From a virus: a DNA stretch of 39,086 bases. Position numbers and translations under genes: made by a program. The stretch lies in IMG/VR virus record IMGVR_UViG_3300033147_000266, positions 1 to 39,086 of that record, one strand, 5' to 3'. Shown here one piece after another: positions 1-39,086 of this stretch (its first letter is position 1; each line of letters begins with the position of its first letter). Below the pieces are notes generated by a model. It was not told the origin of the DNA. It saw only the letters and a list, made by a program, of their open reading frames with translations, and did no database searches.

Positions 1-354
1 TGTTGCGGGTTGGCATAGAAACATCGCCCCTTGCTCCGGTGAGTAAAAGGTTGCGAGACGACATCGCTGCTGGTGGCGTCAAAGGTGATATCGCGATGGC
101 TAAAATAGTCAGTGGCATGTCAATGGGCATTATATATTGGCAGCTTTATGAGGCTGGAGTTATGACGGGCACAGGCCCCGATGATTACACCGCCCAATCT
201 ATGCTCAAAGCCGATGGATGGCAACCGATGGCCATTAACGTCGACGGCAAAATGTACGGGATGGAAAGAATGGACCCGTTCAGCAAATCAGCCAAGTTCA
301 CCGAAGCCTTAGGTTCGTTCCTAGGCGAAATGGACAAGGCCAAGTATGCGTCCA
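1..354. repeat. Left copy of the terminal overlap of a circular genome
   Basis: This stretch matches 38733-39086 end to end without gaps. I count 19 substitutions, all in the first 241 bases, and the last 113 bases are identical. Most changes are silent, and the six amino-acid changes are conservative (Val/Leu, Ala/Val, Ser/Ala, Ile/Val, Val/Ile twice). That is the pattern of two natural strain variants, not sequencing noise. The contig therefore closes into a circle or is circularly permuted, assembled from a mixed population. A biological terminal repeat would be expected to be identical, so I prefer the assembly explanation. Confidence 0.9.
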
Positions 355-1281
355 GGCGAAATGGACAAGGCCAAGTATGCGTCCACCGACATCGAGAAAC
401 AGAGTGCGTTTGCGCGCGGCATGTTGTACATGGTCGATGCTATGATGGAAGATCAGTGGCTGGAGCAAGCGTCTGGGTTCATTAAGGCTATAGAAGGGTC
501 TGAGTCTTTCGACAAGTATATCGCCCGCACAAGCGCAGGATTTATCCCCTACCACGCCGCATTTTCATCTATGAAGAAATTTGAGCGAGAGGGTCGCCCC
601 CAGCTGTCGCAGGACTCGATTTACTCCAGCGTGTCAAATATGGTAGAAGATCAGGTCCGAGGCAACATGCCCAATTTTGGCATGGAACCTCATTTCGTCC
701 GCGTCAAGCGGAATTGGGATGGCTCGGTTCACATGCCCGAACAAACACAGTTTGCAGCGGGCGCTTCACCGTGGGGGCCGACCAAACTTGAGGGTGACTC
801 GCTTACCAAGCTCCTGTTTGAGAATGGAGTATTCCCGACCGAACCATCGTCAATCATGACTATTGGCCCCAAATCGTTCTCCCTGTTGCAGCTTGACGAA
901 AGTGGGAGATTGTATGATAGTTACCTACAAGAAGTCGGCAAGGGTCGGCGTGAGGTACTACAAAGAGCGATGGACGAGGGTAAGATTGATCTTGCGAGGG
1001 ATAAAGCCGGTGAGGGCCCAAATAGCGGAGTAGCTCGGGTCCTCAACACCACCATGTCGCTGGGCAAACAGCTCGGCTTCAAAAATTGGCTCGAAGGCTT
1101 ATCCGACGTAATAGAGGATAACCCAGAAATTGCGAACGCCTTAAATGAGCGATTCGACACTGACGTTAAGGCCATGATTGAAGAAGCCATGTACGATCCA
1201 GAAAATGCAGAACTTGAGGGTCCGGCAGCTTACCAGCCGACCAGATCCCCACTTGAATTCCCAATACCGGAGATGAAATAA
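1..1281 (+). CDS. C-terminal part of giant internal virion protein (LPD38-like), frame broken at the contig joint
   Basis: This is the downstream part of the gene that begins at 37139. The frame is open from base 3 (RVGIETSPLAP...) to about 354. It is then thrown out by the 31-bp duplication, and the correct frame resumes at 386 (TDIEKQSAFARG...) and runs to TAA at 1279-1281. Joining 37139-39086 to 386-1281 gives exactly 948 codons including the stop, or 947 aa. The region contains the conserved 'NTPSNLLRVGIE' and 'GFIPYHAAF' type segments that I associate with the large polyvalent protein associated domain LPD38 of phage ejection proteins (family memory, not a search). The stop overlaps the tail fibre ATG by one base. 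The frameshift is most likely an assembly artefact. Confidence 0.8.
324..385. repeat. 31-bp perfect tandem duplication at the assembly joint
   Basis: Bases 324-354 and 355-385 are identical 31-mers. The same 31-mer ends the window at 39056-39086. One extra copy shifts the reading frame by one base (31 is not a multiple of three) and breaks an otherwise intact gene. This is typical of imperfect trimming of a circular contig overlap. Confidence 0.9.
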
Positions 1282-3194
1282 TGACAATCCAAACTTCAGA
1301 CAACAAGACAATCTACGTCGCTGACGGCATAGAAACGGTCTTTAGCTTTGGTTTTAAGACGACCAGCGAAGACACCATATTCATATTCATTGACGGGGAA
1401 GAATACTTAGGTGAATATTTCACCGCCCTGAATATCAACCAGGATTCCGCGCCTGGAGGCAACGTCGCGATCACGATTCCTCCGCCCGCTGGTGAGAGCG
1501 TAACTATCGTACGTATCGTCCCCCTGTTACAGGAAACAGACTATCTGGAATATGACAAATTTCCCGCCCGATCGCATGAGAAAGCACTCGATGACTTAAC
1601 CCTGCAGAGCCAGCAACAGCAGGAGGAAATCAACCGCTCGCTGAAATCTGGCATTGACACCCCTGTTGGTGTTGTGTACTCTTTGCCCTCACCGGAGCCA
1701 GGCAAAGGCCTGCTTTGGAATCCTGCTGGTGACGGGATAGACAACTCTGAAGATGACCTTAACGGCATCACCACTGCTGCACAAAACAGTGCCAACGACT
1801 CAGAAGCCAGCGCAAACGCATCGGCTATCAGCGCAGCAGAATCAGCAGCGAGCGCAGCTGAGGCGGAGGCCGTGTTTGATTCCAAGCTTGCTGGATTCGG
1901 AACGGACGGTCTTCACCCGCAGATCGATGGGGATCTGAACACCATTGCCCGCAACAGTGAGTACTTCATTACTGCTGCCGATACCACAAATAACCCTGTT
2001 GACTTCACAAGTAACGGCGTTATTCGCACATCAATGACGACAGCGGTTGATGGCGCCATTCAGGTCTTGTATGGACACGGTACTGCTGATAAAGGCAGGC
2101 TCTGGCAACGTACTTTGATCGCCGGTGTCTGGGATGAATGGGTAAGATTGGGTGGTGCAGGTGCTGGCTCTGGCGTACTTGGCCAGGTAATCTACCTTCC
2201 AGGATTAGAGTCTATCCCATCCGGTGAAGGCATAGAGGAAGCAGCAGGTCAGCTCGTTTCACGTTCTGATTACCCGCAGCTGTGGAACGCGGTGTCTGGC
2301 TTCGCACTTGCTGATGCTGACTGGATCACAAAATCCAATGCCGGAGCAAACGGCGTAAGTGAATACTCATCAGGTGACTTGTCTACCACATTTCGTCTTC
2401 CTGATCTGCGCGGCGAGTTTATCCGAGGGATGAACACTACCGGATCAGATCCATTGCGCGATCCAGATCGGGTCGACAACTCGAAAGAATGGCAAGCTGG
2501 TGGAGTGGAAAGTCATAATCATGCGTTGACAGATCCAGGTCACACGCACACCATTGATGGATTTGAAGACAATGGTAACTCGGGGCCAAATGTTAACATA
2601 TCTTCATCATCAAATCAATCTGCAGACGGAACCACAAACAGTCGGGGGACTGGCATCAGCATTGCTGCAGTGGGCGGCTCAGAAACGCGACCGCGCAACA
2701 TACCAGCTATCGTTGCCATCGTATGCCTGACCGCATCGGAGCTTGTCAATCTTTCATCTACCCCGACCGGCTCAGTCATGCAATCGTTTGGCCCACAGAC
2801 TTCTGGATGGCTGGCTTGTAACGGAGCAGCAATTCCCTCACAGCACGTCAACTTGATTGCTATCATCGGAGCCAATACCCCAGACCTTCGCGGTCAATTT
2901 CTGCGTGGTTGGTCAGACGATGCACTTGTCGATCCAGATGGCCCACGTACTGCAAACACTGCGCAAGACCAAGCAGTCGGTGTCCACGGGCACACTGCTA
3001 CGCAACCTCCACATCATCACGAATTCAATATGTCAAATACAGAGGGTGATCAAAATTATCCAGGCCGCGGAAGCGATTCGCCTGCAGGCAACGCATTAAC
3101 AAAGGACACCACTCCAGCAGTCACTGTTGCCGATAGCACTGGCCCTGAAACCCGTCCGAAGAATATCGCAGTCTTCCACTACATTAAGACATGA
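1281..3194 (+). CDS. Tail fibre with T7-type N-terminus and two tail-collar domains
   Basis: 637 aa. Residues 1-125 resemble the N-terminal tail-attachment domain of T7-type fibres: a beta-rich start, a 'VTIVRIVPLLQETDY' segment and a Gln-rich helix (109-118). An Ala/Ser-rich coiled-coil-like linker follows at 163-198. The C-terminal half holds two copies of the phage tail-collar pattern. The first begins near residue 300 and has DLRGEFIRGMN plus the His-rich HNHALTDPGHTH. The second begins near residue 490 (GSVMQSFGPQTSGWLACNGA), has DLRGQFLRGW, and ends in ETRPKNIAVFHYIKT. His clusters of this kind bind metal in trimeric short tail fibres. The gene should encode the host receptor-binding protein. 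Its ATG overlaps the previous stop by one base and its stop overlaps the next ATG by four (ATGA). Confidence 0.88.
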   Translation: MTIQTSDNKTIYVADGIETVFSFGFKTTSEDTIFIFIDGEEYLGEYFTALNINQDSAPGGNVAITIPPPAGESVTIVRIVPLLQETDYLEYDKFPARSHEKALDDLTLQSQQQQEEINRSLKSGIDTPVGVVYSLPSPEPGKGLLWNPAGDGIDNSEDDLNGITTAAQNSANDSEASANASAISAAESAASAAEAEAVFDSKLAGFGTDGLHPQIDGDLNTIARNSEYFITAADTTNNPVDFTSNGVIRTSMTTAVDGAIQVLYGHGTADKGRLWQRTLIAGVWDEWVRLGGAGAGSGVLGQVIYLPGLESIPSGEGIEEAAGQLVSRSDYPQLWNAVSGFALADADWITKSNAGANGVSEYSSGDLSTTFRLPDLRGEFIRGMNTTGSDPLRDPDRVDNSKEWQAGGVESHNHALTDPGHTHTIDGFEDNGNSGPNVNISSSSNQSADGTTNSRGTGISIAAVGGSETRPRNIPAIVAIVCLTASELVNLSSTPTGSVMQSFGPQTSGWLACNGAAIPSQHVNLIAIIGANTPDLRGQFLRGWSDDALVDPDGPRTANTAQDQAVGVHGHTATQPPHHHEFNMSNTEGDQNYPGRGSDSPAGNALTKDTTPAVTVADSTGPETRPKNIAVFHYIKT

Positions 3195-3337
3195 AGAAAC
3201 TTGTCGCTCGCATCGTATTGTTTGTGTCTCTGGCGTTCGTCGCCGGATGCACATTCATATTATGGAGCGACAACGTCTCTGTATCCACCCACACTGAGTC
3301 TGATGACTTGATTAACCGCACGAGGACTATTAAATGA
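3191..3337 (+). CDS. 48-aa secreted protein with lipobox-like signal
   Basis: Small ORF, MKKLVARIVLFVSLAFVAGC..., ending ...LINRTRTIK. It has a Lys-rich N-terminus, a hydrophobic stretch and an AGC lipobox-like end at Cys20. That suggests a lipoprotein, although the residues after Cys20 (TFILW) are still hydrophobic, so a simple membrane anchor is possible. It is coupled to both neighbours by ATGA overlaps (3191-3194 and 3334-3337), which strongly supports it as a real gene. Position after the tail fibre and the signal peptide make it a candidate for the lysis cassette, for example an outer-membrane spanin subunit. No sequence motif proves this. Confidence 0.7.
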   Translation: MKKLVARIVLFVSLAFVAGCTFILWSDNVSVSTHTESDDLINRTRTIK

Positions 3338-3519
3338 AATACCTACTCACCATGTTACTTATCCTGCCATTTACCTTGATGGCTCACGACGACCCCGAAG
3401 CCAATCATAGCGGCGGGCCTTGCTGGATCACTGAGCTGCCGATCACGCCAGTCTATTGCATCTTCACAAAGGGTACGCGGCTGGAGCATCCAAATCCTTT
3501 GCCGGAGAAAACCGAATGA
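3334..3519 (+). CDS. 61-aa secreted small protein
   Basis: It begins MKYLLTMLLILPFTLMAHDD, a clean Sec signal peptide with a probable cleavage after Ala17. The mature part is about 44 residues with two cysteines (GGPCWITELPITPVYCIF) that could form a disulphide in the periplasm. Both ends overlap neighbours by ATGA. I do not recognise the family. The context (two consecutive exported small proteins after the fibre) suggests lysis or envelope interaction. Confidence 0.65.
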   Translation: MKYLLTMLLILPFTLMAHDDPEANHSGGPCWITELPITPVYCIFTKGTRLEHPNPLPEKTE

Positions 3520-3767
3520 CAACATTGAATGGTGAAATCCTTCGAGCCACAGGCGGGCCAACTATTAATGAAGGTCTGTCCACATGGTTCGGGCGTACTG
3601 TTGCCGAATCGCTACAGGACGCGGAACGTCGATGGCTGATCGCACAAGGTGCCCCCGCTACCCAACGTAACGATATGTGGTTCTTTGTCCTGCGAGGGCT
3701 GCTGTACACCGGCGCGTTGAACGATATGCTGTTGGCGTACTGGACTTCGCAACCTACTCCGCTTTAG
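3516..3767 (+). CDS. Conserved small phage protein of unknown function
   Basis: 83 aa starting MTTLNGEILRATGGPTINEG. The start is set by the ATGA overlap with the preceding gene at 3516-3519. The pattern 'GPTINEGL...SLQDAERRWL..QGA...DMW...L...GYTG.LNDMLL.YW' is one I have seen in small proteins near tail genes of many phages, here with a GLLYTGALNDMLLAYW end. The function is unknown to me. The 3' end overlaps the convergent gene on the other strand by 14 bases, with no terminator visible between the two transcription blocks. Confidence 0.75.
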   Translation: MTTLNGEILRATGGPTINEGLSTWFGRTVAESLQDAERRWLIAQGAPATQRNDMWFFVLRGLLYTGALNDMLLAYWTSQPTPL

Positions 3768-4041
3768 GCAAGTTCTCCATCACCCTGGTCGCGTATCCTG
3801 CGATATCGCACCAGTGATCGTCAAAGTCGTTGTCGCCCACCAAAATCCGGCCAATCTTGACCGCAAATAGTCGAAGTGCATGCCTCTGATAGGGAGGCAA
3901 TGCGCATAGCCCGTGTTTAGTCATCGCTCTTTCGATATCGGTTATTGCGTCGCTCATTGGGACAAAGTCTCCATGTTTCGATCCCCGATCTTGCAACAGC
4001 TGCGCGAACGCATCTTTCGTGTCTTCTATATCTTGTGTCAT
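3754..4041 (-). CDS. DUF6378-like protein, last gene of the Z operon
   Basis: 95 aa, MTQDIEDTKDAFAQLLQDRG.... The pattern 'RGSKHGDF', then 'LPPYQRHALRLFAVKIGRIL', then 'GDNDFDDHWCDIAGYATRV' fits a small all-helical phage family I know as DUF6378. The acidic DHWCDIAGY segment recalls metal-binding helices of all-alpha NTP pyrophosphohydrolases (MazG/dUTPase-like). I offer a nucleotide-related role only as inference. It is the distal gene of the string purZ-mazZ-datZ-nuclease, overlapping the nuclease stop by four bases, so it is co-transcribed with dZTP synthesis. Confidence 0.7.
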   Translation of the reverse strand: MTQDIEDTKDAFAQLLQDRGSKHGDFVPMSDAITDIERAMTKHGLCALPPYQRHALRLFAVKIGRILVGDNDFDDHWCDIAGYATRVMENLPKAE

Positions 4042-4388
4042 TTCTTACTCCAGTTTATAGTTAAAAAGCCGTACAGTTCGTCAAAATTGATGTGTCCTTC
4101 CCACATGGCAAGCGAACACAACTGCCAAACATCCAGATCCTTCTCCGTATAGAGTTTGTGGGTCCCTATAGTTGCCCCCTTATGCAGCATCCAATACTTG
4201 CCTGACGTAGGGCGGATCTTAGGGGCGACAGTGCGCCCAAATTTCAACTCAATATGGGACTCCACCCCATTCAGGCAGTAATCTACGTCTGGAATACCGG
4301 CACTGGTTTCGTGCGACTCTACCCGCGAGAAATGGCCGCGATGGCCAAGTCCCGCGTCTAAGGCCCTCCAGAGGGCTGCCTCACTCAT
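4038..4388 (-). CDS. PD-(D/E)XK-type nuclease (VRR-NUC/resolvase-like)
   Basis: 116 aa. The core is ESHETSAGIPDVDYCLNG followed by ESHIELKFG. It gives the catalytic layout Glu24, Asp34 (in GIPD), Glu47 and Lys49 (ELK), which is the PD-(D/E)XK nuclease signature as in VRR-NUC and phage Holliday-junction-type enzymes. A role in cutting branched DNA during replication or packaging, or in degrading host DNA, follows from the family but is not proven. It overlaps datZ upstream by 8 bases and the DUF6378-like gene downstream by 4 bases. The tight coupling to the aminoadenine genes raises the possibility that it discriminates host A-containing DNA from phage Z-containing DNA. Confidence 0.8.
   Translation of the reverse strand: MSEAALWRALDAGLGHRGHFSRVESHETSAGIPDVDYCLNGVESHIELKFGRTVAPKIRPTSGKYWMLHKGATIGTHKLYTEKDLDVWQLCSLAMWEGHINFDELYGFLTINWSKK
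4363..4376. repeat. Dispersed palindrome, copy in the nuclease gene
   Basis: GCCCTC-CA-GAGGGC with perfect 6-bp arms, inside the 5' end of the nuclease gene and 5 bases from the datZ stop. Confidence 0.7.
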
Positions 4389-4878
4389 TTTCAGCCTCGT
4401 ATTTTCCTTCCAGAAGATCGCGCACCACGCTGTTACAAGCTTCGACGAGCGCAGGATCGGCTGAGCCTATTAAATCACAGCGGTTCTTGTAGCGGATCAT
4501 AAGCTTATTGCCCACGTGATGGGCATGCCGCCCAACTTGATTGTCCGTGATGAACGCTATAGCCTCGATGATGTCCGCCATCGCGACAACACTGGCTTCC
4601 CTACTGTTACAGGCAGAGAAGGACTTGCCATCATAGGCCGTGTTGATCTTGAGCCGCTCCTTGGCGGGAGTGGGAATGTCGCCAGTCAAGATCTCATCCA
4701 GATCGTGATCCAGAGCGTACTTGATGATTTTAGTGTCATCAATGCCCAAATTAGCGGCGATCGCTCGGGCGATCATCGTCACATTGTACATGTGCTCAGC
4801 CAGGCTTTGATCCCTGATTGTGCGGACGATTGTCCATCGCTTCACGTCTTGCGCCAACATTAAATCTTGAATCTTCAT
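4381..4878 (-). CDS. datZ: DatZ, HD-domain dATP triphosphohydrolase
   Basis: 165 aa HD phosphohydrolase close to the YfbR/DatZ type. Metal ligands are visible: His29 in QSLAEH, His58-Asp59 in ALDHDLDEILTGDIPTP (with Glu62 and Asp67), and Asp102 in VVAMADIIEAI. In aminoadenine phages DatZ removes dATP as deoxyadenosine plus triphosphate, so that the polymerase meets dZTP rather than dATP. That assignment rests on the family plus the adjacent mazZ and purZ. Without the context it could be called a generic 5'-deoxynucleotidase. The start overlaps the mazZ stop by four bases. Confidence 0.9.
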   Translation of the reverse strand: MKIQDLMLAQDVKRWTIVRTIRDQSLAEHMYNVTMIARAIAANLGIDDTKIIKYALDHDLDEILTGDIPTPAKERLKINTAYDGKSFSACNSREASVVAMADIIEAIAFITDNQVGRHAHHVGNKLMIRYKNRCDLIGSADPALVEACNSVVRDLLEGKYEAENE

Positions 4879-5132
4879 TTTCTCATCCTGTATAAGGTTA
4901 TTTGCTGATGGACGACGCCCACCAGAAAGTTGAACACGTCACCGGCTTCCTCGATGATGTGCATTATGTCTGCATCGCTCATCGCGTCCCCCAATTCCGT
5001 TACTTCGGCTCGCAACATACCAAACAGATCAGCCGGATCAACATCTTCTATCCGCCCCTTATGGGAGTTAATCTGCATCTTGGCCTCAGCCATTGACATG
5101 ATTACCTTCTTTACTTCATCATATTCATCCAT
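4875..5132 (-). CDS. mazZ: MazZ, MazG-like (d)GTP pyrophosphohydrolase
   Basis: 85 aa, a single all-alpha MazG-type domain. The family metal motif ExxE...ExxD is present as Glu43/Glu46 (RAEVTELGD) and Glu62/Asp65 (EEAGDVFNFL). In Z-genome phages MazZ converts dGTP (and GTP) to the monophosphate, giving the dGMP used by PurZ. The start codon shares one base with the purZ stop (TAATG), implying translational coupling. The short length fits a stand-alone phage MazG domain, which would be expected to oligomerise. Confidence 0.88.
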   Translation of the reverse strand: MDEYDEVKKVIMSMAEAKMQINSHKGRIEDVDPADLFGMLRAEVTELGDAMSDADIMHIIEEAGDVFNFLVGVVHQQITLYRMRK

Positions 5133-6199
5133 TACCCATTCCCCCTTCCCAGTTCAACCCGTGTCATGTCGCAAGGATCCATCGCCCGCGCCCTTACGTC
5201 ATTGACAGTTGGGCCCCATCCCTCGTACATAACCTGGGAATGGAATCCTGCATTTGATCCCGCAGTGATAATGTTCCCTACCCTGTGGCTCACTTCCTCG
5301 GGCGCGTAGTTGCAGAAGTTAAGGAAGATGTGATCAGGTTGGCATTGGGCGATCGCCTCTTCAATCTGCATCTGCGACCACGTAAACACCCGACGTATCT
5401 TGTTCGTCACGGTGGTCCGTTCTTCTGGCTGGCCTAATTGCTCCCACGTCAGCTCCTCTTGATCAGGATAGCAAGGCCCACTATTCCCGCCCACACGAAT
5501 TGGGTGCATACGTGCAGTGCCGATCACCCTCCGGAGGGCCCGCAATGGGATGGCGCAATCTGCCATAAATCTGGCGGGGGTGCAATCTCGGCTCGTGCAG
5601 TAGGGCCAAAATCCAGCGTTCAGGCCGAGGCTATAACCTTGTGCTCCCTCCAGCAAGATTTCCTTCGCAGCAGTTACCTTCTTCACGTACTCCCTGTGGC
5701 TGATTATCCTTGATCCCCAGAATGGGCGATTCTTGAGTAGTGATCCGGCTGACGGGTCGCGATCCCCATTGCGTATGATCTTTTGGATCATTGCTGCTGC
5801 CGACCCCTGTTGCGTGGACCCGATGTTGGTAAGCCGATCGTCGGTCTGTTCTGCGCCCTTGTGTTCAGGCAACAGGATAGTCGCGTTCTCGTGAATCCAC
5901 AGGTCGAAGTGGCCGTACCCGTACGATTGCAGGTCGTCCAGTTCCATTTCCAGCTGTGTTAGGCTAAACACCGATCCTGGTCCGATCATCACGTCCCTTA
6001 CCGATTCACCAACTAGGCCATTCGGTAGCACCTTGTGGATCATCTTCCGACCCAACCCATCAATAAAAGTGTGGCCCGCGTTCGGCATGTTGGCATTCAC
6101 CACCATGTCGTAGTTACCGTGGAAACCCAGATATCCGGCTATCAAGCCTTTGCCTGTTGATCCGTACTGTAGGTCGATTATCACGTCTACTTTCTTCAT
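5132..6199 (-). CDS. purZ: PurZ, succino-aminodeoxyadenylate synthetase
   Basis: 355 aa PurA relative, shorter than bacterial PurA (about 430). The P-loop region reads QYGSTGKG. Ser14 sits where PurA has its catalytic aspartate (GDEGKG, Asp13 in E. coli), which is the hallmark of PurZ. Other conserved blocks are NAGH (40-43), IGSTQQG (127-133), EGAQG (184-188), TSRDCTPAR (202-210) and RVGGNSG (235-241). The guanine-binding KxD of PurA is absent and NFCNY (294-298) lies in its place, consistent with use of ATP/dATP instead of GTP. Expected reaction: dGMP + Asp + ATP to N6-succino-2-aminodeoxyadenylate, which host PurB turns into dZMP. The start overlaps the upstream zinc-motif gene by ATGA. 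Confidence 0.95.
   Translation of the reverse strand: MKKVDVIIDLQYGSTGKGLIAGYLGFHGNYDMVVNANMPNAGHTFIDGLGRKMIHKVLPNGLVGESVRDVMIGPGSVFSLTQLEMELDDLQSYGYGHFDLWIHENATILLPEHKGAEQTDDRLTNIGSTQQGSAAAMIQKIIRNGDRDPSAGSLLKNRPFWGSRIISHREYVKKVTAAKEILLEGAQGYSLGLNAGFWPYCTSRDCTPARFMADCAIPLRALRRVIGTARMHPIRVGGNSGPCYPDQEELTWEQLGQPEERTTVTNKIRRVFTWSQMQIEEAIAQCQPDHIFLNFCNYAPEEVSHRVGNIITAGSNAGFHSQVMYEGWGPTVNDVRARAMDPCDMTRVELGRGNG
5527..5538. repeat. Dispersed palindrome, copy in purZ
   Basis: The perfect 12-bp palindrome CCCTCCGGAGGG inside purZ. It is a member of the GCCCTC-NN-GAGGGC family scattered over both gene blocks. Confidence 0.7.
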
Positions 6200-6414
6200 T
6201 TCATACTCCTATTTATTTCTCTATTCAAAAATTCGCGCACTCTGCGCTCTCTGGTCGCGACAAGGCGTACCCTGCGCGCTGTGCTTTCACATTCCCAACA
6301 CTTATAGCTACGGAAGTCGTCCTTAGTCTTGATCTCCTTGCAGATAGGGCACTTACGTGGGTTGACTATCTGGGCTCCGCGCCACGTGTGTGTTACTCTA
6401 TTTACCGGTTGCAT
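6196..6414 (-). CDS. Small Cys4 zinc-motif protein upstream of purZ
   Basis: 72 aa. Cysteine pairs CPIC and CWEC (KCPICKEIKTKDDFRSYKCWECES) form a likely zinc knuckle, followed by an Arg-rich tail (RRVRLVATRERRVREF) suited to nucleic acid binding. It resembles its upstream neighbour (C-x2-C...K..eF...C-x2-C...R), so the two look like paralogues. A similar C-x2-C/C-x2-C layout occurs in HNH/endonuclease VII-like N-termini, but no catalytic His-Asn-His is present. It overlaps the upstream gene by 17 bases and the purZ start by four, so it belongs to the Z operon. Confidence 0.7.
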   Translation of the reverse strand: MQPVNRVTHTWRGAQIVNPRKCPICKEIKTKDDFRSYKCWECESTARRVRLVATRERRVREFLNREINRSMK

Positions 6415-6565
6415 GATACCTGCCCTTCCTTATTCGTTTCTCACATATGATGCAAGTATTGATGTATCCTCGATTAACGTGCTTCCGAAACTCTTCAATC
6501 TTCTTTCGCACGACACATACCACGCATTTCTTGTGGGTGTCCACTACTAAGTTATCGATGCCCAT
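6398..6565 (-). CDS. Small Cys4 zinc-motif protein, first gene of the Z operon
   Basis: 55 aa from ATG at 6565 (MGIDNLVVDTHKKCVVC...), preceded by a GGAGGAGC ribosome-binding site. The longer frame upstream crosses a repeat region and is unlikely to be translated. The cysteine pairs CVVC and CIIC plus a basic end (EKRIRKGRYH) suggest zinc and nucleic-acid binding. It is related in layout to the next gene. Being first in the purZ-mazZ-datZ string it may regulate it, but this is inference. Confidence 0.65.
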   Translation of the reverse strand: MGIDNLVVDTHKKCVVCVVRKKIEEFRKHVNRGYINTCIICEKRIRKGRYHATGK

Positions 6566-6582
6566 ATTACAAGCTCCTCCGT

Positions 6583-6660
6583 GTCCACGCGGACACACGC
6601 GGACGCCACGCCGCATCAGCCCGACTCGCCCGCCCGAGTCCACGCGGACACACGCGGACG
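6583..6660. repeat. Two 23-bp direct repeats with internal hairpins before the Z operon
   Basis: Identical 23-mers lie at 6583-6605 and 6638-6660, starting 55 bp apart. Each begins with GTCCACGCGGAC (a 4-bp stem with loop ACGC) and carries the 10-mer CACGCGGACA/G twice in tandem. The region is noncoding, between the primase-helicase stop (6716) and the Z operon start (6565). The arrangement is iteron- or operator-like. I see no good -35/-10 pair in the same gap. Confidence 0.7.
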
Positions 6661-6715
6661 GTATCCGTACCTATGTCATTCGCCATCGTCATATGTCCCG
6701 ATAGGCCATGGATAT

Positions 6716-9058
6716 TTAGACTTCTTCACTTTCTTCTTCGCTGTCTTCCGACAGCAAGCCAGGATACTGCATCTGAATCTTCGCAATACAGCTAAGAAGC
6801 GGGTCCACTTTGTACGCATTTACTCTACCTCCGTCCTTGCGGATCTTCGTTGGTCTAAGCCCCATCTCATTGATCATTCGGTTCGCCCATGGGCTGAATA
6901 GAGCAGCGAATCGGTTGCGATCGAGACAATACCTCTCATAATGGGCATAAAGGTCGGCTTTATTCACCACCTGTGGCCATTTGCCTTCATGACTTTGCGA
7001 TTGGGTGTGACCTTGGGTGTCCATGAGCGGGAAATCGCCGGATTCCAGGATTCTGGTCCACCATCGCAAGTGGTCGTCCACCGACGTGTTTAATATCCGT
7101 TGCTTCTTCAAGCCTTCTGTCACAGGGGCAGACCGGATCAAACTCTTGGCTTCCGCATCGAGTTCCACATTCTGCAAGTAGTAGAGTAAGGCTTCCATTC
7201 CCCCGTTGTCCAATTCATCGGCTATCGCACCAAAGTACTGGAAATTGCCGGTCTTCGTGCTCGGCACGTCTAATACGAACCACCGACGGGAGTCGAAAGC
7301 TGCCGGTATCACCCATTCACTGTTGCTTGCCACTAACAGGTGACAGCAGTTGCGGTACTGGATCGCGTCCACGCCCTTGCGTTCGCCAATCAGGTACTTC
7401 TCCGTCACCATGCCCTTCAGCTTACCCGCCGTCTTTTTGTTACCGCCCCAAGTAATTTCGTCAGCAAAGATAGTAATAGCATCAAATAGATGACTGTTAA
7501 AATTGGACGTAAGATGTGTGTCATCAATGAGATGTCGATGATGTGGCCCGAGTAACGACCCAATTGCGTTCGCGAATGTGCCCTTCCCGCAGCCTTCTCC
7601 ACCGCGCATAACGATGGCGCAACCTTTTGGATTAGCCGGATCTTGTACGAGATCAGCCAGCCACGTAATGAGCCACGTAAATTGTTCAAGGTTCCCATCG
7701 CAGATTATCTCCTTCAAGTGAGTGAGGAACAGGGTGCATTCGCCTTTCTTCGGCTCAACGCTGAATCCGTTCCAGGTGTTATAGTAGCCCTCCGGAGCGC
7801 TCTGCAATGGGAATAGACCAAGCCCATTCTCATACGTGCGCCTTGCCTCGTGCCCGAGCCAGATCTTCGTTACCGGTACCGGCTTGGCGTCGTCGCCGTC
7901 GCCTGCCCAGATTATGTCGTTGGCCAGCAATTGCTCGAATGTCTGCTTCTTGAGTAAGTCGTATGGGGATTCCCATTCATTGACTACCTTACCCTTCTCG
8001 CGCAGGATTCGCAACTCACCGCCAACTGCCAACATCGCGTATTCCTCGTTCATGCGTGTGACCAGTTCATCGAACGGATTGCCGCCTCGCTCACCTTTCT
8101 CAGGGTCGGGCTTCCATCCCGCTTGCTTGGCGTAGTAGAATAAAGTACCGCCCCGCACCGTGCCGAAATCGCTGAATCCGTTCCATCTGATGTCGCATTC
8201 ACCGGCTTTATACCGCTTGCCGCGCTGCGACCATTCATCCCAAATCGCCAGGCCGGTTTCGTTATTCAGCTGCGACTTGACGCTCAGCCCCATCTTCAAC
8301 CAGTCATCGTATTCAAGTTCATTGGGATCGATGGCGGCCAACATAGTGACAATCTGTTCCTCGCTGATCGGCTGCTCAAGGTCGGCGTCAGTTACGTGTT
8401 CATTTCCCAACCCCATCGCGTTCTGTTGCTTAGGCTTCCACAATACGCCCATCTTCTCCATTATCCAACGTGGAATCTCGGGTGCCTCGCCCGCCGCTTG
8501 CCATGTGTACATCTTACCGTTGATCGTTGAGGGGAAGGCGACCACGTGACCGCGACAGTTGAGTGCCTCGCCGCCCCGCGTATCAATACCCTTGCCGATT
8601 TTGCCGGATGACTGGCTTGCGTTCTCTTGCCACTCGAAGAAATAGTGGCGCCCATCATTAGGGGTTACTGCGATCGGACAGGGTGGTATGTTGCCATGTT
8701 CATTTTCAAGTCGCTTAAGTACCGCCATTCCGTCGACGTCGCCATGTCGGTCAACGTCCATCACAAACGCGCCACCTTCCCTGCCACAGGCGATACCAAT
8801 GTTGTACCCCTTGAACGTCCCTGTGTCGGGGTGAAACCACTTCTCCATGATCTTGCGCCGACGGGACGAACTGCCGTAGTTGACATTAGTGTCCGCCCTC
8901 GGTAACTTCTTGCTATTGGGCGTGATTGGTACTACAAACCACCCCATCTTAATGTACTCAAGTGAGGCGAGGTAAACCCGCCAGTCGTGGCTCGGTTGAG
9001 CCTCTATTTCTACCATGCGAGCGAGGTTTAGCCCTCGACTCATTGCTGGATCGTTCAT
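6716..9058 (-). CDS. Prim-pol / superfamily 3-type helicase (bifunctional primase-helicase)
   Basis: 780 aa. The N-terminal prim-pol domain has Asp101 and Asp103 (FVMDVDRHGD), His138 (GRHYFFEW) and Asp159 (GIDTRGG). A PriCT-2-like segment lies near 233-315 (EEQIVTMLAAI...GGTLFYYAKQAGW). The C-terminal DUF5906/D5-like ATPase has Walker A GGEGCGKGT (486-494), Walker B IFADE (530-534), sensor Asn579 and Arg591-592 (FDSRRWFVLD). It should make primers and unwind DNA at the phage fork. It lies between dpoZ (25-bp gap) and the Z operon. Two start options exist, Met1 and Met6, and I kept the longer. As the primase in a Z phage it may also have to accept dZTP. Confidence 0.9.
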   Translation of the reverse strand: MNDPAMSRGLNLARMVEIEAQPSHDWRVYLASLEYIKMGWFVVPITPNSKKLPRADTNVNYGSSSRRRKIMEKWFHPDTGTFKGYNIGIACGREGGAFVMDVDRHGDVDGMAVLKRLENEHGNIPPCPIAVTPNDGRHYFFEWQENASQSSGKIGKGIDTRGGEALNCRGHVVAFPSTINGKMYTWQAAGEAPEIPRWIMEKMGVLWKPKQQNAMGLGNEHVTDADLEQPISEEQIVTMLAAIDPNELEYDDWLKMGLSVKSQLNNETGLAIWDEWSQRGKRYKAGECDIRWNGFSDFGTVRGGTLFYYAKQAGWKPDPEKGERGGNPFDELVTRMNEEYAMLAVGGELRILREKGKVVNEWESPYDLLKKQTFEQLLANDIIWAGDGDDAKPVPVTKIWLGHEARRTYENGLGLFPLQSAPEGYYNTWNGFSVEPKKGECTLFLTHLKEIICDGNLEQFTWLITWLADLVQDPANPKGCAIVMRGGEGCGKGTFANAIGSLLGPHHRHLIDDTHLTSNFNSHLFDAITIFADEITWGGNKKTAGKLKGMVTEKYLIGERKGVDAIQYRNCCHLLVASNSEWVIPAAFDSRRWFVLDVPSTKTGNFQYFGAIADELDNGGMEALLYYLQNVELDAEAKSLIRSAPVTEGLKKQRILNTSVDDHLRWWTRILESGDFPLMDTQGHTQSQSHEGKWPQVVNKADLYAHYERYCLDRNRFAALFSPWANRMINEMGLRPTKIRKDGGRVNAYKVDPLLSCIAKIQMQYPGLLSEDSEEESEEV
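7787..7800. repeat. Dispersed palindrome, imperfect copy in the primase-helicase gene
   Basis: GCCCTC-CG-GAGCGC, one mismatch from the consensus GCCCTC-NN-GAGGGC. Confidence 0.5.
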
Positions 9059-9083
9059 TGTTCATTGCTCCTGCTATTGCACT

Positions 9084-10925
9084 TCACTTATTCATTAAAG
9101 CGTCGTGCCAGTTTATGCCCTTCCCCGAGAAATCGAGTATGAGCGGGACTTTACTTCTCTTCTTGCCCTCTATGTGGTTCTTCACCTCCTTATAGTCGTC
9201 TTCCCACGTATCCTCGTTGAGCGACAGCCCGTACGAGTCGTGGGTATTCAATAGTAGTCGGCCATCTGTGCCGTCTAAAGCTAGGGCGATTAGGCCCCAA
9301 TTCTCTTTATTCCAGTCCGCAGCCGTTGCCTGAATCAATAGGCCACTGGCTTTATACGCCTTGAATCCGCGAGGGAATCGCAGCCTCCGCCCGTTGTACG
9401 TCTCGACATAACCCTGTGACAGGGCCAATTCGGTGCATTTCTGCGCCAACTCCTTAACGCCAGGCAATCTGCGATGGTAGGCATCAATCACGTTCATCGC
9501 CTCAATTCCCGCCTTCTTATAGTGAATGCGGTCCTCCTCAGTCTTGCCACGCGGGACAAAGGAATCGTGGGTGTAGGGCATGCCCATGGCTTCCGCTATC
9601 GCCCCGTTGCCCGAGTTGAAGATCATTGATAAATTGAGTTGCTTGGCGTTCGGTTGACCGCTGTATTCAGCGTTCCGAACTAGATTGGTCATATCCGCCA
9701 CCATCCGGTGAAAGTCGGTGAGCGGGTTCTTGCGGTAGATTTCAATTATCTCTGGGTTACCGACCAAATCAGCGAAGGTGCGTACCTCAAACGAGTTCTG
9801 ATCGCAATCGACCCAAACCTGGCCCTCGTCGGGGAGGAAACAGGGCTTGACGATCGCGGCCACGTGCTTCCGCCTCGACGGTATCTGTTGTAGTGCGGGT
9901 CCGGTGTACGACAAGCGTCCGGTCCCCGTTCCTCCGTCCTCGCCCTTGCTCTGATTTATGGTCGGATAAACCCTGCCCCCATGCGCGTGTTCAAGGACAT
10001 GTTGGCCCAGGAAAGTGTCGCGTGTTTTAAGGTCGGATCGGATTTGGAGGATTAGGCCTGCCCGTTCGTCATAATCAATCGACCGCAGGAATTCGGCGTT
10101 ACAGGATGCGTTACCGCCTGGAGTTGAGGGCATCGGGATTCCGTTGTCCGTTTGCCACGACCCGTCCGGCATCTGCTGTGGGTCAAACATCATCTTCACC
10201 TGTGGCGAGGAATTGACATTGATCGACTGCTCAGCTAAATAATCAAGTCTGCGCTGCGCTTTGTTGATCTGCGGCGTCATCATCACCATTGCTTGTTCTG
10301 CGTACTCAAGATCGACCCGAATCCCGTGCATTTCAGTCTCTATAAACTGGGGCATCCTGCTCCGCTCGAATTCAATAATTCGCTCTAGCCCCTGTCGCTG
10401 AATCAGCTTATCTTGCAGGTCGTGGATTTCAAAGGTCCGGCGCGTGTCGGTCTTGGCGTAGGGCGCGACAACATGGGAGGGCGCGTGTTGCAGGTTGGGC
10501 ATCTGCATGTTGCGTGTGGCCCTGCCGCCGAACAGGTCCTTTAGGTCCTGGTAAATGTCCTTATACTTACCTACCTTGAGGTAGTGCTTACTCAGGTCGT
10601 CAAGTGAGTAACTGCGGTGATGCTCGTCTATTTGAACCGCACGGATGACGGTGTCATCAAGCTGTTCAAGAGGGAGGTAAATTCCAGTAGCAGCAGACAT
10701 GCGGTAATCGAAACTAGCGTTATGACAAACAACCAGCCCACGATAGGTCTGCATCTCATCATTGATCCAGTCAACTGATTTGGGGTATTCCCGAATATCA
10801 ACATAAAAATCATCCTCTGGGGTTGAAATGGAGAAGCCAAAAACCCGAGCCACAGGGTAGACAAGCCCTGTGGTCTCGGTGTCAAAGGCAATCTTGCTAA
10901 ATTGCTGCAGTGACGGAAACTCCAT
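9084..10925 (-). CDS. dpoZ: Family A DNA polymerase with 3'-5' exonuclease, probable DpoZ
   Basis: 613 aa. Exonuclease residues: Asp15/Glu17 (FDTETTGL), Asn69/Asp73 (CHNASFDYR) and Tyr156/Asp160 (YAKTDTRR). Polymerase motif A is DCDQNSFEVR, with Asp375 as the likely metal ligand and Glu380. Motif B is KQLNLSMIFNSG (Lys428, and Phe436 where E. coli Pol I has Tyr766). Motif C is NTHDSYGLSL with Asp563 and Ser564 where Pol I has Glu. With purZ, mazZ and datZ in the same genome this is the expected aminoadenine-tolerant polymerase called DpoZ. The symbol rests on context, since I cannot place it in the DpoZ clade by eye. The start is 3 bases inside... the SSB-like gene ends at 10925, sharing one base with this ATG. 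Confidence 0.88.
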   Translation of the reverse strand: MEFPSLQQFSKIAFDTETTGLVYPVARVFGFSISTPEDDFYVDIREYPKSVDWINDEMQTYRGLVVCHNASFDYRMSAATGIYLPLEQLDDTVIRAVQIDEHHRSYSLDDLSKHYLKVGKYKDIYQDLKDLFGGRATRNMQMPNLQHAPSHVVAPYAKTDTRRTFEIHDLQDKLIQRQGLERIIEFERSRMPQFIETEMHGIRVDLEYAEQAMVMMTPQINKAQRRLDYLAEQSINVNSSPQVKMMFDPQQMPDGSWQTDNGIPMPSTPGGNASCNAEFLRSIDYDERAGLILQIRSDLKTRDTFLGQHVLEHAHGGRVYPTINQSKGEDGGTGTGRLSYTGPALQQIPSRRKHVAAIVKPCFLPDEGQVWVDCDQNSFEVRTFADLVGNPEIIEIYRKNPLTDFHRMVADMTNLVRNAEYSGQPNAKQLNLSMIFNSGNGAIAEAMGMPYTHDSFVPRGKTEEDRIHYKKAGIEAMNVIDAYHRRLPGVKELAQKCTELALSQGYVETYNGRRLRFPRGFKAYKASGLLIQATAADWNKENWGLIALALDGTDGRLLLNTHDSYGLSLNEDTWEDDYKEVKNHIEGKKRSKVPLILDFSGKGINWHDALMNK

Positions 10926-11233
10926 TAGAATGGAATGTCATCAAAGCCGTCATCTGCGGGTGGTGGCTTGGTCGTGCCGTCGGGGTTTTGTCCCCGATTG
11001 CCTGGCTGCGACCCTCCGGAGGGCTGATCCTTGGGATTGAACTTCAACTTCATGTACTTCATCCCCTTGCCCGACATGTTGATCCATGCCGAGATCCAAT
11101 GGTCACTGCACGTGTTACAGCGGGGGCAGACTACTTCTGCGTTGCCACTGTAATCGCGATCCGTTTCCTTCGACTTTTTGTCCCGTGCGTTGAACAGGAC
11201 GCCTTCATTCGAGTTGTCGTATCCGCCGCTCAT
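10925..11233 (-). CDS. SSB-like protein with acidic IPF tip
   Basis: 102 aa. An OB-fold-like core (GVLFNARDKKSKETDRDYSG, then DHWISAWINMSGKGMKYMKLKF) is followed by a Gly/Pro/Asn-rich flexible linker and the C-terminus DDGFDDIPF. That tip is the classic SSB tail used to recruit replication partners. The core fits the small DUF736-like phage/plasmid family. A C-x2-C-x2-C insertion (CPRCNTC, 36-42) is unusual and could bind zinc. It is placed directly before the DNA polymerase, sharing one base with it. Confidence 0.8.
   Translation of the reverse strand: MSGGYDNSNEGVLFNARDKKSKETDRDYSGNAEVVCPRCNTCSDHWISAWINMSGKGMKYMKLKFNPKDQPSGGSQPGNRGQNPDGTTKPPPADDGFDDIPF
11012..11023. repeat. Dispersed palindrome, copy in the SSB-like gene
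   Basis: CCCTCCGGAGGG, a perfect 12-bp palindrome, inside the flexible-linker coding part of the SSB-like gene. Confidence 0.7.
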
Positions 11234-11538
11234 TGGTCGTCCTCCATTTCGGCCAACTCCGTCAGGCAGCGAATTGTGCCCTCAGCGTAGCTTGCGAGTT
11301 GCGCCTCCAACTTGGCGGTTCGCTCTTTTCTGGTTTTGGCGCCCTGCGCCCTGCGATGGCAGGCAAGTTCGTTAAGTTCCTTGACGTCCAGCAAACTGAC
11401 GATCGTCTTGAGCGGCTCGATCTGGCGGAGGGTGATGTTGCACCACCTCTCCCTGTCCCATTTCATTGCCTGATCGTACAAGATCCCGATTGCCTCGGTG
11501 ACTTGGGCTTGAATTGCTTTGTTCTCTGTTGTGCTCAT
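11230..11538 (-). CDS. Unknown early protein, helical
   Basis: 102 aa, MSTTENKAIQAQVTEAIG..., predicted mostly helical with a basic middle (CHRRAQGAKTRKERTAKLEAQ). I do not recognise it. It overlaps the SSB-like gene by four bases and starts 20 bases downstream of a strong terminator hairpin, without a clear Shine-Dalgarno sequence. It is thus the first gene of the SSB-polymerase-primase-Z string. Confidence 0.65.
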   Translation of the reverse strand: MSTTENKAIQAQVTEAIGILYDQAMKWDRERWCNITLRQIEPLKTIVSLLDVKELNELACHRRAQGAKTRKERTAKLEAQLASYAEGTIRCLTELAEMEDDQ

Positions 11539-11557
11539 GTTTGTATACTCTAAAGTT

Positions 11558-11586
11558 AGAAAAACAGGGGACCCTAAGGGTCCCCC
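11558..11586 (-). terminator. Rho-independent terminator or attenuator ahead of the replication/Z genes
   Basis: On the minus strand an 8-bp perfect stem GGGGACCC / GGGTCCCC with loop TTA is followed by TGTTTTTC. It sits between the stop at 11595 and the next start at 11538. No consensus promoter follows it, so downstream expression probably depends on read-through. Confidence 0.85.
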
Positions 11587-11594
11587 GCTCCATG

Positions 11595-12314
11595 TTACTC
11601 TGTGTCGCGATTGACGTCTTTGACGCCACCGCTAACAGCTTCGTACATTACCAGCGCAAGGTTGTAAACCGGCTCACTGACAAATCCGATGGGAGCAACA
11701 CCGAAGTTGTAGTAATCCTGGCCCTCCTTGTTCTGGTCCTCAACTGCCGACACCTTGTAGGCCCGACTGAAGCGGTCGCCACCTGCCATCTTAACCAGGG
11801 TGTTAAGTTGACGGTTGACTTTCATCTTCGACTTTGACATCGAGATGACGATTTCCTCAGGGCGACGGTCGTCGTGCAAGACCAGTCCGAAGTGTTGAGC
11901 CATGTCGACGATTTCATACTCGTCATCATAACCCGCATCCATGAAGGCTTGCTGCGCCTCCGCCTCTGAGGGGTGAGCGCCGAAAAATCCGCCGCCCGCT
12001 GATTGCAACTTCCAGATGCACCATTCCTTGCGGAAGTACACCGGTACGAAGTTGATCGACTTGCCATACAGCTCGGTCGACACGTTATTGAACAACATGC
12101 CAGAATCGGCACCCTCAATGTACTCGGGCTTGTTGGCCTTCCGTTGAGGCGACAGGTCCTGTACCAATCCGAGACGCGGGATGGTGAGATCATCAACTGT
12201 GACGTTCTCCTGTCCCTTTGTGCTGTCATCGGGCAGGTAATCTGGCCGGTTGTCCGTGAACCCGTATTGGGTCGCTACTGCGGTCGATTCCGCTGCTTTC
12301 TTCTTTGCTACCAT
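11595..12314 (-). CDS. Conserved replication-region protein of unknown function
   Basis: 239 aa beginning MVAKKKAAESTAVATQYGF. It contains 'LTIPRLGLVQDLSPQRKANKPEYIEGADSG'-type text (cited in parts), 'NFVPVYFRKEWCIWK' and a Gly-rich GGGFFG. I associate this layout with a conserved protein found next to DNA polymerase/SSB genes in many phages. A DNA-binding or recombination role is only inference. It follows the 148-aa gene in the operon driven by the promoter at 12853-12881 and ends just before a terminator. Confidence 0.7.
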   Translation of the reverse strand: MVAKKKAAESTAVATQYGFTDNRPDYLPDDSTKGQENVTVDDLTIPRLGLVQDLSPQRKANKPEYIEGADSGMLFNNVSTELYGKSINFVPVYFRKEWCIWKLQSAGGGFFGAHPSEAEAQQAFMDAGYDDEYEIVDMAQHFGLVLHDDRRPEEIVISMSKSKMKVNRQLNTLVKMAGGDRFSRAYKVSAVEDQNKEGQDYYNFGVAPIGFVSEPVYNLALVMYEAVSGGVKDVNRDTE

Positions 12315-12362
12315 TTCTACTTCCTCATTTCTACATTCTGCACACTGATTAAGGCCAGTGTA

Positions 12363-12809
12363 CTAAGCCTTTACTACTGATGCCACTTCATACGTGGAGA
12401 TTTGTACCATGCTGTCGTCGGGTATTGGCTCACCCTCGCCAATCTGCGCCTTAATGAAGGCCCCGAGCGTGGACGCATTGACGGTCTCTGCCACAATGTC
12501 GCCATGCCCGTTGTCCTTGAGCCACTCCTGTAGCGCGAACTTGTCGATCTGCTTGGCCGACAGCTGATTGCTGATTTGGATCCGGCCTACGCCCTTGATG
12601 TTGACGGTCGAGATCCCCATTTCATCCATGCGGGTCGGGAGGATCTGCTTGCGCAGCAACTCAAATTCTGCGTAGATCAGGGCCGATGCCGCCTTGGCGT
12701 CGTTGTATCGGGCCTGCAGGATCTTGAACTGCTCAGCCAAACCTTTAATGTCGGCGTTTGCGAAGTCCTCGATCAGCATGTTGTATCGTGGTAAGGGTAT
12801 TTCTGCCAT
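12363..12809 (-). CDS. Conserved replication-region protein, unknown function
   Basis: 148 aa, MAEIPLPRYNMLIEDFANAD.... Its N-terminal half is helical (coiled coil near 20-55). Its C-terminal half has 'VNIKGVGRIQISNQL' and 'WLKDNGHGDIVAETVNASTL', a pattern I have seen in conserved early phage proteins of unknown role. It is the first gene after the promoter at 12853-12881, with AGGAGC as ribosome-binding site. Confidence 0.75.
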   Translation of the reverse strand: MAEIPLPRYNMLIEDFANADIKGLAEQFKILQARYNDAKAASALIYAEFELLRKQILPTRMDEMGISTVNIKGVGRIQISNQLSAKQIDKFALQEWLKDNGHGDIVAETVNASTLGAFIKAQIGEGEPIPDDSMVQISTYEVASVVKA

Positions 12810-12828
12810 GTTATGCTCCTAGTTGCGA

Positions 12829-12842
12829 GGGACGGGTGTCCC
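12829..12842 (-). promoter_or_regulatory. 5'-proximal leader hairpin
   Basis: GGGAC-loop ACCC-GTCCC, a perfect 5-bp stem located about 4-17 bases after the predicted transcription start of the promoter at 12853-12881, and upstream of the ribosome-binding site. Confidence 0.6.
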
Positions 12843-12852
12843 ACGAACCCCT

Positions 12853-12881
12853 ATTATACCACACTCGGGGGTCCGTGTCAA
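12853..12881 (-). promoter_or_regulatory. Sigma70-type promoter
   Basis: On the minus strand TTGACA, a 17-base spacer ending TGTGG, then TATAAT. Both hexamers are consensus and the spacer end gives an extended -10 (TGG before TATAAT). It drives the genes at 12809 and below. Confidence 0.92.
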
Positions 12882-12902
12882 GTACCTTTTTAAGAACTGG
12901 GT

Positions 12903-13103
12903 TCACTCTTTCCATTGGTATACGTTTTCATTCGTCTGACAATCGTGAAACATCAGCAATTTTCCGCTCTTTACGCCCTTAAATATGAAAAAACCAGATA
13001 CAGGGATTCCAGCGTCACGGAGTTTGGCCGCACACCACATTTCAATCATCGCAGACGTGAAATCAAGTGGCACGTCATGCGGGTTGATTCTTACTTCGAT
13101 CAT
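12903..13103 (-). CDS. Small protein of unknown function
   Basis: 66 aa, MIEVRINPHDVPLDFTSAMI.... The middle reads AKLRDAGIPVSGFFIFKGVK, a mixed alpha/beta pattern. No family recognised. The start overlaps the upstream stop by four bases, so it is the last gene of the helicase operon, ending just before the next promoter. Confidence 0.65.
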   Translation of the reverse strand: MIEVRINPHDVPLDFTSAMIEMWCAAKLRDAGIPVSGFFIFKGVKSGKLLMFHDCQTNENVYQWKE

Positions 13104-13279
13104 GTGTCAAGCCGCTCTTCCACGATTTGTATCGCATGTTCACGGTCTTTTGCCCAAAACGGACCCGTTACCGCCTCCACGAAATCTGACTCCCTCGCTT
13201 CTTGTAAATCCTTATCGTCGAAGAACCGCTTTGCATGCAGCGGCCCGTGAATGTGCATGTATCCGTACCATTGGTTCAT
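13100..13279 (-). CDS. Small protein of unknown function
   Basis: 59 aa from ATG at 13279 (MNQWYGYMHIHGPLHAKRFF...). This start, not the longer upstream frame, is chosen because it forms an ATGA overlap with the preceding 57-aa gene. The sequence is rich in charged residues. No family recognised. Confidence 0.65.
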   Translation of the reverse strand: MNQWYGYMHIHGPLHAKRFFDDKDLQEARESDFVEAVTGPFWAKDREHAIQIVEERLDT

Positions 13280-13449
13280 GCCTCTATCCCCTCGTTTATT
13301 ACAAACCGCATCCACACGTGATTGGTTTCGCCACAGTGGGGGCATTCAGCCATCGCGGACACCACTCCCTCTATTAATGCGGGTCCGGTTTTGACCTCAT
13401 ATTCCTTATTGCAGTGATCGCACAGTTTATACACTTGAAGTGTGCTCAT
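13276..13449 (-). CDS. 57-aa zinc-ribbon-like protein
   Basis: A short ORF that begins MSTLQVYKLCDHCNKEYE and carries two CxxC pairs (Cys10/Cys13 and Cys36/Cys39, CPHCGE), typical of a zinc ribbon. Both ends overlap neighbours by ATGA (helicase stop at 13446, next start at 13279), which supports translation. The function is unknown. It may accompany the helicase. Confidence 0.7.
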   Translation of the reverse strand: MSTLQVYKLCDHCNKEYEVKTGPALIEGVVSAMAECPHCGETNHVWMRFVINEGIEA

Positions 13450-15149
13450 TTCTTGTCCCTCAGTTGTGAATCTACGTACTGCGCCAGGTCCTGTTTGTTC
13501 TTGAGCGCGGTGATTATCTGCTTGTCGATCTTGTGGTTCATGGTCAGATCAATGTACAGGACCGAGCGATGCTGGCCTTTGCGCCATGTCCGTCTTTCGC
13601 TCTGCTCCCTGTCGCCGTAACTGAACGTGTTGCTAAAGTAGATGTTTATATCTGCCGCATGCCACGTCACGCCCTTATACCCGCTGCCGCCGCTCACCAT
13701 GAAGCGACAGGCTGGATCGGTTTGGAACGACTTGGTCACTGCAATCCGTTCGTCTGTGCTCATTCCGCCTTTAAACTCAAGCACGGTACTGGCGTCGACG
13801 TCGGGTCTGTCGCACAAGTACTCGCATATCAGCTTCCGCTCAGGTATAAAACGCGACCAGATCACGACCTTGCGATCGGTGTCAAGCACGTCAAGTATGT
13901 GCATCAACTCTTCCATTTTAGGATTCTTGCCTGGTATTACCTCTATCCCATATTTGCCTTCGTCCTCCAACTCGTAGGGAAAGTGACCGCCCACGATCTG
14001 TTGGTAACGAATCATCCGCTCAAGCACCGTCTCACAATCGAGGCTGTATTCGCCCATTTCTGTGCTCATGTCGTACGGGTCGCCAAGGTCGGCTAACATG
14101 CGCTTCATCAGAGGCGTGGGCTCGACCAGTTTCTGTTCATACACCTGTGGCGGCATGTCCATTACGTCCGTGATCTTGATACTGAACTGGTTGTCCTTCA
14201 CTCGATTGATCAACTCGTCCATGTTCTTATACCCGATGATCTTCTTTTGCTGGAATCCGCCCATCGTACAGTAACGGGCGCGGAAAGAGAAGTAGTTCTT
14301 GTTGCCCAGTATCTCCCAGTTCAGGAATCGGAACTGAGCAAAGAGATCCTCCACTCCTTGCGTGAGCGGGGTGCCGGTCATGATAACGCGGAATTTGCAC
14401 TTTTCGCCCGCATCCCAACACCGCATGGTCCGGTTTGGTACTGGCTTGCCGCCTTTGTACTTAGGCGGGGTCTTGATTGACACCGATTCGTCTATTACCA
14501 TCATCACGTTGTTGTGTTCGACAAATTCTTCCATCAAGCGCCACGCGTTACCCTGTGACATAGACTCAATGCCCATGACCAGCACCTTCATGTAGTTGGT
14601 AGTTGGCATCACGCTGAATTTGGACGTCTGGGTATCCAAGCCCGACTCGTGCACGTGGCAAGTGTAGAGTACGCTACAGTGTTCATCCAACTCGACGGGC
14701 CAAACTGACTTGACTGACGTGTCGCAAACGACGAGCATGGCGTCAATCTGCTTGGTTTGGTAGCGCATACCGGCTAGGTTGATCGCTGTCCACGTCTTGC
14801 CTGTGCCCATGTCCATAAAGAACGCGTACTCATTGTACGGCCACGCCCTCTGGAGGGCTTCGGATTGATGCGTCATTGGTGCGGTCTTGAAGTCGAAATT
14901 CGGCATCGCCACAGTGGGGGCGGGGACGAAACTCAGTGCGTTGAGTAACACACCTGCCACGGTCGCGTCCATTTCTGTGGCACGAAACGTGGAATCGATG
15001 TATAGCGCGTTGGATTTGTTGATTGGGGCGCGCCAGTGCTTGAATGCGGGCTCCCATTTTCGATCTGGTATGTCCTTTGCACGTTGGTTGTCAAAGAACT
15101 CGGTCTTGACGATGAAATCGGGTCCATCGACTGTTATTGATGCGGTCAT
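13446..15149 (-). CDS. SNF2-type superfamily 2 helicase
   Basis: 567 aa. Walker A is DMGTGKT (113-119), motif II is DESVSIK (220-226), a DExx-type variant of SNF2 enzymes, and motif III is TGTP (258-261). The C-terminal RecA-like domain has FKGGMS, SGGSGYKGVTWHAA and the arginine-finger motif QSERRTWRKGQ. Phages use such enzymes as replication or recombination translocases. The first about 90 residues (DRKWEPAFKHWRAP) look like a HARP/SMARCAL-type substrate region. It is preceded by a hairpin at 15181-15207 and followed in the same operon by three small genes. Confidence 0.9.
   Translation of the reverse strand: MTASITVDGPDFIVKTEFFDNQRAKDIPDRKWEPAFKHWRAPINKSNALYIDSTFRATEMDATVAGVLLNALSFVPAPTVAMPNFDFKTAPMTHQSEALQRAWPYNEYAFFMDMGTGKTWTAINLAGMRYQTKQIDAMLVVCDTSVKSVWPVELDEHCSVLYTCHVHESGLDTQTSKFSVMPTTNYMKVLVMGIESMSQGNAWRLMEEFVEHNNVMMVIDESVSIKTPPKYKGGKPVPNRTMRCWDAGEKCKFRVIMTGTPLTQGVEDLFAQFRFLNWEILGNKNYFSFRARYCTMGGFQQKKIIGYKNMDELINRVKDNQFSIKITDVMDMPPQVYEQKLVEPTPLMKRMLADLGDPYDMSTEMGEYSLDCETVLERMIRYQQIVGGHFPYELEDEGKYGIEVIPGKNPKMEELMHILDVLDTDRKVVIWSRFIPERKLICEYLCDRPDVDASTVLEFKGGMSTDERIAVTKSFQTDPACRFMVSGGSGYKGVTWHAADINIYFSNTFSYGDREQSERRTWRKGQHRSVLYIDLTMNHKIDKQIITALKNKQDLAQYVDSQLRDKK
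14845..14858. repeat. Dispersed palindrome, copy in the helicase gene
   Basis: GCCCTC-TG-GAGGGC with perfect 6-bp arms. Confidence 0.7.
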
Positions 15150-15169
15150 GATTGCTCCTCATTACGCGT

Positions 15170-15207
15170 TAAAGTAGATAGGCGGGGAGTCCATAAACTT
15201 CCCCGCC
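15170..15207 (-). terminator. Candidate terminator/attenuator hairpin before the helicase
   Basis: Minus-strand stem GGCGGGGA / TCCCCGCC (15200-15207 and 15181-15188), extendable past one bulge, followed by TATCTACTTT. The U-tract is weak, so it may be a partial terminator or an mRNA-stabilising hairpin. The 143-base gap 15150-15292 holds nothing else I can identify. Confidence 0.45.
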
Positions 15208-15292
15208 ACCGGTTTCTACCGATTGGGCTTCGCAGGTTTTTCTAAGCGCCCCTGCAGCAATCACCTTACGCTATAGCGCTATCGCGATGCGG

Positions 15293-15829
15293 TTACGCGG
15301 CGGCCTTTTCAGCCTTGGCTGCGGCTTTAGCGGCTGCGGCTTCTTCCTTCGCCTTATCAGCGGCTGCCTTTTCCTTCGCCTTCACTGCATCTGCTTCGCG
15401 CTTGTCGCGCGCTTTGATCAGCGGAGCCAGGATTTTGGCCAGCTTGTCGGCACCAGAAACGCGATCCTTCGGCGCTTTCTCGTCCTTCACGTCTTGCGCT
15501 GCCGCCTTTACGTTCTCGGCATCGATCTTGGTAACACGAGCGCGGATCCGGTTGCCCAGGTTCATGCGTTGCATGCCAACGTTGAGGTTGCCGTATGCAG
15601 CCTGCAATTGGTCGTTGTCCTCGATCGTCTTCTTGCTCACCTTGAGCGGAAAGGCCAGGAACTTGCCTGCGATGACGTACAACTCGTTAACGTTCAAACC
15701 TGCCAGGCCCTGTGCAACGTCATCGTTGTTGTGCAGAGACTTGCCGCCAGACGAGGTGCGGGTGGAGACGTAATTCTCGCGCTTGATTTTGATGAGCGCT
15801 TCGCTTTCGGTCGTATTTTCTTCGGTCAT
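15293..15829 (-). CDS. Early protein A, paralogue of the 20077-20553 product
   Basis: 178 aa from ATG at 15829 with GAGG upstream. The longer frame crosses the promoter and is rejected. The middle carries 'KSLHNNDDVAQGLAG' and 'GNLNVGMQRMNLGNRIRARV', which line up with 'PSLHNGDEVAVFLAG' and 'GLNPGQQRMNSGNRIRMAA' in the protein encoded at 20077-20553. A long Ala/Lys/Glu-rich tail (about 125-178) is predicted to be one charged helix. The family is known to me only as a conserved phage protein of unknown function. It has its own promoter at 15891-15919. Confidence 0.75.
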   Translation of the reverse strand: MTEENTTESEALIKIKRENYVSTRTSSGGKSLHNNDDVAQGLAGLNVNELYVIAGKFLAFPLKVSKKTIEDNDQLQAAYGNLNVGMQRMNLGNRIRARVTKIDAENVKAAAQDVKDEKAPKDRVSGADKLAKILAPLIKARDKREADAVKAKEKAAADKAKEEAAAAKAAAKAEKAAA

Positions 15830-15864
15830 TTCATGTCCTCCATGGGACGTTAAGTAAAAAGGTC

Positions 15865-15879
15865 GGGACGGAGTGCCCC
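15865..15879 (-). promoter_or_regulatory. 5'-proximal leader hairpin
   Basis: Minus-strand GGGGC-ACTCC-GTCCC, a 5-bp stem with one G-U pair, just after the predicted start of transcription from the promoter at 15891-15919. Confidence 0.45.
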
Positions 15880-15890
15880 TACGTACAGCC

Positions 15891-15919
15891 ATTATACCAC
15901 ACTCAGCTACTGCTGTCAA
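15891..15919 (-). promoter_or_regulatory. Sigma70-type promoter
   Basis: Minus strand TTGACA, 17-base spacer ending GTGTGG, TATAAT: both hexamers consensus, extended -10. It drives the gene at 15829. Confidence 0.92.
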
Positions 15920-15941
15920 GTATGGTTTGGTAGCCTCGTTC

Positions 15942-16157
15942 TTAAAACGGGCACTGGACGTGGGCGACTAAATGATCGTACTTGTTGCCCTCCGCCTCTT
16001 TTACTGCCTCACCCATTGCGTCCACACCGTGTTCAAATGCTTCCTGTAGCGCTAATCGCGTGGCTTCCTCTATTGCATCCCACCCCTCACAATCTTTAAA
16101 TTCGGCCATTGTGTTTTCAAGGTGCTGCTTTGCCCGTTCTATGTCTTGCTGGGTCAT
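15942..16157 (-). CDS. Small acidic helical protein, unknown function
   Basis: 71 aa, MTQQDIERAKQHLENTMAEF..., strongly helical and acidic. No family recognised. It shares one base with the stop of the upstream zinc-motif gene and is last in the operon of the promoter at 17310-17338. Confidence 0.65.
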   Translation of the reverse strand: MTQQDIERAKQHLENTMAEFKDCEGWDAIEEATRLALQEAFEHGVDAMGEAVKEAEGNKYDHLVAHVQCPF

Positions 16158-16351
16158 TATCCTTCCTCCTCATCTTGACCCAACCTTTCAGTTGCGTCCT
16201 CTATTTCGACTGGTTTGCCGCAGAAGCAGCAATACCGCATCCACGTTTGAAGGGGCGAAAAATCAGACGTGGTATAAAACGATTCGCAACAATCGGTGTT
16301 GTATAAATCATCGCCCACGTCTTCCTCTTTCCACTTGCACTTTTCACTCAT
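16157..16351 (-). CDS. Lar-like zinc-motif small protein
   Basis: 64 aa, acidic. DLYNTDCCESFYTT and RYCCFCGKPVEI give a Cys cluster followed by CxxCG. This resembles the restriction-alleviation Lar-type and related small zinc-ribbon proteins, where 'Y.T.C....' is followed by 'yCp.CG..i'. The similarity is visual only. If real, a role in blunting host restriction would fit an early gene. It is preceded by an intercistronic hairpin (16371-16384) and a GGAGCA ribosome-binding site. Confidence 0.55.
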   Translation of the reverse strand: MSEKCKWKEEDVGDDLYNTDCCESFYTTSDFSPLQTWMRYCCFCGKPVEIEDATERLGQDEEEG

Positions 16352-16370
16352 GTCTTGCTCCTAAAAAAGT

Positions 16371-16384
16371 GGGCGTCCCTGCCC
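16371..16384 (-). promoter_or_regulatory. Intercistronic hairpin, conserved loop copy A
   Basis: Minus strand GGGC-AGGGAC-GCCC between the stop at 16393 and the ribosome-binding site of the gene starting at 16351. It is followed by CACTTTTTTAGGAGC. Confidence 0.65.
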
Positions 16385-16392
16385 GTGATCGG

Positions 16393-17268
16393 TTAGTCTG
16401 CCAGTTTGATCACTGACTGCAGAATGTCGTGCGCCTCGGTCAACTTGTCAAGCAGGGCGGTGTTCTCGGGGTCGTTGGCGGTCACCTTATCCGTGTGTGA
16501 AAAGTAGAGGTTGCTCACTAAGTCGAGACTTGGGTGCCCGTCGTGGTAAGGCGGTATCCCATAAAGGAGGCACGCCGCGTGGAACGGATTGCGACTGCCC
16601 TCGACCTTTATTAGGGGTTCGCGTTTCTTGAAAGGCATGTCCAGTAAGACCTGCGCCTCAGCAACAGGGTCGGACTCGGGTTCCGGCTCCTCGGGTTCAT
16701 CGTCCTTGGTGCTGCCTTCCATCTGCGCTGTTGCCTCGTCTGCGCTCTCCGGAGGGCTCTCCTTTTCGTCCTTCTTTGCAGCCGTGACTTCCGCTCGCGT
16801 GGTCGTCTTGCCGTCCTTTGCGTCCGCCACGACCTTATCTTTCAGGTCCTCGCTTGCGTTGGTTAGCACGGCCAACGTGCCGAATGGCAGTAACGCCGCG
16901 TCCTCATTGTCCCCGAACTCGGTCGCCACCTGCATAAGGCGCTGAACGTGCGACTGGCTGAAATCGATCGCCTTCTTGCGCCACGTGCCGAATTTCGTAT
17001 TGCTCGTGAACTGCAGCCTCGCGACATTGAGCAGACGCCCAACCTCGATAAACTGTGCGCACGTCTGGCGGCGCATAAGTTCGCCCTGTTCGTACTCGTG
17101 GTTGATGGCATCGGCCAACCCAGGCAACGTCACGGGGTCCTTATCTTTCGCCCCCTTGAGCGCCTTATTGATGTTAGCCATGCCTTTCTTGTCCGGCGGA
17201 TTGAGATAACTCTCATCGCCCGTTGATCCCTCGAAGCCTGCGACGGCATCTTTGTGTTCTTCACTCAT
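16393..17268 (-). CDS. DUF3102-like early protein
   Basis: 291 aa from ATG at 17268 with GGAG upstream. The frame could extend upstream to 17307, but the extension lies in the promoter leader. Residues about 65-125 ('CAQFIEVGRLLNVAR', 'FGTWRKKAIDFSQSHVQRLM', cited in parts) match the DUF3102 pattern: a helical segment followed by a helix-turn-helix-like 'fSqShVqRlM'. An acidic Glu/Pro/Asp-rich linker (170-205) joins a C-terminal domain of unknown type. DNA binding is plausible but unproven. It is the first gene after the promoter at 17310-17338. Confidence 0.7.
   Translation of the reverse strand: MSEEHKDAVAGFEGSTGDESYLNPPDKKGMANINKALKGAKDKDPVTLPGLADAINHEYEQGELMRRQTCAQFIEVGRLLNVARLQFTSNTKFGTWRKKAIDFSQSHVQRLMQVATEFGDNEDAALLPFGTLAVLTNASEDLKDKVVADAKDGKTTTRAEVTAAKKDEKESPPESADEATAQMEGSTKDDEPEEPEPESDPVAEAQVLLDMPFKKREPLIKVEGSRNPFHAACLLYGIPPYHDGHPSLDLVSNLYFSHTDKVTANDPENTALLDKLTEAHDILQSVIKLAD
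16744..16757. repeat. Dispersed palindrome, imperfect copy
   Basis: GCTCTC-CG-GAGGGC, one mismatch from the family consensus, in the acidic-linker coding part of the DUF3102-like gene. Confidence 0.5.
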
Positions 17269-17286
17269 TTCATACTCCAGTTGCGA

Positions 17287-17299
17287 CCCCCGACGGGGG
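17287..17299 (-). promoter_or_regulatory. 5'-proximal leader hairpin
   Basis: CCCCC-loop GTC-GGGGG on the minus strand, located about 4-16 bases after the predicted start from the promoter at 17310-17338. Confidence 0.6.
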
Positions 17300-17309
17300 C
17301 CAGACACTC

Positions 17310-17338
17310 ATTATACCACAGGCGGGCTGCGGTGTCAA
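17310..17338 (-). promoter_or_regulatory. Sigma70-type promoter
   Basis: Minus strand TTGACA, 17-base spacer ending TGTGG, TATAAT. It drives the DUF3102-like gene and the two small genes below it. Confidence 0.92.
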
Positions 17339-17353
17339 GATCTATTGGGTAGC

Positions 17354-17566
17354 CTAGCTACTTAATTCCCACATATGTTGTAAACAAACTTGACCTGCGT
17401 GTTGGGTGCAAAATTTCTTGCCATCAACTTCAAATCTTGCCGCTCGTCCACATATATGTTTATCACCATCAAAATAATGGGTGCCGGTTGATGTGACCTT
17501 TTGCGTACATCTATACATATTATGGTGACGAATGTTTACAACATACGGAATCAATTTAACCTTCAT
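17354..17566 (-). CDS. Small Cys/His-rich protein
   Basis: 70 aa, MKVKLIPYVVNIRHHNMYRC.... The C-terminal half, 'HICGRAARFEVDGKKFCTQHAG', has Cys and His spaced like a zinc-binding knuckle. No family named with confidence. It starts immediately after the stop of the upstream gene and ends just before the next promoter. Confidence 0.6.
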   Translation of the reverse strand: MKVKLIPYVVNIRHHNMYRCTQKVTSTGTHYFDGDKHICGRAARFEVDGKKFCTQHAGQVCLQHMWELSS

Positions 17567-17845
17567 CTAATAACTCTCCCAATATTCGTCGTCGTGTTCA
17601 CTTATCACGTTGCGCCCTTGGGCCTGGCAAAATTCGATCATCCATGTTGGGTCGTTGAGCCCGAACCGCACAAACTCAAACACTCGCTTGTTATCGAGAC
17701 ACACCCACACAAACTGGCCGTCGGGCATCTTGATCGGGAAGTTGGTGTCGGTCGCCCACTCCAATTTATCGTTCTCGCGGACGCAACCTGCCTGTAGCAA
17801 GGTCGCGATTGCGAGTTCTGGTCTTACTGCGTAATTGGTACTCAT
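17567..17845 (-). CDS. Small protein of unknown function
   Basis: 92 aa, MSTNYAVRPELAIATLLQAG.... Beta-rich middle (MPDGQFVWVCLDNKRVFEFV). No family recognised. The start overlaps the preceding 55-aa gene by ATGA at 17842-17845. Confidence 0.65.
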   Translation of the reverse strand: MSTNYAVRPELAIATLLQAGCVRENDKLEWATDTNFPIKMPDGQFVWVCLDNKRVFEFVRFGLNDPTWMIEFCQAQGRNVISEHDDEYWESY

Positions 17846-18009
17846 TTCTGCTCCAATGTCAACTTGACGAAGTGATGAATACCAGTTACGCCTGAGGAAT
17901 CTATCACCCGCATGACTTTATAGTCAATTGTGTGTTCCTCCATCGCTTCCGCCAGTTTATCCATCGCGTATGAGTTTGGACACTCAATCATGATTCGTAT
18001 TTCAGTCAT
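17842..18009 (-). CDS. 55-aa protein of unknown function
   Basis: A short ORF, MTEIRIMIECPNSYAMDKLA..., ending ...HHFVKLTLEQK. The alternation of a beta strand, a helix (DKLAEAMEE) and strands suggests a small ferredoxin-like fold. It shares one base with the stop upstream and four with the start downstream, so it fits exactly into the operon. Confidence 0.65.
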   Translation of the reverse strand: MTEIRIMIECPNSYAMDKLAEAMEEHTIDYKVMRVIDSSGVTGIHHFVKLTLEQK

Positions 18010-18206
18010 TACTCATCACCCTTTGTGGCGCGCCACTCTTTATTGATTATGCCGGTTTTGATGAACTCGCGTTCTGCGGGCGTGAGGTTTGGCATCGCTT
18101 TCTGTATCAACCACCCGTCGTACCAGTTGTTTAGCTGATCGGGCGTGACCGCGATTTCCTGACTGTTTGTCTTGCCCGTGAGTGGGCACTTGCGTGTAAT
18201 TCTCAT
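18009..18206 (-). CDS. Small protein of unknown function
   Basis: 65 aa, MRITRKCPLTGKTNSQEIAV.... 'VTPDQLNNWYDGWLIQKAMPNLTPAEREFIKTGI' (shown as VTPDQLNNWYDG and NLTPAEREFIKTGI) is a two-helix pattern seen in small phage proteins. The function is unknown. It has an AGGAGC ribosome-binding site and an intercistronic hairpin (18224-18239) upstream. Confidence 0.65.
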   Translation of the reverse strand: MRITRKCPLTGKTNSQEIAVTPDQLNNWYDGWLIQKAMPNLTPAEREFIKTGIINKEWRATKGDE

Positions 18207-18223
18207 AGTTTGCTCCTAAAGTT

Positions 18224-18239
18224 GGCACGTCCCTGTGCC
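18224..18239 (-). promoter_or_regulatory. Intercistronic hairpin, conserved loop copy C
   Basis: Minus strand GGCAC-AGGGAC-GTGCC. The stem differs from copies A and B by compensating changes while the loop AGGGAC is identical. Confidence 0.7.
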
Positions 18240-18247
18240 GGTGATTG

Positions 18248-18628
18248 TTACTTGGTGTCCAAAATCTCGGTCATAAGCTTTAGCACCCCAGCAACTGACT
18301 CTACGGACTCGATTATGTCGGCGACCTCACGCAAGATCTGGATTGCGTCGGGCGTGGGCGTCGGGTAATGGCGCTTTAGCACGTGTAGCAAATCGGCTGC
18401 TACTTGGGTGGGGTCGGGTTCGGTGCTTTCTGCGTCGTCGTTCGCCACAGAGAGGCAGATGTCTTTGGTCACCTTGCCGTCATCCGAGAGTTGTATGTTT
18501 ACCCATTGTCCTTCGATCAGGAATGCGGAAAACTCGCTCTCCAACGCATGTATGGCGTTTATAAGCTCGTGGTGCGCAACTACTTGGTCGGGCTTGCCGC
18601 GTACGGCTGTTGTAAGTATGTATTTCAT
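18248..18628 (-). CDS. Early protein of unknown function
   Basis: 126 aa, MKYILTTAVRGKPDQVVAHH.... It has an N-terminal alpha/beta part, an acidic middle (ANDDAESTEPDPTQ) and a helical C-terminus (ILREVADIIESVESVAGVLK). No family recognised. It has a GGAGCA ribosome-binding site, with two hairpins (18643-18668 and 18673-18688) between it and the upstream gene. Confidence 0.65.
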   Translation of the reverse strand: MKYILTTAVRGKPDQVVAHHELINAIHALESEFSAFLIEGQWVNIQLSDDGKVTKDICLSVANDDAESTEPDPTQVAADLLHVLKRHYPTPTPDAIQILREVADIIESVESVAGVLKLMTEILDTK

Positions 18629-18642
18629 TTACTGCTCCTTCG

Positions 18643-18668
18643 CTAAGCACACGGAATTGTGTACTTAG
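18643..18668 (-). promoter_or_regulatory. Intergenic inverted repeat
   Basis: Arms CTAAGCACAC (18643-18652) and GTGTACTTAG (18659-18668), 9 of 10 pairs, 6-base loop. On the minus-strand mRNA it lies just upstream of the ribosome-binding site of the 18248-18628 gene. Confidence 0.55.
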
Positions 18669-18672
18669 GGAA

Positions 18673-18688
18673 GGCCCTCGTGAGGGCC
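18673..18688. repeat. Dispersed palindrome, intergenic copy
   Basis: GGCCCTC-GT-GAGGGCC, perfect 7-bp arms, seven bases from the upstream gene's stop. It could also act as a hairpin in the mRNA. Confidence 0.7.
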
Positions 18689-18694
18689 AGTAGT

Positions 18695-18937
18695 TTAGAC
18701 TTCGGGCTGTGGGCAAATGACCGGCAACTCCATCCATTCCTGTTCGCACAGCAGGGATTTGGGCGTCATGCGGTGCGCAATCACTCCGCCAACCTCGTCC
18801 GTTATGTAGGCCACAACCGATGCGGGCTTGTGGCCTTTCATCGTGCTGCGGTGCACAATGTGCGGGATCCCGCGCTCGTTTAGCATGGTGCGCAGCCGCT
18901 TTACTAGCGACTCGCGAAGAAATGCGTTGTTACTCAT
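18695..18937 (-). CDS. Small basic protein of unknown function
   Basis: 80 aa, MSNNAFLRESLVKRLRTMLN.... The N-terminus is basic and helical; the middle has HIVHRSTMKGHKPASVVAY. No family recognised. It has an AGGAGC ribosome-binding site and hairpin copy B upstream. Confidence 0.65.
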   Translation of the reverse strand: MSNNAFLRESLVKRLRTMLNERGIPHIVHRSTMKGHKPASVVAYITDEVGGVIAHRMTPKSLLCEQEWMELPVICPQPEV

Positions 18938-18954
18938 AGTTTGCTCCTAAGAAT

Positions 18955-18968
18955 GGGCGTCCCTGCCC
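18955..18968 (-). promoter_or_regulatory. Intercistronic hairpin, conserved loop copy B
   Basis: Minus strand GGGC-AGGGAC-GCCC, 9 bases after the stop of the upstream gene and before the ribosome-binding site of the gene starting at 18937. Confidence 0.65.
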
Positions 18969-18976
18969 GTGATTGG

Positions 18977-19240
18977 CTAGGCGTCGTCGCCTTCGCCGAT
19001 TGTGCGGGTTGCCCCGCCTACGTCCTGCCCGTCCGCGCCTCGCGCTGTTGCGCTAAGTTGCAGATGCAGCCAGTTGTCCGGATCCGCTGCGAAAAACTCG
19101 GGCAAGCTGTCGTAGCCCGCGTCGTTTAGCAGGGAGGCCAGCGCCATCGTCATTGCGTCCGTCACGGAATCCGTGCGGTAGGCGATCGTGTTATTGGGCG
19201 TAATCGGATCGGTTACGAGAATCTTGCTCATTTTGCTCAT
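18977..19240 (-). CDS. Early protein of unknown function
   Basis: 87 aa from ATG at 19240 (MSKMSKILVTDPITPNNTIA...) with AGGAG seven bases upstream. A further in-frame ATG upstream lies inside the leader hairpin. No family recognised. It is the first gene after the promoter at 19282-19310. Confidence 0.65.
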   Translation of the reverse strand: MSKMSKILVTDPITPNNTIAYRTDSVTDAMTMALASLLNDAGYDSLPEFFAADPDNWLHLQLSATARGADGQDVGGATRTIGEGDDA

Positions 19241-19258
19241 TTGTTGCTCCTGTTGTGT

Positions 19259-19271
19259 GACTCGGCGAGCC
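19259..19271 (-). promoter_or_regulatory. 5'-proximal leader hairpin
   Basis: Minus strand GGCTC-GCC-GAGTC, a 5-bp stem including one G-U pair, right after the predicted transcription start of the promoter at 19282-19310. Confidence 0.5.
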
Positions 19272-19281
19272 ACGGACTGCC

Positions 19282-19310
19282 ATTATAGCACAGTCCGCGC
19301 CCCCTGTCAA
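19282..19310 (-). promoter_or_regulatory. Sigma70-type promoter
   Basis: Minus strand TTGACA, 17-base spacer ending TGTGC, TATAAT. It drives the run of small genes from 19240 to 17354. Confidence 0.92.
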
Positions 19311-19337
19311 GTACTGTTGGGTAGCCTATCGCCCCAA

Positions 19338-19490
19338 CTATCGCTCGTGTTGTTTCTCCGTGAGGAAACGCCACAGGGCGGGCGGGGCCCAGCACACAAA
19401 CTCTAGCACCCCGAGCATAAGCATGAGTAACATGCCCACGGCTTGCGCTCCGAACGCAAAGATGACGACAAACATCGCTAATTCGGCCAT
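19338..19490 (-). CDS. 50-aa membrane protein
   Basis: A short ORF starting MAELAMFVVIFAFGAQAVGM, followed by LLMLMLGVLEFVCW and a charged end (RFLTEKQHER). It has one long or two closely packed membrane helices. It overlaps the upstream stop by ATGA. Its size and topology would permit a holin or a superinfection/host-membrane factor. Its place in the early block argues against a classical holin. Confidence 0.6.
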   Translation of the reverse strand: MAELAMFVVIFAFGAQAVGMLLMLMLGVLEFVCWAPPALWRFLTEKQHER

Positions 19491-19702
19491 CACAAACCGA
19501 CCTCCTGTGCAAACCACACGCTCTCGAAAAAGGCAATCGCGTCGCGCTCGTCGCCGTAATGGTGTTCGCTCACCATCACGCATTGGGGCGCAATTATGCC
19601 GTCTTGCCGGTACTCTTGCACAACCGTGGGTGCGCTGCCCCACCCGCTTATGACGCAGGCGAAGCCTTGCTCGGTTTTCGTATGACGGATTACTGTGTGC
19701 AT
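19490..19702 (-). CDS. 70-aa protein of unknown function
   Basis: Begins MHTVIRHTKTEQGFACVISG, ends ...FFESVWFAQEVGL. This start is chosen over a much longer frame because it overlaps the upstream stop by ATGA at 19699-19702 and its stop overlaps the next start in the same way. No family recognised. Confidence 0.6.
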   Translation of the reverse strand: MHTVIRHTKTEQGFACVISGWGSAPTVVQEYRQDGIIAPQCVMVSEHHYGDERDAIAFFESVWFAQEVGL

Positions 19703-19932
19703 CAGATTGCCACCACGTCGTCGTTTGCGTCTGTTTCGTACGACCAGTCGCTGTTGCCAAGCAGGACGATTTCGTCCCCGCCTTCGCCCGTCAGCACCCC
19801 CGTGCCGAAAGTGGTCACTTCGTTTACGTACTCGGAGAAATCGTTCGCAACACACACGAGCAATCCCGACTGTTTGCACGCGACAAGCGCGTGGCGCAGC
19901 ATAATCGCTGCTTGTTGTTGGCTTTCGTTCAT
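19702..19932 (-). CDS. 76-aa protein of unknown function
   Basis: Begins MNESQQQAAIMLRHALVACK. The remainder is beta-rich and acidic (GEGGDEIVLLGNSDWSYETD). An upstream in-frame Met at 19989 lacks a ribosome-binding site, so the shorter form is preferred, although its own Shine-Dalgarno is modest. No family recognised. Confidence 0.6.
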   Translation of the reverse strand: MNESQQQAAIMLRHALVACKQSGLLVCVANDFSEYVNEVTTFGTGVLTGEGGDEIVLLGNSDWSYETDANDDVVAI

Positions 19933-19943
19933 AACATGCTCCG

Positions 19944-19957
19944 GCCCTCGGGAGGGC
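19944..19957. repeat. Dispersed palindrome, intergenic copy
   Basis: GCCCTC-GG-GAGGGC, perfect 6-bp arms, 12 bases upstream of the start at 19932. Confidence 0.7.
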
Positions 19958-20047
19958 GCAAAATTCTGCGTTTCGGCGAATTGCCTCATCAGGCGGGCGA
20001 AAAACCCGCGACGCGCGCCACAGGGGGCGCAAAAGTGGGTGGGCGCA

Positions 20048-20063
20048 GGGGCGTCCGTGCCCC
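20048..20063 (-). promoter_or_regulatory. Intercistronic hairpin, conserved loop copy D
   Basis: Minus strand GGGGC-ACGGAC-GCCCC, 14 bases after the stop at 20077. The loop differs by one base from the AGGGAC of copies A-C, with a different, perfectly paired stem. Confidence 0.6.
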
Positions 20064-20076
20064 CGCTGGGTTGCCG

Positions 20077-20553
20077 CTAGGCGCGGTAAGCTGTGATCTG
20101 GGCGATCGTTATGTCGCCCCGCTTGGCGGCCATCCGGATGCGGTTGCCGGAATTCATCCGCTGTTGCCCGGGATTTAGTCCCGAGTAACGCTCGGCGCAG
20201 AAACCATCCCCGAGACCGAGCAGCTTGTCTGCGGCTGCCATCACAAACTCCGGTGTGGCCCCTGCCAGAAAAACCGCGACCTCGTCGCCGTTGTGCAGCG
20301 ACGGGCGGTTTGTGCTGCTCACGGTGTCCTGATAGCCGGTCCGGTAACGCAGGAGGGTGGCGCTCATTCCCCGCCCTCGGTTGTCATCGGCAATCAGCCA
20401 CGCCACCAGAATGGCCTTGGTCACCTTGCGTCCGGCGGCAAGCATCTTCGCTCCGGTGTCGTCGTCTCGCTCGGTTATCAGGGCCAGTAACTCGGGCTTG
20501 CTCATCTTGCCGTAGGCTGCTGCTTGCTGTGCTTGCTTGTCTTGCTTGGTCAT
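20077..20553 (-). CDS. Early protein B, paralogue of the 15293-15829 product
   Basis: 158 aa from ATG at 20553 (MTKQDKQAQQAAAYGKMSKP...). The longer frame crosses the promoter. Residues about 75-150 carry 'SLHNGDEVAVFLAG' and 'YSGLNPGQQRMNSGNRIR', shared with the 15293-15829 protein. The N-terminal part is different: a helical segment with SKPELLALI, which resembles a SAP-like motif. It is the first gene leftward from the hub and so probably the earliest expressed. The function is unknown. Confidence 0.75.
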   Translation of the reverse strand: MTKQDKQAQQAAAYGKMSKPELLALITERDDDTGAKMLAAGRKVTKAILVAWLIADDNRGRGMSATLLRYRTGYQDTVSSTNRPSLHNGDEVAVFLAGATPEFVMAAADKLLGLGDGFCAERYSGLNPGQQRMNSGNRIRMAAKRGDITIAQITAYRA

Positions 20554-20566
20554 GGTGTGCTCCGTG

Positions 20567-20578
20567 GGGGATTGCCCC
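20567..20578 (-). promoter_or_regulatory. Leader hairpin of the first leftward gene
   Basis: Minus strand GGGG-CAAT-CCCC, between the promoter at 20612-20640 and the ATG at 20553. Confidence 0.45.
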
Positions 20579-20611
20579 GTTGTGTCCCGACGAGATTGCC
20601 GAGAGACAGCT

Positions 20612-20640
20612 ATCATACCACAGCTGGCTGGCCGTGGCAA
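20612..20640 (-). promoter_or_regulatory. Sigma70-type promoter, near-consensus
   Basis: Minus strand TTGCCA, 17-base spacer ending TGTGG, TATGAT. It shares the TGTGG extended -10 of the other leftward promoters but with one mismatch in each hexamer. Confidence 0.8.
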
Positions 20641-21498
20641 GTCCCAGCCGACGAACGGTAGTAGCTGGCCGACGAACGGTATCTTGTGCCACAGGGGGGG
20701 CCAAGAGAGGAAGGCGCGGGCGGGGGCGCGTGATTGCGCTAGGGTGCGGGATACGGCAAGCGTAGGGGCGGAAAAAACCAAGCGCGAGAGCGCGATTGCG
20801 GGCGTGCTTGCGGGATACGGCGCGGGTGCGCGCAAGCGGGTGCGGTTAGGGGGTCGACAAGGGGAGACCGGACCGGCTGGGTTTGCCTACGGGCGCGCCT
20901 TGGCGCGTGTCGAGGACCACGCAAGCGGGCTCTCGGGCATATGAGAAACGGCGCGCGAGGGCGGACCGAGCAAGCGGGGTCGGACCGTCCACAGGCCCCG
21001 TGGGACGGGCTTCGGTCCGCCTGTCCCTATCTGGTCCGCCCCCCTCTGGGGGGGGGGGGGGTACGTCGGGGAACAGTCCCACTACGTAGACCCCCCTTGC
21101 TCCCGTACCGACCCCGTCGGGTGGGCGGACCACCGGCCCAGCGGACCAGCCAAGCCGCTTCCCTCCCTGTGGCGGGCGGTTGTGCGTGGTCCTTGTGCGT
21201 ACGCTTGCGGGCGTGTGCGCCGTGAAACCCCGTGGTTGTGCGGTTTCCTTCCGTGCGCGGGCGGTTTAGCTTGGGGTTCCGTCGTCTTGAGAAAGGGGTC
21301 TCAAACCGAGGGCGGGCGCGCTAAAACCAAAATCTCGCATATACGGGTACCTATTTTTGCGTTTGGGGTGGGGGATACCCCGAAACAGCCGGAGGACCCG
21401 ACCGCGTTTCTTCTGGATCCCGCGTCGATTACGATATCTCCCTGTATGCCTTGCAAGGTTCGTATGTGCGTTCCAAGGTTCTCCGTCCCAAACAGGGG

Positions 21499-21528
21499 TT
21501 GACACATACCTCATCCATGTGCTATAAT
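21499..21528 (+). promoter_or_regulatory. Sigma70-type promoter for the virion block
   Basis: TTGACA, 18-base spacer ending TGTGC, TATAAT, 31 bases before the small terminase ATG. This is the only consensus promoter found between the hub and the scaffold gene. Confidence 0.92.
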
Positions 21529-21559
21529 GACCGAATGAGCATACACACACGAGATAAAA

Positions 21560-22213
21560 ATGACCAATGGAGCCGATGAACCATCTGATCGCGTCCAGTT
21601 TGCAAGTTCTGACGAGCAGGGCCAAGTTCCTGGACGATCAGTTGTTGTCCAAACCGGAAGTGATAGCGGGAGCGGTTCACAGGGCCTTGATCAAGAGAGC
21701 CTTGATACTACGGCTGCCGACGAATGGGATTCCTACATTGATACCCAGAAACGGGACGGGTGGTCCGACCTTGACCACGCCAAGCAAGCATTCTGCGACG
21801 AATACTTAAGTAATGGGTATAACCATCGAGAAGCTGCCGTATCCGTCGACTTTCCGGTACATAGAGGTAAGAAGCTACTTAATGATCCCCTGTGTCGGGA
21901 GTACATTGTTGAGGCTGAGCAAGCCCGACGAAACCGATCCCTGGTTACAGAGCGGTTCCTCGAAGCCCAATACTTCCAGTTACTCGATCAAGCGAACGGA
22001 GACGAAGAGGTGGCAATCGTGACGGGATCAGGTGCTCAGCTAAACGCGAAAAAATTTGACGGAAACTTGAAGCACGCTGTGCTGAAAGAATTGGGGGCAA
22101 TCTCTGGGGTGACGAAACCCGACGCTGCTGCACTAGGAGGTGTAACCGTGATAATCGATATGGGCGCACTGACCGGAGCCGACCATAAACCGAAGGTGAT
22201 AAGCGAGCAATGA
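21560..22213 (+). CDS. terS: Terminase small subunit
   Basis: 217 aa. An N-terminal low-complexity Ser/Gly/Gln-rich arm (about 1-60) precedes a helix-turn-helix region of the Terminase_2 type: 'KQAFCDEYLSNGYNHREAAV', then 'GKKLLNDPLCREYI'. The family recognises the packaging site and regulates the large subunit. The C-terminus (VISEQ) probably contacts TerL. The gene directly follows the noncoding hub, consistent with a nearby pac/cos-like site. The Shine-Dalgarno is weak (GAGATAAAA). Confidence 0.85.
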   Translation: MTNGADEPSDRVQFASSDEQGQVPGRSVVVQTGSDSGSGSQGLDQESLDTTAADEWDSYIDTQKRDGWSDLDHAKQAFCDEYLSNGYNHREAAVSVDFPVHRGKKLLNDPLCREYIVEAEQARRNRSLVTERFLEAQYFQLLDQANGDEEVAIVTGSGAQLNAKKFDGNLKHAVLKELGAISGVTKPDAAALGGVTVIIDMGALTGADHKPKVISEQ

Positions 22214-22377
22214 GACGTTGCCCACATAATGTGTATATAAACATACCCTGTCCGGCCTGCAAGACAGAACATATCGAAGCAAGGCTGCAAGTGCTGGAGT
22301 TACACCTATTCAGCGTGCAAAAGATGCCCTCCCTGTGGCAGAAATTCAAGAATCTATGGAACGGCGATGGATGGTAA
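22210..22377 (+). CDS. 55-aa Cys-motif protein between terminase subunits
   Basis: A short ORF, MRRCPHNVYINIPCPACKTE..., ending in ...NLWNGDGW. Cys4, Cys14 and Cys17 plus His residues form a possible zinc site. It overlaps terS by ATGA (22210-22213) and terL by 11 bases, supporting translation. The function is unknown. Confidence 0.6.
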   Translation: MRRCPHNVYINIPCPACKTEHIEARLQVLELHLFSVQKMPSLWQKFKNLWNGDGW

Positions 22378-23740
22378 CCGTATAATCCTGCCAAACAACT
22401 GGAGGGCCAGACCCCACCAGGTCCCCTTTATGTCGGCCTTGGCTGCGGGCGTAAAAAGAGCAGTATGTGTATGGCACAGGCGAGCGGGAAAGGATAGCGC
22501 CTCCTTGAATTTCGAGGCAGTGGAATCCCACCGCAAAATCGCGAACTATTGGCATATGCTCCCGACAGCAGTACAAGGGAGGCACGTAGTGTGGGATGCA
22601 ATAGACCCCCATACAGGAATAAGGGTAATAGATCAAGTTTTCCCGCCCGAGATACGGTCGGCAACCAACAATACGGAGATGAAAATTGAACTCCAATGCG
22701 GAAGTACCTGGCAAGTCGTCGGATCCGACAACTACGATCGGCTCGTTGGATCGAACCCATATGGAGTTGTCTTTAGTGAGTACTCCATTGCTGATCCCCG
22801 TGCTTGGGACTTCATCCGACCGATTCTTGCTGAGAACGGAGGGTGGGCGGTATTTATATATACACCCAGAGGAAAAAACCATGGTAATGATCTCTACCAA
22901 ATGGCCCTCAATAACCCCGCATGGTTCTGCGAGTTACTTACAATCGATGACACGGAAAGAAACGATCACACCCCAGTCATCACCCGCGAACAATACCAAG
23001 AAGAAATAGACGCGGGAATGGATCCCCAACTCGCAAAGCAAGAATTCTACTGCTCCTTTGACGCAGGTCTAATGGGTGCATACTACACCGAGCAGATGAA
23101 GATGGCTAAGTATGGCAGTTATCCATACAATCCTCGCAAACCCGTACATACCTTTTGGGATATCGGCCTGAAAGACGCAACCGCCATATGGTTCGGGCAA
23201 GAGGAAGGCGGGGCGATAAACGTGATAGACTATCAGCAGGCCAATAATCGGTCGTTTGATAAGTGGATAAAAGAACTACGCGAAAAGCCGTACACCTACG
23301 GTATCAACAGCATGCCTCATGATTTCTTCAAACGCGACTGGAAGGATGGAAGTTCAGCCCTTTCTGTGGCGGAAGGCTTTAGTTTCGACGTAGAGAAAAC
23401 CCCCGATATAGGAAGAAAGCAAGGCATCGACGCAGTAAAGATGTTTCTCCCACGTTGCAGGTTCAACACTGATAATCCAGATGTGCAACAAGGTATAGAC
23501 TGCCTATTCAACTATAGGCGCGAGTACAACGATAAACTCCGAATTTTCATGGATCGTCCACTGCATGATTGGGCCAGTGATGGAGCAGACGCATTCAGGT
23601 ACATGTCAATAGCCTGGCCCGACTACTACAGATCACAAGGATCCCGATCACATAAAGTTATAGGGGCAACAAAAGGAACCCGCAGTCGGGTGACCAAAAT
23701 GCCTAAACTTCGCGATAGAGAAAACAATTACCCTTACTAG
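22367..23740 (+). CDS. terL: Terminase large subunit
   Basis: 457 aa. The ATPase domain has the Walker A variant WHRRAGKD (36-43) and a Walker B-like GVVFSEYS (133-140, with Glu138 as the likely catalytic base). The nuclease domain has Asp265 in HTFWDIGLKD, with DWASDGADAFRY near the C-terminus as the last acidic cluster. This is the motor that cleaves and packages phage DNA into the prohead. At 457 aa it is at the compact end of the family, as in podoviruses of this genome size. Confidence 0.92.
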   Translation: MDGNRIILPNNWRARPHQVPFMSALAAGVKRAVCVWHRRAGKDSASLNFEAVESHRKIANYWHMLPTAVQGRHVVWDAIDPHTGIRVIDQVFPPEIRSATNNTEMKIELQCGSTWQVVGSDNYDRLVGSNPYGVVFSEYSIADPRAWDFIRPILAENGGWAVFIYTPRGKNHGNDLYQMALNNPAWFCELLTIDDTERNDHTPVITREQYQEEIDAGMDPQLAKQEFYCSFDAGLMGAYYTEQMKMAKYGSYPYNPRKPVHTFWDIGLKDATAIWFGQEEGGAINVIDYQQANNRSFDKWIKELREKPYTYGINSMPHDFFKRDWKDGSSALSVAEGFSFDVEKTPDIGRKQGIDAVKMFLPRCRFNTDNPDVQQGIDCLFNYRREYNDKLRIFMDRPLHDWASDGADAFRYMSIAWPDYYRSQGSRSHKVIGATKGTRSRVTKMPKLRDRENNYPY

Positions 23741-23749
23741 GAGCATAAG

Positions 23750-25387
23750 ATGGAAAACGGCAAAATTAAAAAACGATTCGATTCACTGGTCAATAACCGC
23801 AAAACGTTGGAAGATACGTACCAGGTAATCGAGAAATTCGTAGTCCCTTTTCGTGGGGAATTCTTCAAGCCCATGACCGAGGAAGGCGAGGTTGACTGGC
23901 GTCGACGTGAAATTTTTGATTCCACGGCAATCATGGCCTGCCAGACCCTGGCTTCCAGTATGCAAGGTTCGCTGACATCGCCATCGGTCAAGTGGTTCAC
24001 GTTTGGGTTCCGCCAAACCGAGCTGCAACACGACAACGGCGCGATGCGTTGGCTCGAGGATTGCGAAAACAAGGTCTATGAAGCCCTGCAGGATTCGGAC
24101 TTCAACCTCGAATCCGCTGAGTTTTATCTCGACTTATCCTCTTACGGCGCGTCAGTGCTGGTCGAAGAAGTCGACGATGAAGGCACGGAATGGAAAGGCA
24201 TCGATTTCAGCGCAGCTCCGATAGTCGACGTTTATTTCGAAATGGATCAACACGATCGCGTGAAAATCCTCTACCGCCGCATGAAACTTCTGCCGCTCCA
24301 GATTATGGACAAATTCGGCGAAGAAGCCTGCCCCGATTGGATAACGGAAGCCCATGAGAAAGCGGCCAACACGAAGATCGAACTGATCTTTTGCGTTTAC
24401 TACAGACCTGGAAAGGAAGACGCCGACACCTCCAAATTTTTAGCAGCGGGCGAGCGACCCTTTGGTTGCAAATACGTCTTCCATAAGGACGCCACCCAGA
24501 TTGGGCCCGAAGGTGGCAAGTATGAGATGCCAGCGTTTGTCGCCCGATTCCGTAAGGTGGCTGGTTCACGTTGGGGCCATAGTCCAGCGTTTGTCTGTTT
24601 GAGCGACATTCTCAGCGCCAACCAGCTGCAGGAAGAAACGTTCGAAGCCCTCGGGAAAGTCATCGATCCTTCCACGATCGTAACAGAGAGGGGTCTGTTG
24701 AGCGATTTGGACCTCGGAAGGGGCGGCCTCACTGTCGCCAAGTCGAAAGACGATATATGGGCCTATGAGTCGAAGGCGCGATTCGATGTAGGTGAGTTGA
24801 AGCTCGACCGCTTGCAGGCCAGCATCAATCAGGCGTTTTTCGTGGACCAGTTGCAGCTCAAAGAGAGTCCTGCAATGACCGCGACAGAAGTTCAGGTGCG
24901 TTACGAGTTAATGCAACGGCTGCTCGGACCAACTCTCGGACGTTTGCAGGCGGACTTTCTGGATCCTCTGGTATCTCGGACGTTCAACATCCTTATGCGA
25001 GCAGGTCAGTTGCTGCCGCCCCCTGAAATCGTAAAAGAAATGGGTGCTGAATACGACATCCAGTATATTGGACCCCTCCCGCGCGCACAACGCATGCAGA
25101 TTGTAGAGTCTATCAACCAGTTCGTGGGCAACATGGCAGCAGTCTCTGAGGTATTCCCGCAGGTTCTGGATATTCCGGACATGGATGAAATAGCCCGCGA
25201 GGTCGCCAGATTGAGCGGCGTGCCCGCCAAGTTAATCCGCGATGAAAAGGCGGTGAAAGACGAGCGCGATAGAAAGGCTGAGGATAAGGCAAGAATGCAA
25301 GCTGCCATGCAAGCTGAGGCAGAAGGGACCGCGCTGAAAGCAGTTGGCGAGGGAGCACAATCCATGAACGAGGCGACAGGGCAATGA
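23750..25387 (+). CDS. Portal (head-tail connector) protein
   Basis: 545 aa, MENGKIKKRFDSLVNNRKTL..., of the podoviral head-to-tail connecting protein type. The N-terminal part has 'FDSTAIMACQTLASSMQGSL', 'PSVKWFTFGF' and 'LSSYGASVLVEE', all typical of that family. A dodecameric portal at one capsid vertex is expected from the family. The C-terminus is an Ala/Glu/Lys-rich helix (DERDRKAEDKARMQAAMQAE), as seen in podovirus portals that form a barrel. GGAGC precedes the ATG. Confidence 0.93.
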   Translation: MENGKIKKRFDSLVNNRKTLEDTYQVIEKFVVPFRGEFFKPMTEEGEVDWRRREIFDSTAIMACQTLASSMQGSLTSPSVKWFTFGFRQTELQHDNGAMRWLEDCENKVYEALQDSDFNLESAEFYLDLSSYGASVLVEEVDDEGTEWKGIDFSAAPIVDVYFEMDQHDRVKILYRRMKLLPLQIMDKFGEEACPDWITEAHEKAANTKIELIFCVYYRPGKEDADTSKFLAAGERPFGCKYVFHKDATQIGPEGGKYEMPAFVARFRKVAGSRWGHSPAFVCLSDILSANQLQEETFEALGKVIDPSTIVTERGLLSDLDLGRGGLTVAKSKDDIWAYESKARFDVGELKLDRLQASINQAFFVDQLQLKESPAMTATEVQVRYELMQRLLGPTLGRLQADFLDPLVSRTFNILMRAGQLLPPPEIVKEMGAEYDIQYIGPLPRAQRMQIVESINQFVGNMAAVSEVFPQVLDIPDMDEIAREVARLSGVPAKLIRDEKAVKDERDRKAEDKARMQAAMQAEAEGTALKAVGEGAQSMNEATGQ

Positions 25388-25623
25388 CAAAAGAAGCAAG
25401 AGTTCAGGAACTCCGGAGAAATCTGCAGAAGAAGGCTATACCGTTTAGCAATGTCTTCGGCACTCCGGAGGGCCAGGAAGTATTGGCTGCACTAAAAGCG
25501 GAGTTTGCTCCGACTATTTTATGCACCGATTCGCCGCATATGACAGTTGTCAGAGCGGCGCAACGCGATGTGATCGAATACATCGAATCATTAATCAAAC
25601 TACGAGAGGAAAACTATCAATGA
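25384..25623 (+). CDS. Bbp19-like small protein
   Basis: 79 aa, MTKEARVQELRRNLQKKAIP.... 'FSNVFGTPEGQEVLAALKAEF' matches the pattern of Bbp19-type small proteins found next to portal genes in podoviruses. The role is unknown. ATGA overlaps at both ends. Confidence 0.7.
   Translation: MTKEARVQELRRNLQKKAIPFSNVFGTPEGQEVLAALKAEFAPTILCTDSPHMTVVRAAQRDVIEYIESLIKLREENYQ
25460..25473. repeat. Dispersed palindrome, imperfect copy
   Basis: GCACTC-CG-GAGGGC, one mismatch from consensus, encoding TPEG in the Bbp19-like protein. Confidence 0.5.
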
Positions 25624-25835
25624 ACTATCCAGACGCACTTGCCAGAGTCATCGGCGGTCGGAAGTTAACCCGCACTGGCTGGAATGGCGCAGGTCAATTC
25701 ATCGAAGCTCAGTACCCCGATGAGCATTCCAAGATGACCCAACCATACATCTTCATTACCACAGTGCAGGGCGATTGTATCCCGTGGCTCTGTAGCCAAG
25801 GTGATGCTTTTGCTGAAGATTGGGAGGTCGCCTAA
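25620..25835 (+). CDS. tad2: Tad2-like (DUF2829) anti-defence protein
   Basis: 71 aa, MNYPDALARVIGGRKLTRTG.... The DUF2829 signature is clear: 'RTGWNGAGQFIEAQYPD', 'QPYIFITT' and 'CIPWLCSQGDAFAEDWEVA'. The founding member of this family, Tad2, blocks Thoeris defence by sequestering the gcADPR signal, and relatives bind CBASS cyclic oligonucleotides. That activity here is inferred from family. The gene sits inside the morphogenesis operon between the Bbp19-like gene (ATGA overlap) and the scaffold gene, an unusual place for an anti-defence gene. Confidence 0.85.
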   Translation: MNYPDALARVIGGRKLTRTGWNGAGQFIEAQYPDEHSKMTQPYIFITTVQGDCIPWLCSQGDAFAEDWEVA

Positions 25836-26694
25836 GGATGAGAATTGGAGAGATACTCTTCCTGATGGAATCAAAGGCGATGCGTCATTAGCCAATTTTG
25901 AGGACATCGGGCAGTTAGCTCAAGGATTCCTGGATGCGAAAACGTATCAAGGCGCATCAATCAAGATTCCAGGCGAAGACGCGGGCGATGAAGATCGCAA
26001 GGCGTTTCACGACAAGATGCTGGACAAGATGCCAAACCTGATGTACAAGCCGGACTTTGAAAATCCGGAGCAGTCGGTGGAATTCTACCGAACCCTTGGC
26101 ATGCCTGAATTAGCTGAGGGATACGCCCTTCCAGAATTTGAAGTGCCGGACGGGATTGAAGTCCAGAACGACAAAGCCGAAGGATTTCGTCAGATTGCTC
26201 ACAAGCATGGCCTGACCGCTGCGCAGTTCAAGGGAATCATGGGCGATGTATTTGCTCAAGATGTCGTGGCTGCTCAAGCGGGTATGGATGATAATAAGGC
26301 CAACCTTGCTGCCGTTAAGGAAAAATTCGGAATGGCCCACGATGACAACATGGGGAAGATTAATACCATGCTGGCCAAAACTGGTGCCCCCGAAGGCTTG
26401 ATTGATGGCATCAAGAACGGTTTGGTGGGTGTCGATACTGTTAACTGGCTGTATCAGATGGGCAAGCAGATGGGCGGAGAAGGTTTCAACTTCAATGACA
26501 TCGGCGAAGGCGACACCAGAGTTGCTAAAATGACCCCCGAGGAAGCTCGCTCCGCGATCGACGAGATCAACGGCAACAAGGAGCATGCTTATTGGAAGGG
26601 TACGGGCGATGAGAAGAAACGTGCGACAACCCGTATGATTGAACTCATGAAATATGCCAATCCAGGTGCTTCCATGGATATCCAGAGGGCATAG
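25804..26694 (+). CDS. Scaffolding protein
   Basis: About 296 aa from ATG 25804. The core starts at ENWRDTLPDGIKGDASLANF and has 'YQGASIKIPGEDAG' and 'MPELAEGYALPEF', the pattern of capsid scaffold proteins in podoviruses. Helical, acidic, Met-rich segments follow ('KTYQGAS...'), with a basic C-terminal end (RMIELMKYANPGASMDIQRA). The true start is uncertain. The in-frame starts (GTG 25801, ATG 25804) overlap the Tad2 gene by more than 30 bases, whereas an ATG at 25838 in another frame sits where a start would be expected, so a one-base error or an unusual start is possible. Confidence 0.85.
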   Translation: MLLLKIGRSPKDENWRDTLPDGIKGDASLANFEDIGQLAQGFLDAKTYQGASIKIPGEDAGDEDRKAFHDKMLDKMPNLMYKPDFENPEQSVEFYRTLGMPELAEGYALPEFEVPDGIEVQNDKAEGFRQIAHKHGLTAAQFKGIMGDVFAQDVVAAQAGMDDNKANLAAVKEKFGMAHDDNMGKINTMLAKTGAPEGLIDGIKNGLVGVDTVNWLYQMGKQMGGEGFNFNDIGEGDTRVAKMTPEEARSAIDEINGNKEHAYWKGTGDEKKRATTRMIELMKYANPGASMDIQRA

Positions 26695-26880
26695 ATTGAA
26701 CCGTTTGGGAACGAGGATAAAGGAGGGGGTTGACACGACCCCCTCCGATATGGTATAATCGCTGTACGATACACGAACAAAGAAGGGGCTACCTTAACCG
26801 ATCCCGAGTTTGTTCTACTTGGAATCCTACGGGTGTAGGGCTACTCCTCATCGAAAACTTAACTCTTTGAGGATCTTGTA
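26695..26880 (+). promoter_or_regulatory. Capsid-gene leader with promoter-hairpin overlap
   Basis: A 186-base gap between scaffold and capsid genes. TTGACA (26730-26735), an 18-base spacer ending TATGG and TATAAT (26754-26759) form a full-consensus extended -10 promoter. The -35 lies in the loop of an 8-bp perfect inverted repeat, GGAGGGGG (26722-26729) and CCCCCTCC (26739-26746). This may act as an operator or as a hairpin in read-through mRNA. A 120-base untranslated leader precedes the capsid ATG; I found no ORF in it. Confidence 0.85.
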
Positions 26881-27750
26881 ATGTCTATCACCATCAGTAA
26901 CGTCTATATCCAGACGTTTGAGAACAACGTACGCCACCTGGCGCAACAGTCGGAGTCTCGCCTCCGCATGTGCGTTCAGGAAAAGAGCGTATCGTCCGAA
27001 AAGCACAACTGGGAAACCATGGGTGCCAATGAAGCCCAGCCGAAAGCTGGCCCTCGTACCGCAACTCCCGAAAACGATTCCAATTGGGACCGTCGCGCTT
27101 CTATCGCCGAAACCTACGACATCGGCGATACTTCCGAACAGGAAGATCCGGTCCAAATGCTGGTCGATCCGAACAGCAACATCACCCGCTCTATCGGCAT
27201 GGCAATGAAACGTCAACAGGACGACGTAATCATCGCTGCCGCTACTGGCGATTCTCGTGATGGCGAAGGCGTGGTCGTTCCTTTCGATGTCAATCAGATT
27301 GTCGGCGACGGCACCGCTCCGTTTACCTATGACGGCGTAACCGAGGTCTTTGAGAAATTCATGGACAACGACATCGATCCGGACGTTACCAAGTACATGG
27401 TTGTTGGGCCGAAGCAGCTTCGCAAGATGCAGCAGCTCACCGAGTACACTTCCAGCGATTACGTTCAGGTGAAGGCTCTGGCCTCCAACGGCTTCGTAAA
27501 ATCCTGGATGGGCTTCGATTGGATCGTTTCGACGCGACTCAATGACCCCGTAGGCGACGGTTCGGAACTCGATTGCTTTGCAATGACTGATTTGGCGATC
27601 GGCTTGCAGATGAATCGCGACATCACCACTCGCGTGGCGGAAGATCCGAGCACCAGCTTCTTATGGCGCATCTACGCGTACATGACCCTGGGCGCAATCC
27701 GGGTTGAAGACGAGCACCTGGTTCACTGGCACCTCGCCAACACCCTGTAA
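26881..27750 (+). CDS. Major capsid protein
   Basis: 289 aa, MSITISNVYIQTFENNVRHL..., of the phage capsid (GP7-like) family seen in podoviruses: 'QTFENNVRHLAQQSESRLRM' at the N-terminus, 'DPNSNITRSIGMAMKRQQDD' in the middle, and 'LWRIYAYMTLGAIRVEDEHL' near the end. HK97-fold coat protein by family. Strong expression is expected from its own promoter and the terminator right behind it, together with its placement after the scaffold. Confidence 0.9.
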   Translation: MSITISNVYIQTFENNVRHLAQQSESRLRMCVQEKSVSSEKHNWETMGANEAQPKAGPRTATPENDSNWDRRASIAETYDIGDTSEQEDPVQMLVDPNSNITRSIGMAMKRQQDDVIIAAATGDSRDGEGVVVPFDVNQIVGDGTAPFTYDGVTEVFEKFMDNDIDPDVTKYMVVGPKQLRKMQQLTEYTSSDYVQVKALASNGFVKSWMGFDWIVSTRLNDPVGDGSELDCFAMTDLAIGLQMNRDITTRVAEDPSTSFLWRIYAYMTLGAIRVEDEHLVHWHLANTL

Positions 27751-27754
27751 AAAA

Positions 27755-27784
27755 GTTGCCCCCTTCGGGGGGCTTCTTCATTTA
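27755..27784 (+). terminator. Terminator after the capsid gene
   Basis: GCCCCC-TTCG-GGGGGC (27758-27773), a 6-bp stem with a stable tetraloop, preceded by A-rich and followed by TTCTTCATTT. The U-tract is interrupted, so some read-through into the tail genes is likely. Confidence 0.78.
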
Positions 27785-27796
27785 GGAGACAATAGC

Positions 27797-28213
27797 ATGG
27801 CAAAACAATTCGGATTAAATCACGTCGCCGATTTTCAGGGCCACAAGCCTGAGGCAACAGAGTCTGAAGCACTTGGTCCGCCCACTGCAGATCACGTTGT
27901 GTGCGGGTTTGGCGATAATGTTTTGCCGCATCGTCAGGTCGAAATACTCAACGCCTTCGCCAGTTTGTGGAATCACATGCGTGACCACAACCAACTTTCC
28001 GCCACATCTGGTTATGTTATCGCCAAGGCAAATATCGATAGCCCAAAATCGGTATCTCAGCACGTGGACATATTGGACGTTACCGCTGGCGATGTGTTTG
28101 TTGCTTGCGGAGCCAACGTCGTTTCTAACGCTGAACAGGCGAGCCAACAGATTGATTCATCGTTCCGCATGTTGCGCGAATGGACACGTGAAAACTATTT
28201 CGTAAACCTGTAA
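27797..28213 (+). CDS. Hypothetical virion-block protein
   Basis: 138 aa from ATG 27797 with AGGAG 9 bases upstream (MAKQFGLNHVADFQGHKPEA...). The start is chosen over a longer frame that runs through the capsid terminator. Beta-rich C-terminal part (GDVFVACGANVVSNAEQASQ). Position directly after the capsid gene suggests a head decoration or head-completion role, but no family is recognised. Confidence 0.7.
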   Translation: MAKQFGLNHVADFQGHKPEATESEALGPPTADHVVCGFGDNVLPHRQVEILNAFASLWNHMRDHNQLSATSGYVIAKANIDSPKSVSQHVDILDVTAGDVFVACGANVVSNAEQASQQIDSSFRMLREWTRENYFVNL

Positions 28214-28235
28214 CTAATCGCCTAAGGAGGCACAT

Positions 28236-28514
28236 ATGTCATTTGGTACATGCAAAAGCGGTGCTAACACCACCGACAAAAAGTTGATTAAGCGGTATGT
28301 TGCCGCTGGTTGGGCCATCGATAAAATCGCCAGCAAGTTGTCGCTGCGACCTAAATTGGTGGCCAACATCGTCGATTTCAACGCCCACGCCAAAAAGGGC
28401 GCCCCTGTTTCGGAAGCCGAAGCCGAAGCCGCGAAAGCCGAGATCGCGAAAGAAGAAGCTGAAAAAGCTGCCGCTGCGAAAGCAACGAAAGCCGACACAG
28501 CGAAGGGTAAGTAA
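28236..28514 (+). CDS. Small protein with HTH-like N-terminus and charged tail
   Basis: 92 aa, preceded by the strongest ribosome-binding site in the window (AAGGAGG). Residues 16-46, 'KKLIKRYVAAGWAIDKIASK' then 'LSLRPKLVANIVDF', read like a helix-turn-helix. The rest is a highly repetitive Ala/Glu/Lys helix (EAEAEAAKAEIAKEEAEKAA) to the end. The same layout occurs in podovirus genes between capsid and tail adaptor; the role is unknown. Confidence 0.7.
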   Translation: MSFGTCKSGANTTDKKLIKRYVAAGWAIDKIASKLSLRPKLVANIVDFNAHAKKGAPVSEAEAEAAKAEIAKEEAEKAAAAKATKADTAKGK

Positions 28515-28517
28515 TCG

Positions 28518-29099
28518 ATGACCTCGGTCGTATCAATTTGCAACCAAGCCATCACCTGGCTCGGCGGTAACCCTATCATCAGCCTCGATGATGGTACGAC
28601 TGAGGCTATCCTCTGTAAAGCCAATTATGCGCATCTTCGGGATGCCGTGTTGGAGGAAGGCAAGTGGACCTTTGCTACTAAACGGTTCAAGCTCCTGCCC
28701 AACCCTACGGCTCCCATTTACGGCTATAGTCACCGTTTCGAAATCCCGTCAACCGTGTTTGTTGTCTTAACCGCGACCAACTATGTGGACAACGCCAACG
28801 ATAACAACCAATTCGACTATCGTCGGGAAGAAAACTTCATCGTTTGCAACGAGAGCGTCGTCTACATCAAGGCTCTCGTCCGCATCACCGACGTTACCAA
28901 ATATACCGCAACGTTTATTCAGGCGCTTGCGGCCCGCATAGCGGCTGACATCGCTGCTCCCCTGACCGAATCCACATCTAAGGAAAAGAAGATGCAGGAT
29001 AAGTATGACCGAGCCATAAATCTGGCGCTCGGCATCGACGGTCAACAGGGCCAAAGCGATAGGATCAAGACAAGATCTAAAATTCTTCGGAGGCGCTAA
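28518..29099 (+). CDS. Tail tubular protein A (adaptor, gp11-like)
   Basis: 193 aa. N-terminal 'ICNQAITWLGGNPIISLDDG', then 'CKANYAHLRDAVLEEGKWTF' matches the tail tubular protein A family of T7-like phages, which links portal to the tail nozzle. Its length matches that family (about 190-200). It shares one base with the next gene (TAATG). Confidence 0.9.
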   Translation: MTSVVSICNQAITWLGGNPIISLDDGTTEAILCKANYAHLRDAVLEEGKWTFATKRFKLLPNPTAPIYGYSHRFEIPSTVFVVLTATNYVDNANDNNQFDYRREENFIVCNESVVYIKALVRITDVTKYTATFIQALAARIAADIAAPLTESTSKEKKMQDKYDRAINLALGIDGQQGQSDRIKTRSKILRRR

Positions 29100-31192
29100 T
29101 GAATATCACGCCCCTCCAGGCTGACTTCTCTTCCGGAGAATTGTCGCCCCTGATGGTTAACCGCACAGACTTGGAAGGCCACTCCCAAGCGGTTGAGATT
29201 ATGGAAAATATGGTCGCCCTGTCGCAGGGTCCGGCCAAGAATCGTGACGCAATGCGATACTTCGCCGAGTTTGGCGCCATATCTAATGGCCGCGTCGAAA
29301 CTTTCCAGATTTCTAAGAACAAATTTTTCATATTAGTGTTCCTGGATCTTGAAGTCCATTTCTTTATCAGTGATGGCACACAAGCAATCGCCGGATTAGG
29401 AACCAATTCCCGATTTACCTTATTCGGTGAGGGATGGACCGCAATTACAGGGGGTCCAGCATCCTTGGTAATCTTTGAGCGACATGCCTGTACTTTGGCC
29501 CCTCAATCCTCAGGCGTAAACAGATTCGCAGGGATCAAGCAGCCCGTTACCTTGATCGATCCAGCCAGCGACCACATTGTGGCGCTCGTCTCCAACGTTG
29601 AATCTACCGGTGATCAGTTGCATTTGCTGGTTGGCACTACTGATGGCGGCGGCGAATTGATCGATACGTATGTGTCTGTCAACAGGGCGATCATCGCCTT
29701 CAATTCCGCTGGAATCACACCTATTTTCATCGAAGTTCGCAATGAAAATGATGCTCCGGATCCAGGTAATCCCGTAATTTTAAGCTCCTTTGGCGTGGCC
29801 GATGATTCGTTTGTACCTGCGGTAGGAATAACCCCATATCCATCCAATGAACTGGGATTCCTGCAGTTTATCGAAGCGCCGGAAGGGGATGCTATTTATG
29901 TCACCCATCCGCGTTTTCCTCAACATCAGGTAATCTACGACAATATTCTTTCTACTATACAGTTTGAACAGGTTGTGTTCACAGCTCCGCCCGTTGAATG
30001 GGCCGAGAACAACTACCCCGCAACGGGAACAGTGCATCGGGGGAGGATATATTACGCCGGAACCCCCAATGAGCCCGAACAAATTTGGGCTGGCGTTGTT
30101 GGAAATCTTGTCGACATGACTACCGGAGTGAATGCAGATAATGGATTTTCGGTAATTAATTCTCATTTTGGCGCTATTCAGTGGATGCTGTCAACCAAAG
30201 ATCTTATATTTGGATCCGAGAATGCTGAATACCTCGTTTCTTCGGTCGGTCCGGTTATTTATATTGGTGACATCCAAATTGATCGCCAGAGCGTCTACGG
30301 ATCAGAATCAATTCGCGGCGACCAGATTGGCGATAAAGTTCTTTATGTCACAGGGGATGCCAAACGTCTCCACGCAATGCAGTTTGATCGCGATTCGCAA
30401 ACGTGGCTATCAGATGAGTTATCATGGGCAAGTGAGCATATCATGAGTCCAGGTGTAAATGGCATGTCTTACGCGCAGTACCCGCACAATCTTATCTGGT
30501 TGAACCTGATAAACGGAAAGTGGGCATGCTGTACTTATAATCGCCCCGTAAACATATATGGTTGGCACCAGCACAACACCCAAGGGGTCGTTGTTGATTC
30601 TGACACGGGCGATGAAGACGGGATTTCTAGGTTAGTATCCCTTGTAGTCCGCCCCTCTGGAATCATGACCCTTGAGATTAGCGACGCATCAGGTGCCCCC
30701 GTTGATTCGCGGGTGTCCGTACAGAACTCGCCCGAATCAGCCATTGTGGCTGGACTCGACCATCTTGAGGGCCTGACGGTGCAAGTTATCGCAGACGCCG
30801 CAGTGCATCCTGATCGTGTTGTAGTGGGAGGCCAGATTGAACTTCAATTACCGGCGTCGCTTATTCAGGTTGGATTGGGCTACAGGAAGCGGATGAAAAC
30901 TCTTCCGCTGGACAAGGGTTCAAATAAGGGCAGTGCCCGTTCGTATACGAAACGGTATAAGGACATCTATTTAGGGCTATTGAATTCTGCTGTCCCGCTC
31001 GTAAACGGACAGACAGCCCCCATTCGTGCTCCGCAAGATTTGATGGACATAGCAACTCCTCTTACTACTGGTCTGATGAAGGTATCTAATTTAGGTTTCG
31101 ATAAGGAAGCCACGGTGGACATAATCCAGGACGGACCTTTGCCACTCCAAATAACCGGAATTTATGGCGAAGTCACGCAGGATAAGACATGA
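29099..31192 (+). CDS. Tail tubular protein B-like nozzle/stabilisation protein
   Basis: 697 aa. The opening 'LQADFSSGELSPLMVNRTDL' followed by 'ENMVALSQGPAKNRDAMRYF' is the hallmark of the large podoviral tail-tube/nozzle ('qssFaaGELSP...') family. Long beta-rich repeats follow, with IgG-like sections near 190-300 and 540-620. It should form the distal tail tube below the adaptor. It overlaps the next gene by ATGA. Confidence 0.88.
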   Translation: MNITPLQADFSSGELSPLMVNRTDLEGHSQAVEIMENMVALSQGPAKNRDAMRYFAEFGAISNGRVETFQISKNKFFILVFLDLEVHFFISDGTQAIAGLGTNSRFTLFGEGWTAITGGPASLVIFERHACTLAPQSSGVNRFAGIKQPVTLIDPASDHIVALVSNVESTGDQLHLLVGTTDGGGELIDTYVSVNRAIIAFNSAGITPIFIEVRNENDAPDPGNPVILSSFGVADDSFVPAVGITPYPSNELGFLQFIEAPEGDAIYVTHPRFPQHQVIYDNILSTIQFEQVVFTAPPVEWAENNYPATGTVHRGRIYYAGTPNEPEQIWAGVVGNLVDMTTGVNADNGFSVINSHFGAIQWMLSTKDLIFGSENAEYLVSSVGPVIYIGDIQIDRQSVYGSESIRGDQIGDKVLYVTGDAKRLHAMQFDRDSQTWLSDELSWASEHIMSPGVNGMSYAQYPHNLIWLNLINGKWACCTYNRPVNIYGWHQHNTQGVVVDSDTGDEDGISRLVSLVVRPSGIMTLEISDASGAPVDSRVSVQNSPESAIVAGLDHLEGLTVQVIADAAVHPDRVVVGGQIELQLPASLIQVGLGYRKRMKTLPLDKGSNKGSARSYTKRYKDIYLGLLNSAVPLVNGQTAPIRAPQDLMDIATPLTTGLMKVSNLGFDKEATVDIIQDGPLPLQITGIYGEVTQDKT

Positions 31193-31641
31193 AGTATGCC
31201 ATAGAAAATTTCACTGAAAAGGTGATCAGCGAACTCAAAGAGTTGGTGGTAGCCCATTGGGAAGAAGTGGGGCCATTTCAATTTGAATTCGTTGTCGATT
31301 GGGAAAAATACCGGAATTTCGACAGGTTGGGCGCGTCAATGTTGATTACAGCCCGTGTGGATGGCGATTTGGTGGGGTACGCCATATACCTGATTGATAC
31401 CCATACCCATTTCGCCACTACCGTGTTTGCCCAGCAAGACGCGTTATACATCAAGCCAGCACATCGGCAACATGGCGCTGGCGGCGGATTGGTCAAATTC
31501 AGCGAAGAATCTTTGGCCCCTCTCTGTGACACTATTATCCAAGGGGTGCTTCCGACTCTCGATTTCAGCGACATGCTGACCGCACAAGGATACGAACCTT
31601 TGGAAAATTTATACATCAAAAATCTTACGAGGACACACTAA
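31189..31641 (+). CDS. GNAT-type acetyltransferase-like protein
   Basis: 150 aa. 'VDGDLVGYAIYLIDTHTHFA' and 'QQDALYIKPAHRQHGAGGGLVKFSEESL' (cited as IKPAHRQHGAGGGLVKF) form a GNAT acetyl-CoA-binding pattern (R/Q-x-x-G-x-G/A). T7 gp13 and its relatives at the same genome position adopt this fold but are thought to help virion assembly. Enzymatic activity is possible but unproven. ATGA and TAATG overlaps on both sides. Confidence 0.8.
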   Translation: MKYAIENFTEKVISELKELVVAHWEEVGPFQFEFVVDWEKYRNFDRLGASMLITARVDGDLVGYAIYLIDTHTHFATTVFAQQDALYIKPAHRQHGAGGGLVKFSEESLAPLCDTIIQGVLPTLDFSDMLTAQGYEPLENLYIKNLTRTH

Positions 31642-32048
31642 TGGGCGTCGGAGCAGCAGTTGGCATCGGAATGGGAGTAGTTGGCTCCCGTAAGCAGAAG
31701 AAAGCTGGCGACGCAGCCGAAGATCTGGCTGACGAAAATGCCGATTTCATCAGGCAAGAGTCTCAAATTGAGGCGGCCAAGCTTGAGAAAGCACAAGGCC
31801 AGACTTTGGGACTCGCGTCTGCAGTACAAGGCGGATCTGGAGTCAGATCTGGTGGTGGCACAACGGACGCCTACTTAAATGAAATGAAGGCCACATTCAA
31901 GGACGACCTTAAGAATTTGAAGGATTCGGCCAAATCTCGTGAGGCGATTACTCGCGAAGGCGGCAGCGTAGCCAAGGATCAGGCTAGCGCCAACGCATGG
32001 GGAACTCTTGCTAGTGCTACCACTGGCGCTATTTCGGTTTGGAAGTAA
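31641..32048 (+). CDS. Internal virion protein (gp14-like)
   Basis: 135 aa with a Gly/Val-rich hydrophobic N-terminus (MGVGAAVGIGMGVVGSRKQK) followed by helical, Ala/Glu/Lys-rich sequence. Size, composition and place after the GNAT-like gene fit the small ejected core protein gp14 of T7-type phages. Membrane insertion during DNA ejection is the role of the family. It shares one base with its neighbour upstream. Confidence 0.75.
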   Translation: MGVGAAVGIGMGVVGSRKQKKAGDAAEDLADENADFIRQESQIEAAKLEKAQGQTLGLASAVQGGSGVRSGGGTTDAYLNEMKATFKDDLKNLKDSAKSREAITREGGSVAKDQASANAWGTLASATTGAISVWK

Positions 32049-32049
32049 C

Positions 32050-33669
32050 ATGGCTAAGCTACCTGGAATCAACTATCAAACGCCGACCCGATTAATGGGA
32101 CGGCACGACATTATGGGTCCAATCCGCGTAGCTGATGCGGAGGCTGCGGCTTTGCGCAAATTAGGCGATACGGTTCAGGCCGTTTATGCCCGCCTCGAAA
32201 CCAACAAAGTCGCGAAGTGGTCAGCTACCATGTCAAACGAAATGGCTGAACTTAACGCCATGACTAAAAATACCAAGAATTACGATCCGGCATTCTTGGA
32301 CAAGGCTGGCATTGAGTATGATCTTGATGGGCGGGAAACGGTTCCTGCTCATGAGGTTGCTGTGGAATTGTACAAGAAGACGGCGGAAGAAATCCGTATG
32401 CGGAATTCGGGCAGCCTGACCCAAAAAGGTAAGAACGTAATGGAGCGTGCGTATGCGTCCAAGTACGCCCCTGGAATTACGGAGGTTATGGCCCAAACTC
32501 TCAAGTGGGGCCAAGAATACGCCACAGCTGAAACCGAATTGAGCTATGAAGAAGAGGTTCAATCCGGCAACATGGAAGGCGCGATGATGATCGCTGATAC
32601 TGCCCGCGCCAATGGCACGTGGACTCACGATTACTATGCCACCAAGGTCAAAACATTACCAGGCCGAGTACAAGAATCCCTGTATCTGCGGGATTTGGAT
32701 GTGATGACCGATGTCGATGCACTGGAAACGCAACAGGCAGAAATTGTCAACAATCCGGTACTAAACTCTGCCCAAGCAAACCGCATGTACGGGGCTTATG
32801 ACACTAAAATCCGCCGCATCGAGAAGGCAAAGGAAGCTGCCGCTAAAGAGGAGAAGGAAGAAAACTCCTCGCTCGAATTGGTGGAGTTAGGCGCTCGGAT
32901 TGTAGAAGGCGAGGAGTTGACGGGCTCGGAAATGTATATGGAAGTATCTGGCATGCGCCCCGCAGACCGCAACACTGCCATGTCTATCTGGCGCGCATCG
33001 CAAAATAAAGTGGAGACATCTGATCCGGTCGTAGTTACCCAGATCGCGACAATGATCCGTCGCACCCTGTTGCCGGACGGAACAAGCACGAGCTTCAAAC
33101 AACGGCGCGATCAGGTCCAGATGCAAATGGACAAAATGATGGAAGACGGCGATCTTAGCATAGGCGATCATCGTTCGTTTACCGCTGATCTTAAGAAAGT
33201 GCAGAAAGTTCCGATCGAGTCGCCTGAATTCAAGATGGTGGAAGAAGACATCTATGTCTTATTGACTGGCGGCACTAAGGATGCTATACCCATTTTGGAA
33301 GCTGGAGGCGTCCAGGTTGGCTTGGCGGAAACTATATGGGAACTCAATGAACGTGCCTTATTGCTGGGCTCAGCGTTTGATCCGCAAGAATGGTGGAGGC
33401 AACATAAGCCGACCGTGATTACTAGAGCCATGGAAGCCAGCACCTATGAATGGGAAGGGTCGGTCGCACATCTTGATGCGGTATACGTTGGCCCTGAAAG
33501 TACATATGACGTTAAGGCCACGGTGGCCGTGTTACAGGGCAGGCTGGATAGAGGTGAAATCACGCAAAACCATATGAATCTAGTGCTCACGCGAGCTGAC
33601 ATGTACAGCACTCAGATGGCAAAGCGCGCCAAGCAGCTTGCCACAGCGAAAGAGAGGGCCTTAAAATGA
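32050..33669 (+). CDS. Internal virion protein (gp15-like)
   Basis: 539 aa from ATG 32050, two bases after the previous stop (a longer frame starts inside the previous gene). Mostly long helices with a Lys/Glu-rich coiled coil near 270-285 (KAKEAAAKEEKEENSSLELV). No enzymatic motif. Position and length fit a gp15-type ejected core protein. It overlaps the next gene by ATGA. Confidence 0.7.
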   Translation: MAKLPGINYQTPTRLMGRHDIMGPIRVADAEAAALRKLGDTVQAVYARLETNKVAKWSATMSNEMAELNAMTKNTKNYDPAFLDKAGIEYDLDGRETVPAHEVAVELYKKTAEEIRMRNSGSLTQKGKNVMERAYASKYAPGITEVMAQTLKWGQEYATAETELSYEEEVQSGNMEGAMMIADTARANGTWTHDYYATKVKTLPGRVQESLYLRDLDVMTDVDALETQQAEIVNNPVLNSAQANRMYGAYDTKIRRIEKAKEAAAKEEKEENSSLELVELGARIVEGEELTGSEMYMEVSGMRPADRNTAMSIWRASQNKVETSDPVVVTQIATMIRRTLLPDGTSTSFKQRRDQVQMQMDKMMEDGDLSIGDHRSFTADLKKVQKVPIESPEFKMVEEDIYVLLTGGTKDAIPILEAGGVQVGLAETIWELNERALLLGSAFDPQEWWRQHKPTVITRAMEASTYEWEGSVAHLDAVYVGPESTYDVKATVAVLQGRLDRGEITQNHMNLVLTRADMYSTQMAKRAKQLATAKERALK

Positions 33670-36600
33670 CCGATTTAACTGATTTCATGACCGAAGACCG
33701 CGAGCAATGGGTCAACGCTAATTCTACGGGCGCGCAGGAAGGCCAAGCCGTGCTCAAGGAAGAACAGCGGGGCAAGGATGATAAGATCAAGGCCAATGGT
33801 CGCGTGGCTTACGATGCTACCGATTTAGGCGAGGTAGGCCCTCCGGAGGGCCAGTACGATTACAACGCCGACTACGCGGAAGGCAACACCTTCAAGGCTG
33901 ACGAAGAAGGTGGCATCGAGCTAAGCAATAAGAAGTTCAAACCTGGCGCTTCCTCTGTGGCGGGAATCGATGTTGCGTCCGGCAAGAAATACAGCGATGA
34001 ATGGGACGACGCTAATGGCAATATCGCTGAGGGGCAGCGGATGCTTAGCGAAGGTAAGTTCAACACCAAAACCGGTGCGACTTACGACCAGACAGACGGC
34101 CTATTCAAAGTCGCCCAAGGCATGGTTGAGGGGGGCGGAACCTTTGATAACTTCATAGACCAGAGCAAGGGTCCATGGAGCATGGACCAGCTGGGAATGG
34201 CGTGGCATGCGGCTAAGACTGCCTCCGAAACTATGAGCGACATCGACAATCAAGGCCGCAAATACTATGACCAGATGGTTGAGAACTATGACCAGTTTGC
34301 TGGCATAGTCCACAGCATTCCTGCAGGCGGTTACACTGAGGAATCCCTGTCGCTGGATAAGAGTTGGATTGACGGCAGCCGTAAAATGGGCGAGTTCCTG
34401 TTTGGCGAGGGTTCTAGCGCGGATAAGTCCGACGCTGAAGTCGCCGAAAGCATGAAATTCTTCATCAGCCAGACCCGAAACAATCTGGACGTGACAATGA
34501 TGTGGGCTAATCGCATCATATCAGAAGGAAATCCTGAATTGGCCCGCAACTGGCTAGCTCTGGACGCCCAATATGACGCCATGGACACTACCATGGAATC
34601 CGTGGGCCGATTTGGGGCCGCACAGATGAATATCACAAATCTGCTAACGTTTGGCGGAGGCGTATTGATCAGCACCCTGGGTAAATTCGCCACAGGTGAG
34701 GGAATAAAGAGTTCCATCAAGGCCGTGGCCTACGGCACAGCTTACGATGCGGCTCTTTCAGGTGCCGCTGGTGCGGGCGAAAATGTCCTCCGACAAAAAA
34801 TTGAGATCACCGCAGGGGAACGTGGAGAAGTCGACCCCGTGGAAGCGTCATTCGCTGGAATCATAAATGCCACCGCTGGCGCGGTAATAGGCGGAGGAAT
34901 CAACGTTGCTACCAACAAGACAGTCCGTGATTACGCGACTGGCAAAGCGGGCGAAGCGATTAAGTTCATGAACCAAAACGCTCAAGATATAGGACTAGGC
35001 CCAATGCCTGGTTCCCCTAAAGCGCAAAGAGGCAGTGTGGGCATTCCCGATGATTTGCAAAAGGTGGCGGATGAATACCCCGATGTGCCTGAGGAATACG
35101 TGGACGAATTCTATCGCTCAACACCCGAGGACGAAATGTCCCCCGATCTGTTCCGTGATTACCTTGACGCGTTTGACGAGGGCGAGTTTGTTCCTGACGG
35201 ACCCCCTGTGGTGAAGGGCGATGATCAAGTGCACGCTTCCTTCAAGTTACAAGAATTGCTGCAGGGCGTGAAGGATGGGGCTAAAATCACAACCGTTCAG
35301 CAGCAGATCAAGGCTGCGATGAATAAAGGACTAATCACCCCGCAGGAAGTGAAGTGGTCTGGAGTCGAGGATTATCTCGACATGGTTGATGTCAACGAGA
35401 TCAAGCTCTCTCGCGGAGAAATGCTTGGCGTTATCGAGAACAAAACCCCGCACCCACAATTAGTGCCAGCAAAAGATACACAATACGACTCGTACTCTTT
35501 ACTGGCTGCAGAAGATGCGCCGTGGGGCTATTGGGACGAATCCAGTTACATCGTTTCTGAGCCTAAAGTTGTGCGGGCCATGGTCAAATCCTTCGATGAA
35601 GCGGGAACAACGTTTGAGCACATAACCCCAACAGGGGAGAAAATCGACGTATCGGGCGAGCAAGCATTCAAAATGATGGATTTTGAGTACGGCCCCAATG
35701 TTGATGAGGCCGGTAGATTCATAGTAAAGGATCGGGAAGGAAATGTTGTGCACGACTTTCAACACATAGACGGAATGCACGACTATATGTGGGAAAAATT
35801 TGAGGAAGTCGGTAAAGCGCGTGGTGGGAAAAGTGGATATTCAGAACGCATGCTGGTATTGCCAGGTGGCGACCCGCAGGGCCAGTACTCGCCGCAACAT
35901 TTTGCTGAGGCCGCGTATCAATTAAGTCATGAAGACGCGATGATCGGTCACAGCAGAGTGGAAAACGCTGCCATGCCAGACCTTGGTGACGGTAAGATGG
36001 TGCTGGAGATCCAAAGCGATTTTCATAAGAAAGGCCAGCAAGGGGGCTACATTGATAACGACACAGGCGAATGGGTCGGCACACAAGAAATCCAGAAAGT
36101 TGGCACACCAGTACCTGGCGGTCACCCGTTGCAAGGACAAGGCGAGCATTTGACCTACGATGCCGACTTGTATCGTCTGCTGCTTGACCAAGCTTATAAG
36201 CACAACATCGACCCGAGGGCAAAGAATGCCATGTCCCTCCTGTGGCCTTACCTTGACGCCAAAACAAAGGGTTTCATGGCAACAGGTCGTCCCCCCACTG
36301 CTCCGTACGGCAAGGACTGGGACGCCATGGGCATGCGCCTTGAAATCATGGACTCAATCAACAAGGGCGATAACTTTATCGCATACCCCGCATCAGGCGA
36401 CCAAATCGCCGTGATCGAACAATGGGGCTCGGCATACGAGGGCAAAAATATCGCAAAACGTGCTACCGTTGACCGTAACAAGGCTATGAAGAAAATGGGT
36501 CTCGAAGTCGAACAGGTGGACATGCCCCAATACGGCGATAAGGGAGAAACAAACATTAGTGGCATGGATAGCGTTGATATAGATCGCACCCTTGACCCTA

Positions 36601-37142
36601 TATTACGCGAACGGAGGCAGAAAATCTGGTCCGTTGTGATGGATGATGGAAGTTATGAGCATGTTCTCATGGCTTACCCCAATTCGTCTGATTGGAAATA
36701 CGCGGATGAAATGACATTTGAATATGGGACAGAAATCCCTGAATCGGTTTTTAAAACACTCAATGGCGACGTTATGAGTCGGGGTCCCGACTTTAATGCG
36801 ATTGCAAATGAAGTTGCGGAATCGCTGAAACCGATGTCCACCATATTTAACGTGATCCGCCTGACCGACGAAGTGAAGGCGCGATTCCGCAAGGAAGGCA
36901 TGAATATGTACGGTATTGGCGGGCTAGGCACTGGTGCAGCAATTAAGGCAGCCAAACCTGAGCCAACCAAACCTGAGCGCGAAAGGGATGAAAATGGTAG
37001 GTTTAAGGCCAAGACGTCTGGCATTGTCAAGGATTTGAAGGACGCGTGGAAAGTGCGACAGGGTGAGCGTCGGGTGGAGCAGATGCTTAAGGATCACCAG
37101 AAGTATCAAAACGACCGCAGACAAGGCGAGAGACGAACATGA
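33666..37142 (+). CDS. Giant polyvalent-type internal virion protein
   Basis: 1158 aa. A hydrophobic, Gly-rich stretch around 325-410 (MNITNLLTFGGGVLISTLGK...) may be membrane-active. Residues about 530-620 ('TTVQQQIKAAMNKGLITPQE', 'KLSRGEMLGVIEN') and about 740-800 ('HSRVENAAMPDLGDGKMVLE', 'IQSDFHKKGQQGGY') match conserved segments of phage/mobile-element polyvalent proteins, which are delivered with DNA into the host. 'WGSAYEGKN...' near 915 belongs to the same module. The position (after gp14/gp15-like genes) fits gp16-like ejection proteins, but I see no lytic transglycosylase motif. The C-terminus is very basic. It overlaps the next gene by ATGA. Confidence 0.8.
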   Translation: MTDLTDFMTEDREQWVNANSTGAQEGQAVLKEEQRGKDDKIKANGRVAYDATDLGEVGPPEGQYDYNADYAEGNTFKADEEGGIELSNKKFKPGASSVAGIDVASGKKYSDEWDDANGNIAEGQRMLSEGKFNTKTGATYDQTDGLFKVAQGMVEGGGTFDNFIDQSKGPWSMDQLGMAWHAAKTASETMSDIDNQGRKYYDQMVENYDQFAGIVHSIPAGGYTEESLSLDKSWIDGSRKMGEFLFGEGSSADKSDAEVAESMKFFISQTRNNLDVTMMWANRIISEGNPELARNWLALDAQYDAMDTTMESVGRFGAAQMNITNLLTFGGGVLISTLGKFATGEGIKSSIKAVAYGTAYDAALSGAAGAGENVLRQKIEITAGERGEVDPVEASFAGIINATAGAVIGGGINVATNKTVRDYATGKAGEAIKFMNQNAQDIGLGPMPGSPKAQRGSVGIPDDLQKVADEYPDVPEEYVDEFYRSTPEDEMSPDLFRDYLDAFDEGEFVPDGPPVVKGDDQVHASFKLQELLQGVKDGAKITTVQQQIKAAMNKGLITPQEVKWSGVEDYLDMVDVNEIKLSRGEMLGVIENKTPHPQLVPAKDTQYDSYSLLAAEDAPWGYWDESSYIVSEPKVVRAMVKSFDEAGTTFEHITPTGEKIDVSGEQAFKMMDFEYGPNVDEAGRFIVKDREGNVVHDFQHIDGMHDYMWEKFEEVGKARGGKSGYSERMLVLPGGDPQGQYSPQHFAEAAYQLSHEDAMIGHSRVENAAMPDLGDGKMVLEIQSDFHKKGQQGGYIDNDTGEWVGTQEIQKVGTPVPGGHPLQGQGEHLTYDADLYRLLLDQAYKHNIDPRAKNAMSLLWPYLDAKTKGFMATGRPPTAPYGKDWDAMGMRLEIMDSINKGDNFIAYPASGDQIAVIEQWGSAYEGKNIAKRATVDRNKAMKKMGLEVEQVDMPQYGDKGETNISGMDSVDIDRTLDPILRERRQKIWSVVMDDGSYEHVLMAYPNSSDWKYADEMTFEYGTEIPESVFKTLNGDVMSRGPDFNAIANEVAESLKPMSTIFNVIRLTDEVKARFRKEGMNMYGIGGLGTGAAIKAAKPEPTKPERERDENGRFKAKTSGIVKDLKDAWKVRQGERRVEQMLKDHQKYQNDRRQGERRT
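33837..33852. repeat. Dispersed palindrome, perfect 16-bp copy
   Basis: GGCCCTCCGGAGGGCC, encoding GPPEGQ in the giant internal protein; the best copy of the family. Confidence 0.75.
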
Positions 37143-39086
37143 TAAGAGAAGATTTTGAAAAAGGATTAGCCAGTACGGCCTTGGCACGCATGTCTCATTC
37201 CTTGGCGACCGATGAAGAAGCCGAAACCGCAAGCCCTCCCGAGGGCCAACAGCAAGTCGCAGGCCCTGTCCCCGCAGGGATGGGGCGCAAGGCTCTAAAG
37301 GGCTTGTTTGGCGAAGAGCGGGGCAAGCTCTATGGTCGTAGTTCTCGCGATTTGGTGCAGAACAAGCCCAAGCCCCCTGTAGCCCCTGGAATTGAGGAGG
37401 TAGGCGAAACCTTAGGCAAATACCAACGCGACAAGGACCAGACTCAGGTCCCAATGGCACCGGAACCCCAATCGCTGATGGACATCGAGTCTCCGGACCA
37501 ACTTGCCAATTTGGTGGAAACAGCCGGTAAGGTTGAGGTCCCTAATAAGCGCAATTGGAAGGAAGTCAAGGCCCGCACCGACACTGTTGCCAAAGTCTTG
37601 AATGAACTGCGTCCGATCGCGGAAGGGCGACAGGGTGGCACGTTGTCCGACGTCCAATTAACGGGCGTTGCGCGCATCATTTCCACTGCGTACGACGACG
37701 TGGCCAAAATAATGGCTAAAATTCAGGCCGGAACCGAAACCCCCGAGGATATCCTCAAGATGGCCAACGCCAAGGATACCTATGAAGTGTTGAGTGGGTA
37801 CCTGAAAGGTCAAGGGTCCGAAGTAGGCCGAGCGCTCAATTCCCTCAAGATAACGGGCGCAGCCCTCAAGGGCAAAGATCTCGAAGCCTATGAAAAGATG
37901 ACGAGTGGCGACAACGGCACCAGATTCACCAAGTATATCAAGGAATTCTCGGATGCTGTGGCCAAGCGCATTGAGAAGGGCGATACCATGGGCAAAGCCC
38001 TATGGTACGTCAATGAGGCCCTCCGAGGCGACGCCGTAAGAATGGCGGTCGAATTCTGGAAGAACAACCAGCTATCAGGCGTTGGTACCCATGTGGTCAA
38101 TAACGCATCTGTCGGCGCGCACCTTATGTATGAAACCATGTTGGTGCGTCCTATCGCATCTGGCATCGGCGGCATCCGAACAGGATTCGCTCCCGATGTC
38201 AACAGGATTCGGGGCGATGAACTGATGGCCCCCTTATATTCATCATACGCAGGATTGCGTGGGTGGATAGGTCTGTTCTGGGACAATATAGCCAGCGGCA
38301 AGCAGCAATTTGATGCCACAGATAAGGTGGAAGACAGCCTCGCCCTGTCGAACAAAATTAAAGAGTCCCCCGCTTCGCAGCCAATTAAGACTGCTGCGGA
38401 TTGGGCCACGTCTGCGTCGTTCAAGCTGTTGACCGCAACAGATGAGGCAAATCGGGGCATTGCGTTCTCGCAGGAACTCTACAGTTTGGCGTCTCGTCAA
38501 GCATCTAAGGAAGGCAAAAGTGGCAAGGCCCACGTCGTCCGAATGAATGAATTGCTTGACGAACCGCCAGTTCAGATGTACGAAAAGGCGATGGAACACG
38601 CGGCTCAAATGACGTTCACCGACGTCGAGCAAAAGGGCTGGATTGCTAGCACATCAAAGGCGCTTCGGGTTTTAGTAGGCGAGGTACCCCCTCTCCAATT
38701 CATCATCCCATATGTGAATACGCCCTCCAACCTGTTGCGGGTTGGCATAGAAACATCGCCCCTTGCTCCGCTGAGTAAGCGGTTGCGGGACGACATTGTT
38801 GCTGGTGGCGTTAAAGGCGATATCGCGATGGCTAAAATAGTCAGTGGCATGGCAATGGGCGTCATATACTGGCAGCTTTATGAGGCTGGGATTATGACGG
38901 GCACAGGCCCCGATGATTACACCGCCCAATCCATGCTTAAAGCCGATGGGTGGCAGCCGATGGCCATTAACATCGACGGCAAAATGTACGGGATGGAAAG
39001 AATGGACCCGTTCAGCAAATCAGCCAAGTTCACCGAAGCCTTAGGTTCGTTCCTAGGCGAAATGGACAAGGCCAAGTATGCGTCCA
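37139..39086 (+). CDS. Giant internal virion protein (LPD38-like), N-terminal part
   Basis: Begins MIREDFEKGLASTALARMSH, ATGA overlap with the previous gene, and is open to the window end (649 full codons). It continues at 386-1281 for a total of 947 aa. Residues near 300-360 are hydrophobic/Gly-rich ('GVGTHVVNNASVGAHLMYET'). 'LFWDNIASGKQQFD' and, further on, 'IPYVNTPSNLLRVGIE' correspond to the LPD38 pattern of ejected phage polyvalent proteins. The protein probably travels with the DNA into the cell. It is the last internal protein gene before the tail fibre. Confidence 0.85.
   Translation, partial: MIREDFEKGLASTALARMSHSLATDEEAETASPPEGQQQVAGPVPAGMGRKALKGLFGEERGKLYGRSSRDLVQNKPKPPVAPGIEEVGETLGKYQRDKDQTQVPMAPEPQSLMDIESPDQLANLVETAGKVEVPNKRNWKEVKARTDTVAKVLNELRPIAEGRQGGTLSDVQLTGVARIISTAYDDVAKIMAKIQAGTETPEDILKMANAKDTYEVLSGYLKGQGSEVGRALNSLKITGAALKGKDLEAYEKMTSGDNGTRFTKYIKEFSDAVAKRIEKGDTMGKALWYVNEALRGDAVRMAVEFWKNNQLSGVGTHVVNNASVGAHLMYETMLVRPIASGIGGIRTGFAPDVNRIRGDELMAPLYSSYAGLRGWIGLFWDNIASGKQQFDATDKVEDSLALSNKIKESPASQPIKTAADWATSASFKLLTATDEANRGIAFSQELYSLASRQASKEGKSGKAHVVRMNELLDEPPVQMYEKAMEHAAQMTFTDVEQKGWIASTSKALRVLVGEVPPLQFIIPYVNTPSNLLRVGIETSPLAPLSKRLRDDIVAGGVKGDIAMAKIVSGMAMGVIYWQLYEAGIMTGTGPDDYTAQSMLKADGWQPMAINIDGKMYGMERMDPFSKSAKFTEALGSFLGEMDKAKYAS
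37233..37246. repeat. Dispersed palindrome, copy in the last internal protein
   Basis: GCCCTC-CC-GAGGGC with perfect 6-bp arms, encoding SPPEGQ, the same peptide-level context (PPEGQ) as the copy at 33837. Confidence 0.7.
38733..39086. repeat. Right copy of the terminal overlap
   Basis: Repeats bases 1-354 with 19 substitutions in the first 241 positions. It is in frame with the giant internal protein, so both strain versions encode a working peptide. Confidence 0.9.

Follow-up and report, generated by a model that had tools for sequence, protein, structure and literature searches.

The DNA analysed here (the window) is a virus record of 39,086 bases, in which a run of genes on the minus strand is arranged, in the order of transcription, as dpoZ, a primase/helicase-like gene, two small cysteine-rich ORFs, purZ, mazZ, datZ, a VRR-NUC-like nuclease gene and a DUF6378-like gene. 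The core of the cluster consists of purZ (5132-6199), coding for a predicted (2-amino)succinoadenylate synthase of 355 amino acids, mazZ (4875-5132), for a predicted MazG-like pyrophosphohydrolase of 85 amino acids, and datZ (4381-4878), for a predicted HD-domain dATP triphosphohydrolase of 165 amino acids. The three ORFs, which a first-pass annotation had described as overlapping, are all present on this strand at the positions claimed, with 1 base shared by purZ and mazZ and 4 bases by mazZ and datZ, and a plausible ribosome-binding site precedes each start. The overlapping run extends past datZ into the VRR-NUC-like gene and then the DUF6378-like gene. The description of the pathway as complete stands for the phage-encoded part; beyond it the word does not apply, as in φVC8 the steps from dSMP to dZTP are carried out by host enzymes (PMC8342488). 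The ends of the record (1-354 and 38733-39086) repeat each other, the first 300 bases being 94% alike, in the manner of strain variants. A duplication of 32 bases (323-385) splits an ORF that spans the end junction. Circular permutation of a genome of about 38.7 kb is probable.

The product of purZ scores 349 bits on NCBIfam NF038379, the curated NCBI model of PurZ (cut-off 300 bits), and at most 124 bits on the PurA models, in each case below the cut-off of the model, which is 368 bits or more; Pfam assigns it to the PurA family PF00709 only. Its matches among solved structures are, best first, the PurZ of φVC8 (6fm1; 53% identity over 338 amino acids), the PurZ of S-2L, a PurA-like enzyme and true PurA. 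The two substitutions on which the annotation had relied could both be confirmed: Ser14 occupies the place of the catalytic aspartate (Asp13 of E. coli PurA), and the guanine-binding KxD is missing, since residues 294-297 read Asn-Phe-Cys-Asn (N294, F295, C296, N297) where PurA has TKLD. This NFCN base loop is of the ATP type, as in φVC8. When the pocket is compared with that of S-2L PurZ, for which the substrate-contacting residues have been named (PMC8342488), all positions compared match except two: R244 aligns to a gap in the window protein as well as in φVC8, and Q308 is replaced by asparagine in both (N297 in the window protein). With respect to the nucleotide, PMC12884076 gives a preference for ATP in PurZ0 and for GTP in PurZ, which seems reversed relative to the solved PurZ-ATP/dATP complexes of PMC8342488. 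Ser is found at position 14 in all 126 environmental PurZ relatives in which the position can be read, a count that is biased because the pattern used to retrieve many of them includes that Ser. The phylogeny that had been suggested as a check was computed as a quick search on 82 proteins, with only four PurA rows; it places the protein in the φVC8-type PurZ clade, in one set with ten of the eleven PurZ references (SH-aLRT 98), apart from PurZ0 (99) and PurA (100). This outcome agrees with the scores on the curated models, and by homology the gene is a PurZ, not a PurA or a PurZ0.

MazZ matches PHROG 9860 (E 2e-22) and is 53% identical to the protein of ZP6 and 45% to that of φVC8; by its relatives it belongs to the short, φVC8-like MazZ-2 type present in these two phages, in contrast to S-2L and BUCT555, which carry the MazZ-1/DUF550 type. 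The acidic motifs reported for a MazG-type domain are there as E43xxE46 and E62xxD65, and these four metal-binding residues, together with R84, are invariant in 15 relatives. The predicted structure (pLDDT 80) is all-helical and MazG-like, with MazG-type chains as top solved matches, and the MazZ profile finds the MazG-related chain 2yxh with E 0.001. Superposition of the model on S-2L MazZ (7ody) gave Z 7.3 with an rmsd of 3.6 over 68 residues, and it should be borne in mind that values of Z below 8 are common for helical models. The residues by which the S-2L enzyme reads guanine, I56 and D60, correspond to N68 and G72 in the window; that MazZ-2 proteins are devoid of them was already noted by the original authors (PMC8342488). 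Because these residues are not kept, we infer dGTP as the substrate of MazZ-2 from association only.

DatZ is recognised by the profile of dATP triphosphohydrolases (PHROG 7076, E 6e-24), and among solved structures it comes closest to S-2L DatZ (6zpa, E 2e-13). The family scores of PurZ, MazZ and DatZ exclude a chance resemblance. The signature sequences of an HD hydrolase, read earlier as QSLAEH and HDLDE, lie at Q24SLAEH29 and H58DLDE62. The two-metal site is retained in full (H29, H58, D59, E62, D67 and D102, for H34, H66, D67, E70, D75 and D119 of S-2L), and so are the residues that select for adenine and deoxyribose (I17 and W15, for I22 and W20). Among the phosphate-binding residues of S-2L, R19 and K81 are kept as R14 and K73; the position of K116 is taken by Ala99 (codon GCG). 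In the first study of DatZ, Lys116, which contacts the triphosphate in S-2L, was described as strictly conserved (PMC8065100). Among 129 DatZ proteins encoded beside a PurZ, 106 have Lys at this position and 23 do not, the latter number taking in the window protein and one gap. With 23 of 129 lacking it, the lysine is not a family-defining residue, and the idea that Ala99 marks a broken DatZ was dropped on account of this variability. On the basis of this survey, Ala99 is regarded as natural variation within the DatZ family, and the activity or specificity of the enzyme may differ owing to the missing Lys.

The family A polymerase that had been noted elsewhere in the genome (dpoZ, 9084-10925, minus strand, 613 amino acids) is itself a DpoZ. 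It reaches 812 bits on the DpoZ model NF038380, with a curated cut-off of 500 bits, and matches φVC8 DpoZ (7pbk) with E 7e-198. All features described for the φVC8 enzyme (PMC8599892) were found, namely its signature residues (L455, F459, G548 and S583), four in number, and its insertions 1-3. DpoZ is thus stronger evidence for Z-DNA than had been realised at first. DpoZ from φVC8 prefers dZTP, and by analogy the window polymerase would do the same. A small protein encoded before dpoZ (10925-11233), for which no family match was found, ends in DDIPF, resembling the C-terminal tip of single-strand DNA-binding proteins.

Between dpoZ and purZ lies the primase/helicase-like gene (6716-9058, minus strand, 780 amino acids), with Pfam and PHROG matches and the domains Prim-Pol, PriCT-2 and DUF5906, at a place equivalent to that in φVC8, ZP6 and BUCT555. 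It is followed by two small ORFs on the same strand. The first (6398-6643) is cysteine-rich and weakly resembles the zinc motifs of endonuclease VII (PHROG 1035, E 5e-4); the second (6196-6414), also cysteine-rich, with CxxC pairs, overlaps the start of purZ, and a search for its relatives in phages found none. Neither has a counterpart between primase and purZ in φVC8, ZP6 or BUCT555. Both were considered as accessories of the Z pathway, and the idea was set aside. On the other side of the triad, the VRR-NUC-like nuclease gene (4038-4388, minus strand; PHROG 2165, E 1e-10), for which the Pfam search gave no match of its own, follows datZ, a place common to φVC8, ZP6 and BUCT555. The DUF6378-like gene (3754-4041, minus strand) closes the leftward run; it scores 21.5 bits on Pfam DUF6378, below the cut-off of 27.1, and its predicted four-helix model gave no significant match in the PDB. 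Its place is conserved in φVC8, ZP6 and BUCT555, and it occurs in S-2L, too. DUF6378 was considered as a fourth enzyme of the Z cluster and rejected, as the 230 phage records in which it is present include many phages of Salmonella, Escherichia and Klebsiella that do not belong to the group.

A sigma70-like promoter with an exact TTGACA-N17-TATAAT (12853-12881, minus strand) likely drives the leftward replication operon, a use that we infer. The window holds six exact TTGACA-N17/18-TATAAT sequences, compared with 0.01 expected, the others being at 15891-15919, 17310-17338 and 19282-19310 on the minus strand and at 21499-21528 and 26730-26759 on the plus strand. The same consensus occurs once each in φVC8, BUCT555 and ZP6 (about 30 kb) and is absent from S-2L (45 kb). 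If the genome contains Z, these promoters would need to function with Z at the positions of A. Palindrome counts, taken as a trace of restriction escape, displayed no clear pattern, with GATC at 0.93 of expectation.

Among characterised systems, φVC8 (Enhodamvirus; also VP2 and VP5) has the same arrangement on one strand, that is dpoZ, primase, purZ, mazZ of the MazZ-2 type, datZ, VRR nuclease and DUF6378, and shares with the window the convergent tail genes, with DpoZ at 51% identity and PurZ as given above. It differs by an extra small ORF of its own between datZ and the nuclease, by having no counterpart of the two cysteine-rich ORFs, and by a DatZ that is only 39% identical over 130 amino acids. 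The order of the window is also found in Alteromonas phage ZP6 (Mareflavirus; PurZ 52%, DpoZ 50%), whose DatZ, however, keeps the Lys, and in Stenotrophomonas phage BUCT555 (PurZ 49%, DpoZ 53%), which departs from it in the type of its pyrophosphohydrolase. The gene order is kept as well in Vibrio phage K300 and in most IMG/VR relatives; in the record of K300 (L008), mazZ is present but unannotated at 7028-7273, between purZ and datZ. Cyanophage S-2L possesses the datZ-mazZ-purZ triad and furnishes reference structures for all three enzymes, but its PurZ is only 39-40% identical to that of the window, and it uses MazZ-1, and PrimPol instead of DpoZ. The PurZ0 phages (Wayne, Ghobes) have in common with the window the Ser for Asp in a PurA-like enzyme, whereas dutZ/dmtZ replace datZ/mazZ and PurZ0 and DpoZ-1 form separate clades (PMC12884076). 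A megablast search with bases 1-20000 of the window against a phage collection including φVC8 gave no match, and in comparisons of the replication proteins with those of relatives most identities were 35-60%, so the virus is only distantly related to Enhodamvirus and Mareflavirus. The isolated relatives with a window-like layout (φVC8, ZP6 and BUCT555) infect Gammaproteobacteria, and the phage is probably short-tailed.

The survey of PurZ relatives also brought up other arrangements. Ten loci with PurZ and DatZ (L020-L024, L027, L055, L056, L064 and L068) gave no match to either MazZ profile, so that they have either a pyrophosphohydrolase of a third type or no such enzyme. PurZ-like genes with Ser for Asp lie on two contigs from bacterial MAGs (L101, 6001-6996, and L102, 6001-6996), of which one is 994 kb in length, and neither DatZ, MazZ nor DpoZ was found within 6 kb of them.

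By analogy to the characterised enzymes, MazZ would convert dGTP to dGMP, which PurZ would condense with aspartate to dSMP, with (d)ATP as the phosphate donor; host enzymes would then take dSMP via dZMP to dZTP. DatZ would remove the triphosphate of dATP and thereby empty the competing pool, and DpoZ would replicate the genome with dZTP instead of dATP. The expected outcome is the replacement of A:T by Z:T and resistance to many restriction enzymes with A in their site. The triad of S-2L alone was able to put Z into the DNA of E. coli (PMC8342488). Gene families, active-site residues, gene order, phylogeny and the DpoZ-type polymerase, read against the literature (PMC8342488, PMC8065100, PMC8599892 and PMC12884076), lead us to interpret the locus, with a probability of about 0.93, as a Z-DNA cassette of the φVC8 type carried by an uncultured phage, its function deduced from characterised homologues. 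Known phages with this small gene set exchange every adenine of their DNA for 2-aminoadenine (Z); as judged from the genome alone, the virion DNA of the present phage most probably has Z instead of A as well.

Three other explanations have to be weighed against this assignment. It is scarcely credible that the cluster boosts ordinary adenine synthesis by a true PurA, accompanied by a generic MazG protein and an HD nucleotidase: the recognition by Pfam of the PurA family alone could be quoted in its favour, but the presence of Ser14 where PurA has Asp, the NFCN loop that replaces TKLD, the excess of the PurZ score over PurA scores that stay below their cut-offs, the position in the tree outside PurA and the presence of DpoZ in the same genome all speak against it. 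Equally far-fetched is decay of the cluster or an error of assembly, as might be suspected from the imperfect overlap of the record ends and the 32-base duplication, for both ends are more than 3 kb away from the cluster, and its frames are all intact and overlapping, with conserved catalytic positions.

More attention is merited by the possibility that the pathway is active while DatZ, being weakened or altered, fails to clear dATP, selection then being mainly the task of DpoZ, which would result in partial substitution by Z. The alanine at the position of a lysine reported as strictly conserved (PMC8065100) is what suggests it. On the other hand, the same position varies in the minority of DatZ proteins described above, and L026, of the small clade around the window PurZ, also has Ala there; moreover, the metal ligands, R14, W15, I17 and K73 are kept in DatZ and the signatures of DpoZ are intact. 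Partial substitution is accordingly considered very unlikely for the window. Applied to Lys-less DatZ phages at large, namely the window and a scattered minority, the proposal that removal of dATP is weakened or the substrate shifted, such that the exchange of A for Z is incomplete or polymerase-dependent, is slightly less remote, but still improbable.

The Z-DNA cassette thus remains the preferred reading. That the pathway itself is known, as the first-pass annotation had stated, is borne out by descriptions since 2021 and by at least 387 PurZ relatives in IMG/VR, and the window joins a group of Z-DNA phages that already has many members, which leaves the picture of the pathway unchanged. The φVC8-like Z-DNA phages gain a further genome that is distant but well supported, with PurZ and DpoZ at about 50-57% identity, and a residue of DatZ once thought to be invariant turns out to be variable. 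The enzymes encoded in the window may serve as additional variants for producing Z-containing DNA.
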